Below, one piece after another: positions 1 through 64,000 of a stretch of 64,000 nucleotides of DNA (positions are counted from its first letter, which is position 1; each line of letters starts with the position of its first letter). The translations under genes and the position numbers were made by a program. This DNA is from Amycolatopsis nigrescens CSC17Ta-90 (GTDB lineage Bacteria; Actinomycetota; Actinomycetes; Mycobacteriales; Pseudonocardiaceae), in the NCBI RefSeq assembly GCF_000384315.1, contig NZ_ARVW01000001.1, positions 7,175,001 through 7,239,000 on the forward strand, written 5' to 3'. A model generated the notes under the pieces. That model searched no databases. It was not told the origin of the DNA and saw only the letters and a list, made by a program, of their open reading frames with translations.

Positions 1-1944
1 AAGGGCCCGGACGCGATCGTCGTGGTCCGCGACGGCGAAGGCAAGCTGCGCGACCTCACCTGGTCGCCGGAGCAGGACACCGAGGTGGAGCCGGTCGCGG
101 CGAACACCGAGGACGGCCGCAGCGTGATCCGGCACTCCGCCGCGCACGTGCTCGCCCAGGCCGTGCAGCAGCAGTTCCCGGAGGCCAAGCTCGGCATCGG
201 CCCACCGGTGCGGGACGGCTTCTACTACGACTTCGCGGTGGACACCCCGTTCACCCCGGAAGACCTGCAGGCGCTGGAAAAGCGCATGAAGCAGATCATC
301 AAGGGCTCGCAGCAGTTCTCCCGTCGGGTGCTGGACTCGGTCGAGGCCGCGCGGGCGGAACTGGCCGCCGAGCCGTTCAAGCTGGAGCTGGTGGACCTCA
401 AGTCGGAAAGCCCCGGTCTGGACACTGTGGACACTTCCGAGGTGATGGAGGTCGGCGCCGGCGAGCTGACCGTGTACGACAACCTCGACCCGCGCACCAA
501 GGAGCGCGTGTGGAGCGACCTCTGCCGCGGCCCGCATGTGCCCACCACCAAGTACATCCCGGCCTTCAAGCTGACCAGGGTGGCCGCGGCGTACTGGCGC
601 GGCAACGAGAACAACCAGCAGCTGCAACGGATCTACGGCACCGCGTGGGAGTCCACCGAGGCGCTGGACGCGCACCTGGAGATGATCGCCGAGGCGGAGC
701 GGCGGGACCACCGCAAGCTGGGCGCGGAGCTGGACCTGTTCTCCTTCCCGGAGGAGATCGGCTCGGGCCTCCCGGTTTTCCACCCGAAAGGTGGAATCAT
801 CCGGCGAGAGCTGGAGAACTACTCGCGACGGCGGCACGAGGACGCCGGCTACGAGTTCGTCAACACCCCGCACATCAGCAAGGGCTCGCTGTTCGAGACC
901 TCCGGGCACCTGCCGCACTACGCGGACAGCATGTTCCCGCCGATCCCGTTCGAAGGGGTCGACTACTACCTCAAAGCGATGAACTGCCCGATGCACCACC
1001 TGATCTACCGCTCGCGCGGGCGGTCCTACCGGGAGCTGCCGCTGCGGCTGTTCGAGTTCGGTGCGGTGTACCGGTACGAGAAGTCCGGAGTGGTGCACGG
1101 GCTGACCAGGGTGCGCGGGCTGACCATGGACGACTCGCACATCTACTGCACCAAGGAGCAGATGCAGGACGAGCTGCGGTCCCTGCTCGACTTCGTGCTC
1201 GAGCTGCTGCGCGACTACGGCCTGACCGACTTCTACCTCGAGCTCTCCACCCGTGACGACTCGCCGAAGTTCATCGGTGCGCCGGAAGAATGGGAGGAGG
1301 CGACCGAGACCCTGCGCACGGCCGCCGAGTCCTCCGGGCTCGAGCTCGTGCCGGATCCCGGCGGCGCGGCCTACTACGGGCCGAAGATCTCGGTGCAGGC
1401 CCGCGACGCGATCGGGCGCACCTGGCAGATGTCCACCATTCAGGTGGACTTCCAGCACCCGCGGCGGTTCGAGCTGGAGTACCAGGCCGCGGACGGCACC
1501 CGCAAGCAGCCGGCGGTGATCCACCGCGCGCTGTTCGGGTCCATCGAGCGGTTCTTCGGCGTGCTCACCGAGCACTACGCCGGCGCGTTCCCAGCCTGGC
1601 TCGCGCCGGTGCAGGTGGTTGGCATCCCGATCGCCGAGGACCACGTCGAGCATCTGCGCGGTGTGGAGAAAGCCTTGCACGCCAAGGGAATTCGCGTCGA
1701 GATCGACGCCGGTGACGATCGCATGCAGAAGAAGATCCGCACCCACACCACGCAGAAGGTGCCCTTCATGCTGCTGGCCGGCGCCAAGGACGTGGAGGCC
1801 GGTGCGGTGTCCTTCCGGTTCCGCGACGGCGGCCAGATCAACTCGGTGCCGGTGGACGCCGCGGTCGAAGCGATCGTCAACTGGGTGCAGCGGCGGGAGA
1901 ACCGTTCGCCGAACGCCGAGACCCTCGGCGCGGTCCTGGCGTGA
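1..1944 (+). CDS. thrS: Threonyl-tRNA synthetase, 5' end outside the window
   Basis: Charges tRNA-Thr in the cytoplasm. The frame is already open at base 1, so the first part of the N-terminal TGS domain is missing; 647 residues are visible. Seen in order: the end of TGS (DGEGKLRDL), the editing domain with HSAAH and LCRGPH, the class II catalytic core with a zinc-ligand Cys in MNCPMHH, motif 2 around VYRYEKSG, motif 3 in [10 protein letters not shown], and the anticodon-binding domain from about [15 protein letters not shown]. The TGA stop overlaps the GTG of the next gene (GTGA), so the HIT gene is translationally coupled. ThrRS-HIT-pgsA order is conserved in actinobacteria such as Mycobacterium (recalled, not searched). 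Confidence 0.97.
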
Positions 1945-2504
1945 CCGGCGGCCAGCGGGGAGAGCCGGAGCTCGTCGGCCAGGACGGTGTCGGCGTCCCG
2001 GACGCGTTGCAGCGCCTGTGGACCCCGCACCGGCTGGCGTACGTGCAGGGGGAGAACAAGGCCGACGGCGACCAGCCGCACGGCTGCCCGTTCTGCCGCC
2101 TGGTCGGCATGGACGACGAGCAGGCGCTCATCCTGGCCAGGGGCGAGCGCGTCTACGCGGTGCTGAACCTGTACCCGTACAACCCCGGTCACCTGATGGC
2201 GGTGCCGTACCGCCACGTCGCGGACTACACCGAGCTCACCGCCGAGGAGACCGTGGAGCTGGCCGAGTTCACCCAACGCGCGATGACCGTGGTGCGCGCG
2301 GTCTCCGGCGCGCACGGGTTCAACATCGGCATGAACCAGGGCGTGATCGCGGGCGCCGGCATCGCCGCGCACCTGCACCAGCACGTGGTGCCGAGATGGG
2401 GCGGTGACGCCAACTTCATGCCCGTGGTGGGGCACACGAAGGTGCTGCCCCAGTTGCTCGGGCAGACCCGCGAGCTGCTGGCCGGCGCCTGGCGCGAGTC
2501 CTGA
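1941..2504 (+). CDS. HIT-family nucleotide phosphorylase/hydrolase (Rv2613c-like)
   Basis: 187 residues. The histidine triad is H144-L-H146-Q-H148-V-V, the nucleotide-binding and catalytic signature of HIT proteins. A CPFC pair at residues 49-52 could hold a metal. Length and position between thrS and pgsA match Mycobacterium Rv2613c, characterised as a diadenosine tetraphosphate phosphorylase; that specific activity is transferred by family only. It starts at GTG overlapping the thrS stop by four bases. An alternative is another dinucleoside-polyphosphate hydrolase specificity. Confidence 0.93.
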
Positions 2505-2530
2505 TTGAAGGCTCAACCCAGGGGTATCAT
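2505..2530. promoter_or_regulatory. Possible promoter/operator of the MarR gene
   Basis: Directly after the HIT stop lies TTGA-N4-TCAA (2505-2516), the kind of short inverted repeat MarR proteins often bind, followed by TATCAT (2525-2530), a fair -10 hexamer just ahead of the start region. Spacing to a -35 is poor, so this is only a candidate autoregulatory site. Confidence 0.25.
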
Positions 2531-3053
2531 GGGTGGCATGTCCGGAACCCGATGGCTCGACGAGCGCGAACAAGGAGTATGGCGCGAGTTCTCCGCGGCC
2601 TTCGGCATGCTCCGGGAGCATCTGGAAGGGCAGCTCCAGCGCGATTCGGGGATGCCGCACACCTACTACGAGATCCTGGTCGCGCTGTCCGAGGCGCCGC
2701 AGCGGATGCTGCGGATGAGCGAGCTCGCCGAGACGCTCCGGTCCTCGCGCAGCCGTCTCTCGCACGCCGTCGCGCGGCTGGAGGCCAACGACTGGGTACG
2801 ACGCGAGGCTTGCCCGGCGGACAAGCGCGGGGCGTGGGCGCGGCTCACCGACGAGGGTTTCGCGGTACTGGAGGCGGCGGCGCCGGGGCACGTGGAAGCG
2901 GTGCGGCAGAGCCTTTTCGACGCGCTCACCCCGGAACAGGTGACCGCGCTCGGCGAGATCAGCTCGGCCATCCGGAACCAGCTCGCGCCGAGGTGCGCGG
3001 CCGCCGTCGCCGCCGAACAGGCCGAGCGGGATGCGGACCGGGTAGCCGGCTGA
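2529..3053 (+). CDS. MarR-family transcriptional regulator
   Basis: About 174 residues from ATG 2529, which has AGGGG four bases upstream; ATG 2538 is an equally plausible, possibly leaderless, start. A winged helix is visible: the dimerisation helices (EFSAAFGMLREHLEG), then YEILVALSEAP, the recognition region MSELAETLRSSRSRLSHAVARLEANDWVRR (read as two halves) and the wing with CPADKRGAWARLTDEG. A KRG/ARLT wing is typical of MarR. It sits inside an otherwise conserved thrS-HIT-pgsA-pimA run, so it may be a late insertion. Its ligand and targets are not evident; local control of the phospholipid genes is possible. Confidence 0.88.
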   Translation: MGGMSGTRWLDEREQGVWREFSAAFGMLREHLEGQLQRDSGMPHTYYEILVALSEAPQRMLRMSELAETLRSSRSRLSHAVARLEANDWVRREACPADKRGAWARLTDEGFAVLEAAAPGHVEAVRQSLFDALTPEQVTALGEISSAIRNQLAPRCAAAVAAEQAERDADRVAG

Positions 3054-3156
3054 CCGCATCCGGCGCGCCGGTGAGGGCTGCGCGGCGACCCTGTCGGAGC
3101 GGGTCGATAGGCTGCGCTAGCCAACCGTCCCCGCAGCTAGGTGCCTCGTAGAGCCG

Positions 3157-3768
3157 ATGCTCAATATCTTCGCGCGCGCTTCCGTGTCCCGTGTCACCGA
3201 TCCCATCGGTGTCGCGCTGGTCCGTGCCGGCCTGACGCCGAACGCGATGACCATCGCCGGCACCGCCGGCGCGATGATCTGTGCCCTGGTCTTCTTCCCG
3301 AACGGGTTCCTGCTCGCCGGTACCTTCACCGTGTGGGGCTTCGCGATGCTCGACCTGCTCGACGGCGCGATGGCGCGGGCGCGCGGGCACGGCACCCCGT
3401 TCGGCGCGGTGCTGGACGCCACCTGCGACCGGCTGGTGGACGGCGCGCTGTTCGCCGCCATCGCCTGGTGGTGCTTCGTCATCGACGACAACCACTTCGC
3501 GGCCGCGGGCGCGCTGACCTGCTTGGTGCTGGCCCAGGTGATCTCCTACGTCAAGGCCCGTGCCGAAGCCTCCGGGCTGGACGCGGACGGCGGCCTGATC
3601 GAGCGCGCCGAACGGCTGATCATCGCACTGGTCGGCACCGGCTTGCACGGTCTCGGCGTGCCCTACGCCGTGGACATCTCGCTGTCGCTGCTCGCCCTGC
3701 TGTCGCTGATCACCCTGTTGCAGCGGATGACGACGGTGGCCAGGTCCGCGCGAGAGGCGCGTCCGTGA
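3157..3768 (+). CDS. pgsA: CDP-alcohol phosphatidyltransferase, phosphatidylinositol-phosphate synthase type
   Basis: Membrane enzyme of 203 residues joining CDP-diacylglycerol to an alcohol; in this gene context the product is expected to be phosphatidylinositol phosphate, the base of phosphatidylinositol mannosides. The CDP-alcohol transferase signature is complete: D-LL-DG-AM-AR, eight residues, G, three residues, D, three residues, D. Several hydrophobic helices follow. ATG 3157 is the only good start. It is the first gene of the pgsA-acyltransferase-pimA run, and a 13-codon micro-frame bridges its stop to the next start. Confidence 0.94.
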   Translation: MLNIFARASVSRVTDPIGVALVRAGLTPNAMTIAGTAGAMICALVFFPNGFLLAGTFTVWGFAMLDLLDGAMARARGHGTPFGAVLDATCDRLVDGALFAAIAWWCFVIDDNHFAAAGALTCLVLAQVISYVKARAEASGLDADGGLIERAERLIIALVGTGLHGLGVPYAVDISLSLLALLSLITLLQRMTTVARSAREARP

Positions 3769-3806
3769 GCGGCGCTGGCGCGTTCCCCGCCGCGGGGGCG
3801 CGATGA
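3765..3806 (+). other. Bridging micro-ORF between pgsA and the acyltransferase gene
   Basis: GTG (3765) overlaps the pgsA TGA; 13 codons (VSGAGAFPAAGAR) later its own TGA overlaps the ATG of the next gene at 3803. The frame could pass terminating ribosomes to the downstream start. Probably not a functional peptide. Confidence 0.4.
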
Positions 3807-4720
3807 AACGCGGCGGCCACAAGATGAGCGACCTCGGCTACGCGGCGGGCTGGCGGCTGGTGCGGCGGCTGCCCGCGTCGGTGTCCAGCACCGCCTTCTC
3901 GCTGGGTGCGGACTTCGCGGTCCGCCGCAACGGCGGCGGTGTCCAACAGCTGCGGCGCAACCTGGCCAGGGTGGTGCCGCAGGCCGACGAGGCGGAGCTG
4001 GACGAGCTGCTGCGCCGGTCGATGCGGTCCTACGCCCGCTACTGGCAGGAGATGTTCCGGCTGCCGTCGATCGATCCGGCCGCGGTGCACGGCAAGGTGA
4101 GCGAGACGATCAGCGGGGTGGAGAACCTGGACGCCGCGCTGGCCGAGGGCAACGGCGCGGTGATGGTGCTGCCGCACTCCGGCAACTGGGACGCGGCCGG
4201 AATCTGGATGGTGCACTACGCCGGTTCCTTCACCACGGTCGTCGAACGGCTCCGGCCCGAATCCCTCTACGAGCGGTTCGTCGCCTTCCGCGAGTCGCTC
4301 GGCTTCGAGATCCTGCCCGCCAGCGGCGGGCTCGGCTCGTTCCGGGTGCTGCTGCAGCGGCTGCGGTCGAACAAGGTGGTCTGCCTCGTCGGCGACCGCG
4401 ACCTGACCAGCGCAGGCATCCCGGTCACCTTCTTCGGCGAGCAGACCAAGATGCCCGGTGGCGCGGCCAGGCTGGCGGCCAGCACCGGCGCCGCGCTGCT
4501 GCCGGTGGGCAGCTGGTTCACCGAGGACGGATGGGGTATCCGTATTCATCCGCGGATCAGGGTCAACGCGCGGGAGGAGGTGCCGGCGGCGACGCAGGCG
4601 CTGGCCGATATCTTCGCCGGTGACATCGCCGCGCACCCGGCGGACTGGCACATGCTGCAGAAGTTCTGGCTGGCCGACCTCACCGGAGACGCGCGGGTTC
4701 CGCTGGGGGAGGCGGGGTAA
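3803..4720 (+). CDS. Phosphatidylinositol mannoside acyltransferase (PatA-like, lysophospholipid acyltransferase family)
   Basis: 305 residues. The family HX4D catalytic motif is seen as HSGNWD in VLPHSGNWD, with a later substrate-binding region ending GDRDLTSAG. In mycobacteria the same position (Rv2611c, PatA) acylates the mannose of PIM1/PIM2 at the inner membrane; that substrate is inferred from context. ATG 3803 has a GGGGG run just upstream; an internal ATG at 3824 is an alternative. It lies three bases ahead of pimA, so co-transcription is almost certain. Confidence 0.92.
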   Translation: MKRGGHKMSDLGYAAGWRLVRRLPASVSSTAFSLGADFAVRRNGGGVQQLRRNLARVVPQADEAELDELLRRSMRSYARYWQEMFRLPSIDPAAVHGKVSETISGVENLDAALAEGNGAVMVLPHSGNWDAAGIWMVHYAGSFTTVVERLRPESLYERFVAFRESLGFEILPASGGLGSFRVLLQRLRSNKVVCLVGDRDLTSAGIPVTFFGEQTKMPGGAARLAASTGAALLPVGSWFTEDGWGIRIHPRIRVNAREEVPAATQALADIFAGDIAAHPADWHMLQKFWLADLTGDARVPLGEAG

Positions 4721-4723
4721 CCC

Positions 4724-5872
4724 ATGAAGATCGGCATCGTCTGCCCGTATTCGTTCGACGTGCCGGGCGGCGTCCAGGGGCACGTGGTCGACCTGGCGAA
4801 GGCGTTGCTGGCCAGGGGACACCAGGTGTCCGTGCTGGCGCCCGCGGACGACACCGACGAGCTGCCGGAGTTCGTCCATCCGGCGGGCAAGGCGCTCGGC
4901 ATCCCGTACAACGGCTCGGTCGCCCGCCTGCAGTTCGGCCCGGTGTCCTACGCCAGGGTGCGCCGCTGGCTGCGGGACAACCAGTTCGACGTGCTGCACC
5001 TGCACGAGCCGACCGCGCCGAGCCTGTCCATGCTGGCGCTGAAGGTGGCGGACGGGCCGATCGTGGCGACCTTCCACACCTCGACCCCGCGCTCGCGCAC
5101 GCTGTCCGCGTTCCAGCCGGTGCTGCGCCCGCTGCTGGAGAAGATCACCGCGCGGATCGCGGTGTCCGAGCTGGCAAGGCGGGTACAGGTGGAGCACGCG
5201 GGCGGGGACGCGGTGGAGATCCCCAACGGCGTGGACGTGAACTTCTTCGCCGGTGCCGAGCCGCTCGAAGGGTATCCGCGCCCCGGTGGCACGGTCGGTT
5301 TCGTCGGCCGGTTCACCGAGCCGCGCAAGGGCATGGGCGTGCTGCTGGACGCGTTGCGCCGGCTGCTCCCGGAATTCGGTGAACTGCGCCTGCTGGTGGT
5401 CGGCAGGGGAGAGGCCGACGCGCTGGCCAGGATGGCCGGCCCGGAGCTGGCTGGCCACGTCGAGCTGCTGGGCCAGGCCGACGACCGGATGAAGGCGAAG
5501 GCCCTGCGCAGCGTGGACGTCTACTGCGCGCCGAACACCGGCGGCGAGAGCTTCGGCATGATCCTCACCGAGGCGATGGCCGCGGGCACCCCGGTGCTGG
5601 CCAGCGGGCTCGACTCGTTCCGGCGGGTGCTCGACGACGGCAGGGCCGGCCTGCTCACCCCGACCGGAGACGCCGGCGCGCTCGCCGGCGCACTGGGCGA
5701 TTTGCTGCGCGATCCGGCCCGCCGGGCGGAACTTTCGGCCGCGGGGACCGGCCGGGTGGCGATGTACGACTGGCAGGTCGTGGCCACCCAGGTGCTGCGG
5801 GTGTACGAGACCGCGGTGGCGGCGGACCCGCGCCGGGTGAGCACCGAAGACGCCGAGGAAACGGTGCAGTGA
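4724..5872 (+). CDS. pimA: Phosphatidylinositol alpha-mannosyltransferase PimA (GT4)
   Basis: 382 residues, the usual PimA length. It transfers the first mannose from GDP-mannose to phosphatidylinositol on the cytoplasmic face. The N-terminal Rossmann domain has the GGVQGHV loop that binds donor phosphate; the C-terminal domain has VGFVGRFTEPRKG and the GT4 EX7E motif E-SFGMILT-E at about residues 275-283. Basic residues around RRWLRDNQ and STPRSRT fit membrane docking. Its TGA overlaps the GTG of the next gene. Confidence 0.95.
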   Translation: MKIGIVCPYSFDVPGGVQGHVVDLAKALLARGHQVSVLAPADDTDELPEFVHPAGKALGIPYNGSVARLQFGPVSYARVRRWLRDNQFDVLHLHEPTAPSLSMLALKVADGPIVATFHTSTPRSRTLSAFQPVLRPLLEKITARIAVSELARRVQVEHAGGDAVEIPNGVDVNFFAGAEPLEGYPRPGGTVGFVGRFTEPRKGMGVLLDALRRLLPEFGELRLLVVGRGEADALARMAGPELAGHVELLGQADDRMKAKALRSVDVYCAPNTGGESFGMILTEAMAAGTPVLASGLDSFRRVLDDGRAGLLTPTGDAGALAGALGDLLRDPARRAELSAAGTGRVAMYDWQVVATQVLRVYETAVAADPRRVSTEDAEETVQ

Positions 5873-6375
5873 ACACCTTCGCCCTGATCGCCGCGCTCGT
5901 CGCGGTGCTGGTGGTGCTCATCGGCCTGTGGCTGCTGGCCACCGCGAACCGGCTGGACCGGCTGCACGTGCGCACCGACGCGGGCTGGGCGGCACTGGAC
6001 GCGGCGCTGGCCCGCAGGGCGGTGGTGGCCAGGGCGGTCGCGGCGAGTGCGCCGCACGGCGGGGCCGGCCGGCTCACCGGCGCCGCGGAGGCCGCGGAGG
6101 CCGCGCCGAGATCCGAACGCGAGGCGGAGGAGAACGAGCTCACCCGGCTGCTCGCCGAGGTGGACCGGGACGCGCTGCCGGAGCGGCTGGCGCGCGAGCT
6201 GAACGACGCCGAGCACCGGGTGGTGATCGCGCGCCGGGTGCACAACGACGCGGTGCGGGACACCCTCTCCCTGCGCCGCCGGCGGCGGGCGCGCTATTTC
6301 AAGCTGGCCGGTACCGCGCCGCAGCCGGAGTACTTCGAGATCGCCGAACCGGAGCTGGATCCGCGGGAGGGCTGA
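5869..6375 (+). CDS. LemA-like single-pass membrane protein
   Basis: 168 residues. One N-terminal transmembrane segment (about residues 4-26) is followed by a long charged, probably helical region: NRLDRLHVRTDAGWAALDAAL, ELTRLLAEVD and AEHRVVIARRVHNDAVRDT are typical of LemA-like helical proteins. The C terminus ends in YFEIAEPELDP. The function of this group is unknown. In Mycobacterium the gene after pimA (Rv2609c) pairs a similar membrane region with a Nudix domain; no Nudix motif is visible here. The start is GTG overlapping the pimA stop. Confidence 0.8.
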   Translation: MNTFALIAALVAVLVVLIGLWLLATANRLDRLHVRTDAGWAALDAALARRAVVARAVAASAPHGGAGRLTGAAEAAEAAPRSEREAEENELTRLLAEVDRDALPERLARELNDAEHRVVIARRVHNDAVRDTLSLRRRRRARYFKLAGTAPQPEYFEIAEPELDPREG

Positions 6376-6400
6376 GCGGGACGTGGCAGACTTGCCCGCC

Positions 6401-6907
6401 ATGGCAGCGAATCCAGAATCCGCCTGCGAGGTCGCACACGGCACTGGGACACCAGGAACACCCCGGCCGCCGGCGCGCACGCTGGTAGCCGTGTTCGCGT
6501 CGCCGGTGTCCGGGTACCTCCTGCGCTACGCCGAAGACCTCGGCTACCACACGATCCTGGTCGAGCCGGACCCGGAGCGGTCGGCGGACGCGGTGCGGAC
6601 GGTGCCCGCGCTCGACGACACCGCGGATCTGGTCGTCACCGACCACCACCGGCCCGAGCTCGGCCCGCTGCTGCGGGACGCGCTGGCCACCCCGGCCCGC
6701 TGGATCGGGGTGCTGGGCAACCCGCGGCATCCCGGCCCGCACGTCGACGCGCTGCTCGCGCTCGGCGTGCCGGCGGCCGAGATCGTCCGGGTGCACCGGC
6801 CGGTCGGGCTGAACATCGGTTCCCGCACCCCGCCGGAGATCGCGGTGGCCACCCTCGCCGGGCTGCTCGCCGACCGCAACGGCCGCCCCGGCGGCTTCGA
6901 GTTCTAG
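6401..6907 (+). CDS. XdhC-like Rossmann-domain protein
   Basis: About 168 residues from ATG 6401; a GTG at 6383 would add six. The segment from TLVAVFASPVSGYLLRYAEDLGY onward resembles the C-terminal Rossmann domain of XdhC/CoxI proteins, which help insert or sulfurate molybdenum cofactor, and it ends with IGSRTPPEIAVATLAGL, a family hallmark. The N-terminal cysteine-bearing XdhC domain is absent and no molybdenum enzyme is encoded nearby, so a maturation role is doubtful. Its TAG stop shares a CTAG tetramer with the convergent EF-G-like gene. Confidence 0.75.
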   Translation: MAANPESACEVAHGTGTPGTPRPPARTLVAVFASPVSGYLLRYAEDLGYHTILVEPDPERSADAVRTVPALDDTADLVVTDHHRPELGPLLRDALATPARWIGVLGNPRHPGPHVDALLALGVPAAEIVRVHRPVGLNIGSRTPPEIAVATLAGLLADRNGRPGGFEF

Positions 6908-9024
6908 GAGCTGGTGGTCGCTCCTTCCGGCATCGGGTCGAAACGCGCGTGACGGCGGGTGAAGGTGGCCGTGCCCGAGGTCAGCGAACGCAGATCGATC
7001 GCGTAGCGGAGCAGCTCGGTGGCCGGCACCTCGGCCTTGATCACGCTCCGCCCCCCGCCGCCGGCCTCGGTGCCGAGCACCCGGCCGCGGCGGGAGGACA
7101 GGTCGCCGAGCACCGTGCCGAGGTGCTCGTCCGGCAGGTACACCGACACCTCCTCGAACGGTTCGAGCAGCGCCATCCGGCCCTGCGCGGCCGCATCCTT
7201 GAGTGCCAGTGAGCCCGCGGTCTGGAACGCGGCGTCCGAGGAGTCCACGCTGTGCGCCTTGCCGTCGACCAGGGTGACCCGGACGTCCACCACCGGATGG
7301 CCGTCCACGAGTCCCCGCGCGAGCTGCGCGCGGACCCCCTTCTCCACACTCGGGATGAACTGGTGCGGCACCGCGCCGCCGACCACCTTGTCCACGAACT
7401 CGAAACCAGCCCCCCGCTCCAGCGGCTGCACTTCGATGTCGCAGACCGCGTACTGGCCGTGCCCGCCGGATTGCTTGACGTGCCGCCCGTGTCCCCTCGC
7501 CGGACCGGCGAAGGTCTCCCGGAGGCTGATCCGCACCGGCTCGGTGTCCACGTCCGCGCCACCCGCCCGCAGCCGGGAGAGCACCACGTCCGCGTGCGCC
7601 TCGCCCATGCACCACAGCACCAGCTGGCTGGTCTCGGCGTTGCGCTCCAGCCGCAGTGTCGGGTCGCCGGCGACCAGTCGGGAAAGGTTGCGCGCCAACG
7701 CGTCCTCGTCGCTGCGGGTCTTCGCCACCACCGCCACCGGAAGCAGCGGCTCCGGCATCGTCCACGGTTTCATCAGCAGCGGGTCCTCCGGCGAGGACAC
7801 CGTGTCCCCGGTTTCCGCCGAGCCGACCTTGGTCAGCGCGCAGAGGTCGCCCGCCACGCAGAACGGGACCTCCCGGAGGTTGGCGCCGAGCGGGGAGTAC
7901 AGGTGCGCCACCCGTTCGTCCGCGTCGTGGTCCTCGTGCCCGCGTTCGGCGAGGCCGTGCCCGGACACGTGCACCGGCCGTTCCGGGCGCAGCGTCCCGG
8001 AGAACACCCGGACCAGCGAGACCCGGCCGACGTAGGAGTCCACCGCGGTGCGCACCACCTCGGCGGCCAGCGGCCCGTCCGGGTCCGCCCGCAGTTCCGC
8101 GTGCGGCGCGCCGTCGGGCTTGGTGACCGGCGGCAGCGGATGCTCCAGCGGTGACGGGAAAGCGCGCGCCATCCCGTCCAGCACCTCGATCAGGCCGACG
8201 CCGGTGCTCGCGCAGACCGGGATCAGCGGATGGAAGGAGCCCTTGGCGACCGCGGTCTCCAGATCGGCGATCAGGGTCTCCTCGGCGATTTCCTCACCGC
8301 CGAGGTAGCGGTCCATCAGGGTCTCGTCCTCGCTCTCCGCGATGATCCCCTCGATCAGCTCGTTGCGGGCCTCGGTCATCCGCTCCAGCTCGGCCGGATC
8401 GGGTTCGGTGACCGTCGGCGGCTGCCCGTCGGTGTAGTCGAAGAACCGGCGGGTGATCAGGCCGACCAGCCCGGTGCGAGGACCGCCCGACGGCAGGTAG
8501 AGCGGCAGCACCCCGGCCCCGAAAGCCTCCTGGCAGGCGGCGATCTCGGCTTCGGCGTCGGCCCTGGCGTGATCCAGCCTTGCCACCACCACGGCGCGCG
8601 GCATGCCCACCGCGGCGCACTCTTCCCACACCGCGACGGTCGCCGAGTCCACCCCCTCGGCCGCGCAGACCACGAACAGGGCGGCGTCCGCGGCCCGGAG
8701 CCCGGCCCTCAGCTCCCCGACGAAATCGGCGTACCCGGGGGTGTCGATCAGGTTGATCTTGATGCCGTTGTGCAGCAGCGGTGCCACCGAGAGGCCGACC
8801 GAGCGCTGCTGGCGGACCGCGGCCGGATCGTGGTCGCAGACCGTGGTGCCCTCCACCACCGAACCGGCCCTCGGCACGGTTCCGGAGGCCGCGAGCAGTG
8901 CCTCGGTCAGGGTGGTCTTGCCGGATCCCGAAGGACCGACCAGCACGACATTGCGTACGTTGCGCGGGTCGTCCACAGCGACCGCGGCTCCGGAGTCTCC
9001 GTTCTTCGCTTGCTTCTCGGCCAT
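6904..9024 (-). CDS. Elongation factor G-like GTPase (EF-G2/FusA2 type)
   Basis: 706 residues from ATG 9024, chosen because GGGAGG lies six bases upstream; the frame extends further 5' but without a good ribosome site. P-loop GPSGSGKTT and the G3 motif DTPGY are clear, then EF-G domains II-V can be followed (GHGRHVKQSGGHGQYAV, FVDKVVGGAVP, ending ARFDPMPEG). The G4 motif that reads NKxD in true EF-G is ARLD here, and the P-loop lacks the HIDHGKT form. It matches the actinobacterial EF-G2 paralogs (Mycobacterium fusA2), whose role in translation is unclear, so it is not the housekeeping fusA. Confidence 0.9.
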   Translation of the reverse strand: MAEKQAKNGDSGAAVAVDDPRNVRNVVLVGPSGSGKTTLTEALLAASGTVPRAGSVVEGTTVCDHDPAAVRQQRSVGLSVAPLLHNGIKINLIDTPGYADFVGELRAGLRAADAALFVVCAAEGVDSATVAVWEECAAVGMPRAVVVARLDHARADAEAEIAACQEAFGAGVLPLYLPSGGPRTGLVGLITRRFFDYTDGQPPTVTEPDPAELERMTEARNELIEGIIAESEDETLMDRYLGGEEIAEETLIADLETAVAKGSFHPLIPVCASTGVGLIEVLDGMARAFPSPLEHPLPPVTKPDGAPHAELRADPDGPLAAEVVRTAVDSYVGRVSLVRVFSGTLRPERPVHVSGHGLAERGHEDHDADERVAHLYSPLGANLREVPFCVAGDLCALTKVGSAETGDTVSSPEDPLLMKPWTMPEPLLPVAVVAKTRSDEDALARNLSRLVAGDPTLRLERNAETSQLVLWCMGEAHADVVLSRLRAGGADVDTEPVRISLRETFAGPARGHGRHVKQSGGHGQYAVCDIEVQPLERGAGFEFVDKVVGGAVPHQFIPSVEKGVRAQLARGLVDGHPVVDVRVTLVDGKAHSVDSSDAAFQTAGSLALKDAAAQGRMALLEPFEEVSVYLPDEHLGTVLGDLSSRRGRVLGTEAGGGGRSVIKAEVPATELLRYAIDLRSLTSGTATFTRRHARFDPMPEGATTSS

Positions 9025-9054
9025 GACGGGCCTCCCAGCGAGGTTGACAGGGGA

Positions 9055-9072
9055 TGTGTCCTCGATCACACA
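9055..9072. promoter_or_regulatory. 18-bp palindrome upstream of the EF-G-like gene
   Basis: TGTGTnnTCGAnnACACA, a dyad with only the four n positions unpaired, sits 31 bp upstream of ATG 9024 in the 245-bp divergent region shared with pdxS. It could be an operator for either gene. Nothing else identifiable was seen in the region apart from TAGCAT at 9224-9229, a possible pdxS -10. Confidence 0.3.
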
Positions 9073-9269
9073 CCCGATCCGGGCTGGCGGCAAGGGCAGC
9101 GGCCAGGAGATACCGGCCTGGGCCAACCCGGCGCCCCCGGTGGTCTCCGGTGGCTCACCGCCGCGCGAAGTGGACTGGTGAGATTGCTTCGTATTGGCCC
9201 GCGAGAGCGGTCCACGTGCGACGTAGCATCGAGCTGGTAACAACTCTTTCCGGTGAAAGGCTTCCTCCA

Positions 9270-10184
9270 GTGTCAGACGCTAAGTCCAGCAACTCAGTCG
9301 CGCCCGCGACCGGTACCTCGCGTGTCAAGCGTGGGATGGCGGAGATGCTCAAGGGCGGCGTGATCATGGACGTGGTCACCGCCGAGCAGGCGAAGATCGC
9401 CGAGGACGCCGGCGCGGTGGCCGTGATGGCGCTCGAGCGGGTGCCCGCCGACATCCGCGCGCAGGGCGGGGTGGCCAGGATGAGCGACCCCGACCTGATC
9501 GACGGCATCATCGAGGCGGTGTCGATCCCGGTGATGGCGAAGGCCAGGATCGGTCACTTCGTCGAGGCGCAGCTGCTCCAGTCGCTCGGGGTCGACTATG
9601 TCGACGAGTCCGAGGTGCTGACTCCGGCGGACTACGCGAACCACATCGACAAGTGGGCCTTCACGGTGCCCTTCGTGTGCGGGGCGACCAACCTCGGCGA
9701 GGCGCTGCGGCGGATCAACGAAGGCGCCGCGATGATCAGGTCCAAGGGCGAGGCCGGCACCGGCGACGTGTCCAACGCGACCACGCACATGCGCAAGATC
9801 AGGGCCGAACTGCGCCGCCTGTCCTCGCTGCCCGAGGACGAGCTCTACGTCGCGGCGAAGGAACTCCAGGCTCCCTACGAGCTGGTCAAGGAGGTCGCGG
9901 AGCAGGGCAAGCTGCCGGTGGTGCTGTTCACCGCGGGCGGCATCGCAACCCCCGCCGACGCGGCGATGATGATGCAGCTCGGCGCCGAGGGCGTGTTCGT
10001 CGGCTCGGGCATCTTCAAGTCGGGCAACCCGGCCGAGCGTGCCGAGGCGATCGTCAAGGCGACCACATTCCACGACGACCCGGACGTGATCGCGAAGGTG
10101 TCCCGCGGTCTCGGTGAAGCCATGGTCGGCATCAACGTCGACGACGTCCCCGAGCCGCACCGCCTCGCCGAGCGCGGCTGGTAA
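9270..10184 (+). CDS. pdxS: Pyridoxal 5'-phosphate synthase subunit PdxS
   Basis: 304 residues from GTG 9270, with GAAAGG about nine bases upstream. It condenses ribose 5-phosphate, glyceraldehyde 3-phosphate and PdxT-derived ammonia to PLP. The TIM barrel is nearly invariant: [21 protein letters not shown], the lysine in [31 protein letters not shown] and the phosphate site [11 protein letters not shown]. Normally it is linked to pdxT; here pdxT is 4.2 kb away with accessory genes between. Confidence 0.97.
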
Positions 10185-10198
10185 CCACTCCCACGCTT

Positions 10199-10239
10199 CG
10201 GAGTCCCGCAGTGTCTACAATGGACACTGCGGGGCTCCG
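10199..10239. terminator. Bidirectional terminator hairpin between pdxS and vapC
   Basis: A 17-bp stem (10199-10215 with 10223-10239, one T-G pair) with a 7-base loop lies in the 64-bp gap between convergent genes. There is no long T tract, as usual in actinobacteria. Confidence 0.8.
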
Positions 10240-10248
10240 GGATGGCGG

Positions 10249-10650
10249 TCAGGACGCGGGATAGAGTTCGATCTGCGCTTTGTGCCCATTGCTGCCCCCC
10301 AGTTTTGCGTCGGTAGTGACAAGCGGGACGGCCAAGTGTTCGGCCAGCGCGACGTAGGTCGCGTCGTATGCGGTGACCGCGGGACGCATCTCCCAGATTC
10401 GCGGAACCAGTAGCCTGTGCGGTGCCAATCGAACGGGCGCTCTGGCCAGCCACCAAACCGCGCGCTCGGCTTGCTCCGCGGTGGCCAGTCCGGCCATCTC
10501 CCGACGGCGCAACACGTTGAGAACCTCGATCAGGCACAGTTCGGGTGCGTTCAGCTCACTGGTGAGGATCCGCTGCCGCAGGTCGCGCGACGGGCTCTGT
10601 CCGACCAGTACCTCGACCAGAGCCGACGAATCGACGACTATCCGCGCCAC
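10249..10650 (-). CDS. VapC-family PIN-domain ribonuclease toxin
   Basis: 133 residues with the PIN acidic set: D in VVDSSALVE, E in LCLIEVLNVLRR, D in AYDATYVALAE and D in VTTDAKL. PIN toxins cleave specific RNAs and are neutralised by the partner antitoxin. It starts at GTG 10650, overlapping the upstream antitoxin gene by 13 bases, the classic type II arrangement. The VapC label is by family; the target RNA cannot be read from sequence. Confidence 0.9.
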   Translation of the reverse strand: MARIVVDSSALVEVLVGQSPSRDLRQRILTSELNAPELCLIEVLNVLRRREMAGLATAEQAERAVWWLARAPVRLAPHRLLVPRIWEMRPAVTAYDATYVALAEHLAVPLVTTDAKLGGSNGHKAQIELYPAS

Positions 10651-10886
10651 AGCTCGTCCAGGTGCTCCTCGCGTTCGCGGCGGACGGCGTGCAGCGAATC
10701 GGTTACCGATTCTCCGCCTGGTGCCGCCGGGTGCCGGTACCGGTCCATATCGTCGAGGATCTCGGTCATGGTCGGGCCATCGGTGAACTCGGCCGCTTGC
10801 CGCTCCAAATACGCCTCAAGGCCGAAGGGGTCGCGGCGCGGTGCCGAGATCTCCGGTTCCTCGGGGTGGCGTGCTTCGTCGGTCAT
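10638..10886 (-). CDS. Antitoxin of the VapBC-type pair
   Basis: 82 residues, acidic, directly upstream of and overlapping the PIN toxin gene. GGGAAG precedes ATG 10886. No strong DNA-binding fold is obvious; a short amphipathic region (GLEAYLERQAAEF) and a C-terminal helix with HAVRREREEHLDELW fit a toxin-binding tail. The assignment rests on operon position, size and composition more than on a named domain. Confidence 0.72.
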   Translation of the reverse strand: MTDEARHPEEPEISAPRRDPFGLEAYLERQAAEFTDGPTMTEILDDMDRYRHPAAPGGESVTDSLHAVRREREEHLDELWRG

Positions 10887-10928
10887 CTTCCCAGGCTAGC
10901 CCCGGCCACCGACGGTTCCGCGGTGATT

Positions 10929-11501
10929 TCACGAGTGTTCGGAGACCAGGACCGCCACGGTGCCGGGTGCCAGTGCCTCGAACACGTGCGGGACGTCCCC
11001 GGGGTAGGCCACGTAGTCACCAGGGTCCAGCTCCACCGGGTCCTCGGCGAGGCCGATCCTGGCTCGCCCGCGGCACAGCACGACATGTTCGACGGTGCCG
11101 GCCATATGCGGCTCGGACTCGCGGGGTGTGCCCGGTTCGGCGGTGATCTGGTAGAGGTCGCGGCGCACGTTCGGCGGGCAGGACGCGAGCAGGGTCGCCG
11201 CGTAGTCGGCTCGCTCGGAGTACACCGCCGGGCCCTCGCCGGCCCGGATCACCCGCACCCGTGGCCGCGGCGGTTCGACGAGCTGCGCGAACCGCACGTC
11301 GAGGGCGACGCTCAGCGCCCACAGCGTTTCCACGCTCGGGTTGCCGGTGCCGGATTCGAGCTGGGACAGGGTGGACTTCGCGATACCGGCCCGTCTGGCC
11401 ACTTCGGTCAGCGAAAGTCCGGCCCGTGCGCGCTCCCGGCGCAGCGACGCGGCGATGACGGTGATGACGGTGCCGCTCTCGACGCCGCTGCCTTCCACCA
11501 T
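10929..11501 (-). CDS. XRE-family regulator with C-terminal cupin
   Basis: 190 residues. An N-terminal helix-turn-helix (RRERARAGLSLTEVARRAGI, then STLSQLESGTGNPSVETLW) is joined to a cupin ligand-sensing domain (EPHMAGTVEHVVLCRGRA, then LDPGDYVAYPGDVPHVFEA). This architecture usually senses a small metabolite and represses neighbouring transport genes. It is divergent from azlCD with an inverted repeat between them, so it very likely controls that exporter and itself. Confidence 0.9.
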   Translation of the reverse strand: MVEGSGVESGTVITVIAASLRRERARAGLSLTEVARRAGIAKSTLSQLESGTGNPSVETLWALSVALDVRFAQLVEPPRPRVRVIRAGEGPAVYSERADYAATLLASCPPNVRRDLYQITAEPGTPRESEPHMAGTVEHVVLCRGRARIGLAEDPVELDPGDYVAYPGDVPHVFEALAPGTVAVLVSEHS

Positions 11502-11522
11502 GTGTTCGCTCCAACAGTCGTT

Positions 11523-11542
11523 CTGTTCGCCTTGACGAACAG
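11523..11542. promoter_or_regulatory. Probable operator between the XRE-cupin gene and azlC
   Basis: A perfect inverted repeat, CTGTTCG - six bases - CGAACAG, lies 22 bp from the regulator start and 27 bp from the azlC start. More CGTTC/GTTCG half-sites flank it. An AT-rich TATAAA just ahead of azlC could be a -10 element. Confidence 0.6.
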
Positions 11543-11569
11543 TCCCGGTCGTGTTCAGTATAAACGACT

Positions 11570-12262
11570 ATGCGTTCGATTTGGCGAACCCTGGATCCGG
11601 CACTGGCCAGGGACATCGGCCTGGTCTGCCTTGCCGACGCTTTCGTCGGTGTCTCCTATGGCGCGATCGCGGTGAGCTCGGGTTTCCAGATCTGGGTGCC
11701 GATGCTGCTTTCGGTGCTGGTCTTCGCCGGCGCCGCCCAGTTCATGTTCATCGGGATCGTCGCCTCCGGCGGCAACCTGGTCGCGGCCGTGCTGGCCGGG
11801 CTGCTGGTCAACGCCCGCCACGTGCCGTTCGGTTTCGCCGTCGGCGACCTGCTCGGCGACCGGTGGCCGGCCAGGATCGCGGGCAGCCACCTGATGATCG
11901 ACGAGGCGGTGGCGTTCGCACTGGCGCGGCCCGACCGCGAACAGCGACGGGCCGCGTACTGGACCTGCGGCGTCGGCCTGTTCGTCTGCTGGAACGCGGG
12001 CGTGGTGGCCGGGGCCTTCGCCGGTACCGCGATCACCGACACCGACGCGTTCGGCCTGGACGCCGCCTTCCCCGCGGTGCTGCTGGCACTGGTCCTGCCC
12101 TCGCTCAAGGACCGCCGCACCCGGCTCGCGGTGCTGATCGGAGTCGTCGCGGCGCTGGCCACCACCCCGTTCCTGCCGTCCGGGCTGCCGGTGCTGATCG
12201 CGCTGACCGGGATGCTGGTCGCGGTCCGGGCCCCGGAGCCGGCCCCGGAGGTGGCGCGGTGA
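11570..12262 (+). CDS. azlC: AzlC-family amino acid exporter, large subunit
   Basis: 230 residues with several hydrophobic helices and AzlC hallmarks: GVSYGAIAVSSGF near the N terminus, FAGAAQFMFIGI, NARHVPFG and HLMIDEAVAFA. AzlC with AzlD forms a branched-chain (or other neutral) amino acid exporter in the cytoplasmic membrane. ATG 11570 follows the operator region. Its stop overlaps the azlD start. Confidence 0.92.
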   Translation: MRSIWRTLDPALARDIGLVCLADAFVGVSYGAIAVSSGFQIWVPMLLSVLVFAGAAQFMFIGIVASGGNLVAAVLAGLLVNARHVPFGFAVGDLLGDRWPARIAGSHLMIDEAVAFALARPDREQRRAAYWTCGVGLFVCWNAGVVAGAFAGTAITDTDAFGLDAAFPAVLLALVLPSLKDRRTRLAVLIGVVAALATTPFLPSGLPVLIALTGMLVAVRAPEPAPEVAR

Positions 12263-12588
12263 TGGCGGTGGAGCCGATGGCGCTGGTGATCGCGACGCTG
12301 GTGCTCGGTGGTGGCACCTTCGCCTTCCGGCTCGCCGGCCCGGTGCTGCGGACCAAGGTGAAGCTGACGCCCAAGGCGGAGCGGCTGATGGCCACCTCCG
12401 CGGTGGTCCTGCTCGCCGCACTGGTGGCGACCACCGCGCTGACCGAGGACTCCTCCTTCGCCGGGATCGCCCGTCCGGCCGGGGTGCTGGTCGGCGGGGT
12501 GTTGGCCTGGCGGAAGGCGCCCTTCGTGCTGGTGGTCGTCGCTGCCGCGGCGACCGCCGCCGGGCTGCGGCTGCTCGGCGTGCCGTGA
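12262..12588 (+). CDS. azlD: AzlD-family amino acid exporter, small subunit
   Basis: 108 residues, about four hydrophobic segments, with the AzlD pattern GTFAFRLAGPVLR near the N terminus. ATG 12262 shares its A with the azlC TGA; a GTG three bases earlier is an alternative. It is the obligate partner of AzlC. Confidence 0.9.
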   Translation: MAVEPMALVIATLVLGGGTFAFRLAGPVLRTKVKLTPKAERLMATSAVVLLAALVATTALTEDSSFAGIARPAGVLVGGVLAWRKAPFVLVVVAAAATAAGLRLLGVP

Positions 12589-12594
12589 CGCCGT

Positions 12595-13065
12595 TCAGGG
12601 CGAGAGCTCGCGCGTTGGCGGTACCTGTTCCTTGCGCTGGTGCTGGAAGAGCAGGTTCGTGTGCAGCTGCGCCACTTCGCGCCTGCTGGTGAAGGAGTCG
12701 AGCAGCAACTGCTGGAGGTGCCCGGCGTCGGCCACCGCGACGTGCACCAGGAAGTCGTCCGGGCCGGCCAGGTGCGACACCGAGATCGTCTCGGGCAGGC
12801 TCAGCACGTAGGACATGAACGGCTCCACCACGGCCCTGGTGTGCGGCCGGACCCGCACCGAGACCATCGCCTGGAGCGGCCGGCCGAGCGCGCGCAGTTC
12901 CACCTCCGCCCGGTAGCCGCTGATCACGCCGCGGTCGCGCAGCGCCCGGTGCCGGACCAGGCAGGTCGACGGCGCCACGTTGACCAGGGCCGCGAGCTCC
13001 TTGTTGGACAGCCGCGCGTCCTTCTGCAGGGCGGCCAAGATCGCCACGTCCACCGCATCAAGCAC
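12595..13065 (-). CDS. Lrp/AsnC-family regulator
   Basis: 156 residues from GTG 13065, ten bases after AAAGGG. The N-terminal HTH reads LDAVDVAILAALQKDARLSN, KELAALVNVAPSTCLVRHRAL; the C-terminal RAM ligand domain follows (MVSVRVRPHTRAVVEPFMSYV, VSHLAGPDDFLVHVAV). It is divergent from the PLP-dependent lyase gene with a 100-bp gap. Lrp proteins commonly control an adjacent amino acid catabolic gene, so the lyase is its likely target and an amino acid its ligand. Confidence 0.92.
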   Translation of the reverse strand: MLDAVDVAILAALQKDARLSNKELAALVNVAPSTCLVRHRALRDRGVISGYRAEVELRALGRPLQAMVSVRVRPHTRAVVEPFMSYVLSLPETISVSHLAGPDDFLVHVAVADAGHLQQLLLDSFTSRREVAQLHTNLLFQHQRKEQVPPTRELSP

Positions 13066-13165
13066 GAAGATCACACCCTTTCGCCGAATAATCTTCCCAA
13101 TCTGCACCAGATGACCGCTGATACTCCAGCATCTTCTCGAACCAGCGAATCGAGGAGGGCGACCG

Positions 13166-14323
13166 ATGACCGGATTGCGGACCCGCGCGGTGCACGGCGG
13201 CAGGCAGGATCTCGGCGGACTTGGCGTGCACGCGCCGCCGATCGACCTGTCCACCACGTACCCGGTGCCCGACCAGGCCGCCGGCGGCGCCGCGCTCGGG
13301 GCGTGGGCGGAGGGAGTCGCCGACGCGGGGTCACCGGTGTACGCCCGGCTGCACAACCCGACCGTGGCCAGGTTCGAGCGTGCGCTCGCCGAGCTGGAGG
13401 GCACCGAGCAGGCGGTTTCCTTCGCCAGCGGGATGGCCGCGCTGACCGCGGTCGTACAGGCAGCCTGCCTGATGACCGGCCGGCGCCACGTGGTGGCCGT
13501 CCGTCCGCTTTACGGCGGCAGCGACCATCTCCTCGGCACCGGGCTGCTCGGCGCCGAGACCAGCTACACCGACGCCGCCGGCATCGCGGAGGCGCTGCGG
13601 CCGGACACCGGGCTGGTGGTGCTGGAGACCCCGGCCAACCCGAACCTCGACCTGGCCGACCTCGACGACGTGGTGCACCAGGCCGGCGCGGTCCCGGTGC
13701 TGGTGGACAACACCTTCGCCACCCCGGTACTGCAGAACCCGGCCGCGCACGGTGCCGCCTACGTGCTGCATTCCGGCACCAAGTACCTCGGCGGGCACGG
13801 TGACGTGCTCGGCGGCGTGGTGGCCTGCCGGGCGGAGGCTGCCGCGCCGCTGCGTCAGCTGCGCATCCTCACCGGCGCGGTACTGCATCCGCTGGCCGGC
13901 TACCTGCTGCACCGCGGGCTGGCCACCCTGCCGCTGCGCGTGGAGGCGGCGCAGCGGAGCGCGAGCGAGCTGGCGGACCGGCTGGCCGCCCACTCCGGGG
14001 TCGCCGCGGTGCGGTATCCGGGGCTGAGCGGCAGCCCGCTGCTCGGCGGGCAGTTGCGCGGTCCGGGCGCGATGCTCGCCTTCGAGCCGGTCGGCGACCC
14101 GCTCGCGGTGGTCGGCAAGCTCGGGCTGATCACGCCCGCGGTGAGCCTCGGCTCGGTGGACACCCTGATCGAGCACCCGGCCTCGCTCACCCATCGCCTG
14201 GTCGGCCCCGCCGGGCTGGCCGCCGGCGGGGTGCCGGCCGGGCTGCTGCGGCTCTCGGTCGGCCTGGAAGACGTGGCGGACCTGTGGGACGACTTGGACC
14301 AGGCGTTGCGGGTCAGCTGCTGA
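13166..14323 (+). CDS. Cys/Met metabolism PLP-dependent lyase (cystathionine/methionine gamma-lyase type)
   Basis: 385 residues. Trans-sulfuration fold: STTYPVPD, YARLHNPTVARFERALAELEG, FASGMAALTAV, PLYGGSDHLL, ETPANPN, VDNTFATPVLQNP and the PLP-lysine block HSGTKYLGGHGDVLGG. It ends with SVGLEDVADLWDDLDQAL, typical of the family. Whether it is a gamma-lyase, gamma-synthase or methionine gamma-lyase is not settled by motifs. GGAGG precedes ATG 13166. The divergent Lrp gene suggests amino-acid-responsive control. Confidence 0.92.
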   Translation: MTGLRTRAVHGGRQDLGGLGVHAPPIDLSTTYPVPDQAAGGAALGAWAEGVADAGSPVYARLHNPTVARFERALAELEGTEQAVSFASGMAALTAVVQAACLMTGRRHVVAVRPLYGGSDHLLGTGLLGAETSYTDAAGIAEALRPDTGLVVLETPANPNLDLADLDDVVHQAGAVPVLVDNTFATPVLQNPAAHGAAYVLHSGTKYLGGHGDVLGGVVACRAEAAAPLRQLRILTGAVLHPLAGYLLHRGLATLPLRVEAAQRSASELADRLAAHSGVAAVRYPGLSGSPLLGGQLRGPGAMLAFEPVGDPLAVVGKLGLITPAVSLGSVDTLIEHPASLTHRLVGPAGLAAGGVPAGLLRLSVGLEDVADLWDDLDQALRVSC

Positions 14324-14339
14324 CCCCGCACCCGCGCTC

Positions 14340-14414
14340 TGGCCGGTGGCGCCCACGGCCTAGTCTTGACCTGCGAAATCATGGACGGAAGGCGGTGGCC
14401 GGTGGCGCCCACGG
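14340..14414 (+). repeat. 19-bp direct repeat spanning the pdxT start
   Basis: The same 19 bases occur at 14340-14358 and 14396-14414, 56 bp apart. The second copy carries the pdxT GTG and its next three codons; the first carries the same GTG-GCG-CCC-ACG but runs into TAG after one more codon. Confidence 0.85.
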
Positions 14415-15013
14415 TGGGGGTACTAGCCCTTCAGGGTGACGTGCGCGAGCACGTCGCGATGCTGGAGCATGCCGGCGCGAAGGCACGCCCGGTGCGCCGC
14501 CCGGCCGAACTGTCCGAAGTGGACGGCCTGGTGCTGCCAGGCGGCGAGTCGACCACCATGTCCCGGCTGCTGGAGACCTTCGAGCTGCTGGAGCCGCTGC
14601 GGGAGCGGATCGCCGGCGGGCTGCCCGCGTTCGGTTCCTGCGCCGGGATGATCCTGCTCGCGAAGCAGGCCCTGGACGGCAGGCCCGACCAGCAGCAGCT
14701 CGGCGGACTGGACGTGGTGGTGCGCCGGAACGCCTTCGGGCGACAGGTGGACTCCTTCGAGGAGGACCTCGACTTCACCGGTGTCGAGGGCGGTCCGCTG
14801 CACGCGGTGTTCATCCGCGCCCCGTGGGTGGAAAAGACCGGCGAAGGGGTGGAGGTGCTCGCCCGGGTACCGGAGACACCGGCCGCCGGAGCCGCTGGGG
14901 CTAGGATCGTCGCGGTCAGGGAGGGGACGGTGCTGGCCACCGCTTTCCACCCGGAGCTCACGGGGGACGAGCGCGTGCACCGCCTGTTCGTCCGCATCGT
15001 GCAGGACGCGTAG
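14402..15013 (+). CDS. pdxT: Pyridoxal 5'-phosphate synthase glutaminase subunit PdxT
   Basis: 203 residues from GTG 14402, with GGAAGG about nine bases upstream; ATG 14381 in frame would add seven residues. It releases ammonia from glutamine and channels it to PdxS. Glutaminase features: [26 protein letters not shown], the nucleophile Cys in [23 protein letters not shown] and the His-Glu of AFHPELT. The start region is duplicated upstream (see repeat). Confidence 0.95.
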
Positions 15014-15066
15014 GGACGGCAACGGCGCCTGGAGGGTGCCGCTGCCGACAAGCAGATGGAGGAGAG

Positions 15067-15822
15067 ATGAGCGGCCACTCCAAGTGGGCCACCACCAAGC
15101 ACAAGAAGGCCGCCCTCGACGCCAAGCGTGGCAAACTGTTCGCGAGATTGATCAAGAACATCGAGGTGGCGGCCCGCACGGGCACCGGTGGCGGCGACCC
15201 GGACGGCAACCCCACGCTCTACGACGCCATCCAGAAGGCCAAGCGGAACTCGGTCCCGCAGGACAACATCGAGCGCGCGCGCAAGCGCGGCGCCGGTGAG
15301 GAGGCCGGCGGCGCGGACTGGCAGACGATCAACTACGAGGGTTACGGCCCGAACGGCGTCGCGGTGCTGATCGAATGCCTCACCGACAACCGGAACCGCG
15401 CGGCTTCGGAGGTGCGCACCGCGCTGACCCGCAACGGCGGCTCGCTGGCGGACCCCGGCTCGGTGTCCTACCTGTTCAACCGAAAGGGCGTCGTGCTGAT
15501 GCCGAAGAACGGGGTGAGCGAGGACGACGTGCTGCTCGCGGTGCTCGACGCCGGCGCCGAAGAGGTCAACGACCTCGGCGAGAGCTTCGAGATCGTGAGC
15601 GAGGCGACCGATCTGGTCGCGGTCCGGAAAGCGTTGCAGGAAGCCGAATTCGACTACGAGTCGGCCGAAGCCAGCTTCCTGCCCTCGGTCAGCGTGCCGC
15701 TGGACGCCGACGGTGCGAAGAAGGTCTTCAAGCTGATCGACGCGCTGGAGGACTGTGACGACGTGCAGAACGTGTACGCCAATTTCGACGTCTCGGACGA
15801 AGTTCTGGCCGAAGTCGGCTGA
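15067..15822 (+). CDS. yebC: YebC/PmpR-family protein
   Basis: 251 residues, the family length. It opens with [20 protein letters not shown] and has the conserved [33 protein letters not shown] and [21 protein letters not shown] precedes the ATG. Family members act as transcription regulators or, by more recent work, assist ribosomes at difficult sequences. It lies in the conserved pdxT-yebC-ruvCAB order, with two other genes inserted before ruvC. Confidence 0.95.
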
Positions 15823-15875
15823 CCGGCGGAAAAAACGCGGCTGCCTACTGGGCGCGCCCGCGTGAATACGGCACA

Positions 15876-16397
15876 ATGGCGGCCGTGACGACCGATACCC
15901 TCGCCGCCCAGGACCAGGAACTACTCGACTGGATCGTCGAACAGGGCGAGCAACGAGGTAACGCGGTCATCAGTGTTTCCAGTGATGCCAACGGTTCCGG
16001 CTACTGCTTCACGGCGTGCGCGTGGGCGCTGCACGGGGTGCCGGAGGCGGTCGTGATCGGACTGCCGGAAGATCTCGGCCCGGTTCTGCTGGACGCCTAT
16101 GTGGACCGTGCCGCCTCCGGCGAGCAGTTCTACTACGGCAGGCTGTACGAGGATTTCTTCGACGGGGTGCCCCTGGTCTTCGAACAGGTGGCCAAGGGGC
16201 ACTACCCCGAGTTCTTCGGCAGCGCGTTCCTGGTGTACCCGGACGGCGACTTCCCGGCGGTGCAGATCATCGTGCCGACCACGGAGGGGCACTGGCCGTG
16301 GTCGCCGGACGCGCCGGAGGGCTTCGCCGAATGGCAGCCGATCCTCACCGAGAGCGGGGACCCGCAGAGCTGGCAGCCTGGGGTCAATGGCCCCTGA
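15876..16397 (+). CDS. DUF4262 domain protein
   Basis: 173 residues, or 170 from GTG 15885. The single domain starts with DQELLDWIVEQGEQRGNAVI, then YCFTACAWALHGVPEAVVIGLP and ends VQIIVPTTEGHWPWSPD, matching the DUF4262 pattern. No catalytic motif or membrane segment is seen; the role is unknown. It sits between yebC and a secreted phosphodiesterase-like gene, with no coupling to either. Confidence 0.78.
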   Translation: MAAVTTDTLAAQDQELLDWIVEQGEQRGNAVISVSSDANGSGYCFTACAWALHGVPEAVVIGLPEDLGPVLLDAYVDRAASGEQFYYGRLYEDFFDGVPLVFEQVAKGHYPEFFGSAFLVYPDGDFPAVQIIVPTTEGHWPWSPDAPEGFAEWQPILTESGDPQSWQPGVNGP

Positions 16398-16514
16398 GGC
16401 CCCTGAGTTTGGGCGGGCGTTTCCCAGCGCGTCAGCTCGGCGTCGGCCGCCGCTCACGCGCGCCCGGAAGCCTCGGTCCGGACCTTTGACCAGGGAGTTT
16501 CCGGGAGGCTGGGG

Positions 16515-17453
16515 ATGTCGGACAAGCGGGCTGGACTGAGCAGGCGCGGTGCGCTGGGCATGGCGGGCGCTGTGGGCGCCGCCGGGGTGGCCGGGCTGCT
16601 GGGCACCGGAAGCGCCGCCGCGGCGGGCACCGGACGGCCGGTGATCGGGCCGGCCACCGGCCCGCGGCTGCACGTGATCACCTTCAACATCAGGCTGGAC
16701 ACCAAGGCGGCGCCGGGCACCCCGGACTCCTGGACCGACCGCCGGCCGGTGCTCGCCGCCTTCCTGCGGACCGAGCAGCCCACCGTGCTCGGCGTGCAGG
16801 AAGGGCTGTACCACCAGGTCAAGCAGGTCGAGGCGGACCTGCCGGGGCACTTCGACTGGATCGGGCTCGGCCGCGAGGGCGGCGGCCGCGGCGAGTTCAT
16901 GGCCGTCTACTACGACACCCGCCGGGTCGAGCCGCTCGACTTCGACCACTTCTGGCTCTCGGACACGCCCAACGTGATCGGCTCGAAGTCCTGGGGCAAC
17001 ACGGTGATCAGGATGGTCACCTGGGTGCGTTTCCTCGATCGCCGGACCGGCCGCGAGTTCGTGCACGTCAACACCCACTTCGACCACCAGTCGGAGAACT
17101 CGCGGCAGCGCAGCGCGGAGCTGGTGCGCGACCGGATCGCCGGCTTCGACCCGGCCCTCCCGGTGCTGCTCACCGGCGATTTCAACACCCCGGCCGAGAC
17201 GTCGGAGTCGTACCGGATCCTGGTGGGCGAAGGCGGCCTCACCGACACCTGGACCTCGGCCGCGCAGCGGGTCACCCCGCAGTGGGGCACCTTCCCCGGC
17301 TACCGGGAGCCGGTGCTCGGCGGCGAGCGGATCGACTGGGTGCTGGCCAACCGGGGGATCGTGGTGGAACGGGCCGCGATCAACACCTACCGGCGCGACG
17401 GGCGCTGGCCCTCGGACCACGCGCCGGTGCAGGCGCTGGTGCGGCTGGCCTGA
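16515..17453 (+). CDS. Tat-exported endonuclease/exonuclease/phosphatase family protein
   Basis: 312 residues. A twin-arginine signal ([13 protein letters not shown]... to about residue 37, ending AAAAGTG) sends the folded enzyme across the membrane. The EEP fold is complete: [17 protein letters not shown] (metal Glu), [18 protein letters not shown] (Asp/Asn), ERIDWVL and the final SDHAPV catalytic His. The substrate may be a nucleic acid, sphingomyelin-like lipid or phosphoinositide; sequence does not decide. Confidence 0.9.
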
Positions 17454-17504
17454 ACCGGCGCGTCGCAGTACTGGGCGGCCCCGCCGAACCGGTAGCGTGC
17501 CACC

Positions 17505-17520
17505 TCGAACTGGTGTTCGG
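17505..17520. promoter_or_regulatory. LexA (SOS) box upstream of ruvC
   Basis: TCGAAC-TGGT-GTTCGG matches the actinobacterial SOS box (TCGAAC-N4-GTTCGA) at 11 of 12 fixed positions and ends 15 bp before the ruvC GTG. A TAGCGT -10-like hexamer (17493-17498) lies just upstream, so bound LexA would block transcription start. Confidence 0.85.
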
Positions 17521-17535
17521 CGAGGAGGCGATCAG

Positions 17536-18162
17536 GTGCGAGTGCTCGGCGTTGACCCCGGGTTGACGCGATGCGGGATCGGGGTGGTGGACGGCGGTAC
17601 CGGGCGCTCGGTGAGCTGCGTGGCGGTGGACGTCATCCGCACCCCCGCGGACCTCTCGCTGGCCGAGCGGCTCCTCGGTATCTCCGACGCGGTGGAGGAC
17701 TGGCTCGACCGGTACCGGCCGGCGGCGGTCGCGGTGGAGCGCGTGTTCAGCCAGCACAACGTGCGCACCGCGATGGGCACCGCGCAGGCCGGCGGGGTGG
17801 TCGCGCTGGCCGCGGCCCGGCGCGGGCTGCCGGTCGTGTTCCACACGCCGAGCGAGGTCAAGGCCGCCGTCACCGGCTCTGGCAGGGCGGACAAGTCGCA
17901 GGTCACCATCATGGTCACCCGGCTGCTGGGGCTGCTGGAGGCGCCCAGCCCGGCCGACGCGGCCGACGCGCTGGCGTTGGCGATCTGCCATCTCTGGCGT
18001 GAGCCGATGCGGGCCAGGCTCGCCGAAGCGGAGGCGCGTGCCGCCGAGTTGGCCCGTACGCACAAGGCACGGCTGGCCGCCGCGGCGCGCACGGCACAAT
18101 CGGCGAAGGGAACGGCCAACTCGCCGACGTGGACGGCCAACACGACAGGGACGAAGCGATGA
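17536..18162 (+). CDS. ruvC: Crossover junction endodeoxyribonuclease RuvC
   Basis: 208 residues from GTG 17536, seven bases after GAGGAGG. It cuts Holliday junctions after RuvAB branch migration. Catalytic acids: D in [13 protein letters not shown] in VAVERVF, and the acids in [15 protein letters not shown]. RuvC is usually about 170-190 residues; the extra C-terminal tail (after about residue 165) is basic-alanine rich and its last 16 codons run through a dispersed repeat unit. The LexA box above implies DNA-damage induction of ruvCAB. It overlaps ruvA by ATGA. Confidence 0.95.
18114..18144 (+). repeat. GGCCAAC-type repeat unit inside the ruvC 3' end
   Basis: One 21-bp unit (18114-18134) plus a partial second unit starting GGCCAACACG (18135-18144). 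The same unit builds the inverted repeat at 52383-52515. Here it encodes the ruvC tail residues [11 protein letters not shown]. Confidence 0.7.
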
Positions 18163-18767
18163 TCTCCTCGGTACGCGGTGAAGTGCTGGCCATCGGGCTG
18201 GACCACGTGGTGGTCGAGGTCGGCGGGGTCGGGCTCGCCGTGCAGGCCACCCCGTCCACGCTGGCGACGCTGCGCCGCGGCGAACAGACCAGGCTGCACA
18301 CCGCGCTGGTGGTGCGGGAGGACTCGCTGACCCTGTTCGGTTTCGCTGACGTGGCGGCGCGCGAGCTGTTCGGGCTGCTGCAGACGGTGTCCGGGATAGG
18401 CCCGCGGATCGCGCTGGCCGCGCTGGCCGTGCTGGACCCGGACAAGCTCACCGCGGCGCTGTCCGAAGGCAATATCACCGTGCTCACCCAGGTGCCCGGC
18501 ATCGGGCGCAAGGGCGCCGAGCGGCTGAGCCTGGAACTGCGGGACAAGGTGACCGCCACGACGGGCGAACCGGAGACCGCCGGGGTCCCGGTGGCGGGCA
18601 GCGCGGTGCGCGCGGAAGTGGCCGAGGCGCTCATCGGCCTCGGTTTCCCGGCGAAACAGGCCGAACAGGCGGTGGACCACGTGCTCGCCGGTATCAGCAC
18701 AGCCGACACCGCCGATACGCCGACCGTGCTGCGGGCCGCGCTGGCCACCCTCGGCCGCAAGCGCTAG
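18159..18767 (+). CDS. ruvA: Holliday junction branch migration protein RuvA
   Basis: 202 residues from ATG 18159, overlapping the ruvC stop (ATGA). It binds the four-way junction and loads RuvB. It begins [10 protein letters not shown]; the two helix-hairpin-helix motifs are [18 protein letters not shown] and [19 protein letters not shown]; the C-terminal domain III ([20 protein letters not shown]) contacts RuvB. Confidence 0.96.
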
Positions 18768-18776
18768 GGCGGCGGC

Positions 18777-19883
18777 GTGGACCATGAGTACATGACCGAG
18801 TTCGAGCCGGACCCGGCCGCAGTCGAGGCCGAAGCGTTGTCCGCACTGGCCCAGACCGGTGAGCGCGAGGTCGAGACCACGCTGCGCCCGCGCCGGCTGG
18901 CCGAGTTCGTCGGCCAGCCCAGGGTGCGCGAGCAGCTCGAACTGGTGCTGGAAAGCGCCCGGCGACGCGGGGTGCCGCCGGACCACGTGCTGCTCTCCGG
19001 CCCGCCCGGCCTCGGCAAGACCAGCCTGGCGATGATCGTCGCGGCCGAGCTGGACGCGGCCATCCGGATCACCTCCGGTCCCGCCCTGGAACGCGCGGGC
19101 GACCTGGCCGCGATGCTGTCCAACCTGGCCGAGGGCGACGTGCTGTTCATCGACGAGATCCACCGGATCGCCCGTCCCGCCGAGGAGATGCTCTATCTCG
19201 CGATGGAGGACTTCCGGGTGGACGTGGTGGTCGGCAAGGGCCCCGGCGCGACCAGCATCCCGCTGGAGATCGCGCCGTTCACCCTGGTCGGCGCCACCAC
19301 CAGGTCCGGTGCGCTGACCGGCCCGCTGCGGGACCGGTTCGGCTTCACCGGGCAGATGGAGTTCTACGCGGAGGACGAGCTGGACCAGGTGGTGCGGCGC
19401 GCCGCCGGCATCCTCGGCATCGGGGTCGACGACGACGGCGCCGCCGAGATCGCCCGCCGTTCCCGTGGCACGCCCCGGATCGCGAACCGGTTGCTGCGCC
19501 GGGTGCGGGACTACGCCGAGGTACGCGCGGACGGGCGGATCACGCTGCCGGTCACCCGGCAGGCGCTGGAGGTCTACGACGTGGACGAGCTCGGCCTCGA
19601 CCGGCTGGACCGCGCGGTGCTGACCGCGCTGGTCCGCTCGTTCGGCGGCGGTCCGGTGGGTGTTTCCACACTGGCCGTCGCGGTCGGGGAGGAACCCACT
19701 ACGGTGGAGGAGGTGTGTGAGCCTTACCTGGTGCGGGCGGGTATGCTCGCGCGCACTCCACGGGGCCGGGTGGCCACGGCAGCCGCGTGGCAGCATGTCG
19801 GACTCCAGCCGCCGGCCGGGTCGGCTGGGAGCTTCGCCGAGCAAGGACGACTTGACCAGGCCGCCCCGGGGCTGTTCGACTGA
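18777..19883 (+). CDS. ruvB: Holliday junction branch migration ATPase RuvB
   Basis: 368 residues from GTG 18777; ATG 18792 (MTEFEPDP) is a good alternative because no clear ribosome site favours either. AAA+ motor: Walker [10 protein letters not shown], Walker B LFIDEIHR, sensor 1 VGATTRSG, arginine finger in LRDRFGF, and the winged-helix domain ending [15 protein letters not shown]. It completes the ruvCAB operon. Confidence 0.96.
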
Positions 19884-20049
19884 AGTACTGCCGCCTCACC
19901 GGTAAGGGAGTGGTTCGGCGGGGCAGCTTGGTGAAACACCGGTGCCGGCGTGCTCAGTGGCACCTGGCACACTCGAAAGAGCAACCCAGAACAAATCGGA
20001 CGTTTCGGCGGCCAGCGGTGCCGGTCGGAGTCCGTCGAATTGGAGAATC

Positions 20050-20472
20050 ATGGAACAGCTTTTGCTGCCGCTGCTGCTCATGGCCGTCGTGGCGATCCCG
20101 CTGGTGATGGGTACCCGCAAGCAGAAGCGGGCCGCGGCCGAACAGCAGCAGCTGCAGGCCGGACTGACCGAGGGCGACCGGGTGATGACCACCTCCGGCC
20201 TCTACGGCACGGTTGCCGACACCAGCAACGAGACCACCATCGACATCGAGATCGCGCCCGGTGTGGTGACCACCTGGCTGCGCCAGGCCGTCCGGGAGAA
20301 GGTCAACCCGGTCGTGGACGAGGACGAGTCCGACTCCACCGAGCTGACCGGTGAGCACGAGTCGATCACCGACTCCGACACCTCCACCGTCGAGGTCGCC
20401 GAGGACAAGAAGGACGACGCCGACAAGCAGGGTGCGCAGGTGGCGCCGCCGCTGGAGCACGGCAAGAAGTAG
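20050..20472 (+). CDS. yajC: Sec translocon accessory protein YajC
   Basis: 140 residues. One N-terminal transmembrane segment (MEQLLLPLLLMAVVAIPLVMG), a basic stretch, then the conserved core LTEGDRVMTTSGLYGTVADTSNETT. The acidic C-terminal tail (from about VDEDESDSTE) is longer than in proteobacteria, as is common in actinobacteria. It works with SecDF at the translocon. A 14-bp hairpin separates it from secD. Confidence 0.93.
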   Translation: MEQLLLPLLLMAVVAIPLVMGTRKQKRAAAEQQQLQAGLTEGDRVMTTSGLYGTVADTSNETTIDIEIAPGVVTTWLRQAVREKVNPVVDEDESDSTELTGEHESITDSDTSTVEVAEDKKDDADKQGAQVAPPLEHGKK

Positions 20473-20529
20473 GTCCGACGCCGGTAGCCCGCGCCCGCGG
20501 AGCCCGTCGGGCGGGGCCAACGCCGTGTT

Positions 20530-20563
20530 CACGCAGCACCGAGTAGTGTCTCGGTGCTGCGTG
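20530..20563. terminator. Hairpin between yajC and secD
   Basis: A perfect 14-bp stem (20530-20543 and 20550-20563) with the 6-base loop TAGTGT in the 170-bp gap. No T tract follows. It may be a terminator or attenuator, or protect the secDF message. Confidence 0.6.
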
Positions 20564-20642
20564 CGTGTTCGGCGTCATACCGTCGTGCGCGGACGCGTAC
20601 CCCCACCATCGAGGCTCATCCACTTCGAGGAGAACGACCACC

Positions 20643-22334
20643 GTGGCACCACCGGCCCGGCAGATCCGCCCCGGACGCTATCTCGCCTTCTTTGTCCTCA
20701 TCGTGGTCGTGCTCTACGGGCTGGTGCTGTTCACCGGCGACCGTCAGCCGACCCCGCGGCTGGGCATCGACCTCCAGGGGGGCACCCGGGTCACGCTGAC
20801 CGCGCGAACCCCGGACGGCGGCGAACCGTCTCGTGAGTCGCTCGAACAGGCGCGCCAGATCATCGACACCCGGGTGAACGGGATCGGGGTCAGCGGGACC
20901 AAGGTGGTGCTGGACGGCACCAACGTCGTCATCACCGTGCCGGGGGAGCAGGGTGACCAGGCGAAGAACCTGGGCCGGACGGCGAAGCTGAACTTCCGCA
21001 AGGTGGTCCAGGTGGTGCCGAACACCCCGGCCCCGCCGCCGCAGACCGGCGAGCCCGCCCCGCCGTCGCAGGCGCCGCCGCCCGGTGGTGGCGGTGGAGC
21101 CGGTGCGGCCCCGCAGCAGCAGCCCGCGCCCCCGCCGACCGACGACGGTTCGGTGGACGAAGACACCGCGAAGCTGATCCAGGAGGCCAGGTCGGTCCGC
21201 CAGGACCCGCGGCTGGTGCCCGCCGACCCGAACGACCAGGCCGCGGCGGCCGCCGCGCAGCAGCTGCAGCAGCAGGTGCTCACCTCGATGCCCTGTGCGG
21301 TCGGGGTGAACGACCCGCTGGTCGGCAACGACGACCCGAACCTCCCGCTGGCGACCTGCGACGAGAAGGGCACCGAGAAGTACATCCTCGCGCCGTCCTT
21401 CCTGCCGGGCACCGAGATCGCGGACGCGCAGTCCTCCCCGCCGGGCCCGCAGAAGCCGGGCTGGACGGTGGCGCTGCAGTTCAAGTCCGAGGGCGCGCGC
21501 ATCTGGGGTGACTTCACCTCCAAGAACGTGAATCAGCAGGCGGCATTCGTGCTGGACACCCAGGTGGTCTCCGCCCCCCGGATCAACCAGGCGATCCTGG
21601 ACGGCAACACCGAGATCAGCGGTCAGTTCACCCAGACCGAGACGAAGAGCCTGGCCGACATCCTGAAGTACGGTTCGCTGCCGCTGTCCTTCGAGTCCTC
21701 GGACGCGAAGACGGTGTCCGCGACACTGGGCCTCGCTTCGCTGGAGGCCGGGCTGATCGCCGGTGGCATCGGGCTGCTGCTGGTGTTCGTCTACTGCTTG
21801 ATCTACTACCGGCTGCTCGGCGTGCTGACCATCCTGTCGCTCGGGTTGTCCGCGCTCGTGGTGTACGCGGTGCTGGTGCTGCTCGGCCGCTGGATGGGCT
21901 ACACCCTCGACCTCGCGGGGGTCGCCGGGTTCATCATCGCGATCGGTATCACCGCGGACTCGTTCGTGGTGTTCTTCGAACGGCTCAAGGACGAGATACG
22001 CGAGGGCAGAACCTTCCGGTCCGCGGTGCCGCGAGGCTGGATCAGGGCCAGGCGCACGATCCTGGCCTCGGACGCGGTCATGTTCATCGCGGCTGCCGTG
22101 CTGTACGCGATCGCCGTCGGCGAGGTGCAGGGCTTCGCGTTCACCCTCGGCATGTCCACGGTGCTGGACCTGGTCGTGGTCTTCCTGGTGACCCACCCGC
22201 TGGTCGCGCTGGCGGCGAGGTCGAAGACCCTGTCGAACCCGAAGTTCCTCGGCCTCGGCGCGGTGCAGGAGCTGAGTTCACAGCGCAAGGCCGCTGCCAA
22301 GGCCGCCGGCCGCACGAGCCCGAAGGAGGCGTGA
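20643..22334 (+). CDS. secD: Protein translocase subunit SecD
   Basis: 563 residues from GTG 20643, with GAGGAG about ten bases upstream. First transmembrane segment at about residues 13-33, then the D1 motif LGIDLQGGTRVTL. The periplasmic domain carries a Pro/Gln/Gly-rich low-complexity insert (about residues 130-185), as in other actinobacteria. The RND-like membrane half follows: YGSLPLSFE, AGLIAGGIGLLLVFVYCLIYYR, AGFIIAIGITADSFVVFFERLKDE. It uses proton flow to help pull exported proteins. Confidence 0.95.
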   Translation: MAPPARQIRPGRYLAFFVLIVVVLYGLVLFTGDRQPTPRLGIDLQGGTRVTLTARTPDGGEPSRESLEQARQIIDTRVNGIGVSGTKVVLDGTNVVITVPGEQGDQAKNLGRTAKLNFRKVVQVVPNTPAPPPQTGEPAPPSQAPPPGGGGGAGAAPQQQPAPPPTDDGSVDEDTAKLIQEARSVRQDPRLVPADPNDQAAAAAAQQLQQQVLTSMPCAVGVNDPLVGNDDPNLPLATCDEKGTEKYILAPSFLPGTEIADAQSSPPGPQKPGWTVALQFKSEGARIWGDFTSKNVNQQAAFVLDTQVVSAPRINQAILDGNTEISGQFTQTETKSLADILKYGSLPLSFESSDAKTVSATLGLASLEAGLIAGGIGLLLVFVYCLIYYRLLGVLTILSLGLSALVVYAVLVLLGRWMGYTLDLAGVAGFIIAIGITADSFVVFFERLKDEIREGRTFRSAVPRGWIRARRTILASDAVMFIAAAVLYAIAVGEVQGFAFTLGMSTVLDLVVVFLVTHPLVALAARSKTLSNPKFLGLGAVQELSSQRKAAAKAAGRTSPKEA

Positions 22335-22335
22335 C

Positions 22336-23580
22336 GTGGCCGAGCAGAACGGGACCAACGGGGACGCCGGTGCGGCTTCCGCCGCGACCCAGTCCGAGAA
22401 AGAAGCCAAGGGCAGCATCTTCCACCGGCTCTACGTCGGCACGGGTGCGTTCGACATCGTCGGCAAGCGCAAGCGCTGGTACATCTTCTTCTCCGCGCTG
22501 GTGCTGATCTGCATCCTGTCGATGGGCATCAGGGGCTTCAACCTCGGCATCGAGTTCGAGGGCGGCACCCAGATCAGCCTGCCGGCGGTGAGCGCGCAGG
22601 GCGAGATCAACGAGGAGCGGGCGAAGGACGTCTTCTCCGACTCGCTCGGCAAAGAGGTCACGGAAGCCCAGAAGGTCGGTACCGGTGCTTCGGCCGCCAT
22701 CCAGCTCCGCTCCGAGACCTTGGACGCGGCGCAGGTCAGCAAGGTGAAGAAGGCGCTGTTCGACCAGCTGCAGCCGCTCGGCGCGAACGGCCAGCCCAGC
22801 GCGCAGGTGATCAGCGACAGCGCGGTCAGCGCCTCCTGGGGCGGTGAGATCTCGGAGAAGGCGCTGATCGCACTCGGCGTGTTCATGGTGCTGGTGACGA
22901 TCTTCCTCGCGCTCTACTTCGAGCGCTGGATGGCGGTGGCCGCACTCATCTCGCTGGTGCACGACATCGTGGTGACCGCGGGCATCTACTCGCTGGTCGG
23001 CTTCGAGGTCACGCCGGCGACGGTGATCGGCCTGCTGACCATTCTCGGGTTCTCGCTCTACGACACGGTGGTGGTGTTCGACAAGGTCAAGGAGAACAGT
23101 CGTGGCCTGCTCGGGCTGACAAGGCGGACCTACGCCGAGACCGCGAACCTGGCGCTCAACCAGACCCTGATGCGCTCGATCAACACCTCGGTGATCGCGC
23201 TGCTGCCGGTGCTGGGGCTGCTGGTGATCGGCTACATCCTGCTCGGCGCCGGCACCCTGCAGGACCTGGCGCTGGTGCAGCTGGCCGGCATGCTGACCGG
23301 TGTGCTGTCCTCGGTGCTGCTGGCCACTCCGCTGCTGGTCGACTTCAAGATGCGCGACCCGAAGTACAAGCAGCAGGCGGAGCGGGTGGCCGCGCGGCGG
23401 GCCAACCTGGCGCGGAAGGCAGCCGACCGGGAGTCCGAATTGGACGTCAACGACGACGAGGCGCTGGATTCCGAGCTGCGCAAGGAAAAGGCGTACGCGG
23501 CGGCGGCCAGCGTGCCGACCAGGACGCCCAAGGCGGCGCAGCGGCGCGGCAGGCCGTCCGGCAAACGCGGCAAGCGCTGA
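22336..23580 (+). CDS. secF: Protein translocase subunit SecF
   Basis: 414 residues, GTG start one base after the secD stop. One N-terminal membrane helix with FNLGIEFEGGTQISLP, and five helices later with ISLVHDIVVTAGIYSLVGFEVTP and LTILGFSLYDTVVVFDKVKEN. The C-terminal cytoplasmic tail is long and basic, ending RRGRPSGKRGKR, possibly binding RNA or ribosomes (inference). It is the partner of SecD. Confidence 0.95.
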   Translation: MAEQNGTNGDAGAASAATQSEKEAKGSIFHRLYVGTGAFDIVGKRKRWYIFFSALVLICILSMGIRGFNLGIEFEGGTQISLPAVSAQGEINEERAKDVFSDSLGKEVTEAQKVGTGASAAIQLRSETLDAAQVSKVKKALFDQLQPLGANGQPSAQVISDSAVSASWGGEISEKALIALGVFMVLVTIFLALYFERWMAVAALISLVHDIVVTAGIYSLVGFEVTPATVIGLLTILGFSLYDTVVVFDKVKENSRGLLGLTRRTYAETANLALNQTLMRSINTSVIALLPVLGLLVIGYILLGAGTLQDLALVQLAGMLTGVLSSVLLATPLLVDFKMRDPKYKQQAERVAARRANLARKAADRESELDVNDDEALDSELRKEKAYAAAASVPTRTPKAAQRRGRPSGKRGKR

Positions 23581-23610
23581 CCGCGGGCCCGTTTCGTGCA
23601 CACTGACCGG

Positions 23611-24129
23611 ATGCGGTTGTCGGACGCGCTCGGCCTGATCACCGAGGTGCCGGATTTCCCGGAGCCGGGCGTGCTGTTCCGCGACCTCTCGCCGCTGTTC
23701 GCCAGCGCCGACGGGTTCGCCGCGGTGGTCGACGCGCTCGCCGCCGGGCTCGACCCCGAGGTGGACCTGCTGGCCGCGGTGGAGGCGAGGGGCTTCCTGC
23801 TCGCCGCCGCGGTCGGCTACGCCAAGGGGCTCGGTGTGGTGCTGGTGCGCAAGCCAGGCAAGCTGCCCGCGGTGGCCGGCCGGGTCGACTACCGGCTGGA
23901 GTACGGCACCGCGACGCTGGAGCTGCCGGCCGGTGTGGTCGGCGCGGGCAGCCGGGTGCTGGTGCTGGACGACGTGCTCGCCACCGGCGGCACCCTGCGC
24001 GCGGCCTGCGAGCTGCTGGAGAACGCGGGGGCCGCGGTGGCCGGGATCTCGGTCGTCCTCGAGCTGGCGGCCCTCCCTGGCAGGGCCGCGCTCGCCGGGC
24101 GCGAAATCCACTCGCTGCTGAGCGTCTGA
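23611..24129 (+). CDS. apt: Adenine phosphoribosyltransferase
   Basis: 172 residues from ATG 23611 (an upstream in-frame ATG at 23596 is less likely). It salvages adenine to AMP using PRPP. Family marks: LITEVPDFPEPGVLFRDLSPLF, EARGFLLAAAVGYAKG, RKPGKLPAVAGRVDYRLEYG and the PRPP loop VLVLDDVLATGGT. The secF-apt-relA order is standard in actinobacteria. Confidence 0.95.
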   Translation: MRLSDALGLITEVPDFPEPGVLFRDLSPLFASADGFAAVVDALAAGLDPEVDLLAAVEARGFLLAAAVGYAKGLGVVLVRKPGKLPAVAGRVDYRLEYGTATLELPAGVVGAGSRVLVLDDVLATGGTLRAACELLENAGAAVAGISVVLELAALPGRAALAGREIHSLLSV

Positions 24130-24241
24130 CCCCCGCCGGAGGAGCAGGTCGACACGGCTACAAAGGGCGTGGTCCACGGAAGCCGCCGGTAGCGAGCTAG
24201 GCTGGACGTTCTAGGAGCCGCGCGACCAGTTGGAGGTGCGG

Positions 24242-26596
24242 GTGAGCCAGGAGCTCCATCCGGTGGTGCCCGCCACGGAGAACGGCGGTCAGCCGGTGCC
24301 GGCGGGCAAGCCGGCGCCGTCCCAGGGGGCGACCAAGGCGCCGTCCGCCACCCGGCGGGTCAGGGCGCGCCTGGCCAGGCGAATCACCGCGCAGCGCCCG
24401 GCCGCGGTCAAGCAGGTGCTCGAACCGCTCGCCGCGGTGCACCGGGAGCTGCATCCCAACGCCGACCTCACCCTGCTCCAGCACGCCTACGACGTGGCCG
24501 AGGAGCTGCACCGCGAGCAGCGGCGCAAGTCCGGCGACCCGTACATCACCCACCCGCTCGCGGTGGCCACCATCCTGGCCGAGCTGGGCATGGACACCAT
24601 CACGTTGGTCGCCGCCCTGCTGCACGACACCGTGGAGGACACCGGCTACTCGCTGGAGCGGCTCAGCACGGACTTCGGCGAGAAGGTCGGCCAGCTGGTC
24701 GACGGCGTGACCAAACTGGACAAGGTCAAGCTCGGCCCGACCGCGGAGGCGGAGACCATCCGCAAGATGGTCATCGCGATGGCCCGCGACCCGCGGGTGC
24801 TGGTGATCAAGCTCGCGGACCGGCTGCACAACATGCGCACCATGCGCTTCCTGCCGCCGGAGAAGCAGGCGCGCAAGGCCAAGGAGACCCTCGAGGTGCT
24901 GGCCCCGCTGGCGCACCGGCTGGGCATGGCCACGGTCAAGTGGGAGCTGGAGGACCTGGCCTTCGCCATCCTGCAGCCCAAGAAGTACGACGAGATCGTC
25001 CGGCTGGTCGCCGACCGGGCGCCGTCCAGGGACATCTACCTGCGCCAGGTGATCGGCGAGCTGTCCACCCAGCTGATCGGCTCCAGGGTGACCGCCAAGG
25101 TCGAAGGCAGGCCGAAGCACTACTACTCGATCCACCAGAAGATGATCGTCCGCGGCCGGGACCTGGACGACATCCATGACCTGGTCGGCGTCCGGATCCT
25201 GGTGGAGGACGTGCGCGACTGCTACGCCGCGATGGGCGTGGTGCACGCGCTCTGGCAGCCGATGCCCGGCCGGTTCAAGGACTACATCGCCCAGCCCCGG
25301 TTCGGCGTCTACCAGTCGCTGCACACCACCGTGATCGGGCCGGACGGCAAGCCGCTCGAGGTGCAGATCCGCACCTACGAGATGCACCGCACCGCGGAGT
25401 ACGGCATCGCGGCGCACTGGCGGTACAAGGAAAGCCGGGGCACCCACGGCAACAATCCGGCCAACGCGGTGGACGTGGACGAGATGGCCTGGATGCGCCA
25501 GCTGCTCGACTGGCAGCGGGAGGCCGCCGACCCCGGCGAGTTCCTCGACTCGCTGCGCTACGAGCTGGCCACCCGCGAGATCTTCGTGTTCACCCCCAAG
25601 GGCGACGTGGTCACCCTGCCCGCCGGTGCCACCCCGGTGGACTTCGCCTACGCGGTGCACACCGAGGTGGGGCACCGCTGCATCGGCGCCAGGGTGAACG
25701 GCAGGCTGGTCGCGCTGGAGCGCAAGCTGGAAAACGGTGAGGTCGTCGAGATCTTCACCTCGAAGGCGGAGGGTGCCGGCCCGAGCCGGGACTGGTTGTC
25801 CTTCGCCGGTTCACCGAAGGCACGCGCCAAGATCCGCCAGTGGTTCGCCAAGGAACGCCGCGACGAGGCCATCGAGATCGGCAAGGAGTCGATCACCAAG
25901 GAGGTCCGCAAGGTCGGGCTGCCCATGCAGCGCCTGATCTCCGCGGAGTCCATGGGCGCGCTGGCCGCCGAGCTCCGGCACGGCGACATCAGTTCGTTGT
26001 ACGCGGCCGTCGGTGAAGGCCACACCAGCGCCAAGCACGTGGTGCAGCGGCTGGTCGCACTGATCGGCGGGGTGGAGGAGGCCGAGGAGGAGCTGGCCGA
26101 GCGGTCCACCCCGTCCACGGTCACCCGCCGGCGCGGTTCGAACGACGTCGGCGTCATCGTCAAGGGCGCCAGCGACGTCTGGGCCAAGCTGGCGCGGTGC
26201 TGCACCCCGGTGCCCGGCGACGAGATCCTCGGTTTCGTGACCCGCGGCGGCGGCGTGAGCGTGCACCGCACCGACTGCACGAACGCGGACGACCTGCGGG
26301 CCCAGCCCGAACGGCTGGTCGAGGTGGAGTGGGCGCCGTCGGAGACCTCGGTGTTCCTGGTTGCCATCCAGGTGGAGGCGCTGGACCGGCACCGGCTGCT
26401 GTCCGACGTGACCAAGGTGCTCGCGGACGAGAAGGTGAACATCCTGTCCGCCTCGGTCACCACCTCGCGCGACCGGGTGGCGGTGAGCAGGTTCTCGTTC
26501 GAGATGGGCGATCCGAAACATCTCGGGCATGTGCTCAAGGTGGTGCGCGGGGTCGAGGGCGTCTACGACGTCTACCGGGTCACCTCGGCGTCCTGA
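24242..26596 (+). CDS. relA: Bifunctional (p)ppGpp synthetase/hydrolase (RelA/SpoT, Rsh)
   Basis: 784 residues from GTG 24242, five bases after GGAGG. The hydrolase HD domain has [10 protein letters not shown] near residue 128 and [12 protein letters not shown]; the synthetase domain has [17 protein letters not shown] and [13 protein letters not shown]. The charge switch motif is RFKD (near residue 344), the form found in bifunctional enzymes. A TGS domain ([29 protein letters not shown], two halves), a zinc-finger-like segment with [11 protein letters not shown] and a C-terminal ACT domain follow. It sets stringent-response alarmone levels. Confidence 0.96.
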
Positions 26597-26643
26597 GTCA
26601 CCTCGACGTCGCCACGGCCCGGATTTCTCGTAGGGTGCCAAGC

Positions 26644-27423
26644 ATGATCGAAGGGCTCGAGTTCGACCGTGACGGCGATGTCGCCAGGCTGACCTTCGCC
26701 AGGCCGGAGAAGAAGAACGCGATCGCGCACGGGATGTGGTCGGCGATCCCGTCGATCGTGGCCGACGTGGAACAGGACCGGTCGGTGAAGGTGCTGGTGC
26801 TGACCGGCGCCGGCGCGGACTTCTCGGCCGGTGCGGACATCAGCGAGTTCGGCGCGCTGCGGTCTTCGGCCGAAGGTGCCGCGGTCTACGACAAGGCGGT
26901 GGAGGCCGCGGTGCGCGCGCTGAGCGGGATGCGCAAGCCGACCATCGCGCTGATCCGCGGCAACTGCATCGGCGGCGGCTGCCAGGTCTCGGTGGCCTGC
27001 GACTTCCGGTTTGCCGAGCAGGGCGCCCGGTTCGGCATCACCCCGGCCAAGCTCGGCATCGTCTACGACTTCCGGTCCACCCAGCAGCTGGTGTCGCTGG
27101 TCGGTCCGGCGCACGCCAGGTACTTCCTGCTCTCCGGCGAGCTGATCGACGCGCCGAGGGCACGCGAGATCGGGCTGGTCAACGAGGTGTTCCCGAGCGG
27201 GGAGCTGGAGTCTTCGGCGCTGGCGTTCGTGCGCACCCTGTGCTCGCGTTCGCAGGCGTCGGTCCGCGGGATGAACCGGATCATCGAGAAGATCGTTTCC
27301 GGTCAGCTGGAGAGCGACGCCGAGGTGGACGAGATCCGGCTCGCCGCCTTGCACGGCGAGGACTACGCGGAGGGCGTGTCGGCCTTTCTCGAGCGGCGTG
27401 CGCCGAAGTTCGGGTACCGGTGA
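26644..27423 (+). CDS. Enoyl-CoA hydratase/isomerase family protein
   Basis: 259 residues. Crotonase fold: RPEKKNAIAHGMW, the first oxyanion loop SAGADISEFG, the second NCIGGGCQVSVACDFRFA and GITPAKLGIVYDFRSTQQLVSLVG. The usual catalytic Glu of hydratases is not placed confidently, so hydratase, isomerase or another acyl-CoA reaction is open. It overlaps the downstream kinase by GTGA, which suggests a joint, unidentified pathway. Confidence 0.88.
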   Translation: MIEGLEFDRDGDVARLTFARPEKKNAIAHGMWSAIPSIVADVEQDRSVKVLVLTGAGADFSAGADISEFGALRSSAEGAAVYDKAVEAAVRALSGMRKPTIALIRGNCIGGGCQVSVACDFRFAEQGARFGITPAKLGIVYDFRSTQQLVSLVGPAHARYFLLSGELIDAPRAREIGLVNEVFPSGELESSALAFVRTLCSRSQASVRGMNRIIEKIVSGQLESDAEVDEIRLAALHGEDYAEGVSAFLERRAPKFGYR

Positions 27424-28343
27424 CAGCGCGCCGGACCGTGCTGGTCGTGGGCAGCACGATGGTCGACATGATCACCTACCTGGACCGGCCACCCGCCGCC
27501 GGGGAGACCGTGGCAGGCCGGGAGTTCCAGCTCGGGTTCGGCGGCAAGGGCGCCAACCAGGCGGTGATGGCCAGGCTGCTCGGCGCCGAAGTGCTGATGG
27601 TCAACCGGATCGGCGACGACGTGTTCGGCGAGATGACCATGGCCAACTTCCGCGCGCACGGGATCGGCACCGAGCACGTCACCACGGTGGCGAACTGCAG
27701 CAGCGGGGTGGCGCCGATCCAGGTGGAGCCGGACGGCACCAACCGAATCGTGGTGGTGCCGGGTGCGAACGAGCGGATGACCGCGGAGCAGGCACGGGCC
27801 GCGGTGGCTGGGACGCCGCGGCTGGGATTGGTGCTCGGGCAGTTCGAGATCCCGCAGGCGGTGACCGCGGCCGCCTTCCGCGCCGCGCGCGACCGAGGAG
27901 CGACCACCGTGCTGAACCCGGCTCCGGCGGCCGCGGTCGACCCGGAGCTGCTGGCGGTCACCGACTGGATGGTGCCGAACGAGACGGAGTTCCTGGAGAT
28001 CGCCGGTGTGCCAGGGCCGATCGGTGACGAGGCCATTGCGGGCCTGGCGGCGCGGTTGGGCGTCCGGTTGGCCGTGACGCTGGGGGAGCGGGGCGTCGCG
28101 CTGCTGGGCGCGGACGGCGTGGTGACCAGGATCGAGCCACCGCCGGCCGAGGCGCGGGACACCACCGGCGCCGGGGACGCGTTCGTCGGTGCCTTCGGCT
28201 ACGGCCTGGCGTCCGGAATGGACGAGGTGGCTGCCGCCAGGCTCGGCTGTGCCTGCGCTTCCGCGAGCGTGCGGCATCCCGGCACCCAGAAGTCCTTCCC
28301 CACCGGCCAGTCGCTCGCCGACGCCCGATCCTGGGCCGGCTAG
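27420..28343 (+). CDS. PfkB-family sugar kinase, ribokinase-like
   Basis: 307 residues from GTG 27420, which overlaps the hydratase stop. PfkB signatures: GFGGKGANQAVMARLLGA near the N terminus and DTTGAGDAFVGAFGYGLA with the catalytic Asp near the C terminus; NETEFLEI is the NxxE phosphate/Mg motif. Ribose is the likeliest substrate but related nucleosides or sugars fit. Its TAG and the stop of the convergent aminotransferase gene share a CTAG tetramer. Confidence 0.9.
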   Translation: MTARRTVLVVGSTMVDMITYLDRPPAAGETVAGREFQLGFGGKGANQAVMARLLGAEVLMVNRIGDDVFGEMTMANFRAHGIGTEHVTTVANCSSGVAPIQVEPDGTNRIVVVPGANERMTAEQARAAVAGTPRLGLVLGQFEIPQAVTAAAFRAARDRGATTVLNPAPAAAVDPELLAVTDWMVPNETEFLEIAGVPGPIGDEAIAGLAARLGVRLAVTLGERGVALLGADGVVTRIEPPPAEARDTTGAGDAFVGAFGYGLASGMDEVAAARLGCACASASVRHPGTQKSFPTGQSLADARSWAG

Positions 28344-29146
28344 ATCCGGTCCCAGGGAAGGGAGTCGTAGGCGTCGCGCACGATGGCGAGGTGGGCGGGG
28401 TCCAGTTTCAGCGGCACGTCGTCCACCGACGCGATGGGCTGGCCGACGGTCGCCGAGTTGGTCACGAAGGTGGTGTCGAACCCCGCCAGATCGGACAGCC
28501 GCACCTCCCGGGATTCCACCGGAACTCCCTTGGCCCGCAAGCCTTTCCGCAGCAGCTGAAGGCTGATCCCGGGCAGCGCGGGCGCGTCCGGGAAGACCAC
28601 CGTGCCGCCGTCGAAGAAGCCGACGTTCCAGACGCTGCCCTCGGTGATCCGGCCACGGGCGTCCACGAACAGCGCGTCGTCGAAGCCGGCGAGCCTGGCC
28701 TCCCGGATGTGGTGGATCAGCCCGAACGTGCCCACGTGCTTCACCTCGGGCAGCACGCGCTCGTACTCGGCCGACCGCACCCGGAGCGGGGTGCTCGCGG
28801 GCTCGCTCGGCTCGTCCACCGAGACCAGCACGTCGGGCGCGGCCGGTTGCGCGGGATCGGCGCGGTCCATCGTGCCGGAGAAGATGTTCACCCGCACCGA
28901 AAACGCCCCGTACTCGCCGACCGCATGCCGCAGGTGCGCCCGCACCAGCTCTGGATCCAGCTCGGAGCCGAACAGCGCGGTGGTGCTCCGCCGCAGCCGC
29001 GTCAGGTGCTCGGCCAGCCCGCGGACCCGGCCGTCGCGCACCTGCATCGCGGTGAAGTGCCCGTAGTTCGACAGGGCCGGGCGCACCAGATCCTCCGCGG
29101 TGGCCGCCCGGCCGTTCAGCTCGACCTTGGTCAAAATCCTGGTCAA
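28340..29146 (-). CDS. Class IV aminotransferase (PLP fold type IV)
   Basis: 268 residues. Fold type IV marks: HLTRLRRST, the PLP lysine in PEVKHVGTFGLIHH, DDALFVDARGRITEGSVWNVGFF and GISLQLLRKGL. The group holds branched-chain and D-amino acid aminotransferases and aminodeoxychorismate lyase; no residue settles which. No ATG or GTG is available upstream in frame, so the start must be TTG 29146 (or TTG 29134). It lies 13 bases after the cyclophilin gene on the same strand. Confidence 0.85.
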   Translation of the reverse strand: MTRILTKVELNGRAATAEDLVRPALSNYGHFTAMQVRDGRVRGLAEHLTRLRRSTTALFGSELDPELVRAHLRHAVGEYGAFSVRVNIFSGTMDRADPAQPAAPDVLVSVDEPSEPASTPLRVRSAEYERVLPEVKHVGTFGLIHHIREARLAGFDDALFVDARGRITEGSVWNVGFFDGGTVVFPDAPALPGISLQLLRKGLRAKGVPVESREVRLSDLAGFDTTFVTNSATVGQPIASVDDVPLKLDPAHLAIVRDAYDSLPWDRI

Positions 29147-29159
29147 ACCGCTGTCAAAC

Positions 29160-30011
29160 CTAGGCGTCCACGGTGACCGCGGTGAACTTCACCGGGGTCT
29201 TCGGTTTGCCGGTGCCGTCCTGGCTGCCCGCGGCGGCCGCCGGGTCGACGCCGTCCCTTGCCACCTTGTCCAGCACTTGCAGCCCAGCGTCGGAGATGCT
29301 GCCGAACACCGTGTAGTTCGGCTCCAGCTGGGCGTCGCCGTAGACCATGAAGAACTGGCTGCCGTTGGTGTTCGGGCCCGCGTTGGCCATCGCGAGCAGG
29401 CCGCGGCCGTACTTCAGCTCGGGGAACACCTCGTCGTTGAAGCTGTAGCCGGGGCCGCCGGAGCCGGTGCCCTGCGGGTCACCGCACTGCAGCATCTGCA
29501 GGCCTTCGGTGCCGAGCCGGTGGCATTCGGTGTCGGTGTAGAAGCCCTGCTGCGCCAGGCTGATGAAGTTGTTCACCGTGCACGGGGCGAGCGCGCGGTT
29601 CAGCGTCATCGGGATGTCGCCGGCGGTGCTCTTGATCGTCACGTTCACCGTGCCGGTGGCCGGCGTCGGCCCGGCCGGCGGGGTGTTCACCGGCTTCGCT
29701 GCGGGCTCGTCCGGTTTCGCCGGATACTCGCAGGTCGTCGGGTTCGCCACCGCCTCGGGGCGCTTGGGCTCCTCGGCGCGTTGGGTCGGGATCTGCACCG
29801 GCGGTGGCTCGGGGGTGTTGGTGGGCGCGGCGGCCGCGTCCTCTCCGCTGCGGGTCGCGAAGAACACCACCACGCCGGCGATCACCACCACGGCACCCAC
29901 GGTGACACCAACGCCGATGATCTTGCGGCGCTTCGCTCGTTCGGCCCTGCGCACAAGCTGTCGTTCGAGCTTGCGCTTCGCGGCCTCGCGGCGTTGCTGG
30001 TTGGTCGCCAC
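29160..30011 (-). CDS. Membrane-anchored peptidyl-prolyl cis-trans isomerase, cyclophilin type
   Basis: 283 residues. A very basic N terminus (to about residue 31) precedes one transmembrane helix (about 32-52), then a Pro/Thr-rich linker and an extracytoplasmic cyclophilin domain: TIKSTAGDIPMTLN, CTVNNFISLAQQGFYTDTECHR, FNDEVF, GLLAMANAGPNTNGSQFFMVYG and NYTVFGSISDAGLQVLDKVA. It likely folds secreted proteins. The position near relA matches Mycobacterium ppiB (Rv2582). Confidence 0.93.
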   Translation of the reverse strand: MATNQQRREAAKRKLERQLVRRAERAKRRKIIGVGVTVGAVVVIAGVVVFFATRSGEDAAAAPTNTPEPPPVQIPTQRAEEPKRPEAVANPTTCEYPAKPDEPAAKPVNTPPAGPTPATGTVNVTIKSTAGDIPMTLNRALAPCTVNNFISLAQQGFYTDTECHRLGTEGLQMLQCGDPQGTGSGGPGYSFNDEVFPELKYGRGLLAMANAGPNTNGSQFFMVYGDAQLEPNYTVFGSISDAGLQVLDKVARDGVDPAAAAGSQDGTGKPKTPVKFTAVTVDA

Positions 30012-30178
30012 CTGCCCTCCAGGATTCCACTCGACGTCACTGAACCGGGTGGCGGCAGTCTATGGGCACAGCCTGTGAGAACCCCGTACAGGGGCGGATA
30101 GGGTGGGTCGCACGTGCGCCCGGGACGCTCGCCGCGCCGGTGGGGGCGGGGTTCACGCAGAGGCGGAGGTGGGTGTTC

Positions 30179-30868
30179 GTGCTCGTCGTCGGGTTTCCGG
30201 CCGGCACATTCCAGGCGAACTGTTACCTGCTCGCGACCGGCAGGGACCGGCCGTGCGTGGTCGTGGATCCAGGGGAGGACGCGGCCGGGCCGATCGAGGA
30301 CGCGCTGCGCGAGCACGGGCTGAGCCCGGTCGGCGTGCTGGCCACGCACGGGCATTTCGACCACGTGTTCTCCGCGGCGGAGGTGGCCGACGCGCATCGG
30401 GTTCCGCTGTGGATCCACCCGGACGACCGGATCCTGCTGACCGATCCCTTCCACGGGCTTCGTCCCGGCCTCGCCGCCGCGCTCGGCACCCCACCGGAGA
30501 TGACCGAGCCCGCCGAGGTGGCCGAGCTCGGCGCCGGCCGGCTCGACCTGGCCGGACTGACGATCACCGTGCACCACACCCCGGGGCACACCCCCGGATC
30601 GATGATCTTCCGGCTGGACACCGAGGAGGGCGGCAGGCTGGCGCTCACCGGCGACACGCTGCTCGCCGGCACGGTCGGCCGGACCAACCTGCCGGGCGGC
30701 AGTGCGGCCGAGCTGGACCATTCCCTGCGGACCTCGGTGCTCACCTGGCCCGACGAGACGGTGGTGCTGCCGGGACACGGGGCGTCCACCACCATCGGCA
30801 AGGAACGGGCGCAGAACCCGTACCTGCGGAAGCTGGCCGGCGCGGTGCAGAGCGGACGTCCGGCATGA
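30179..30868 (+). CDS. Metallo-beta-lactamase-fold hydrolase, glyoxalase II-like
   Basis: 229 residues from GTG 30179 (GGAGG about ten bases upstream); GTG 30173 is the alternative. Two-metal site: THGHFDH, the His of HTPGHTPGS, Asp in LTGDTLL and the final His in LPGHG. The start VLVVGFPAGTFQANCYLLA is typical of the Rv2581c-like group, annotated as hydroxyacylglutathione-hydrolase-like; the true thioester substrate is unknown. In Mycobacterium hisS follows here; it does not in this window. Confidence 0.92.
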   Translation: MLVVGFPAGTFQANCYLLATGRDRPCVVVDPGEDAAGPIEDALREHGLSPVGVLATHGHFDHVFSAAEVADAHRVPLWIHPDDRILLTDPFHGLRPGLAAALGTPPEMTEPAEVAELGAGRLDLAGLTITVHHTPGHTPGSMIFRLDTEEGGRLALTGDTLLAGTVGRTNLPGGSAAELDHSLRTSVLTWPDETVVLPGHGASTTIGKERAQNPYLRKLAGAVQSGRPA

Positions 30869-31521
30869 ACGAGACACCGGAGCAGGCGAAGGAGCCGGAC
30901 CGGATCCCGCTGTTCCAGGAGGACCCCGCGCTGCGCCGCCGCCGGGGCTACTCCGGGCTCGCCGGGGTGGTGCTGTTCGCGGCCGCGTTCGGCGGGATCG
31001 CCGGGCTGATCGGCGGACAGATCGCCGGGCTGGTGGTGGCGGCACTGGTCGCGCTGCCGCTGGGCTACGTGGTCCTGTTCAACCTCCGCCGCAGGCTGTG
31101 GCTGGAAGGCGGGGAGGTACTGGTCCGGACCTGGCGCACGCGCCGGGTGGACCTGGTCGCAGCCGAGCGGCTCGACCTGCTGGTCACCGACGTGCGCGGC
31201 AACCGCGGGGTCGGGCTGCTGGTCAACGCCGGGCAGCGCGGCAAGACGGTGAAGATCGACCTCGCCGTCTACGCCGGCACCGGCGGCCGCGAGCTCGGCA
31301 TTCTGGCCCTGCGCCGGCTGGCCAACGCGCTGATGAACAACACCGACGCCAACGGCATGGTGTTCGCGGAACTGCTGGTCGCCCAGCTCCGCGCGGAGGC
31401 GCGCGGCGAAGGCGTGTCGGAACGGCCGCTCCACCGGCTGGCTTCGGCGGCGCCCAGTGGCAAGCTCGCGCAGCGCTTCACGATGGAGGCGGTCAGCCGT
31501 TTCGTCGCGACGCTGGAGTGA
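30865..31521 (+). CDS. Two-pass membrane protein of unknown function
   Basis: 218 residues, not recognised. The start overlaps the metallo-hydrolase stop (ATGA). Two adjacent hydrophobic segments (about residues 30-70) are followed by a soluble part: RRRLWLEGGEVLVRTWRTRRVDLVAAERLDLLV resembles a short beta-rich PH-like strand series, then a helical C terminus. The 3' end overlaps the convergent small gene by 29 bases. Confidence 0.75.
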   Translation: MNETPEQAKEPDRIPLFQEDPALRRRRGYSGLAGVVLFAAAFGGIAGLIGGQIAGLVVAALVALPLGYVVLFNLRRRLWLEGGEVLVRTWRTRRVDLVAAERLDLLVTDVRGNRGVGLLVNAGQRGKTVKIDLAVYAGTGGRELGILALRRLANALMNNTDANGMVFAELLVAQLRAEARGEGVSERPLHRLASAAPSGKLAQRFTMEAVSRFVATLE

Positions 31522-31804
31522 CCGCGGCGGCCTTCTTCTTCGTGCTGCTCTTCCCGTTCTTCGCCGGGCTGGTGGCGGTCAGCCGCTGTTCGATCGAGTC
31601 CAGCTGCTCGCGCACGGCTTCGAGCTGGTAGACCACTTCGGGTAGCTCCTCCGCGGCGAAGGTGGCCAGTCGTTCCACGTGCTTGACCGCGTCGCGGAGT
31701 TCCTCCAGCGCGTCCGCGATCCGGGGAATGCCTTCGGCGGCGTTGACGGCCACCCGCGCGAGCCCCAGCGCACGCCGGGGAAGCGCCAGTACGAGATCGA
31801 GCAT
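31493..31804 (-). CDS. Small helical protein with basic tail, unknown function
   Basis: 103 residues from ATG 31804 with GGAGGG upstream. Mostly one long predicted helix (ALGLARVAVNAAEGIPRIAD, ALEELRDAVKHVERLATFAA, VVYQLEAVREQLDSIEQRL) that could form a coiled coil or bind a membrane surface, then a Lys/Ala tail (KNGKSSTKKKAAA). Phasin- or histone-like roles are guesses only. Confidence 0.7.
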   Translation of the reverse strand: MLDLVLALPRRALGLARVAVNAAEGIPRIADALEELRDAVKHVERLATFAAEELPEVVYQLEAVREQLDSIEQRLTATSPAKNGKSSTKKKAAAVTPASRRNG

Positions 31805-31893
31805 GACCCTCCAACCTTGGCCGGTTGCCGGGTCTTCGTACCCCACCGAGACGCCCGCCGGAGCGCCGGGGGTCGCCGGTGTGACGGGTGTGA

Positions 31894-33555
31894 TCAGGAG
31901 TTTTTCTTGGGACTGCTGGGGTTCTTGAGTTCGTCCACACCCTCGCGGCTGGCGATCAGCGCGGCCAGCACGGTGGTCACCGGCACGGCGGCCACGATGC
32001 CAACGCTGCCGGCCAGCGTCCGGACGATCTCCTGCGCGATGTCCTGCGAGCCGAGCACGCTGCCGAGGCCGACTCCGGAGATCGCGGACACCAGCAGCAC
32101 CGGCAGCGCGGCCCCGGCGTAGGCCATCACCAGCGTGTTCACCGCCGAGCCGACGTGGTCGCGGCCGATCCGCAGCCCGGCCGCGTACAGCTCGCGCCAG
32201 GACAGCGACGGGTTGGCGCGGCGCAGCTCCCACACCGCGCTGGTCTGGGTGACCGTGATGTCGTCGAGCACACCCAGCGCGCCGATCACCACTCCCGCCA
32301 GCAGCAGCCCGCGCGCGTCGATGCCGTGCCCGAGCGAGCCGATCAGCGAGGCGGTGGAGTCGTCCAGCCCGGTCAGCGACGATGCCGCGGAGAACAGCAC
32401 GGACAGCAGCCCGATCAGGGCGAGACTGGCCAGTGTGCCGAGCACCGCGACCGACGTCCGCGCGGACAGCCCGTGGGTCAGGTACAGCGCGATGAACATG
32501 ATCAGCCCCGCGCCGGCGATGGCCACCAGCAGCGGGTTCTCCCCGGCCAGTATCGCGGGCAGCACGAACAGCGCGAGCACCACGAAGCTCAACGCCAGCG
32601 CGACCAGCGCGGCGACCCCCTGCCAGCGGCCGAGCACGATCACCGCGAGCGCGAACAGCCCGGCCAGCAGCAGCAGCGGCAGCCCGCGCTGGAAGTCCTT
32701 GAGCACGTAGGAGGACGGGTCGGCGACGTCGCCGCCGTTGTAGGCGAGCACCACCTGGTCGCCCGCGGTGAACCTCGGCGTGCTCGGCTCGATCGGCACG
32801 ATCAGCCGCACCGTGCGCCCGCTCGCCGGGCCGTCGGTCATCCGGACGTCGGTGCTGAGGCAGGGCTTGTCCCCCGGCTGGGTCCCGTCCGGCTGGTCAC
32901 CGACCCGGACCTGGCCCGCGGCAAGGCACGGGCCGGTGGCGACCGCGGTGATGTCCGCCTGCACCGGCGTGCCGCCCGACGCCACGGACTCCGGCAGCGA
33001 CTTGCCCCAGGGGTAGAGCAGCAGCACCCCGGCCACGGTGGCCAGCGCGATCGGCGCCAGCAGCCAGATCAGCAGCAGCCGGACCTGCCGGGACGCCGGT
33101 GCGGCCGGTCCGTGGCCGTGGCCGTGCCCATGTCCCTGTTGTCCCTGTCCGTGGCCGGTTGCAGCTGGCTCGGGCGGTTCGGCCCGGCGTCGCCCGGTCC
33201 TTGCCGCCGGTTTCGCCGGTTCCCGCCGGGTCTTTCGCGGCGCTTCCGAATCTGCCCCGGTCGATCCGGCCGTCCCGGCCGATCCGGCAGGTCGAGCAGG
33301 GGGAGCCGCCCGGCGCGGGGGCCGCTCGGCTGCCTTGTCCGCGGGCTGCTCGGCTGCCTTGCGCGCCGGCTGCCCGGCCGGCCGGCGCCGCCGCGGCGGA
33401 CCGTCCGCGTCAGGGGCACCGGCCGCACCGGGCTCTCGGCGCGGCCTGGCCCTGCGCTCACCCGGCGGCGGTGTGCCGTGCTCACCCGGCACCCGGCGGA
33501 TCGGGCCGGTGTCGTCATCGGCGAAGTCGTCACGAGGCACCGGGCCATCCTGCAC
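31894..33555 (-). CDS. YibE/F-family multi-pass membrane protein
   Basis: 553 residues. A long disordered, Arg/Pro/Ala-rich cytoplasmic N terminus (about residues 1-155) ends in a His/Gly run (HGQGQQGHGHGHGHG), then a first membrane helix, an extracellular domain, and about seven helices with the family core: VLPAILAGENPLLVAIAG, IMFIALYLTHGLSARTSVAVLG and GVLDDITVTQTSAVWELR. Transport substrate unknown. The disordered tail is unusual and might bind metal through its histidines (inference). Confidence 0.88.
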   Translation of the reverse strand: MQDGPVPRDDFADDDTGPIRRVPGEHGTPPPGERRARPRREPGAAGAPDADGPPRRRRPAGQPARKAAEQPADKAAERPPRRAAPPARPAGSAGTAGSTGADSEAPRKTRREPAKPAARTGRRRAEPPEPAATGHGQGQQGHGHGHGHGPAAPASRQVRLLLIWLLAPIALATVAGVLLLYPWGKSLPESVASGGTPVQADITAVATGPCLAAGQVRVGDQPDGTQPGDKPCLSTDVRMTDGPASGRTVRLIVPIEPSTPRFTAGDQVVLAYNGGDVADPSSYVLKDFQRGLPLLLLAGLFALAVIVLGRWQGVAALVALALSFVVLALFVLPAILAGENPLLVAIAGAGLIMFIALYLTHGLSARTSVAVLGTLASLALIGLLSVLFSAASSLTGLDDSTASLIGSLGHGIDARGLLLAGVVIGALGVLDDITVTQTSAVWELRRANPSLSWRELYAAGLRIGRDHVGSAVNTLVMAYAGAALPVLLVSAISGVGLGSVLGSQDIAQEIVRTLAGSVGIVAAVPVTTVLAALIASREGVDELKNPSSPKKNS

Positions 33556-33584
33556 AGCACCGGCGCGGCCCGCTTGGCCGGGGG

Positions 33585-33660
33585 CTTACCTGACCAGCCG
33601 GAAGAAGCCCGGGCTGTTCGAAAGCGGCGAAATGTCCTTCTCGGTCCAGTTCGCGTGCCA
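33585..33660 (-). pseudogene. Remnant of an epoxide hydrolase gene 3' end
   Basis: About 75 bases match the last part of the intact epoxide hydrolase gene (34628-34727), including the stop complement, but 23 bases are missing inside. In the shared frame it still reads ...SPGFFRLVR and stop. Homology begins exactly at the end of the coding sequence. Together with the intact copy it flanks the XRE/DUF397 pair. Confidence 0.8.
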
Positions 33661-33706
33661 TCCCCTGTCAGCCGTGGCAAGGACTTATCGTTCCGGTGAT
33701 TCGGCC

Positions 33707-34441
33707 GTGTGGTTGGCGTCGCGGACGGCAACGCGCAAGAGCGAATCCTCGGTGCGTTCCCGCGAGCTGGGTGCCGAACTGGTACGCATCCGAGAAAGGG
33801 CCGGACTGACCGGTGACGCGCTGGCGAAGATCCTGCACTGGTCCCCGAGTAAGGTTTCCCGCATCGAGAGCGGCAAACCTGGCACCCATGAGGTGGATGT
33901 CGCCATATATGCGGCGAGTTGTGGCTTGAAGTACGGCGAACTCGAAGAGCTGCTCGCCATGGCGCGAGAAGCCGATACCGGTTACTGGATCCGCCCGCAC
34001 GAAGACCGGTTGCCCGAGGAGATGCGGAGGACTACGCTCGCGCGCTTTTCGAGTGGGATGGGCGCGTGGCCGAGGCCGAAGTCGACCGGCGAATCCGCAT
34101 ACGAATGGGCCGTCAGTCCTTGCTGCGCCATCGGTTCCCACCTCGATGCGTCTTCTTCGTCCATGAGCACGCACTTCGTGGGTGGGCGGGTGCGGCGAAG
34201 GTCATCAACGAGCAACTGCTGAAATTGATCTTCTTCAGCGATCGACCGGAATGTTTGGTCCGCGTCGTCCCGGTTTCGGCTGGTCCTGCCGGTGTGCCGC
34301 GGCTACACGACAAGTTTGGTCTTGGAGAAGCCCGCGGACATCGCGACCCATCGTGTGGCACTGGCGAAGCTCGACCAGATAGCGCTGGATGGGGGACAAT
34401 CGCGCGACTGGCTTGCCGCACTGGCAAGCTCGTACGACTGA
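33707..34441 (+). pseudogene. Decayed XRE regulator with DUF5753 domain
   Basis: The helix-turn-helix is intact (RSRELGAELVRIRERAGLTG, DALAKILHWSPSKVSRIESG) up to YWIRPHEDRLPEEMR. The reading then shifts: about 30 residues including the usual VPGLLQTE are lost and the protein resumes in another frame at AEDYARALFEWDG through CVFFVHEHALR to VRVVPVSAGPAG. A second loss of about 20 residues shifts again to TTSLVLEKPADIATHRVALA and SRDWLAALASSYD, the normal end, at stop 34439-34441. So two internal deletions, each out of frame. GTG 33707 or TTG 33713 was the start. Base composition is less GC-rich than the neighbours. Confidence 0.8.
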
Positions 34442-34456
34442 GTGAGGATGGCGCAG

Positions 34457-34636
34457 ATGGGCGACCTGGTGTGGCGTAAGAGCAGCTACAGCGGCACTGA
34501 GGACGACACCAGCAACTGCGTCGAAGTCGCCTTCACCTGTTCCGCCACTCTCCTGCGGGACTCCAAGCAGCCCACTGCCGGTTGCCTGGAGCTGCGTGAC
34601 GCCACTTGGCGTGCCTTCGTTGGCGCGCTTACCTGA
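34457..34636 (+). CDS. DUF397 protein, partner of the XRE/DUF5753 gene
   Basis: 59 residues from ATG 34457 (GAGG nine bases upstream); GTG 34442 and ATG 34448 also fit. DUF397 marks are complete: WRKSSYSG, NCVEVA, LRDSK and WRAFVGAL. Such small proteins pair with XRE/DUF5753 regulators in actinobacteria (the WhiJ/BldB type neighbourhoods) in morphogenesis or antibiotic control. Its partner gene is broken here. The last codons overlap the 3' end of the convergent epoxide hydrolase gene by eight bases. Confidence 0.82.
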   Translation: MGDLVWRKSSYSGTEDDTSNCVEVAFTCSATLLRDSKQPTAGCLELRDATWRAFVGALT

Positions 34637-35753
34637 CCAGCCGGAAGAAGCCGCGTAGCTGTTCGACGAAGGAGCCGGGCTGTTCGAAAGCGGCGAAATG
34701 CCCGCCTCGGTCCAGTTCTTCGTGCCAGCGGAGGTCGGTGAACCGCCGCTCGGCCCAGCGGCGGGACGGGCGGATGGTCTCTTTCGGGTAGATCGAGATC
34801 CCGGACGGCACCGAGATCTCGGCCGCGTCCCGTGTATTGGTCTCCCAGTACAGGCGCGCCGAGGAAGCGGCGCTGGCGGTGAACCAGTAGACCGAGATGT
34901 CGTCGAGCATCTCGTCCCTGGTCAGCGCGCTCTCCGGGCGGCCGTCGTGGTCGGTCCAGGCCCAGAACTTCTCCGCGATCCAGGCGCACTGCCCGGCGGG
35001 CGAGTCGGTGAGTCCGTAGCCGAGGGTCTGCGGGCGGGTGCGTTGCTGCTGGTAGTAGCCGCTGCCGGTGGTGCGGTGGTGGTCGAGGTCGGCCAGCGCC
35101 TTTCGTTCGGTGGGGGTGGGGTCGTCGAAGGTGGTGTCGTCGAGGCCGACCATGGCCATGTTCAGGTGGATGCCTGCCAGCGACTCCGGGTGCTGGCTGG
35201 CGAGCGCCGTGGTGACGATGGCACCCCAGTCGCCGCCCTGCGCGCCGTAGCGGGAGTAGCCAAGCCGGGTCATCAGCTCGGCGAAGGCGCGGGCGATCCG
35301 CGGTGTGTCCCAGCCGGGTGCGGACGGTTTGTCGCTCCAGCCGAACCCTGGCAGCGACGGCGCCACCACGTGGAAGGCGTCGGCCGGGTCGCCGCCGTGC
35401 GCCCCGGGGTCGGTGAGCGGGCCGAGCACCTTGAGGAACTCGACCACCGAACCGGGCCAGCCGTGCGTGAGCAGCAGCGGCAGCGCGTCCGGCTCGGGGG
35501 AGCGGACGTGCAGGAAGTGGATGCCGAGCCCGTCGAGCTCGGTGCGGAACTGGGGGAACGCGTTGACCCGGTCGGCGAAACCGAAGTCGTAGCCGTCCGC
35601 CCAGTACCGGCACAGCTCCCGGACGTAGCCCAGCGGGACACCCTGCGACCAGTCGTCCACGGTCTCCGGTTCCGGCCAGCGGGTGGCGGCCAGCCGGCGG
35701 CGCAGGTCGTCGATCTCGGCCTGGCCGACGTGTGCCCGGAACGGTTCGATCAT
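34629..35753 (-). CDS. Epoxide hydrolase, alpha/beta-hydrolase fold with EHN domain
   Basis: 374 residues from ATG 35753 with AAGGAG seven bases upstream. The EHN lid domain opens it (IDDLRRRLAATRWPEPETVDDWSQG, read in two parts, and YWADGYDF). Catalytic machinery: oxyanion LLTHGWPGS, nucleophile Asp in YGAQGGDWGAIV, and the C-terminal His in DRGGHFAAFEQP. It opens epoxides, substrate unknown; juvenile-hormone-type naming in databases would not be meaningful here. A truncated second copy of its 3' end lies at 33585. Confidence 0.92.
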   Translation of the reverse strand: MIEPFRAHVGQAEIDDLRRRLAATRWPEPETVDDWSQGVPLGYVRELCRYWADGYDFGFADRVNAFPQFRTELDGLGIHFLHVRSPEPDALPLLLTHGWPGSVVEFLKVLGPLTDPGAHGGDPADAFHVVAPSLPGFGWSDKPSAPGWDTPRIARAFAELMTRLGYSRYGAQGGDWGAIVTTALASQHPESLAGIHLNMAMVGLDDTTFDDPTPTERKALADLDHHRTTGSGYYQQQRTRPQTLGYGLTDSPAGQCAWIAEKFWAWTDHDGRPESALTRDEMLDDISVYWFTASAASSARLYWETNTRDAAEISVPSGISIYPKETIRPSRRWAERRFTDLRWHEELDRGGHFAAFEQPGSFVEQLRGFFRLVR

Positions 35754-35765
35754 GTTCGCACTCCT

Positions 35766-35809
35766 TCGTGAGTGGAAAGTGTTGCCGGAACAACACTTTC
35801 CACTCACGA
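35766..35809. terminator. Perfect 19-bp hairpin between two minus-strand genes
   Basis: Arms 35766-35784 and 35791-35809 pair without mismatch around the loop CCGGAA. It starts three bases after the end of the secreted TIM-barrel gene, so it is placed as its terminator, and it ends 13 bp upstream of the epoxide hydrolase start. Confidence 0.8.
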
Positions 35810-35812
35810 GTG

Positions 35813-37909
35813 TCAGCGGGCGATCTTGATGCTGGCCTGGAGGGCGGGGTCGTTGGACGCGAACGTCCAGCCGTCCCTGCTCTCGAAGCCGGGGTTGCGC
35901 ACGGTGAAACCGACCGAGTCGATGTTGTCCACCCCGGCGTCGATGCCGAGGTCGGCGGTGGGGTTGAGCACGCACAGCTGGAAGGACAGCGTCACGCTGC
36001 TCTTGCCCCGCACGAAGTCCCCGATGTCGATCGGGCCCTGCGCCGACTCGCCGTTCATCCAGGTGTTCTCCCACCAGTCGCCGACGTCGTGGTGGTAGAC
36101 CTGGTTGCCGTCCACCAGCAGCCGCTTGGCCAGCTTGTTCCAGGCGAAGCCGGTCTTGGCGTACTGGTCGTAGTCCCAGAACGAGATCTCGTACCGGGCC
36201 GAGGACGGGTCCACCTTGACCACCTGGCTGGCCGTGGCGCAGCCGCCCTCCCTGGTCGGCGTCCGCTCCGGCGCGGTCAGGCTCAGCCTGCCGTTGCCGT
36301 ACATCGCGTAGTTGTCGCTGCGGAAACCGCTGGTCGGCCGCTCCGGCGGGAACGGCCGGTTGACGAACTGCTCGCCGCGCAGCGAGGTGGCCACCGCGTC
36401 GCGGATCCGGGCCGGCCGGTCCGTGGCGTACAGGTCGATCGACGGCAGCAGCTCGTGGTTGTTCGAGCTGACCGTCCAGCCGTCCGGCGACTCGAACCCG
36501 CCGTTGAGCAGGGAGAGTCCTTCGCCGCTCACGTCGTCGAAGCCGATGTCCAGCGGGTAGTCGCCGACGCCACGGCGGTCGAGCACGCGGAGCGCGATCG
36601 TGGCGGAACGTTTGCCGCGCAGTGCCTCGGTGAGATCGACGGCGCGCCGCTGGTAGGTGTGCCCGCCGCCGTCGGCGATGTCGGACTCCCAGGCCACCGC
36701 ACCGTCCACGAGCACCTGTTTGATGTGGTATCCCGCGCCGTCGAGGTTGCCGTAGTAGCCGTCGAAGTCGTAGAAGGTCAGGATCTTCTTCCGCGCCCGC
36801 GGGTCCACCGTCACCCGTTGCTCGGCCTGCGCGTAGTCACCGGCCCTGGTGCCGACGAACGAGGCCAGCGAGACGTTGAACCGGCCGATCCCGTGCGCTG
36901 CCCGGTTGTCCCCGGTGATGGTCGGCTTGTCCGCCAGCGGCAGGCCGTAGGCGAGCACGCCGAGGAGCCGGTTGGCCCGCACGTACGGCAGCGCGTTCTC
37001 GATCGTCTTCGCCGCGTAGTCCTCGGTGGGCGGCAGCGCGGCGTCCAGGAACCGGCCGCTGTAGAGCAGGAAGAGCACCCCCAGCCCGCGTGGTTCGGTC
37101 TGTTTCAGAATGTTGTCCACATTGGACGCGACCGCGGACGGGTCCTGGGTGTTGTTGTTCCAGCCGAGGTAGGGGTAGACGATGCCGTCGATGTACTTGC
37201 CGAACCGTTCGTAGAAGCCGGAGTTGATGGCCTCCCAGTAGTACAGCGTGGTGTAGAAGCCGAGCTTGGGGTTGATCTCGTCCTGGGTGTCCACCATCCG
37301 CTGCATGTACTCCGGGGTGAACAGCTGCGGGTTCTGCCCGTTCAGGAAGTCGTCGATGGCCCAGGCGACCACGTTCGGGTACTGCAGGGACAGCTTGGCG
37401 ATCTCCTTGGCCCAGGTGATGAAGTCCAGTTTGTACGGCCGTGAGCAGCGGCCGCTCTGGTGCGGCACCGGACTGTCGAAGCACTCCGACGGCGGTACCA
37501 GGTAGACCCAGATCTTGATCCCGGCCCTGGCGGCCGCCGGCGCGAACTCGAGGCGCAGGTCGTCCCAGTCCACTGGGGAGTCCCAGATGTCGAAGACGTA
37601 GGTGTTCAGTCCGACCTGTTTCAGCTTCTCGACCAGGGCGGGGGTGTCGGTGTGCCGGTAGCCGTCCGCGCGCGGGTTTGCTTCGCGGACCTCGGGATAG
37701 ACGGTGTTCCCGCCGGCCTTCGCGGCCTTGACGCCGTCCGGGGGGAGTACGGACTGCCTGATCTCAGACAGCGGGGCGTCCTTGACCCGGTCGTTCACCG
37801 GGGGTGGCTGGTCCTGCGCCGAGGCGGCTGGGGCGGTGGCCGCGAGTGCGGCCGCGACACAGGTGCTAGTGATCAGCGAGACAAGTGCTCTCCAGTGGGG
37901 ACCCCTCAT
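35813..37909 (-). CDS. Secreted TIM-barrel protein, putative glycoside hydrolase, with two C-terminal modules
   Basis: 698 residues from ATG 37909 with GGAG about seven bases upstream. A signal peptide (cleavage after about PAASA) is followed by a barrel-like domain to about residue 380: LKQVGLNTYVFDIWDSPVDW, GIKIWVYLVPPSE, VVAWAIDDFLNG with paired Asp, GFYTTLYYWEA and GIVYPYLGWNN. Two related beta-rich modules follow, each ending in a GFES-DGWT-SN motif (LLNGGFESPDGWTVSSNN and VRNPGFESRDGWTFASND), suggesting an internal duplication with a binding role. The family is not recognised with certainty; carbohydrate cleavage is inferred from fold and neighbours. Confidence 0.8.
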   Translation of the reverse strand: MRGPHWRALVSLITSTCVAAALAATAPAASAQDQPPPVNDRVKDAPLSEIRQSVLPPDGVKAAKAGGNTVYPEVREANPRADGYRHTDTPALVEKLKQVGLNTYVFDIWDSPVDWDDLRLEFAPAAARAGIKIWVYLVPPSECFDSPVPHQSGRCSRPYKLDFITWAKEIAKLSLQYPNVVAWAIDDFLNGQNPQLFTPEYMQRMVDTQDEINPKLGFYTTLYYWEAINSGFYERFGKYIDGIVYPYLGWNNNTQDPSAVASNVDNILKQTEPRGLGVLFLLYSGRFLDAALPPTEDYAAKTIENALPYVRANRLLGVLAYGLPLADKPTITGDNRAAHGIGRFNVSLASFVGTRAGDYAQAEQRVTVDPRARKKILTFYDFDGYYGNLDGAGYHIKQVLVDGAVAWESDIADGGGHTYQRRAVDLTEALRGKRSATIALRVLDRRGVGDYPLDIGFDDVSGEGLSLLNGGFESPDGWTVSSNNHELLPSIDLYATDRPARIRDAVATSLRGEQFVNRPFPPERPTSGFRSDNYAMYGNGRLSLTAPERTPTREGGCATASQVVKVDPSSARYEISFWDYDQYAKTGFAWNKLAKRLLVDGNQVYHHDVGDWWENTWMNGESAQGPIDIGDFVRGKSSVTLSFQLCVLNPTADLGIDAGVDNIDSVGFTVRNPGFESRDGWTFASNDPALQASIKIAR

Positions 37910-38030
37910 AGTATTCTCCGTATATCGAAGATGATTACGAGTAGCTGAAAAATAAGATGATCCCTGGTGAACAGCCGTTGCGGCAAGGTCCGTTGCGGTG
38001 ACGACGGCGTTTTGTGGGAAGAGAGCAAGA

Positions 38031-38843
38031 GTGAGCGAGATGCAGGCGCAGAAGGACGGCCCGGGGTTCCGCGAGGCGCCGGCGCGGCCGCCCTCTCCGG
38101 CGGTCGACCGGGCGCTGACCGTGCTGGAAAAGCTGGTGGCGGCCTCCGACGGGCTCACCCTCACCGCGCTCGCCAGGACCACCGCGATCCCGCTGGCCAC
38201 CTGCGCCTCCATCGTCTACACGCTGGAGCAACGCGGTTACGCCACCCGCCGGGTGGTCGGGCGCAGCCACTTCTGGCGGGCCACCATGCGCCTCTACGAC
38301 CTGGCCGCGCCGCTGATCAGGCAGGACGATCTGTCCGAAGTGGCCCAGCCGCAGCTGCGGGCGCTGGCCGACGAGCTGCGGATGCCCGCGCACGTCGGCG
38401 TGCTCGACGGCGCGTCGGTGGTCTACGTGGCCAAGGCCGCGACGCCGGGGTTCATCCAGTTCGACACCTACCCCGGCAAGGTCTCGCCGTTCAACCTGAC
38501 CGCGCTGGGCAGGGCGATCGCGGCCTACCTGCCGGACGCCGAGCTGGAGCCGCTGCTCGGTCAGCTCTCCGCCGGCGCCGGGCCGAAAGCGAAGCGGCCG
38601 TCGGTGCGCGCGTTCCGGGCCCAGCTCGCCAAGGTCAGGCAGGCTGGCTACGCGCTGGAGGACGAGGAGGAGCAGGCCGACATCGCCTGCGTCGCGGCTC
38701 CTTTCTTCGACGCCGAGGGCAGGGTGAACGGCTCGGTGGGGGTCACCGGGTTCGCCCGCGACCTGGCCGGGCGCAAGCTCGCCAGCGCGGCTGAACTCGT
38801 TGTGCGGCAAGGGAAGGAGATCTCCGCGAAGCTGGGCTTCTGA
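38031..38843 (+). CDS. IclR-family transcriptional regulator
   Basis: 270 residues from GTG 38031 (GGAAGAG upstream). The N-terminal winged helix starts SPAVDRALTVLEKLVAASDG, with ALARTTAIPLATCASIVYTL as recognition region; the C-terminal effector domain has RMPAHVGVLDGASVVYVAKA, FNLTALGRAIAAYLPDAELE and FFDAEGRVNGSVGVTGFA. It is divergent from the secreted TIM-barrel gene and just ahead of the ABC/catabolic run, so it probably controls one or both. Two copies of CCGTTGCGG 15 bp apart (37975 and 37990) precede it. Confidence 0.92.
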   Translation: MSEMQAQKDGPGFREAPARPPSPAVDRALTVLEKLVAASDGLTLTALARTTAIPLATCASIVYTLEQRGYATRRVVGRSHFWRATMRLYDLAAPLIRQDDLSEVAQPQLRALADELRMPAHVGVLDGASVVYVAKAATPGFIQFDTYPGKVSPFNLTALGRAIAAYLPDAELEPLLGQLSAGAGPKAKRPSVRAFRAQLAKVRQAGYALEDEEEQADIACVAAPFFDAEGRVNGSVGVTGFARDLAGRKLASAAELVVRQGKEISAKLGF

Positions 38844-38873
38844 CCAGGGTGGAATATGGTGCCGTTTTGGGAC

Positions 38874-38890
38874 GCGGCAACCCTTGCCGC
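38874..38890. terminator. Short hairpin after the IclR gene
   Basis: GCGGCAA-CCC-TTGCCGC, a perfect 7-bp inverted repeat 31 bp after the stop. It may be a weak terminator. GCGGCAA also occurs in the upstream region of the IclR gene (37980-37986), so an operator role is possible. Confidence 0.4.
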
Positions 38891-38912
38891 CGAACGAGGG
38901 ACGGTTCTAACA

Positions 38913-38927
38913 TCTTCAGGCTGAAGA
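38913..38927. promoter_or_regulatory. 15-bp palindrome upstream of the ABC/catabolic run
   Basis: TCTTCAG-G-CTGAAGA is a perfect dyad in an AT-rich patch 66 bp before the binding-protein start, the size and position of an IclR operator. It is the best candidate control site for the 39-50 kb run. Confidence 0.5.
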
Positions 38928-38993
38928 AGTTATTTTCGAAATGACGATAGGTCGGGATCGGCGCAGCGGTCCGGAGCCAACGGGAGGTTCGGC

Positions 38994-40583
38994 GTGGGGA
39001 TGCGGCGAAGGGGGCTGACCGCGCTCTGCGGTTCGGCCGTCCTGATCATGCTGGCCAGTGCCTGCAGCAGCGGAGACAGCGGGGACTCAGACGGGCCGGA
39101 GGTCCAGCCCTCCGCGCAGAGCGGCCAGGGCCCGGTCAAGGACGGCGGCACGCTGGTCTACGGGCAGACCGTCGGGGTCAGCCAGCTGGACCCGAACAAG
39201 ATCGCCAGCGCCGCGCAGAGCCAGCTGCAGACCCTGCTGTGGAGCGGGTTGACCACCTGGGGCCCGGACAACACCACGAAGCCGGACCTGGCCGCGTCCT
39301 GGGAGCACTCGCCGGACTTCAAGCAGTGGACCTTCAAGCTGCGGCCTGGGGTGAAGTACCACGACGGCAAGGCGTTCACCGCGGCCGAGGCCAAGAAGAA
39401 CTTCGACAAGGTGCTCGAGCCGAACTCGACCGCGCAGGTGGCCACCAAGATCTCGATGGTCTCCTCGGTCACCGCCAAGGACGACACCACGCTGGTGCTC
39501 GACCTCGAGACGCCAAAGCCGGAGCTGCCCACCGCGGTGATCGACGTCAAGATGACCGACGTGGACGACCTGGCCAACGTGAACCAGAAGGCCAACGGCA
39601 CCGGACCGTACAAGCTCAAGTCCTTCGTCCCGGACCAGACCGTCGAGCTGGTCCGCAACGACACCTACTTCGGCGCGAAGCCGCATTTCGACGCGGTGAA
39701 CATCGCCAGGTTCGCGGACGCCACCGCGGCGCAGACGGCGCTGCGCTCCGGTGACATCCAGGTGATGGGCGCGGTCGCCCCGGACGCGGTGAAGAACCTG
39801 GCCACCGACGGCAGGCAGCTGCTCACCGCGGCCGAGCCGGCCGCCTTCGCGGTCTGGGAGCTGGACACCACCTCGGCCCCGTTCAACAATCCGAAGGCGC
39901 GGCAGGCGCTCTCCTACGCGGCGAACCGGCAGGCGATGATGGATGCCGGCTACGCGGGCTACGGGCTGCCGATTCCGGGGAACGTGGTGGTGAACCCGAA
40001 GAACAAGTACTACGACCAGGCGCTGCCCCCGCAGGAGTACAACCTGGACCGGGCCAAGCAGCTGTTCGCCGAAGCCGGGGTCACCGAAGGCAGCACGCTG
40101 ACCTTCTGGACCAAGGCCGGCAGCGATCCGGAGTGGACCACGATCGGCCAGATCCTCCAGGAGGACCTGAAGAAGATCGGGATCAACCTGGACATCCAGA
40201 GCAACGAGAACAGCACCTGGACCGCGAAGTTCTACCCCAAGGGCAAGCCCTACCCGAACATGGTGATCCCGAACTACATCTCCTTCGCGCCGATGCCGGA
40301 CGCATACGCGTTGAGCTGGTTCGCCGGGGAGAAGGGCACCTGCGAGTGCAACTGGGTGGCGCCGGCGGAGTACAACGACGCGGTGGCGGCCATCGAGTCC
40401 AAGGGCGACGGCCCGGAACGCGACGCCGCGTTCAAGACCGCCCAGCAGGTGCTCAACCGCGAGAACCCGATCATCGTGCTCGGCAGCACCGCGTTCCTGT
40501 CCGTGGCGCAGGCGAACGTGCGGGGGGCGTGGGTGCAGGCGGAAGGGACCCTGCACCTGGAGGAGGCCGGGTTCGCGGCCTAG
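38994..40583 (+). CDS. ABC importer substrate-binding lipoprotein, family 5 (peptide/oligosaccharide type)
   Basis: 529 residues; GTG 38994 has GGGAGG seven bases upstream. Lipoprotein signal with lipobox LASAC (Cys about residue 24). The family 5 fold is clear: GGTLVYGQTVGVSQLDPNK, LAASWEHSPDFKQWTFKLRPGVKYHDGKAFTAAE (read in parts), GTGPYKLKSF, NPKARQALSYAANR and DRAKQLFAEAG. It captures ligand outside the membrane for the permeases that follow. Family 5 proteins bind peptides, nickel complexes or oligosaccharides; ligand not deducible. Confidence 0.94.
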   Translation: MGMRRRGLTALCGSAVLIMLASACSSGDSGDSDGPEVQPSAQSGQGPVKDGGTLVYGQTVGVSQLDPNKIASAAQSQLQTLLWSGLTTWGPDNTTKPDLAASWEHSPDFKQWTFKLRPGVKYHDGKAFTAAEAKKNFDKVLEPNSTAQVATKISMVSSVTAKDDTTLVLDLETPKPELPTAVIDVKMTDVDDLANVNQKANGTGPYKLKSFVPDQTVELVRNDTYFGAKPHFDAVNIARFADATAAQTALRSGDIQVMGAVAPDAVKNLATDGRQLLTAAEPAAFAVWELDTTSAPFNNPKARQALSYAANRQAMMDAGYAGYGLPIPGNVVVNPKNKYYDQALPPQEYNLDRAKQLFAEAGVTEGSTLTFWTKAGSDPEWTTIGQILQEDLKKIGINLDIQSNENSTWTAKFYPKGKPYPNMVIPNYISFAPMPDAYALSWFAGEKGTCECNWVAPAEYNDAVAAIESKGDGPERDAAFKTAQQVLNRENPIIVLGSTAFLSVAQANVRGAWVQAEGTLHLEEAGFAA

Positions 40584-40594
40584 GAAGGGTGGGC

Positions 40595-41557
40595 ATGGCC
40601 TGGTATGTGCTGCGGCGCCTCGGCGCCAGCGTGCTGATGCTCGTGCTGGTGTCGATGCTGATCTTCGTGGTGCTGCGGCTGCTGCCCGGCGACCCGACGG
40701 TCACCAAGGTCGGGCAGGCGCAGGGCATCGATCCGGCGGCGCTGCTCCAGCTGCGCACCGAGCTGGGGCTGGAGGACCCGATCCCGGTGCAGTACTGGAA
40801 CTGGATCGCCGGGGTGTTCTCCGGTGACCTCGGCCGCTCCTACTTCAGCCAGTTCGACGTGGACGTGCTGATCGGCCAGCGGTTCGGGCCGACGGTGGAG
40901 CTCTCGCTGGCCGCGCTGGTGCTCGCGGTGCTGCTGGCGCTGGTGCTTTCGGTGCTGCCGACGGTGCTGCGCAGCAAGTGGCTGGCCAGGTTCGTCGGCG
41001 GGTACACCACGCTCGGCATGGCGTCGCCGCCGTTCGTGTTCGGCATCGTGCTGATCGCGATCTTCACGGTGAAGCTGGGCGTCCTGGACAACGAGACCTA
41101 CGTCGCGCCGTCCGAGGATCTGCTCGGCAACCTGCGGGCTTTGCTGCTGCCCGCGCTGACCCTCGGCATCTGCCTGTCCGCACCGTTGATCAGGTACCTG
41201 CGCGCCTCGCTCACCGACATGGAACTGGCGCAGCACGTGCGCACCGCGACCGGCAAGGGGATCAGCCGCCGTGCCGTGGTGCTGCGGCACATCCTGCCGA
41301 ACGCGCTGCTGCCCGCGCTGACCTCGCTCGGCATCACGGTGGGCCAGGTGCTCAGCGGGGCGGTGGTGGTGGAGTACGTGTTCCGCTGGCCGGGGCTCGG
41401 CTCGCTGATCGTGGACTCGGTGTACAAGCGGGACTACGCGGTCATCCAGAGCACGGTGCTGTTGCTGGCCGCCGTTTTCGTTCTGGTGAACCTGGTGGTG
41501 GACATCCTCTACGGGGTGCTCGATCCGCGGCTGCGGGTGGGGAAGGTGACGGCATGA
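40595..41557 (+). CDS. ABC importer permease, DppB type
   Basis: 320 residues, six predicted membrane helices. It begins WYVLRRLGASVLMLVLVSMLIF as DppB/OppB proteins do, has LRLLPGDPT, the EAA loop around RHVRTATGKGISRRAVVLRH, and VEYVFRWPGLGSLIVDSVYKRD. The start is ATG 40595 after GGAAGGG; its stop overlaps the next permease (ATGA). Forms the channel with DppC-like protein. Confidence 0.94.
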   Translation: MAWYVLRRLGASVLMLVLVSMLIFVVLRLLPGDPTVTKVGQAQGIDPAALLQLRTELGLEDPIPVQYWNWIAGVFSGDLGRSYFSQFDVDVLIGQRFGPTVELSLAALVLAVLLALVLSVLPTVLRSKWLARFVGGYTTLGMASPPFVFGIVLIAIFTVKLGVLDNETYVAPSEDLLGNLRALLLPALTLGICLSAPLIRYLRASLTDMELAQHVRTATGKGISRRAVVLRHILPNALLPALTSLGITVGQVLSGAVVVEYVFRWPGLGSLIVDSVYKRDYAVIQSTVLLLAAVFVLVNLVVDILYGVLDPRLRVGKVTA

Positions 41558-42459
41558 CGGCACTGGACCCCGGAGCCGGTGCGCCGCTCGGCGATCCGGC
41601 GGGGGAACCGCGGCGGGACGCGCGGGAGGCGGCGGGGCCCGGCCTGCTGCGCCGGTTCCTCGGCCGGCCGCCGGCCGTGATCGCGCTGGTGGTGCTCGGT
41701 GTTTTCGTGGTGCTGGCGGCGATCCAGCCGTTCGCGCTGGCCTCACCGACCAAGATCAACGCGCGGGACAAGTTCGCCGCGCCGAGTTTCGCGCACCCGT
41801 TCGGCACCGACGAGCTCGGTCGCGACCTGCTGTCCAGGGTGGCGCAGGCCGGGCAGATCTCGCTCGGTTTCGCGGCCGGTGCGACGGTGATCGCGATGCT
41901 GGTCGGGGTCACCTGGGGGATGCTCGCGGCGGCGCGGTCCGGCTGGCTGGACGAGGTGCTGATGCGGATCGCGGAGGCCGCGCTGGCCATCCCGACCATC
42001 CTGTTCGCGCTGGTGTTCGTGGCCGCCTTCGGCTCGGACGTGGTCGCGATGGCGGTGGTGGCGGGCCTGCTGATGTCGCCGCTGACCGCCAGGATCGCGC
42101 GCTCCGCGGTGCTGGCCGAGCTGCAGTCGGAGTACGTGCACGGCCTGGACGCGGTCGGGGTCTCGCGGGTCCGGATCCTGTTCACCGAGGTGCTGCCCAA
42201 CGCGGTGCCCGCGCTGCTGGCGCAGGCTTCGCTGAACGTGGCCATCTCGCTGATGCTGGAGGCCACGCTGAGCTTCGTCGGACTCGGCATCCAGCCGCCG
42301 GACGCGTCCTGGGGCACCCTGCTCAAGGTCGGCTACGACAAGCTGTACGAGTCGATCTGGTACCCGCTGATCCCGGCGCTGCTGATCATCGCCGCGATCG
42401 GCGCGCTGAACACGATCGGCGACCAGCTCCAGCGGGTGCTGCACCGGAGCGGCTCATGA
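41554..42459 (+). CDS. ABC importer permease, DppC type
   Basis: 301 residues. A cytoplasmic N terminus, then helices with the DppC marks: HPFGTDELGRDLLSRV, LARAL-like EAA loop GLDAVGVSRVRILFTEVLPNAVPAL (in parts) and LEATLSFVGLGIQPPDASWG. It pairs with the upstream permease. ATGA overlap at both ends shows tight translational coupling. Confidence 0.94.
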   Translation: MTALDPGAGAPLGDPAGEPRRDAREAAGPGLLRRFLGRPPAVIALVVLGVFVVLAAIQPFALASPTKINARDKFAAPSFAHPFGTDELGRDLLSRVAQAGQISLGFAAGATVIAMLVGVTWGMLAAARSGWLDEVLMRIAEAALAIPTILFALVFVAAFGSDVVAMAVVAGLLMSPLTARIARSAVLAELQSEYVHGLDAVGVSRVRILFTEVLPNAVPALLAQASLNVAISLMLEATLSFVGLGIQPPDASWGTLLKVGYDKLYESIWYPLIPALLIIAAIGALNTIGDQLQRVLHRSGS

Positions 42460-44117
42460 ACGAGTCCGAAGTGCTGCGGCTGGAGGACCTCGGCATCGGG
42501 GTGCGCGTCTCCGGCGGGATGCGGCCGCTGGTGCACGACGTGAGCCTGACCCTGCGCGCCGGGGAGCGGACCGCGCTGGTCGGCGAGTCCGGCAGCGGTA
42601 AGACCATGGTGTCGCTGTCGGTGATGCGGCTGAACCCGGAGCCCACCGCGATCACCGCCGGCAAGGTGCTGCTGAACGGCACCGAGCTGGCGCTGGCGAG
42701 CGAGCGCGAGATGGAACGGGTGCGGGGTGGGCGGATCGCGATGATCTACCAGGACCCGCTGTCCTCGCTCAACCCGGTCCGCACCATCGGCAACCAGCTG
42801 GTGGAGGCGATCCGCGCGCACCAGGACATCTCGCCGAAGGACGCCGCGGACCGCGCGGTGGAGCTGCTGGCCGAGGTCGGCGTGCCGGAGCCGGCGAAGC
42901 GGGTGCGCGACTACCCGCACCAGTTCTCCGGCGGGATGCGGCAGCGGGTGATGATCGCGATGGCCATCTCCTGCTCGCCGGACGTGCTGATCGCGGACGA
43001 GCCGACCACCGCGCTGGACGTGACCACCCAGGCGATGATCCTGCGGCTGCTGGACGACCTTGCCGACCAGCGCGGGATGGCCGTCCTGTTCATCACCCAC
43101 GACCTGGCCGTGGCATCGGTGTTCTGCCAGCGCATCCACGTGATGCGCGAGGGCAGGGTGGTGGAGTCCGGGCTGCTGCGGGAGGTGCTTTCCGCGCCGG
43201 ACCACGAGTACACCCGCGAGCTGCTGGACTCGGTGGTGACCCTGGATCTCGACCCGTCCCGGCCGATGCGAACCCGCGGCGCCCCGGTCACGACGTCCCC
43301 TGTGTCCATTTCGGACAGTGCAGAGGCTGTGGGGGACGCCGAGCCGGGCGAGGTGGTCGTCGAGGCGGAGCATCTGGTGCGCAGGTTCGGCACCGGGGTG
43401 ATCGCGGTGAACGACGTCTCGCTGTCCATCCGCCGCGGGGAGACCTTCGGGCTGGTCGGCGAGTCCGGCTCCGGCAAGTCCACGCTCAGCCAGCTGCTGC
43501 TCGGCCTGGACAAGCCCAGCTCCGGGGTGGTCCGGTATCAGGGCACCGAGCTGTCCGCGCTGAGCCGCGGCGAGCTGCGCAAGCGGCGCCGGGACATGCA
43601 GGTGGTGCTGCAGGACCCGATCGGCTCGCTGAACCGGCGCAAAACGGTGGAGCAGATCGTCGGGCTGCCGCTCGCCGTGCACGAAGGAACGTCCAAAAAG
43701 GACCGCCGGGCCAGGGTGCTGGAGCTGCTGGATCTTGTCGGCCTGCCCGAGTCCTTCCTCGGCCGCTACCCCCGCGAGCTTTCCGGCGGGCAGTGCCAGC
43801 GGGTGAACATCGCGCGCGCGATCGCGCTGGAGCCGTCCTTCCTGGTGCTGGACGAGGCGGTGTCCGCGGTGGACGTGGTGATCCAGGCGCAGATCCTGAA
43901 CCTGCTGCGCGACCTGCAGACCAGGCTGGGGCTGACCTGCCTGTTCGTCTCGCACGATCTCGCCGTGGTGCGCTACATGGCACCCCGGCTGGCGGTGATG
44001 TACCAGGGGCGGATCGTGGAGAGCGGCGGGCGCGACGAGATCTTCGGGAACCCGCGGCACGAGTACACCAGGACCCTGATCGCGGCCATCCCGGCACTGG
44101 AGGTGGCGTCCGGATGA
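42456..44117 (+). CDS. Fused DppD-DppF ABC ATPase
   Basis: 553 residues carrying two ATPase domains on one chain. Domain 1: Walker A GESGSGKT at 43-50, signature FSGGMRQRV, Walker B LIADEPT. Domain 2: Walker A GESGSGKS near 335, signature LSGGQCQRV, and Walker B FLVLDEA followed by VSAVD rather than the usual PTSALD. The linker is at about residues 265-300. It drives the importer. The fusion fixes the two ATPases at equal amounts. Confidence 0.94.
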
Positions 44118-44140
44118 ACGGAAGCGTGGTGGGACGGTGA
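44114..44140 (+). other. Bridging micro-ORF between the ATPase and oxidoreductase genes
   Basis: ATG 44114 overlaps the ATPase TGA; after eight codons (MNGSVVGR) its TGA overlaps the GTG start at 44137. Confidence 0.4.
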
Positions 44141-45147
44141 GCGTCGGGATCGTGCTGGCCGGGCTCGGGGACATCGCGCTCAGCGCGCATCTTCCCGCGC
44201 TGGCGCGCAACTCCGGGGTACGGGTGCTCGGCCTGGTCGACCCGGACGAGCACCGCCGCGAGCTCGCGCGGGCGCTGCTGCCCGCCCCGGCGTTCGCGGA
44301 CCTCGCCGAGGTGCTGGACGATCCGGAGGTGCGGGGCGTGGTGCTGGCGACCCCGCCGTGGGTGACCACCGGGCTCATTCCCCTGGTGACCGCCACCGGC
44401 CGGTTCGTGCTGGCCGAGAAGCCGGTCGCCACCTCGGTGCGGGCCGCCGGTGTGCTCGCCGAACTGCCGGAGCCGCAGCGGGGACTGGTCCAGGTCGGCC
44501 TGACCTACCGGCACGACCCGGCCATGGAGCTGCTGCACGACTGGATCACCGGCGGCCGCCTCGGCTCCCCGTCGCTGGTCCGCGCCCAGATCTACGACGA
44601 ACGCCGCGACCCGGCCGATCCGGCGCACGCCGGCCGGATCGAAGGCACCCTGCGGCACGGCATGCCGGTGGTGCACGAGGGCGCGCACGTTTTCGACTGG
44701 TTCGGCTACCTGCTCGGCGGGCCGCCGGACCGGGTGGCGGACGCGTGGGCGGTGGCGACCAGGCCGGACCTGCCCGCGCCCAACCTGTGCGGCGCCAGGC
44801 TGGAGTACCCGCCGTCGGGCGGGCAGGGCACGCCCACCGTCGTGCTGGCCGAGTTCGGCTGGCTCACCGACGCGCTGCCGCGCTGCGAGATCAGCGTGCT
44901 CGGGGACCGCGGGCACGCGCTGCTCGACGGGCAGAGCTTCCGGTTGGAGCTGAGCACCGCCGCCGGGCTGGAACAGGTCGCCTTCGAGCCGGAGCGGACC
45001 ACCCGCTGCTTCGACCGTCAGCTCGTTCGGTTCGTGGACCTGATCACCGGCGCCAGCACCGCGCCGGCCCCCGATCTCGCGGACGGCCTCGCCGCACTCG
45101 AACTCGCCGAACGGGTGGCCGTGCTGGCCGGGGAGTCCCCGCGATGA
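44137..45147 (+). CDS. Gfo/Idh/MocA-family oxidoreductase
   Basis: 336 residues from GTG 44137. The N-terminal Rossmann NAD(P) domain has VLAGLGDIALSAHLPAL (the glycine-rich loop is GLGDIA, slightly unusual), then VVLATPPWVTTGL and the catalytic-lysine motif AEKPVA. The C-terminal beta-sheet domain shows YRHDPAMELLHDW and MPVVHEGAHVFDW. Family members oxidise sugars, inositols or sugar-derived acids. Placed between the importer and the hydrolases it probably acts on the imported compound. Confidence 0.9.
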   Translation: MSVGIVLAGLGDIALSAHLPALARNSGVRVLGLVDPDEHRRELARALLPAPAFADLAEVLDDPEVRGVVLATPPWVTTGLIPLVTATGRFVLAEKPVATSVRAAGVLAELPEPQRGLVQVGLTYRHDPAMELLHDWITGGRLGSPSLVRAQIYDERRDPADPAHAGRIEGTLRHGMPVVHEGAHVFDWFGYLLGGPPDRVADAWAVATRPDLPAPNLCGARLEYPPSGGQGTPTVVLAEFGWLTDALPRCEISVLGDRGHALLDGQSFRLELSTAAGLEQVAFEPERTTRCFDRQLVRFVDLITGASTAPAPDLADGLAALELAERVAVLAGESPR

Positions 45148-45182
45148 GCCACCCGGACACCGGCGGAAGGGGGCGGGGATGA
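45144..45182 (+). other. Bridging micro-ORF between the oxidoreductase and creatininase-family genes
   Basis: ATG 45144 overlaps the oxidoreductase TGA; after 12 codons (MSHPDTGGRGRG) its TGA overlaps ATG 45179. The next gene's purine-rich ribosome site lies inside it. Confidence 0.4.
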
Positions 45183-45910
45183 GCCTGCTGCACTGGGCCG
45201 AGAGCACCCGCGAGGAGCTGCGGGCGGTGCTGCCGGACGCGCTGGTGGTGCTGCCGATCGGCGCCACCGAACAGCACGGCCCGCACCTGGCCACCGGCAC
45301 CGACGCGGTGCTGGCCGGCACCGTGGCCGAGCTGGCCGCCGCGCGGGTGGCGGACGTGGCCGAGCGGGATCTGGTGCTGGCGCCGCGGCTGCCGTTCGGC
45401 GCGTCCGACCATCACCTGTACTTCGGCGGCACCCTCTCGCTTTCCGCGACGACCGCCACCGCGCTGCTGATCGACCTGGCCAGGTCGGTGACCGGCGGCG
45501 GCGGGCGGCGGCTGGTGATCGTGAACGGGCACGGCGGCAACCGCGGGGTCTGCCACGCCGCCGCCGCGTCCGCGTCCGCGTCGTACGGGCTGACGGTGGC
45601 GATCGTGCACTACTGGGAACTGCTCGCGCCCTCCGGCGACACGCCGATTCCCGGGCACGCCGGCGAGTTCGAGACGGCGATGATGCTCGCCGTGCGCCCG
45701 GAGCTGGTGCGCGAGCGCCGCCAGCGACCGGCGCTGCCGGATGCCGGTGGAGTGTCCGGTGTGGACGTTCACGAGCCGGGGGCGTGGACCAGGATCGACG
45801 GGTACACCGACCAGCCCGCACTCGCGGGGCAGGCACAAGGATCGAAATGGCTGGAGGAGTGCGTGGTGGCGCTGTCCGCTCGTCTCGTCGAACTGGCGAG
45901 GCTGCCATGA
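45179..45910 (+). CDS. Creatininase-family hydrolase
   Basis: 243 residues. Metal-binding and catalytic residues of the family are present: E31, H33, H36 and D42 in ATEQHGPHLATGTD, then NGHGGNRG and the Glu of GHAGEFETAMM. The family cleaves small cyclic or linear amides (creatinine, formamidopyrimidines) and includes the mycofactocin peptidase MftE. Here it may open a lactam, amide or similar bond of the imported compound. It overlaps the next gene by ATGA. Confidence 0.91.
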   Translation: MSLLHWAESTREELRAVLPDALVVLPIGATEQHGPHLATGTDAVLAGTVAELAAARVADVAERDLVLAPRLPFGASDHHLYFGGTLSLSATTATALLIDLARSVTGGGGRRLVIVNGHGGNRGVCHAAAASASASYGLTVAIVHYWELLAPSGDTPIPGHAGEFETAMMLAVRPELVRERRQRPALPDAGGVSGVDVHEPGAWTRIDGYTDQPALAGQAQGSKWLEECVVALSARLVELARLP

Positions 45911-46671
45911 TCGACTTCCACACGCACACGCCGTTGCGGCACGCCGGCACCTGGCTGGGCGGGGCCGACTTCGGTGCCGCGGAGTTCCTCGGGTTCATGG
46001 ACTCGGCCGGCATCGACGCGGCCGTGCTGCTGGCCCACGACGGCCTGTTCAACGCGACCCCGGAGTCGAACGACGAGCTGGCCGAGTTCGTGCGCACCGA
46101 CCGGAGCCGGATGGTCGGCTTCGGCACGGTCAACCCGCGGCACGCCGGCGCGGTGGCGGAGACCGAGCGGTGCTTCGGCGACCTCGGCCTCGGCGGGCTG
46201 AAACTGCACCCGTGGCTCCAGGGTTTCAGCATGCACGAGGGGGTGTTGGACCCGATCTGCGAGGTGATCACCGAGGCGGGAGGCATCCTGCTGTCGCACG
46301 ACGGAACCCCGCCCTACGCCACGCCGAGCCAGATCGCCGCGCTGGCCCGGCGGCATCCCGGACTGCCGGTCGTGCTCGGCCACGGCGGGCTGCACGACTG
46401 CTGGCGGGAGGCGCTGGCGGTCACCACCGAGACGCCGAACCTGTACCTGTGCATCTGCGGCACCCCGCCGTACGCCGCACGGCACATCCTGGCCAACGCG
46501 CCGCGCGGCAAGGTGCTCTTCGGCACCGACGCCGGGCTGTCCGACAAGGTGAGCCAGGACTACGCGGTTGCCAGGGTGGCCGAGATCGATGGCTGGGGCA
46601 TCACCCCGGAGCAGCGCGAGGACATGCTGGAGCACAACCCGCGTGCCCTGCTGTGGGGGAGGCTCCGGTGA
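45907..46671 (+). CDS. Amidohydrolase-2 family TIM-barrel hydrolase (first of three)
   Basis: 254 residues. The metal set is intact: H5 and H7 in IDFHTHTPL, His in ILLSHDGTPP, His in VVLGHGGLHDCW and Asp in VLFGTDAGL. A partner lysine is seen in LGGLKLHPWLQGF. The family includes lactonases, decarboxylases such as ACMSD, and amide hydrolases. It overlaps both neighbours (ATGA and GTGA), so the product is made in step with the creatininase-like and enolase-type enzymes. Confidence 0.9.
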   Translation: MIDFHTHTPLRHAGTWLGGADFGAAEFLGFMDSAGIDAAVLLAHDGLFNATPESNDELAEFVRTDRSRMVGFGTVNPRHAGAVAETERCFGDLGLGGLKLHPWLQGFSMHEGVLDPICEVITEAGGILLSHDGTPPYATPSQIAALARRHPGLPVVLGHGGLHDCWREALAVTTETPNLYLCICGTPPYAARHILANAPRGKVLFGTDAGLSDKVSQDYAVARVAEIDGWGITPEQREDMLEHNPRALLWGRLR

Positions 46672-47780
46672 CCATGCGGAACAGGATCGCCGCGGTGCAC
46701 ACGGTGACCGTCAGCCTGCCCGCCCGCGGCGACCTGGTGGTCCGCGGCGCCAAGGGCGCGCACGACCGGTCGGACTTCCTGCTGGTGCGGGTGGTCACCA
46801 CGGACGGCACCGAGGGCTACGGCGAGGTCAGCGCCACTCCACTGTGGAGCGGCGAGGACGGCACCAGCGCCCAGCACTTCATCTCCGGGGTGCTCACCCC
46901 GGCTCTGCTCGGCAGGCCGCTGGCGCCGGTCGGCGCGCTGGAGTCGGTAATGGACCGGGCGCTGGCCGGGAACCCGTTCACCAAGGCCGGCCTGTCGACC
47001 GCGCTGTGGGACGCCTACGCGCGCGGCCTCGGCGTGCCGCTGGCCACCGCGCTCGGCGGGCCCTACCGCGACGAGGTGCCGATCAAGCTGTCGCTGTCCG
47101 GGGACGGCGCGGACCTGGACCGCACCTACGCGGCCGCGGTGGAGGCCGGTTTCCGGTCCTTCAAGGTGAAGGTGGGCCTCGGCGTGCCCGGCGATCTGGC
47201 GAGGATGGCCAGGGCGCGGGAACTGGCCGGCGCGGGCGTTTTCCTCGGTATGGACGCCAACGGCGGCTGGAGCCGTGCCGAAGCCAGGGCGGCGGTGCGC
47301 GGGCTCGCCGAGTTCGATCCCGCGTTCGTCGAGCAGCCGGTGGCGCCTGGCGACCTGGCCGGGATGGCCGCGCTGCGCTCGGCCGGGCTGCCGGTGATCG
47401 CGGACGAGTCGGTGTTCGGCGTGGACGACCTCGTCCGGCTGGTGCGGGCGGACGCGGCGGACGTGGTCAGTCTCTATGTCGGCAAGGCGGGCGGGCCTGG
47501 CCGGGCGGTGGCGATGGGCGGGCTGGCCGCGGCCTTCGGGGTGGACACCCTGATCGGCTCGAACGGCGAGCTCGGCCTCGGCGCGGCGGCGCAGCTGCAC
47601 GTGGCCTGCGCGCTGCCCGAGCTGAGCACCGGCCTGCCGTCGGACATCATCGGCGCGCACTACTACGCCGAGGACATCCTGGAAGAGCCGCTGGACAGCG
47701 ACGGGGTGCGGGTCCGGCTCGGCTCCGGCCCCGGGCTCGGGGTACTGCCGCGCGACGACATTCGACGGAGGTTCAGGTGA
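46668..47780 (+). CDS. Enolase-superfamily enzyme, muconate-lactonizing/epimerase subgroup
   Basis: 370 residues from GTG 46668 with GGGGAGG upstream. Capping domain (GYGEVSATPLWSGED) then barrel: catalytic K-x-K in FRSFKVKVG near 165-167, metal acids D in GMDANGG, E in FVEQPV and D/E in IADESVF, and a second catalytic Lys in YVGKAGG near 272. A Lys-Lys pair is the MLE-subgroup arrangement (cycloisomerases, dipeptide or N-acyl amino acid epimerases/racemases), not the His-Asp pair of acid-sugar dehydratases. The substrate is unknown. Confidence 0.9.
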   Translation: MTMRNRIAAVHTVTVSLPARGDLVVRGAKGAHDRSDFLLVRVVTTDGTEGYGEVSATPLWSGEDGTSAQHFISGVLTPALLGRPLAPVGALESVMDRALAGNPFTKAGLSTALWDAYARGLGVPLATALGGPYRDEVPIKLSLSGDGADLDRTYAAAVEAGFRSFKVKVGLGVPGDLARMARARELAGAGVFLGMDANGGWSRAEARAAVRGLAEFDPAFVEQPVAPGDLAGMAALRSAGLPVIADESVFGVDDLVRLVRADAADVVSLYVGKAGGPGRAVAMGGLAAAFGVDTLIGSNGELGLGAAAQLHVACALPELSTGLPSDIIGAHYYAEDILEEPLDSDGVRVRLGSGPGLGVLPRDDIRRRFR

Positions 47781-47791
47781 GCTGGCGATGA
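47777..47791 (+). other. Bridging micro-ORF between the enolase-type and second amidohydrolase genes
   Basis: GTG 47777 overlaps the upstream TGA; four codons (VSWR) later its TGA overlaps ATG 47788. Confidence 0.35.
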
Positions 47792-48672
47792 TCATCGACG
47801 TGCACGCGCACACCCCGACTCATCGGGACGAGGTGCCGGCGGGGGAGCGGCGGGTCTATCCGAACTGGCGCACCGACCGACCGGTGACCACCACCAACTC
47901 CTGGGCCGACTTCGACACCGCGATGGCCGACGCGGACGTCAGCATCGTGTTCAACATCGCCGCGGACGACCCGGAGACGATGACCGGGCTGCCCTACCCG
48001 CCGGAGCGGACGAACGACGCGACCGCCGAGTTCGTCGCCGACGACCCGTCGAAGAGGATCGGTTTTCTCTCGGTAAACCCCTTGTGGGACAACGTGTTCG
48101 AGGAGACCGAGCGGTGCAGGGAGCTGGGTCTTGTCGGGGTCAAGCTGGGGCCGAACTACCAGGACTTCGACCCGCTCGGCGAGCCGGCGCTGGCGTTCTA
48201 CGCCTACTGCGAGCGGCACGGCCTGCCGATCCTGTTCCACCAGGGCGCCTCGCCGATGCGGCACGCGCCGCTGCGCTACACCTATCCGCTGGTCACCGAC
48301 GAGGTGGCGATCCGGTTCCCGGAGCTGCGCATCGTGATGGCGCACATGGGGCACCCGTGGGGCACCGAGACGGTGGTGACCATCCGCAAGCACCCGCACG
48401 TGTACGCGGACGTGTCCTCGATCTACCTGCGGCCGTGGGTCTGCTACCAGTCGCTGCTCGCCGCGGTGGAATGGGGCTGCACGCAGAAGTTGTTGCTGGG
48501 CAGCGATTTCCCGATTGCCAACACCGGTGAGGCGATGGCAGGGCTGCGCCGGGTGAACGACATCCTGGAGGGCACCAAGCTGCCGCGGGTGCCGGACGAG
48601 GTGGTGGAGCGGATCATCCACGCGGACGCGCTGGGCGCGCTCGGGCTCTCGGTGCCGGCGGTGCGCACATGA
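47788..48672 (+). CDS. Amidohydrolase-2 family TIM-barrel hydrolase (second of three)
   Basis: 294 residues. All metal positions kept: HAH in IIDVHAHTPT, His in PILFHQGAS, His in IVMAHMGHPWG, Asp in LLGSDFPIA. LVGVKLGPNYQDF aligns with the lysine region of the first paralog. It is longer than its neighbours by an insert after residue 15 (EVPAGERRVYPNW). It overlaps the third paralog by ATGA. Catalysis is expected; substrate unknown. Confidence 0.9.
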   Translation: MIIDVHAHTPTHRDEVPAGERRVYPNWRTDRPVTTTNSWADFDTAMADADVSIVFNIAADDPETMTGLPYPPERTNDATAEFVADDPSKRIGFLSVNPLWDNVFEETERCRELGLVGVKLGPNYQDFDPLGEPALAFYAYCERHGLPILFHQGASPMRHAPLRYTYPLVTDEVAIRFPELRIVMAHMGHPWGTETVVTIRKHPHVYADVSSIYLRPWVCYQSLLAAVEWGCTQKLLLGSDFPIANTGEAMAGLRRVNDILEGTKLPRVPDEVVERIIHADALGALGLSVPAVRT

Positions 48673-49427
48673 CCGGTCCCGTGATCGACGCGCACGTCCG
48701 GATCGGCAGCGGCAGGGAGGTGACCCTGCACCCGGCCACCCTGGTGTCCACAATGGACGAGTTGGGGATCGATCACGCGCTGGTCGCCCCGGACGAGCGG
48801 TGCGTCGCGTTCGCCAACACCGAAGGCAACAACGCGACCGCGGCCGCCGCGCGGGCCTCCGGCGGGCGGCTGCTCGCCTACGCGGTGGCGAACCCGTGGC
48901 AGGGCAGGGCCGCGGTGGCCGAGCTGGAGCGGGCGGCCGGGCTCGGCGCGGTGGCGCTGGCCGTCGACCCGGTGCTGCAGGGCTTCGACCTGCTCGACGG
49001 CCTGGTCGACCCGCTGCTGGAGTTCGCGCGGGAGCGGAGCTGGCCGGTCTACGTGCGCACCGGCACCCCGCCGACCGCGCTGCCGCTGCCGCTGGCCAGC
49101 CTGGCCCGCCGGTACCCGGAGCTGAACATCCTGATGGGGCGCAGCGGTGCCACCGACTTCTGGATCGACGCGGCGCCGGCCCTGCGGTACGCGCCGAACC
49201 TGTACGCGGACACGTCCTACGCGCCGTGGGACACCGTGCTCAGCGAGTTCGCCGCGGACCCCGAGATCGGTACCGCGCGAGTCGTGTTCAGCACGGATTC
49301 TCCTTACACCGTGCCGAAAGCGGAGATCGGACGGGTCCGGGACTGGACCATTTCCGATGCAGAGCGGGCAAAGGTGCTCGGCGGCACCGTGGCCGGCCTG
49401 CTCGGCCTCGCCGCCAGGGTTTCGTAG
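48669..49427 (+). CDS. Amidohydrolase-2-like protein lacking metal ligands (third of three)
   Basis: 252 residues, same fold and order of segments as the two genes before it, but the ligands are lost: VIDAHVRIG (second His replaced by Arg), VYVRTGTPP in place of the FHQG/SHDG His, and LMGRSGATDFW in place of the AHMG/GHGG His. The Asp of VFSTDSPY remains. It may be catalytically dead, metal-independent, or a partner subunit of a sibling. The reading frame is intact and codon use is normal, so it is not simply decaying. Confidence 0.85.
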   Translation: MTGPVIDAHVRIGSGREVTLHPATLVSTMDELGIDHALVAPDERCVAFANTEGNNATAAAARASGGRLLAYAVANPWQGRAAVAELERAAGLGAVALAVDPVLQGFDLLDGLVDPLLEFARERSWPVYVRTGTPPTALPLPLASLARRYPELNILMGRSGATDFWIDAAPALRYAPNLYADTSYAPWDTVLSEFAADPEIGTARVVFSTDSPYTVPKAEIGRVRDWTISDAERAKVLGGTVAGLLGLAARVS

Positions 49428-49474
49428 TGCGCCCCACCTACGCAGAGACCACCAGAAAGGGTGATCGCCGATGA
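49427..49474 (+). other. Bridging micro-ORF between the third amidohydrolase-like and DapA-family genes
   Basis: GTG 49427 shares its G with the upstream TAG; after 15 codons (VRPTYAETTRKGDRR) its TGA overlaps ATG 49471. GAAAGGG, the next gene's ribosome site, lies inside it. Confidence 0.4.
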
Positions 49475-50448
49475 CCGCCACGCACGCTCTGGCCGGCCAT
49501 GACTCCGTTCCGGGATCGGCGAGACCTTCGCCGGTGCGGGGCGTTTCGCCGGTGCTCGAGGTCCCGTTCACCGAGGACGGCGCGGTGGACGCGGACGGTT
49601 TCCGCCGGGTGGTGCGCTATGTGCTCGGCACCGGCGTGAGCAGTGTGATGTTCCCCGGGTTCGCCTCGGAGTTCCACAAGCTCAGCGAGGAGGAACGCGG
49701 GCTGCTGACCGGCATCCTGCTCGAGCAGACCGCCGGCCGGACCGGGGCCTCCGCCGTCTCGGCGATCGTCGCGGTGCAGGATCACGCCACCATGCTGGCG
49801 GTGGCGCGGGCGCGGGCCGCGGTGGCCGCCGGCGCGGACCTGATCAACCTGCTGCCGCCGCATTTCCTGGCGCCTTCGCGGCGGGCCGTGGTGGCGCACG
49901 TGCGCGCGGTGCTGGAGGCGATCGCGCCGACGCCGATGGTGCTGCAGTACGCGCCGACCGAAACCGGCACCAGCCTGGACGGCGCGACACTGGCCGAGAT
50001 CGCTCGCGCGCACGAGAACCTGGCGCTGATCAAGGTGGAGTCCAGCCCGCCGGGCGCGCTGATCGCCGAGCTGGCGGCCGGTGACCCGGCGCTGCCCGCG
50101 GTCGAGGGCTACGCCGGGGTGCAGTTGCCGGACGCGTTCCGCCGCGGCGCGGTGGGCACCCAGCCCGGCTGCTCGTTCACCGAGATCTACGTGGAGATCT
50201 GGCGCCGGCTCGCGGGTGGTGATCAGGCGGGCGGGGAGGAGCTGCACCGGCGGCTGCTGCCCTACATCTCGTACTGGATGCTGGACACCGAGCTGATCGT
50301 CGCGGCGGAGAAGCTGATTTCGAAGCGGCGGGGGTTGTTCGCCAGCTCGATGTGCCGGGAGCCGGCGCACCGGCTCGACCCCGAAGAGGTGCGGATGGTC
50401 GACCGCTTCCTCGCCGAGTTCGCGGATCTGCTGCCGTCCTTGGAGTGA
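49471..50448 (+). CDS. DapA/NanA-family lyase (dihydrodipicolinate synthase family)
   Basis: 325 residues. Class I aldolase-type barrel: VSPVLEVPFTEDGAVDADGF, then MFPGFASEFHKLSEEER, Tyr in VLQYAPTETG and the Schiff-base Lys in LALIKVESSPPG near residue 188. The family cleaves or forms C-C bonds with pyruvate or related keto acids (DapA, NanA, keto-deoxy-acid aldolases, hydroxyproline pathway deaminase). As the last gene of the run it could deliver central metabolites. Three 11-bp repeats begin at its stop codon. Confidence 0.9.
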   Translation: MTATHALAGHDSVPGSARPSPVRGVSPVLEVPFTEDGAVDADGFRRVVRYVLGTGVSSVMFPGFASEFHKLSEEERGLLTGILLEQTAGRTGASAVSAIVAVQDHATMLAVARARAAVAAGADLINLLPPHFLAPSRRAVVAHVRAVLEAIAPTPMVLQYAPTETGTSLDGATLAEIARAHENLALIKVESSPPGALIAELAAGDPALPAVEGYAGVQLPDAFRRGAVGTQPGCSFTEIYVEIWRRLAGGDQAGGEELHRRLLPYISYWMLDTELIVAAEKLISKRRGLFASSMCREPAHRLDPEEVRMVDRFLAEFADLLPSLE

Positions 50449-50479
50449 TTGGGGTGTGATCGGGGTGCGATCGGGGTCT
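50447..50479 (+). repeat. Three tandem 11-bp repeats, G-rich
   Basis: GATTGGGGTGT, GATCGGGGTGC and GATCGGGGTCT follow one another from the last two bases of the DapA-family stop codon. Each carries GGGG on the same helical face. The array ends 40 bp before the antiporter start. Confidence 0.8.
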
Positions 50480-50519
50480 GCCTCGCGCGGGCGGCGGGCG
50501 GCCGGGTGATGATGAGCGG

Positions 50520-52379
50520 GTGGATATCGCAGCGGAGATCGTCGGGCTGGTCGTGGCGGTGCTGGCGGTCACCGCGGCCGCGCGCAGGCTGGACCTCTCG
50601 GCCCCGCTCTGCCTGATCGCGGTGGGCGTCGCGGCCTCGTTCGTGCCCGGGATGCCGGAGTACCACCTGCATCCGGAGCTGGTGCTGCTCGGCCTGCTCC
50701 CGCCGCTGCTCTACGCGACGGCCATCCGCACGTCGCTGGTGGACTTCCGGGCCAACCGGGGGCCGATCCTGCTGCTTTCGGTGGGGCTGGTCATCTTCAC
50801 CACGGCCGCCGTCGGGCTGGTCGCCTGGCTGGTGATCCCCGGGCTGCCGCCGGCCGCCGGGTTCGCGCTCGGCGCGGTGGTCGCCCCGCCGGACGCGGTC
50901 GCGGCGACCGCGGTGGCGCGGCGGGTCGGCATGCCGCGTCGGATCGTGCGCATCCTGGAGGGCGAGAGCCTGGTCAACGACGCGGCCGCGCTGGTCGCCC
51001 TGCGCACCGCGATCGCGGCCGTCGCCGGCTCGGTGACCTTTCTGGACATCGGGGCGGACTTCCTGCTGGCCGCCGGTGGTGGCGTCGTGCTCGGCTTGCT
51101 GGTCGGCTGGGTGGCCGCGTTGCTGCGGGCCAGGCTGGAGGACCCGGTGACCGACACCGCGCTGTCGCTGGCCGTGCCGTTCATCGCCTACCTCGCCGCC
51201 GAAGCGATTCACGGTTCGGGAGTGCTCGCGGTGGTGATCGCCGGGCTGATGCTGGGACACCGCGCGCCGCGGATGCTCTCCGGCGCGTCCAGGCTGGCCA
51301 GCAGGCTGAACTGGCAGACCATCCAGTTCCTCCTGGAGAACATCGTCTTCCTGCTGATCGGCTTGCAGCTGCGGCGCATCCTGACCGAGGTCGGGGACAG
51401 CGAGCTGGGGGTGGGCGCCCTGATCGGGGTCTGCGCGGCGGTGCTGGCCGCGACCCTGCTCGCGCGCGTGGTGTGGATGTTCGCGATCGGGCTGATCCGG
51501 CGCATCGCCGGGACCAAGGCGTGGCCGTGGTCCTACTCGGCGGTGATCTCCTGGGCCGGTATGCGCGGGGTGGTCACCCTGGCCGCCGCCTTCGTGCTGC
51601 CTGCGGACACTCCGGAGCGGGCCGTGCTGGTGCTGGCCGCGTTCGTGGTGGTGGCGGGCACCCTGGTGCTGCAGGGCGGCACGCTGCCCAGGCTGGTGCG
51701 GCGGCTCCGGCTGCCGCCGCCCGACCCGGCCGAGGACGCGCTGCAGGAGGCGGCGTTGATGCACGACATGACCAGGGCCGGGCTGGCCAAACTGGAGCAG
51801 GTGCGGCGGGAGGACGATCCGCCCGAGGTGCTCGAGCGGCTCCGCGACCGGCTGGCGCACCGGTCCGACGCGGCCTGGGAACAGCTCGGCCGGGACAGTC
51901 CGCTCGAGGAGACCCCCAGCGACGTGCACCGCAGGCTGCGGCTGGAGATGCTGGAGGCGGAACGGGAGGTGCTGCTGGCCGCCCGTGACCGCGGCACCGC
52001 CGACGACGAGGTGCTGCGCCGGGTACTGGACACCTTGGACATCGAGGAGTCCATGCTGGACCGGGCCGAGGAGCCCCCGCTGCCCGGCGACCGCGAGCTG
52101 CGCACCCCGGCCGCGACGGCCGGCTCCTGCGAGCACCTGAAGCGGGCGTCCGGCGAGGTCGCCCCGGACAGCACCGAAGGCTGCCGGGAATGCCTGGCCG
52201 AAGGCACCACCTGGGTGCACCTGCGGCTGTGCCTGACCTGCGGCCACGTCGCCTGCTGCGACTCTTCGCCCCGCCGCCACGCCACCCGCCATTTCCAGGA
52301 CCACCGCCACCCGGTGATGCGCAGCTTCGAACCCGGCGAGACCTGGCGCTGGTGCTTCGTCGACAAACAACTCGGCTGA
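50520..52379 (+). CDS. CPA1-type Na+/H+ antiporter with C-terminal UBP zinc finger
   Basis: 619 residues from GTG 50520. About 12 membrane helices (residues 5-400) carry the CPA1 core: PPLLYATAIRTSLVDFR, VAPPDAVAATAVARRVGMP, LEGESLVNDAAALVALR and SWAGMRGVVTLAAA. A helical cytoplasmic region (about 410-520) leads to a UBP-type zinc finger (about 535-619): CEHL, CREC, LCLTCGHVACCD, the His of RHATRHFQDHRHPVM and WRWCF. In eukaryotes this finger binds a free ubiquitin C terminus; in bacteria its ligand is unknown. Ion specificity inferred. Confidence 0.9.
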   Translation: MDIAAEIVGLVVAVLAVTAAARRLDLSAPLCLIAVGVAASFVPGMPEYHLHPELVLLGLLPPLLYATAIRTSLVDFRANRGPILLLSVGLVIFTTAAVGLVAWLVIPGLPPAAGFALGAVVAPPDAVAATAVARRVGMPRRIVRILEGESLVNDAAALVALRTAIAAVAGSVTFLDIGADFLLAAGGGVVLGLLVGWVAALLRARLEDPVTDTALSLAVPFIAYLAAEAIHGSGVLAVVIAGLMLGHRAPRMLSGASRLASRLNWQTIQFLLENIVFLLIGLQLRRILTEVGDSELGVGALIGVCAAVLAATLLARVVWMFAIGLIRRIAGTKAWPWSYSAVISWAGMRGVVTLAAAFVLPADTPERAVLVLAAFVVVAGTLVLQGGTLPRLVRRLRLPPPDPAEDALQEAALMHDMTRAGLAKLEQVRREDDPPEVLERLRDRLAHRSDAAWEQLGRDSPLEETPSDVHRRLRLEMLEAEREVLLAARDRGTADDEVLRRVLDTLDIEESMLDRAEEPPLPGDRELRTPAATAGSCEHLKRASGEVAPDSTEGCRECLAEGTTWVHLRLCLTCGHVACCDSSPRRHATRHFQDHRHPVMRSFEPGETWRWCFVDKQLG

Positions 52380-52382
52380 GGT

Positions 52383-52515
52383 GTGTTTGCCCGCCACGTC
52401 ACCGTGTTGGCCCGCCACGTCGCCGAGTTGGCCGAACGGCGACAGCCGGCGTGCGGTCGCGGCCGGCCAACTCGGTGACGGGAACGGCCAACGCGGCGCC
52501 GCGGACGGCAAACAC
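52383..52515. repeat. Large imperfect inverted repeat of GGCCAAC units between convergent genes
   Basis: Two arms of about 52 bases (52383-52434 and 52464-52515) are reverse complements with few mismatches, around a 29-base centre. Each arm is two and a half copies of a 21-bp unit (GGCCAAC followed by NCGGYGACGTGGNC). It fills the 146-bp gap between the antiporter gene and the convergent permease gene and may terminate both. Confidence 0.85.
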
Positions 52516-52525
52516 GGCGTGCGGG

Positions 52526-53515
52526 TCAGGTTCGGCGGCGGCGGAGGAGCTGGTCGAGGCCGACGGCGGCGAGGATGAGGACGCCCTCCACGACCTGGCG
52601 GTAGGTGGTGTCCCAGCCGAGCAGGTTGAAGCCGTTGCCGATCAGGGTGAGGATCAGCACGCCGACCATGCCGCGCCAGATCGCGCCCTCGCCGCCGAGC
52701 ACGCTGGTGCCGCCGACCACCGCGGCGGCGATCGCGGTGAGCTCCAGCAGGGTGCCCATGCTCGCCTGCGCGGAGCCGCCGCGGGCGGCCAGCACCAGCC
52801 CGGCCAGCGCGGCGCAGATCCCGCTGAGCACGAACACCGACACCCGGATCGCGCCCACCCTGATCCCGGAAAGCCTTGCCGCCTCGGCATTCCCGCCGAC
52901 CGCGTAGATCCGCCTGCCGAAGGTGGTGCCGGCCAGCAGCGCCCAGCACAGCGCCGCGACCACCAGGAACAACAGCGAGGCCGCGGTCACCCCGCCGAGC
53001 ACGGTCGGCCAGCTCAGCGCCTGGAACGCGGGCAGCTGACCGGCGGCGGGGTAGACGATCGCGCCACCGGTGATGATCACCGCGAGGCCGCGGTAGACGA
53101 TGCTCAGCGCCAGGGTGGCGATGAAGGAGTTCACCCGCCCGCTGATCACCACCAGCCCGGTGACCGCGCCGAGCAACGCGCCGGTGCCGATCCCGGCGGC
53201 GAACCCGATGCCCACCCCGGCCCGCGTGGTGACCACCACGGACACGATCGCGGACACCGCGAGCACCGCGCTCATCGACAGGTCGAACACGCCGGCGATG
53301 ATGCACAGGGTCGCGCCGCAGGTGAGCAGCCCGACCACCACCGCCTGGTCCAGCAGGTTGACCAGGTTCCCGGTGCTGAGGAAGGTGTCCGTGCCCAGCG
53401 AGAGGGCGAGGATCAGCACCAGCAGGCTGACCACGATGCCGTAGTCGCGCAGCAGGGCGATCCGGCGGCTGGGTACCCGCGCCGCCTCCTCGGTGCCCGC
53501 CAGCTCCGTCACCAT
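52526..53515 (-). CDS. ABC sugar importer permease, RbsC type
   Basis: 329 residues, eight to ten membrane helices. Family marks: GNLVNLLDQAVVVGLLTCGATLCIIAGVFDLSM (read in parts), VNSFIATLALSIVYRGLAVIITGG, FGRRIYAVGGNAEAARLSGI and VVGGTSVLGGEGAIWRGMVGVL. Forms the channel of a ribose-type importer. Its ATG directly follows the ATPase TAG stop. Last gene of the minus-strand operon. Confidence 0.93.
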   Translation of the reverse strand: MVTELAGTEEAARVPSRRIALLRDYGIVVSLLVLILALSLGTDTFLSTGNLVNLLDQAVVVGLLTCGATLCIIAGVFDLSMSAVLAVSAIVSVVVTTRAGVGIGFAAGIGTGALLGAVTGLVVISGRVNSFIATLALSIVYRGLAVIITGGAIVYPAAGQLPAFQALSWPTVLGGVTAASLLFLVVAALCWALLAGTTFGRRIYAVGGNAEAARLSGIRVGAIRVSVFVLSGICAALAGLVLAARGGSAQASMGTLLELTAIAAAVVGGTSVLGGEGAIWRGMVGVLILTLIGNGFNLLGWDTTYRQVVEGVLILAAVGLDQLLRRRRT

Positions 53516-55036
53516 CTACTCCCGCCTTCCGGAAAGAGCCGGCCCTGGGGCATCCGCGAAGGCCGTGGCCAGCACTTCCTCGCGGGACGCGGCGCCGCGG
53601 GCGAACTCGCCGGCGATCCTGCCATGCCGCATCACCAGTACCCGGTGGGCCAGCCCGAGCACCTCCTCGACCTCGGAGGAGACCATCAGCACCGCCATCC
53701 CGCGCCGGGCGAGGTCGACCAGCAGCTCGTGGATCTGGATCTTGGCCGCCACGTCCACCCCCCTGGTCGGCTCGTCCACCAGCAGCACCCTCGGGGTCCG
53801 CACCAGCCATTTGCCGAACAGCACCTTCTGCTGGTTCCCGCCAGAGAGAGTCCACAGTGGACCTTCGGTGTCCGCGGCGCGGACGTCCAGCCGGTCCGCG
53901 ATGGCAGCGGTGGTGGCCAGCTCGGCCCGTTTGCGCAGCAGCCCGCCGCGCTGGCGGTCGCCGAGGCTGGACAGCGCGAGGTTCTCCCTGATCGACCGGA
54001 TCAGCACCAGGCCCTGTTCCTTGCGGGACTCGGGCACCATCGCCATCCCGGCGCCGATCGCCTTGGCCGGCGAGCCCGCGGGCACCGGCCGGTCCGCGAC
54101 CAGCACCTCGCCGCCGTCGCGCCGGTCGGCGCCGAAGATGGCCCGCAGCGTCTCCGAACGGCCGCTGCCGACCAGTCCCGCGATCCCGACGATCTCGCCA
54201 GCCCGCACGTCCACCGTCACGTCGCGGACGGTCCGGCCGCGCTTCAGCCCGCGCGCCGACAGCAGCACCGGCGCGTCCCGCGGCACCTCCGGCGGCTCCG
54301 GGTACACCAGCTCGAGCGGGCGGCCGACCATGTGCCCCACCAGGCCGGGCACGGTCTGCTCGGCGGCGGGCGCGGTGAGCACGTGCCGCCCGTCGCGCAG
54401 CACGGTGACCACGTCGCAGACGGCCAGCACCTCCTCCAGGAAATGCGAGACCAGCACGACCGCCACGCCGTCCGCGGCGAGCCGCCGGATCAGTTCCAGC
54501 AACCGCTCGGTCTCCGCCGCGGTGAGCAGCGCGGTCGGCTCGTCCATCGCGATCACCCGCGCGCCACGGGCCAGCGCGCGCAGGACCTCCACCTGGAGCT
54601 GGGCCACGATCGGCAGCTCGCGCACCGGTGTGTCCGGGTCGAGCCGGAACCCGGTGCCCGCCATCAGCTCGGCCAGCCTGGCCCGGTCCGCGCCGGGCCG
54701 CCGCCACCCGGCACGCTGCCGCCACGAGCCGAGGAAAACGTTGTCCAGCACCGAAAGCGTCGGCACCAGGGCCAGTTCCTGTGAGATCAGCGCGATCTTG
54801 TGCCGGAGCGCGTCGCGGGGGCTGCCCAGTTCGACCGGCTCGTCATCGAGCAGCACCCGGCCGCGGTCCACCCCGATCGCCCCGCACAGGGCCCTGATCA
54901 GCGTGCTCTTGCCGGCACCGTTCTCGCCGAGCACGCCGTGCACCTCACCGCCGCGCAGCGACAGCGAAACGTCGTGCAGCACGACGGTGCCGCCGTAGCT
55001 CTTGCGGAGGCCGTCCAGCGTGACGCTGATGGTCAC
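53516..55036 (-). CDS. ABC sugar importer ATPase with two domains, RbsA type
   Basis: 506 residues from GTG 55036, overlapping the binding-protein stop (GTGA). Domain 1: Walker A LGENGAGKST, Q-loop SQELALVP, Walker B IAMDEPTALL. Domain 2: glycine-rich loop GLVGSGRSE (degenerate Walker A, normal for RbsA/MglA), signature LSGGNQQKV, Walker B LLVDEPTRGVD. The domain 1 signature is poorly kept (ELPIVAQLQVEVL), which also occurs in this family. It powers sugar uptake. Confidence 0.94.
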   Translation of the reverse strand: MTISVTLDGLRKSYGGTVVLHDVSLSLRGGEVHGVLGENGAGKSTLIRALCGAIGVDRGRVLLDDEPVELGSPRDALRHKIALISQELALVPTLSVLDNVFLGSWRQRAGWRRPGADRARLAELMAGTGFRLDPDTPVRELPIVAQLQVEVLRALARGARVIAMDEPTALLTAAETERLLELIRRLAADGVAVVLVSHFLEEVLAVCDVVTVLRDGRHVLTAPAAEQTVPGLVGHMVGRPLELVYPEPPEVPRDAPVLLSARGLKRGRTVRDVTVDVRAGEIVGIAGLVGSGRSETLRAIFGADRRDGGEVLVADRPVPAGSPAKAIGAGMAMVPESRKEQGLVLIRSIRENLALSSLGDRQRGGLLRKRAELATTAAIADRLDVRAADTEGPLWTLSGGNQQKVLFGKWLVRTPRVLLVDEPTRGVDVAAKIQIHELLVDLARRGMAVLMVSSEVEEVLGLAHRVLVMRHGRIAGEFARGAASREEVLATAFADAPGPALSGRRE

Positions 55037-56043
55037 TCGTCGTACTCACCGGTCACACCGGCCAGCGTCTGCTGGGTGCCCTTGCCGGCGCCGGCGGCCA
55101 GGTCGGTGGACGAGTTGGCCTCCGGCACCTGCTTCCCGCGTGCCTTGGCCAGTCCCAGTTCCGCCGCCTTCGCGCCGGCCGTCTTCTCCGGCACATAAGT
55201 GATCCCGAACCAGCGCTGCTGCTGCACGGCCTCGACCGCCTGCCGCGAACCGCCGTTGCCGATCAGCAGCACGCCCTTGCCCTGCGCCACGCCCTCCGCG
55301 CCGGCGATCGCCTGCGAGGAACCGATCACCACGTCCACCTCGGGCGTCGCCTGCAGCACGTCCTGCATCGCCTTGCGGCCGCTTTCCCTGGTGTAGCCGC
55401 CTTCCACGCTGGCCACCACCTCGGCGCCACCCGCGCGCAGCGTGCTCGTCACGGCCTCGGTGCGCGCGTTGTCCAGCGGCAGCGACTTCATGCCCTCCAG
55501 GTAGGCCACCCGGCACGGGGTCGCGTTCTTGCTCTTGCAGGCGTCCACACCGAGTTCGCCGAGCTTGCGGCCGTTGTCCACCGGCACGTCGACCAGCGTG
55601 ACCGTGCCCGGCACCTGCACCAGCGCGGTGTCGTACTTGGTGCCGACCGGGGTGAACTCGACGACCACGGTGATCCCGTTCTGCACCGCCGACTGCAGCG
55701 CCGGCACCACCACGGTCCCGTCGTTGGCCTGCACCACGAACACGTCGAAGCGCTTGGCCGTGATCGCGTCCTGGATCTGTCGCAGCTGGACCTGCGCGTC
55801 GAAGTTGGGATCGAAGAACTCCGCCTCGGCCTGGTTGGCCTTCGCGTACTCCTCGATGCCGGCGAAGGTCGCGTTGGCGAAGGAGTTCGCCTTGGCGAAA
55901 CCGAAGAAGGCGATCCGTTTGGGACCGTCCCCGCCACTGTTCGGTGCGGACTGGCCGGCTTCCTGGGTGCCGGGGTTCACGCAGGCCGCCAGCAGGCACA
56001 GCATGCTGAAGATGGCGAACAGCCCGGTCCACCGCTTGGCCAT
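55033..56043 (-). CDS. Sugar-binding lipoprotein, RbsB-like periplasmic binding protein
   Basis: 336 residues. Lipobox LLAAC (Cys about residue 21), then a family 4 type fold: KRIAFFGFAKANSFANATFAGIEEYAKAN (in parts), FVVQANDGTVVVPALQSAVQNGI, YTRESGRKAMQDVLQATPEVDVVIGSS and ending TLAGVTGEY. Ligand unknown, plausibly a sugar or cyclitol. AAGGAG precedes the ATG. First gene of the importer operon; no dedicated regulator lies beside it. Confidence 0.92.
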   Translation of the reverse strand: MAKRWTGLFAIFSMLCLLAACVNPGTQEAGQSAPNSGGDGPKRIAFFGFAKANSFANATFAGIEEYAKANQAEAEFFDPNFDAQVQLRQIQDAITAKRFDVFVVQANDGTVVVPALQSAVQNGITVVVEFTPVGTKYDTALVQVPGTVTLVDVPVDNGRKLGELGVDACKSKNATPCRVAYLEGMKSLPLDNARTEAVTSTLRAGGAEVVASVEGGYTRESGRKAMQDVLQATPEVDVVIGSSQAIAGAEGVAQGKGVLLIGNGGSRQAVEAVQQQRWFGITYVPEKTAGAKAAELGLAKARGKQVPEANSSTDLAAGAGKGTQQTLAGVTGEYDE

Positions 56044-56105
56044 ATCGGAGTTCTCCTTCGGATCCTCAGACGGTGTGGCTCAACCCACGAACCCTAAAGG
56101 CGCTC

Positions 56106-56117
56106 ACCCGTACGGGT
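56106..56117. promoter_or_regulatory. 12-bp palindrome upstream of the sugar importer operon
   Basis: ACCCGTACGGGT, a perfect dyad 63 bp upstream of the binding-protein start and 105 bp from the radical SAM start. Possible operator; nothing else supports it. Confidence 0.3.
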
Positions 56118-56175
56118 ACGGCGCCGGGCCCACCGTACCGAGCGTGGTTGTGCGCGTCGCCTAGTTCTTTCTTCA

Positions 56176-56204
56176 TTGACACCTGATCGAACGTATGTTC
56201 GACT
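56176..56204 (+). promoter_or_regulatory. Promoter with LexA (SOS) box for the radical SAM gene
   Basis: A consensus -35 TTGACA (56176-56181), 17-base spacer and TCGACT (56199-56204) end seven bases before GTG 56212, as for a leaderless message. A perfect SOS box TCGAAC-GTAT-GTTCGA (56187-56202) lies in the spacer and -10, so LexA would block RNA polymerase. Confidence 0.88.
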
Positions 56205-56211
56205 GGCTGAC

Positions 56212-58122
56212 GTGCGATGGGACGGTCAGCGGGTGGACGGGGACGAGCAGGTACTGCCCGGCCTGTCCGGTCTGGTGCGCTCGGTGCGCTCACCCGAGTT
56301 CGACGGGGTGACTTTTCACGAGATCCGGGCGCGCTCGGTGCTGAACAGGGTGCCCGGCGGTTCGCTGCCGTTCGGCTGGACGGTCAACCCGTACCGCGGT
56401 TGTTCCCATGCCTGCACCTACTGCCTGGCCGGGGACACCGAGATCCTGATGGCGGACGGCCGCACCAGGCAACTGGCCGATCTCACCGTCGGCGCGGAGA
56501 TCTACGGCACCGAATCGCTGGGCAGGCGCCGCCGGTACGTGCGGACCAGGGTGCTCGCGCACTGGTCCACCGTGAAGCACGCCTACCGGATCACCCTGGC
56601 CGACGGCACCGAGCTGGTCGCCAGCGGGGACCACCGCTTCCTCACCGACCGGGGCTGGAAGCACGTCACCGCCGGGCTGATCGGCACTTCGCCGCGGCCG
56701 TGGCTGCGGCCGGGCAGCAAGCTGGTCGGCACCGGCGCCCCGGTGCCCGGCCCCGCGGACACCATCGGCTACCGCGCCGGCTACCTGTGCGGCACGATCC
56801 GCGGCGACGGCTCGGCGGAGACCGAGGCGTCGGACCGGGCCCGCGAGTTTCTCAGCGGGTTCGAGTCGATGACCGAGCTGGCCGAGGTGCCGACGAGGCC
56901 GGTACCGGCGTGGCAGAAGGGGTTCCTGGCCGGGATCTTCGACACCGAGGGCTCCGGCGCGGCCACCGTGCTGCGCATCGCCGACCCGGACGAGCTGACC
57001 GTGGACACCATCCGGCTCGCGCTCGCCCGGTTCGGCTTCCGGTACACAGTGGACGGTCCGGGCGATGACGGGATGCGCACCGTGCGGCTGCTCGGCGGGA
57101 CGGCCGAGCACCTCCGGTTCTTCCAGCTGGTGGATCCGGCCATCTCCCGCAAGCGCCGGATCGACGGGGTGGCGATCAAGTCCACCGCGCGGATCGGCGT
57201 GGTCTCGGTCGAACCACTGGGGCTGGAGCTGCCGCTGTTCGACATCACCACCGGCACCGGCGACTTCATCGCGAACGGAATGGTGTCGCACAACTGCTTC
57301 GCCCGTAACACGCATACCTATCTGGACTTCGACGCCGGCCGTGACTTCGACACCCAGGTGGTGGTCAAGCTGAACGCCCCGGAGGTGCTGGCCGCGCAGC
57401 TGCGCCGGCCGGGGTGGCGGCGCGAGCACGTGGCGATGGGCACCAACACCGACCCGTACCAGCGCGCGGAGGGCCGCTACCGGCTGATGCCGGGCATCAT
57501 CAGGGCGCTCGCCGGCTCGGGTACCCCGTTCTCCATCCTGACCAAGGGCACCATGCTGACCAGGGACCTGCCGCTGCTGACGGAAGTGGCCAAGGATGTA
57601 TCGGTCGGACTGAACGTGTCCATCGCACTGCTGGACCGCGATCTCCAGCGCCGGCTGGAACCGGGCACCCCGAGCCCGCAGGCACGGCTGGAACTCGTCC
57701 GCCGCGCTCGTGCAGCCGGTTTGCCCTGCGGTGTGCTGGTGGCTCCGGTGCTGCCGGGACTCACCGACTCGGCCGAACAGCTCGATCGGCTGTTCGCCGC
57801 GATTGCCGACGCCGGAGCCACCGGTGCCACGGTCATCCCGCTGCACCTGCGGCCCGGTGCCCGCGAATGGTTCGCCTCCTGGCTCGGTGCCGAGCACCCG
57901 GAGCTGGTGCCGCGCTACCGCGAGCTCTACGGCGGCGGCAGCTACGCCGGCCGGGCCTACCGGCGCCTGCTCTCGGCCAGGGTTGCGCCGCTGCTCCGCC
58001 GGCACGGCCTGGCGCCGGACCCCGGCGAAGGTTCGGACTGGCCATCGGGCAGCGTGCCGGGGCAGCGGGCGCAGGAAGAAGGCGCCGGGCCGGCGGCGGG
58101 GGAGCAGATGCGGCTGTTGTAG
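56212..58122 (+). CDS. Rv2578c-family radical SAM protein interrupted by an intein
   Basis: 636 codons from GTG 56212; 345 residues after splicing. The frame stays open to TTG 56176, but that TTG is the -35 element. The host protein has the radical SAM cluster motif CSHACTY-C (residues 64, 68 and the cysteine after the intein), preceded by GWTVNPYRG and followed by FARNTHTYLDFD, then TNTDPYQRAEGRYRL and LTKGTMLTRDLPLL. The family is related to spore photoproduct lyase and may repair DNA; the SOS box supports that. Without splicing the cluster cannot form. Ortholog of Mycobacterium Rv2578c by position near aspS. Confidence 0.93.
   Translation: MRWDGQRVDGDEQVLPGLSGLVRSVRSPEFDGVTFHEIRARSVLNRVPGGSLPFGWTVNPYRGCSHACTYCLAGDTEILMADGRTRQLADLTVGAEIYGTESLGRRRRYVRTRVLAHWSTVKHAYRITLADGTELVASGDHRFLTDRGWKHVTAGLIGTSPRPWLRPGSKLVGTGAPVPGPADTIGYRAGYLCGTIRGDGSAETEASDRAREFLSGFESMTELAEVPTRPVPAWQKGFLAGIFDTEGSGAATVLRIADPDELTVDTIRLALARFGFRYTVDGPGDDGMRTVRLLGGTAEHLRFFQLVDPAISRKRRIDGVAIKSTARIGVVSVEPLGLELPLFDITTGTGDFIANGMVSHNCFARNTHTYLDFDAGRDFDTQVVVKLNAPEVLAAQLRRPGWRREHVAMGTNTDPYQRAEGRYRLMPGIIRALAGSGTPFSILTKGTMLTRDLPLLTEVAKDVSVGLNVSIALLDRDLQRRLEPGTPSPQARLELVRRARAAGLPCGVLVAPVLPGLTDSAEQLDRLFAAIADAGATGATVIPLHLRPGAREWFASWLGAEHPELVPRYRELYGGGSYAGRAYRRLLSARVAPLLRRHGLAPDPGEGSDWPSGSVPGQRAQEEGAGPAAGEQMRLL
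56422..57294 (+). mobile_element. LAGLIDADG intein in the radical SAM gene
   Basis: 291 residues, Cys first (CLAGDTEILMADG, block A) and HN last (ANGMVSHN, block G) followed by +1 Cys, so all class 1 splicing residues are present. Block B His is in VASGDHRFLTDRG. Two homing endonuclease motifs remain: GYLCGTIRGDG and FLAGIFDTEG, each with its acidic residue, so the endonuclease may still be active. The insertion replaces nothing: joining gives CTY-CFARNTH. Confidence 0.92.
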
Positions 58123-58249
58123 GACAGATGCGGTAGGAGAAACCTGGTGGCGGTGCACCCGGGTGGGTTCGTTAGCCTTCATCGTCGGCGAATTGCCTGC
58201 TGACGCGATGAACCAGCCAAGACCAGAAAGCTATTAGGGAGCAACCGCA

Positions 58250-60049
58250 GTGCTTCGCACCCACAACGCCGGCACCTTGCGTGCCGAGCACGCCGGCCAA
58301 ACCGTCACGCTCACCGGCTGGGTGGCCCGGCGGCGCGATCACGGCGGGGTGATCTTCATCGATCTGCGGGACGCCAGCGGCGTCGCCCAGGTGGTCTTCC
58401 GCGAGGGCGAGATGGCCGAGCGCGCGCACCAGCTGCGCTCCGAGTACTGCGTGAAGGTGACCGGCGAGGTCTCCCAGCGGCCATCCGGCAACGAGAACGC
58501 CGAGATCCCGACCGGCGCGATCGAGGTGCTGGTCACCGAGCTCGAGGTGCTGTCCGAGTCCGCGGTGCTGCCCTTCCCGATCGACGAGCGGGTCGACGTC
58601 GGCGAGGAGGTTCGGCTCAAGCACCGCTACCTTGACCTGCGCCGCAGCGGTCCGGCCAAGGCCATGCGGCTGCGCAGCGAGGTCAACCGGGCGGCCAGGG
58701 AGGTGCTGCACGCGCAGGACTTCGTCGAGGTCGAAACGCCGACGATGACGCGTTCCACCCCCGAGGGCGCCCGCGACTTCGTGGTGCCGGCCCGGCTGCG
58801 GCCCGGCTCCTGGTACGCCCTGCCGCAGTCGCCGCAGCTGTTCAAGCAGCTGCTCATGGTTGGCGGCCTGGAGCGCTACTACCAGATTGCGCGCTGCTAC
58901 CGGGACGAGGACTTCCGCGCCGACCGGCAGCCCGAGTTCACCCAGCTCGACATCGAGATGAGCTTCGTCGAACAGGACGACGTGCTGCTGCTCGGCGAAC
59001 AGATCGTGGCCGCGCTGTGGAAGCTGGTCGGGCACGAGATCAGCACCCCGATCCGGCGGATCAGCTACGCCGATGCGATGGCCAAGTACGGCTCGGACAA
59101 GCCGGACCTGCGGCTGGAGACCGAGCTGACCGAGCTAACCGAGTTCTTCGCCGACACGCCTTTCCGGGTCTTCCAGGCCCCCTACGTGGGCGCGGTGGTG
59201 ATGCCCGGCGGCGCGAGCCAGGCGCGGCGCCAGCTCGACGCCTGGCAGGAGTGGGCCAAGCAGCGCGGTCATCGCGGACTGGCGTACGTGCTGGTCGGCG
59301 AGGACGGCACGCTCGGCGGGCCGGTGGCCAAGAACCTGTCCGAGCACGAGCGCGAGCACGTCGCCGCCAAGGTCGGCGCGAAGCCGGGTGACTGCATCTT
59401 CTTCGCGGCGGGCAAGCCGGCCGACGCGCGTCAGCTGCTCGGCATGGCCAGGGTGGAGATCGGGCACCGGCTCGGCCTGATCGACGAGAACGCCTGGTCC
59501 TTCGTCTGGGTGGTGGACTTCCCGCTGTTCGAGGCGGCGGCCGAGAGCGACGACGTGGCGGTCGGCGGTGGCAAGTGGACCGCACTGCACCACGCCTTCA
59601 CGTCGCCGACGCCGGAGTGGATCGACAAGTTCGAGACCGACCCCGGCAACGCGCTGGCCTACGCCTACGACCTGGTCTGCAACGGCAACGAGATCGGCGG
59701 CGGCTCGATTCGTATCCACCGCGCCGACGTGCAGAAGCGGGTGTTCGAGATCATGGGTCTCGGCGAGGAGGAGGCGCAGGAGAAGTTCGGCTTCCTGCTG
59801 GACGCCTTCCAGTTCGGCCCGCCGCCGCACGGCGGTATCGCGTTCGGTTGGGACCGCATCACCATGCTGCTGGCCGGTGCGGACTCGCTGCGCGACGTGA
59901 TCGCGTTCCCGAAGACCGGCGGCGGTTACGACCCGCTGACCGCCGCTCCGGCGCCGATCACCCCCGAGCAGCGGCGTGAGGCCGGCATCGACGCGAAACC
60001 AGCCAAGCCAGAAGCCAAGCCGGAAACCAAGCCAGAGCCCAAGGCATAG
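58250..60049 (+). CDS. aspS: Aspartyl-tRNA synthetase, probably non-discriminating
   Basis: 599 residues from GTG 58250 with GGGAG eight bases upstream. N-terminal anticodon-binding OB fold ([19 protein letters not shown]), class II core with motif 2 ([25 protein letters not shown], in parts), the bacterial GAD insertion domain, and motif 3 [15 protein letters not shown]. His31 and Gly80 are the residues associated with AspRS enzymes that also charge tRNA-Asn for the GatCAB route. A Lys/Pro-rich tail ([17 protein letters not shown]) extends the C terminus. Confidence 0.96.
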
Positions 60050-60063
60050 GCCCGGCGGCCACG

Positions 60064-61008
60064 ATGTTGCACTTGCGGGCGATCTGTCCCGCGGAGAGCA
60101 CCGAACGGGCGATCGAGATCCTGCGCGAGCAGGAGGGCACCGCGCACCTGGTGGTGCATCGCGGCGCGGCGGTCAGCCCGGTCGGCGACCTCATCGAGGC
60201 CGACGTGGCCAGGGAGGCCGCCGACGAAATCGTCGAAGCGCTGTGCGAGCTAGAACTCGACCACGTCGGCGGCATCACCCTGGAAGCGATCGACACCGCG
60301 CTTTCCGATTCGGCGGACCGGGCCGAGGAGGCGGCGCCCGGCGAGGGCGCGGACGCGGTGGTGTGGCAGGAACTGCTCAGCAGGACCGGCGAGGAGTCCC
60401 GGCTCAACGTCACCTTCCTGTCCTTCCTGACCATCGCCTGCCTGCTCGCCGCGGTCGGCGTGGTGACCGACTCGCCGGTGACCATCGTCGGGGCGATGGT
60501 GGTGGGCCCGGAGTTCGGCCCGCTCGCCGCGATCGCGGTGGGACTGGTGCTGCGGCGCTGGGACCTGGTGCGCCGGGCGGTGCTCGCGGTGGTGGCCGGG
60601 TTCCCGCTGGCGATGCTGATCACCCTCGGTGCCACCGCGCTCGCCGAAACCGCCGGGCTGCTCGACCTGTCCAAGGTGCTCGGCAGCGAGCACCAGGTCG
60701 ACTTCATCTACGAGGTGGGCCCGTTCTCGCTGATCGTGGCGGTGCTCGCCGGCGCGGCCGGCATGCTGTCCATGACCTCGGCCAAATCGGCCGCGCTGGT
60801 CGGGGTGTTCATCTCGGTGACCACCGTGCCGGCCGCCGGCTACGCGGTGGTCGCGGTGGTGGTCGGAGAGTGGGGCAAGTTCGGCGGTTCGATCCAGCAG
60901 CTCGCGGTGAACCTGGCCGGAATCGTGCTCGCTGCGGCCATTGTGCTGATGTTGCGGCGAAGGGGGCAACGCGGCAGGGGGGTGGGACGTCCGCTCTCAC
61001 GAGGGTGA
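60064..61008 (+). CDS. DUF389 family membrane protein
   Basis: 314 residues. A soluble N-terminal domain of about 100 residues (LHLRAICPAESTERAIEILRE...) is followed by about six membrane helices with the DUF389 core: LNVTFLSFLTIACLLAAVGV, TIVGAMVVGPEFGPLAAIAVGL and AGMLSMTSAKSAALVGVFISVTTVPAAGY (in parts). Function unknown; a transporter or sensor is usually supposed. It follows aspS by 14 bases. Confidence 0.9.
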   Translation: MLHLRAICPAESTERAIEILREQEGTAHLVVHRGAAVSPVGDLIEADVAREAADEIVEALCELELDHVGGITLEAIDTALSDSADRAEEAAPGEGADAVVWQELLSRTGEESRLNVTFLSFLTIACLLAAVGVVTDSPVTIVGAMVVGPEFGPLAAIAVGLVLRRWDLVRRAVLAVVAGFPLAMLITLGATALAETAGLLDLSKVLGSEHQVDFIYEVGPFSLIVAVLAGAAGMLSMTSAKSAALVGVFISVTTVPAAGYAVVAVVVGEWGKFGGSIQQLAVNLAGIVLAAAIVLMLRRRGQRGRGVGRPLSRG

Positions 61009-61090
61009 CGATCTGTTGAGTAATCGGTGACGGATCGTTACCGATATCGCGGTGGTCGTGCTCGCTCGCTCACTAGTAGGGTTGGTCGCA

Positions 61091-62314
61091 ATGACAGTGA
61101 ATTCTTCGGAAACCTCCTCGATCGGTGCCACGGCTGACGACTCCGGCGACGCCACCGCCCCGGTCAATGTCGGAGCCGAAATTCTTGCCATCGAGGCCGC
61201 GGTCGCGGCCGGTGAAGCGGTACTCGCCCATCGCTTCGGCAGCGCGATCAGCCTGGTCGATCCGGAGGAGCTCCTCGGCAGCGGCCCGGCCACCGTGGTC
61301 CGCGCGAAGATCGCCTCTTCGCCGTTCTCGCTGCCGCGAACACTGGTGATCAAGCACTACCCGCAGTCGCCCCGTCCCGGCGAAGCGGACCCGTTCGCGC
61401 AGGAAGCGGTCAGCTATCAGCTGTTCACCGCCCTGTCGGCGGAGGAGCGGATGTGCCCGGAACTGCTCGCGCACGACGGCAAGCGCCGCGTGCTGGTGAT
61501 CGACGACCTCGGCCGCGCGCCCACCCTGCGGGACAGGCTGAACGGCTCCGACGGCAGGGCCGCCGAGCGCGCGTTGCTGTCCTGGGCGCGTTCGCTCGGC
61601 AAGTTGCACGCGAGCACCGCCAGCCGCGAGGCCGACTTCAACGCGCTGCTGCGGCGGCTCGGCGGGCCGGCCAAGGGTGACGACACCACGCCGGTGGTGG
61701 CCTGCGCGCAGCTGCCCGCGCTGCTGGAGGAAACGCTCGGCGTGCAGACTCCCGGCTCGGTCCGGCAACGGGCGGAACGGTCCGCCGAACACGCCCGCTC
61801 GGCGTCCTACCGCGCGTTCAGCCCGGTGGACCTCAGCTCGGACAACAACCTGGTCACCGGCGGCGGTGTGCAGTTCCTCGACTTCGAACGCGGCCGGGTG
61901 CGCAACGCGTTCCTGGACGCGGCGCAGCTGCGGGTGCCGTTCGCCTCCGACCCGGACGCGCTGGCGCTGCCGGCCGGGATGAGCGAGGCGATGGTCGCGG
62001 CATGGCGGTCCGAAGTGGCCGACGTGTGGCCCGCGCTCACCGACGACACCGCGCTCGCCGAGTACCTGCTGGACAGCCAGCTCCTGCTGGTGTGGCTGGC
62101 CACTTGGGAGGCGCTGCCGGGGCTGTCCAAGGTCCGCGCCGCGGCGCCGCTGAGCCGCGCCGCCGCGCTCGTCACCTGGTGGCGGGAGCTGGCGAAGTGC
62201 GCCGGGCAGGCCGAGCTCGACGACCTGGCCGGGCACGCCGCCACCGTGGCCGCGGCGCTCGACGCACGCTACGGACCCGGCCTGGAACTTGCGCTTTACC
62301 CAGTGTTCCGCTAG
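61091..62314 (+). CDS. Aminoglycoside phosphotransferase-like kinase
   Basis: 407 residues from ATG 61091; TAGGGT (61076-61081) ahead of it suggests a leaderless transcript. Kinase-like fold: TLVIKHYPQ with the ATP Lys, RVLVIDDLG (hinge), a Brenner-like site in which FSPVDLSSDNNLVT stands where HGDLHPGN usually is, and VQFLDFERGRVRNA as the metal DFE motif. The catalytic loop is therefore atypical (VDLSSDN). A small-molecule kinase is likely; drug resistance should not be assumed. Confidence 0.8.
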   Translation: MTVNSSETSSIGATADDSGDATAPVNVGAEILAIEAAVAAGEAVLAHRFGSAISLVDPEELLGSGPATVVRAKIASSPFSLPRTLVIKHYPQSPRPGEADPFAQEAVSYQLFTALSAEERMCPELLAHDGKRRVLVIDDLGRAPTLRDRLNGSDGRAAERALLSWARSLGKLHASTASREADFNALLRRLGGPAKGDDTTPVVACAQLPALLEETLGVQTPGSVRQRAERSAEHARSASYRAFSPVDLSSDNNLVTGGGVQFLDFERGRVRNAFLDAAQLRVPFASDPDALALPAGMSEAMVAAWRSEVADVWPALTDDTALAEYLLDSQLLLVWLATWEALPGLSKVRAAAPLSRAAALVTWWRELAKCAGQAELDDLAGHAATVAAALDARYGPGLELALYPVFR

Positions 62315-62400
62315 CACCGAGGGTTCGCCGAGGCGTCCCCGCCGCGTTACCCCGCCATCACCGCAGGTGAGTCTGCGTGCCCGATGGTCGGGTTGTGACC

Positions 62401-63249
62401 ATGGTGCGCCCGAAAGTCGTCCCGGCCGCTGAGTCCATCGATCCGATCCGTCCGGCCGCGAGCCAGGCCCGTCCGGCCGCCAGGCTCGCGGTGCTCGGCG
62501 ATTCCACCGCGGTGGGGCTGGGCGATCCGCTGCCCGGCGGTGGCTGGCGGGGTGTCGGCCCGCTGGTCGCCGAGGCGCTGGGGGTGCCGACGGCGGGCTA
62601 TCTGAACGGTTCCTTCACCGGCGCGAGGATGCGCTGCGTGCGCACCGAGCAGCTGCCGGTGGCGTTGGCCCACCGGCCCGACGTGGCGCTGCTGGTGGTC
62701 GGCATGAACGACACGTTGCGCTCGGACTTCGACGCCGAGGAGATGGCGGCCGATCTCGATCACGTGGTGACCGAGCTTGCCGCCGTCGGCGCGACCGCGA
62801 TTCCGGTCCGTTTTCACGACCACGGCAAGGTTTTCCGGCTTCCCGGGCCGCTGCGGCGGGCACTGACCGCCCGCATCGAGGAGCTCAACGGCGCGATCGA
62901 CCGGGTGGTCGCGGCCCGCGCGGTGCCCTGCCTCGACCTGGTTTCGCTGCCCGGTGCCTACGAGCTGCCGGCGTGGAGCGTGGACCGGCTGCACCCGTCC
63001 GAGCTGGGGCACCGGATGCTGGCCAAGGGATTCACCGAACTAATTGCCGAGGCCGGGTTCGACGTGCCGGAACCGGTCAGCCTGAGCTGTTCCGGCGGCG
63101 CGCCCGCCGGTGCCGTTGACCACGTCGGATGGCTTGTGGTGAAAGGGATTCCGTGGTTGTGGCGGCGAGGCCGCGACCTGCTTCCGTACGCCGCCGCGAT
63201 CATGCTCCGTGCCGCGGCGGAAAGTGGGACTCGGGTGTTCCGGGGGTAG
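62401..63249 (+). CDS. SGNH/GDSL-family hydrolase
   Basis: 282 residues from ATG 62401; GTG 62377 is an alternative. Block I LAVLGDSTAVGLGDPL with the Ser nucleophile, Gly in block II (LNGSFTGARM), block III VVGMNDTLR with Asn, and block V VDRLHPSELGHRMLA with Asp and His. An esterase or lipase-like cytoplasmic enzyme; no signal peptide is seen. A hydrophobic C-terminal segment (LLPYAAAIMLRAAA) might touch membrane. Confidence 0.88.
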   Translation: MVRPKVVPAAESIDPIRPAASQARPAARLAVLGDSTAVGLGDPLPGGGWRGVGPLVAEALGVPTAGYLNGSFTGARMRCVRTEQLPVALAHRPDVALLVVGMNDTLRSDFDAEEMAADLDHVVTELAAVGATAIPVRFHDHGKVFRLPGPLRRALTARIEELNGAIDRVVAARAVPCLDLVSLPGAYELPAWSVDRLHPSELGHRMLAKGFTELIAEAGFDVPEPVSLSCSGGAPAGAVDHVGWLVVKGIPWLWRRGRDLLPYAAAIMLRAAAESGTRVFRG

Positions 63250-63263
63250 CACTCGCGGGGCGG

Positions 63264-63824
63264 TCAGGGCAGCAGGCCGCGCAGCAGTAGGCGGAAGGAC
63301 TCCTCCGGGTCGAAGTCCGGGTCCGGGTTGGACAGCTGGTGCAGCACCATTCCGTCGAGCTGGTCGAGCAGCACCCGCAGGTGCGTGCGCCAGTCCCGGG
63401 AGCCCGCCGCGATGAGCAGGTCGCGCAGCGGCGCGGTGACCGGGCCCGACGCGGCGTTGAGCTGACGGCGGAGTTCGGTGTCCCAGGCGGCTTCCAGGAA
63501 CAGCGCGTGCCTGGCCAGTGTCTGCACCCGCGCCGGGCCGAGCTGGTGCCAGGCGAACTTGGCCAGTCCGGCGGCCAGCGCGTCCGGGTCGATGGGCTGC
63601 AACGCGGCGGCGAACCGGGCGGCCACCGCCTGCTCGCGCCCGGCGACCTCGGCGAGCACCCCGGCCACCAGCGCGCCGCGGGTGCGGAAGTGGTTGGAGG
63701 TGGTGCCGATCGCCACGCCGGCCTCGGTGTCCACCGCACGGTGGGTGAGCCGGCGGGAACCCTGGGTGCCGAGCACCGTGATGGCCGCGTCGAGGACCTG
63801 ACCGCGCCGGTTCTGCTCCACCAC
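63264..63824 (-). CDS. TetR-family transcriptional regulator
   Basis: 186 residues. N-terminal HTH: RRGQVLDAAITVLGTQGSRR, LTHRAVDTEAGVAIGTTSNHF, FRTRGALVAGVLAEV. The C-terminal ligand domain (PARVQTLARHALFLEAAWDT, WRTHLRVLLDQLDGMVLHQL) is variable, ligand unknown. It converges on the SGNH gene with a 14-bp gap; regulated genes are not obvious. Confidence 0.9.
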   Translation of the reverse strand: MVEQNRRGQVLDAAITVLGTQGSRRLTHRAVDTEAGVAIGTTSNHFRTRGALVAGVLAEVAGREQAVAARFAAALQPIDPDALAAGLAKFAWHQLGPARVQTLARHALFLEAAWDTELRRQLNAASGPVTAPLRDLLIAAGSRDWRTHLRVLLDQLDGMVLHQLSNPDPDFDPEESFRLLLRGLLP

Positions 63825-63842
63825 GCCCCCACCCTAGAACGA

Positions 63843-63899
63843 CGTCCGTGAAGGGCACCTTGCCTACCTTCAAAGTAGGCAAGGTGCCCTTCACGGACG
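63843..63899. terminator. Perfect 25-bp hairpin
   Basis: Arms 63843-63867 and 63875-63899 pair without mismatch around the loop CTTCAAA. It lies nine bases past the stop of the minus-strand dehydrogenase gene, so it is placed as its terminator, and 18 bp upstream of the TetR start. Confidence 0.8.
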
Positions 63900-63908
63900 G
63901 GACCGTGG

Positions 63909-64000
63909 TTAGGTGCCGGTGCTGCTGAGGATGCGGTCGTCGGTGGCGGCGGGGGTGCCCCGGCCGTCCCGGTTGGACGTGCCCACCCACACCGTGCCGT
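63909..64000 (-). CDS. C-terminal end of a PQQ-dependent sugar (glucose/sorbosone) dehydrogenase, partial
   Basis: Only the last 30 codons are in the window; the gene continues past the right edge. The visible residues include VWVGTSNRDGRGTP and DDRIL, the characteristic C-terminal strand and loop of soluble glucose/sorbosone dehydrogenases, which are usually secreted lipoproteins in actinobacteria. The stop is TAA (complement 63909-63911). No start or signal can be seen. Confidence 0.72.
   Translation of the reverse strand, partial: GTVWVGTSNRDGRGTPAATDDRILSSTGT

What the first reader, a model, noticed from the sequence alone, without database searches (positions are those of the whole stretch)
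38994..50448. Uncharacterised 11-gene uptake and degradation run: importer, oxidoreductase, creatininase-like, three amidohydrolases, enolase-type, DapA-type
Seen: eleven plus-strand genes, nearly all joined by ATGA/GTGA overlaps or micro-frames, behind an IclR regulator and a 15-bp dyad. Known: family 5 importers bring in peptides or oligosaccharides; Gfo/Idh oxidise sugars or cyclitols; creatininase and amidohydrolase-2 proteins open amide, lactam or lactone bonds; MLE-type enolase enzymes epimerise or cycloisomerise; DapA-type enzymes cleave keto acids. Inferred: a pathway for an amide-containing sugar/cyclitol derivative or modified peptide. I know of no described pathway with this set.
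Basis: partly seen in the sequence, partly recalled or inferred. Interest (0 to 1): 0.72.

Follow-up and report, generated by a model that had tools for sequence, protein, structure and literature searches.

The report
Regulon for degrading an unidentified glycan
A soil actinobacterium carries a co-regulated gene set that appears to cut an unknown sugar-type compound outside the cell, import it and turn it into a keto acid; relatives of the set turn up in scattered actinobacteria, and it includes a hydrolase-like protein whose metal-binding histidines have mostly become arginines or lysines.

Summary
The eleven genes are real, tightly packed, and carry the named domains. The unit is larger than reported: IclR and a divergent secreted 698-aa protein (35813-37909, minus) very probably belong. 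A palindrome read from the IclR flanks (TTCGNNATNNCGAA) marks transcription-unit starts in relatives (six-hairpin protein 6/7, binding protein 7/8, KDPG-aldolase-family gene 4/5; internal genes 0/103). Core genes recur in Amycolatopsis, Jiangella, Sinosporangium, Dactylosporangium and, diverged, Conexibacter, but rarely (6 of 297 genomes of the family sample, own included). In nine of 24 loci a CUT1 sugar importer stands in place of the peptide-type importer; Gfo/Idh alternates with an SDR; a PfkB kinase with a KDPG-aldolase-family gene, or a secreted six-hairpin glycosidase-fold protein, joins in some. This favours an oxidised sugar or lactone over an amide or peptide. AH3, one of three amidohydrolases, has Arg, Arg and Arg/Lys in place of three metal-ligand histidines in 120 of 120 sequences (own plus 119 best homologues) and co-occurs with AH1 (both in 20 of 24 loci, neither in 4). 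Best reading: a new variant of oxidative sugar-acid catabolism. No enzyme passes a curated model for any named step; the substrate is unknown.

The parts
35813..37909 (-). SecTIM: secreted-looking 698-aa protein of unknown family, divergent from IclR; probable glycosidase (inferred)
   Evidence: Translation; no Pfam or NCBIfam match and no meaningful PDB sequence match; homologues near the operon in 8 of 24 loci: L015, L016, L020, L021, L045, L049, L059, L060 (in L021 and L049 several kb from IclR). TIM-barrel fold inferred from the sequence, not modelled.
37913..37932 (.). operator-like site ATTCTCCGTATATCGAAGAT just upstream of SecTIM
   Evidence: identical in L015 and L016
37998..38843 (+). 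IclR-family regulator (start codon uncertain)
   Evidence: PF09339 and PF01614; relatives 66-90% identical in 16 of 24 loci, 27-59% in 4, none found in L024, L025, L047, L061
38913..38948 (.). 15-bp dyad (38913-38927) and adjacent operator TTCGAAATGACGAT (38935-38948)
   Evidence: 38931-38947 is the only match to TATNTTCGAAATNNCGA at up to 1 mismatch in the whole genome
38994..40583 (+). family 5 solute-binding protein
   Evidence: PF00496; one of 17 matches in the genome
40589..41557 (+). ABC permease B (start GTG 40589 or ATG 40595)
   Evidence: PF00528, PF19300 (given from 40580); start region
41554..42459 (+). ABC permease C
   Evidence: PF00528
42456..44117 (+). fused double ABC ATPase
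   Evidence: PF00005, two stretches
44137..45147 (+). Gfo/Idh oxidoreductase
   Evidence: PF01408, PF22725; EKP and HEGxH..D motifs kept in 15 of 15 sequences; an SDR stands in its place in 6 loci
45179..45910 (+). creatininase-family hydrolase
   Evidence: PF02633, E 3.7e-54; below cut-offs for creatininase, MftE and IolN
45907..46671 (+). AH1, amidohydrolase-2 with intact metal ligands
   Evidence: PF04909; HxH, H, H, D in 21 of 21
46668..47780 (+). enolase-superfamily enzyme, MLE type
   Evidence: PF13378, PF02746; K166, K168, D196, E222, D246, K273, E301 kept in 25 of 25 sequences
47788..48672 (+). AH2, amidohydrolase-2 with intact metal ligands
   Evidence: PF04909; seven inspected residues 121 of 121 (own plus the 120 listed of 2689 homologues)
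48669..49427 (+). AH3, amidohydrolase-2 fold with three metal-ligand histidines replaced by Arg, Arg and Arg/Lys
   Evidence: PF04909; 120 of 120 sequences; model pLDDT 93.1, nearest solved folds amidohydrolase-2 decarboxylases
49471..50448 (+). DapA-family Schiff-base lyase or dehydratase
   Evidence: PF00701; Lys188 kept in 18 of 18 sequences that reach it; best solved relative L-2-keto-3-deoxyarabonate dehydratase 7c0c

Best explanation
This is an IclR-controlled catabolic regulon for a sugar-type compound that carries or acquires a carboxylate (an oxidised sugar, uronate, or anhydro-sugar/lactone). Proposed order: the secreted SecTIM protein (in some other genera a six-hairpin glycosidase-fold protein) frees the compound from a glycan or glycoside; the ABC importer brings it in; Gfo/Idh (an SDR in some relatives) oxidises it; metal-dependent hydrolases of the creatininase and amidohydrolase-2 families (AH1 with AH3 as partner, AH2) open a lactone or other cyclic bond; the MLE-type enolase removes the proton next to the carboxylate and eliminates or isomerises, giving a 2-keto-3-deoxy acid; the DapA-type enzyme cleaves or dehydrates it, and in several relatives a PfkB kinase and a KDPG-type aldolase may take the product to pyruvate. 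Shown here: gene content, conservation, shared operator-like sites, residue conservation, alternation of importer and dehydrogenase. Inferred: substrate class, reaction order, AH1/AH3 complex, SecTIM as glycosidase, IclR as the protein that binds the sites.
For: Core genes, whole or in part, in 24 loci. CUT1 sugar importer and no family 5 binding protein in 9 of 24 loci. PfkB kinase and KDPG/KHG-aldolase-family gene divergent from IclR in L017, L022, L046, L048, 70-89% identical to the L022 copies. Secreted 834-aa protein near the operon: model pLDDT 87.7, best Foldseek hits GH116, GH95 and GH65 glycosidases and cellobiose phosphorylase. The palindrome, read from the IclR flanks, was then found before SixH (6 of 7) and DapA (7 of 16), and before none of 103 internal genes (AH1, AH2, AH3, Enol, SDR, PermB); random 130-bp windows 65 of 4800. 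In the 20 loci with AH1/AH3, 14 have the Gfo/Idh and 6 the SDR, none both (L047 is cut at a contig end; the 26% SDR hit in L059 is not counted). Known enolase-superfamily reactions remove a proton next to a carboxylate (passage of PMC6946804). DapA protein nearest to L-KDA dehydratase among solved structures.
Against: No enzyme passes an equivalog cut-off for any named sugar-acid step: the PfkB kinase scores best with the inositol kinase model IolC (156.9 bits, cut-off 300) and then KDG/KDGal kinase (145.5, cut-off 400), the aldolase 150.3 against 156.05 for eda, and the DapA protein best with dapA itself (49.7, cut-off 206.15). The window's genome uses a family 5 importer, a class best known for peptides, and its two KDPG-aldolase-family genes lie far away. 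Distant variants L057, L058, L061 carry a dimethylformamidase-beta-like protein, an Amidohydro_1 enzyme or a class III aminotransferase. Similarity of the six-hairpin protein is at fold level only (TM about 0.36-0.45) and it is absent from the window's genome. In the family sample only 3 of the 6 genomes with the enolase have a SecTIM match, and 9 genomes have a more distant SecTIM match without the enolase.
Confidence: 0.58

Rival explanations
1. One reading: the pathway degrades an amide-, lactam- or peptide-containing compound (an amino-sugar amide or an opine-like sugar-amino-acid conjugate); creatininase and amidohydrolases cut C-N bonds.
For: Family 5 importer; best solved sequence relative of the binding protein is AgaA, E 9e-40 (an opine binder, recalled), hardly ahead of the next at 8e-39; nitrogen-type enzymes near three distant variants.
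Against: CUT1 sugar importer in 9 of 24 loci; sugar-kinase, KDPG-aldolase-family and glycosidase-fold partners under the same operator-like site; creatininase-family protein at 86.9 bits against the creatininase cut-off of 235; no aminotransferase or amino-acid dehydrogenase domain among the operon's own genes.
Confidence: 0.15
2. A cyclitol pathway: Gfo/Idh oxidises an inositol-like ring, the creatininase-family enzyme opens a diketo ring as IolN does, and amidohydrolase and enolase continue. A special case of the sugar-type reading with a carbocyclic substrate.
For: Best NCBIfam hit of the Gfo/Idh protein is inositol 2-dehydrogenase (80.6 bits, cut-off 355) and IolN is the third hit of the creatininase-family protein (42.5 bits, cut-off 245); the PfkB kinase of L017 scores best with the IolC model.
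Against: All far below cut-off; MftE scores higher for the creatininase-family protein (117.5); an SDR can stand in for Gfo; none of the other iol-type families was matched among the operon's genes.
Confidence: 0.14
3. Cell-wall peptide recycling: peptide importer, MLE-type dipeptide epimerase and DapA-like enzyme act on muropeptides.
For: The enolase matches the L-Ala-D/L-Glu epimerase model (94.5 bits, cut-off 500), and an epimerase is the fourth solved relative; importer of the oligopeptide class.
Against: The enolase scores higher with the muconate/chloromuconate model (174.9 bits); among solved structures the DapA protein is nearer to L-KDA dehydratase (75.6 bits) than to dihydrodipicolinate synthases (58.3); Gfo/Idh, SDR, kinase and glycosidase-fold partners stay unexplained.
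Confidence: 0.05
4. A biosynthetic (natural-product) cluster rather than catabolism.
For: Actinobacterial host; several uncharacterised enzymes.
Against: Importer, secreted protein and IclR control; no assembly-line, transferase or export domain among the genes of 35813-50448.
Confidence: 0.05

Closest known systems
Oxidative galacturonate pathway of Agrobacterium (Udh, Gli, Gci, KdgD)
   Same: Same logic: NAD dehydrogenase, lactone-acting amidohydrolase-superfamily enzyme, cycloisomerase, dehydratase/decarboxylase (passages of PMC6353982; family membership of Gci and KdgD recalled).
   Different: The enolase here has the MLE-type strand-6 Lys; the DapA protein is far below the KdgD model (43.9 against 373.95 bits); extra creatininase-family enzyme, two extra amidohydrolases, secreted proteins, IclR and shared operator-like sites.
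[quoted passage not shown]
   Same: An actinobacterial route in which an enolase-superfamily cycloisomerase makes a 2-keto-3-deoxy acid from a sugar acid (passages of PMC9706016).
   Different: SCO3480 has Asp270/His297 in its active site (figure legend); here Lys273 (VGKAGG) and the SNGELG stretch stand in that part of the barrel. The passages seen mention no amidohydrolase, creatininase or DapA enzyme.
L-2-keto-3-deoxyarabonate dehydratase (PDB 7c0c, 3fkk)
   Same: Best solved relatives of the DapA-type protein; Schiff-base Lys aligned.
   Different: Only 81.5 bits with the family profile; activity unknown.
Creatininase family (creatininase, MftE, IolN)
   Same: Family match and metal motifs EQHG, D, NGHGGN.
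   Different: Below the three equivalog cut-offs listed.
Amidohydrolase-2 / ACMSD-type decarboxylases
   Same: Family of AH1, AH2 and AH3; fold of AH3.
   Different: AH3 has Arg, Arg and Arg/Lys in place of three metal-ligand histidines.

Membership tests
Creatininase (EC 3.5.2.10) | score over TIGR04448 cut-off 235 | tested here: not met
   86.9 bits
3-dehydro-scyllo-inosose hydrolase IolN | score over NF041098 cut-off 245 | tested here: not met
   42.5 bits
Mycofactocin peptidase MftE | score over TIGR03964 cut-off 172 | tested here: not met
   117.5 bits
MLE subgroup of the enolase superfamily | KxK, three metal-binding acids, Lys on strand 6 (signature recalled) | tested here: met
   K166, K168, D196, E222, D246, K273 kept in 25 of 25 sequences
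Muconate/chloromuconate cycloisomerase | score over TIGR02534 cut-off 334.95 | tested here: not met
   174.9 bits
Agrobacterium-type oxidative uronate pathway | KdgD-type dehydratase | tested here: not met
   43.9 bits against 373.95
Agrobacterium-type oxidative uronate pathway | dehydrogenase, amidohydrolase-superfamily, enolase-superfamily and DapA-family enzymes in one unit | tested here: met
   domain content only; activities not tested
Active amidohydrolase-2 enzyme (AH3) | HxH, His, His, Asp metal site | tested here: not met
   R, R, R/K in 120 of 120; Asp kept in 120, first His in 119
Active amidohydrolase-2 enzyme (AH1, AH2) | HxH, His, His, Asp metal site | tested here: met
   AH1 21 of 21; AH2 24 or 25 of 25 (one Tyr at the second His), 121 of 121
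Known glycoside hydrolase family (SecTIM, six-hairpin protein) | match to a Pfam or NCBIfam model | tested here: not met
   (one weak hit, oligosaccharide amylase, far below cut-off); fold-level similarity for the six-hairpin protein
KDG kinase / KDPG aldolase (relatives' partner genes) | score over an equivalog or subfamily cut-off | tested here: not met
   kinase 145.5 against 400; aldolase 150.3 against 156.05; Pfam families met
Importer of a known ligand (dipeptide, oligopeptide, nickel) | binding protein over an equivalog cut-off | tested here: not met
   best 166.4 against 393; the fused ATPase passes NikD, NikE and some other cut-offs, with two matched stretches summed
Sugar-acid catabolism in general | growth on, and enzyme activity with, a defined sugar acid | not testable with these tools
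   needs experiment

The most novel reading that the evidence does not exclude
An undescribed catabolic route for an as yet unassigned glycan component, begun by two unclassified secreted glycosidase families and passing through a heteromeric amidohydrolase in which AH1 carries the metal and AH3, a conserved partner with an arginine/lysine trio in place of the metal site, supplies cationic substrate binding or a metal-free active site.
Probability: 0.3. Interest if true: 0.75.

Novelty: new variant of a known kind. Interest (0 to 1): 0.57.

Why it matters
It gives a bounded, testable unit (one regulator, one operator-like site, one importer, seven enzyme-type proteins, one secreted protein of no known family) for a carbon source that several actinobacterial families seem to degrade and that my searches did not find named. 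AH3 is a clean case of a conserved amidohydrolase-fold protein with metal ligands turned into Arg or Lys, and the SecTIM and six-hairpin proteins are candidates for new glycoside hydrolase families.

Tried and rejected
Literature: gene-set searches, an IolN search and two searches for metal-free or pseudoenzyme amidohydrolases gave no paper describing this set or AH3; only open-licence texts are held. I saw listings, and passages of PMC6353982, PMC9706016 and PMC6946804; no paper was read whole.

Dead ends: the plus-strand frame 35732-37444 used as a query is the antisense of SecTIM; the frame 35813-38212 is SecTIM with a false upstream start. The exact dyad, sought across loci, is at the operon promoter only in the window and, with 4 mismatches, in L020. 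PDB sequence searches of the six-hairpin protein, the Conexibacter protein L024:11092-12441 and SecTIM gave nothing usable. The phylum-wide draw found only the window's own copy (1 of 396, stricter cut-off 1e-90); families gave 6 of 297, 6 of 200, 2 of 121, 4 of 150, each count including the genome at its centre.

Results against my reading: SecTIM and enolase do not track each other in the family sample: of 6 genomes with the enolase 3 have a SecTIM match (own, G254, G267; 65-100% identity), 3 do not, and 9 have a more distant one (29-43%) without the enolase. Of 6 such contexts fetched, most look unrelated; in L089 and L090 CUT1-like permeases (29-34%) and an AH1-like protein (27-28%) are near, and in L089 a frame that looks enolase-like by eye. 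Nitrogen-type enzymes lie near L057, L058, L061. The operator-like site is missing from the IclR flanks of L044, L049, L057, L058 (17 of 21 have it) and from many starts (Crea 5 of 22, Gfo 5 of 14, CUTsbp 2 of 9, IclR 5 of 19), partly because these genes are internal there. The pattern was written after looking at the IclR flanks, so counts there are not independent; SixH and DapA sites were found afterwards; several loci are close kin (three Jiangella). One search dropped genes under 40% identity or without 100 bp of start region. AH3 conservation rests on own plus 119 listed of 500 homologues; among 21 operon copies one has Ile at the third position. AH1 forms one group only weakly in the tree (74/98) and the own-genome outgroups are on long branches. 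On rechecking, I lowered the best explanation from 0.60 to 0.58 and raised the cyclitol rival from 0.12 to 0.14, because the relatives' kinase scores best with an inositol-pathway model.

Full report
OBSERVATION. The window is positions 7175001-7239000 of a 9.11-Mb genome; the closest named relatives of its enolase are in Amycolatopsis. Joints are tight: 4-base overlaps at five of ten joints, micro-frames at two, gaps of 5 or 11, 7 and 43 bp at three. The importer is a family 5 system with one fused double ATPase; the regulator is IclR type.

LEFTWARD EXTENSION. Divergent from IclR lies a 698-aa protein with a signal-peptide-like start, 35813-37909 on the minus strand, here called SecTIM. It matches no Pfam or NCBIfam model and no solved structure by sequence. 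Homologues lie near the operon in 8 of the 24 loci: L015, L016, L020, L021, L045, L049, L059 and L060. In L059 and L060 it lies between the enolase and AH2 genes. Its C-terminal part holds two related stretches (overlapping alignments). A TIM-barrel fold is my inference and was not modelled. In the family sample SecTIM and the enolase occur together in 3 genomes, the enolase alone in 3, and distant SecTIM relatives alone in 9.

CONSERVATION. Leaving out duplicates, 24 loci were compared. The enolase is in all 24 by selection; the creatininase-family gene in 23 (L047 is cut by a contig end); AH2 in 23; AH1 and AH3 in 20. The full order with IclR and the family 5 importer is kept in L015, L016, L020, L040 and L042; core genes are kept in Jiangella (L018, L019, L021), Sinosporangium (L017), Dactylosporangium (L022) and, more diverged and without IclR or DapA in view, Conexibacter (L024). 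The set is rare: 6 of 297, 6 of 200, 2 of 121 and 4 of 150 genomes in four family draws, and 1 of 396 (itself) in a phylum-wide draw at a stricter cut-off.

WHAT ALTERNATES TELLS THE SUBSTRATE CLASS. In nine loci no family 5 binding protein is seen and a CUT1 carbohydrate importer lies downstream (binding protein SBP_bac_1). Gfo/Idh is present in 14 of the 20 loci that have AH1/AH3 and an SDR in the other 6, none has both (L047 is cut, and a 26% SDR hit in L059 is not counted). In L017, L022, L046 and L048 a PfkB sugar kinase and a KDPG/KHG-aldolase-family gene are divergent from IclR; weaker relatives lie near L045, L049 (kinase only) and L057 (aldolase only). These two genes are placed at family level: the kinase scores 156.9 with the IolC model (cut-off 300) and 145.5 with KDG/KDGal kinase (cut-off 400), the aldolase 150.3 with eda (cut-off 156.05). 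In L017, L018, L019, L021, L022 and L046 a secreted-looking protein of 818-835 aa (SixH) stands nearby. Its model has mean pLDDT 87.7, and the best solved matches are glycosidases of GH116, GH95 and GH65 and cellobiose phosphorylase (TM about 0.36-0.45). One source names a close homologue a six-hairpin glycosidase domain protein. SixH is absent from the window's genome and from the other Amycolatopsis-type genomes searched (5 of 16 genomes have it). These partners fit a carbohydrate better than a peptide.

ONE REGULON. From the IclR flanks I read a palindrome, TTCGNNATNNCGAA. At up to one mismatch it occurs 24 times in 7,140 bp flanking IclR and 37 times in 418,660 bp elsewhere in the same 21 sequences. 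Sites not used to write the pattern lie before SixH, DapA and, in two loci, the CUT1 binding protein. In the 130 bp at gene starts the site is found before SixH 6 of 7, SBP 7 of 8, KDPG aldolase 4 of 5, DapA 7 of 16, Gfo 5 of 14, IclR 5 of 19, Crea 5 of 22, CUTsbp 2 of 9, and before none of AH1 (19), AH2 (24), AH3 (20), enolase (24), SDR (7) or PermB (9); random windows 65 of 4800. A related element before SecTIM, 37913-37932, is identical in two relatives. So importer, enzymes and secreted proteins are probably controlled together; that IclR binds these sites is inferred.

AH3. AH1 and AH2 keep the HxH, His, His, Asp metal site (AH2 121 of 121). In AH3 the second His of HxH and the strand-5 His are Arg in 120 of 120 sequences (own plus the 119 best homologues), and the strand-6 His is Arg in 97 and Lys in 23; the first His is kept in 119 and the Asp in 120. 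In the 21 operon copies the third position is Arg 18, Lys 2, Ile 1. AH3 sequences form one group (support 100/100) on a stem of 2.23 changes per site, and the model keeps the amidohydrolase-2 fold (pLDDT 93.1; nearest solved structures decarboxylases such as 3s4t/4qro, 2dvt and ACMSD). AH1 and AH3 occur together in 20 of 24 loci and are both missing from the other 4. The title of PDB entry 4ifk, 'Arginines 51 and 239* from a Neighboring Subunit are Essential for Catalysis' in a zinc-dependent decarboxylase, makes an AH1/AH3 pair mechanistically plausible; this is inference.

CHEMISTRY. The enolase keeps the MLE-type residues K166, K168, D196, E222, D246, K273 and E301 in 25 of 25 sequences (subgroup meaning recalled). 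Known reactions of this superfamily begin with proton removal next to a carboxylate (passage of PMC6946804), so an intermediate is probably a carboxylic acid. The DapA-type protein keeps Lys188 and is nearest, among solved structures, to L-2-keto-3-deoxyarabonate dehydratase, though NCBIfam's best model is dapA at 49.7 bits, far below its cut-off. The creatininase-family protein scores below the three named models it matches. Together: oxidation, hydrolysis of a lactone or other cyclic bond, enolase-type elimination or isomerisation, then a keto-acid lyase or dehydratase. This is the logic of the Agrobacterium oxidative galacturonate route (passages of PMC6353982; family assignments of Gci and KdgD recalled), but the DapA protein is far below the KdgD model and the enolase is of another subgroup, so membership is not claimed.

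VERDICT. Real, conserved and probably co-regulated; substrate unknown; best read as a new variant of oxidative sugar-acid catabolism with unclassified secreted proteins at its start and a probable pseudoenzyme in the middle.

Noticed in passing
35772-35803: Perfect inverted repeat GTGGAAAGTGTT-N8-AACACTTTCCAC between SecTIM and the next minus-strand gene; no other copy in the window, and among the 95 loci held only the own-genome locus L076 has it. Terminator-like or regulatory; unexplained.
   Followed up: partly
50520-52379: Sodium/proton exchanger with a C-terminal zf-UBP zinc-finger domain, also downstream of the operon in L015 (82%); the fusion struck me as unusual (recalled, not searched).
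   Followed up: no
L061:584-10064 and L057:17624-19249: Distant operon variants carry an N,N-dimethylformamidase-beta-like protein, L061 also a class III aminotransferase and a U32-like protein: possibly a sister pathway for a nitrogen compound.
   Followed up: no
L057 and L058 (one genome, G922): One genome holds two diverged copies of the pathway, one with and one without AH1/AH3.
   Followed up: no
L018:1617-3392: FG-GAP repeat protein beside the six-hairpin protein in 6 loci; role unknown.
   Followed up: no
L024:11092-12441 and L058:8048-9265: Unassigned 405-449-aa protein (weak GHL10 hint, E 0.17, for the L024 copy) between the enolase and AH2 genes.
   Followed up: partly
L089 and L090: SecTIM relatives in two other genomes lie near CUT1-like permeases and an AH1-like protein; in L089 an enolase-like frame (by eye) is close too, perhaps a parallel pathway.
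   Followed up: no
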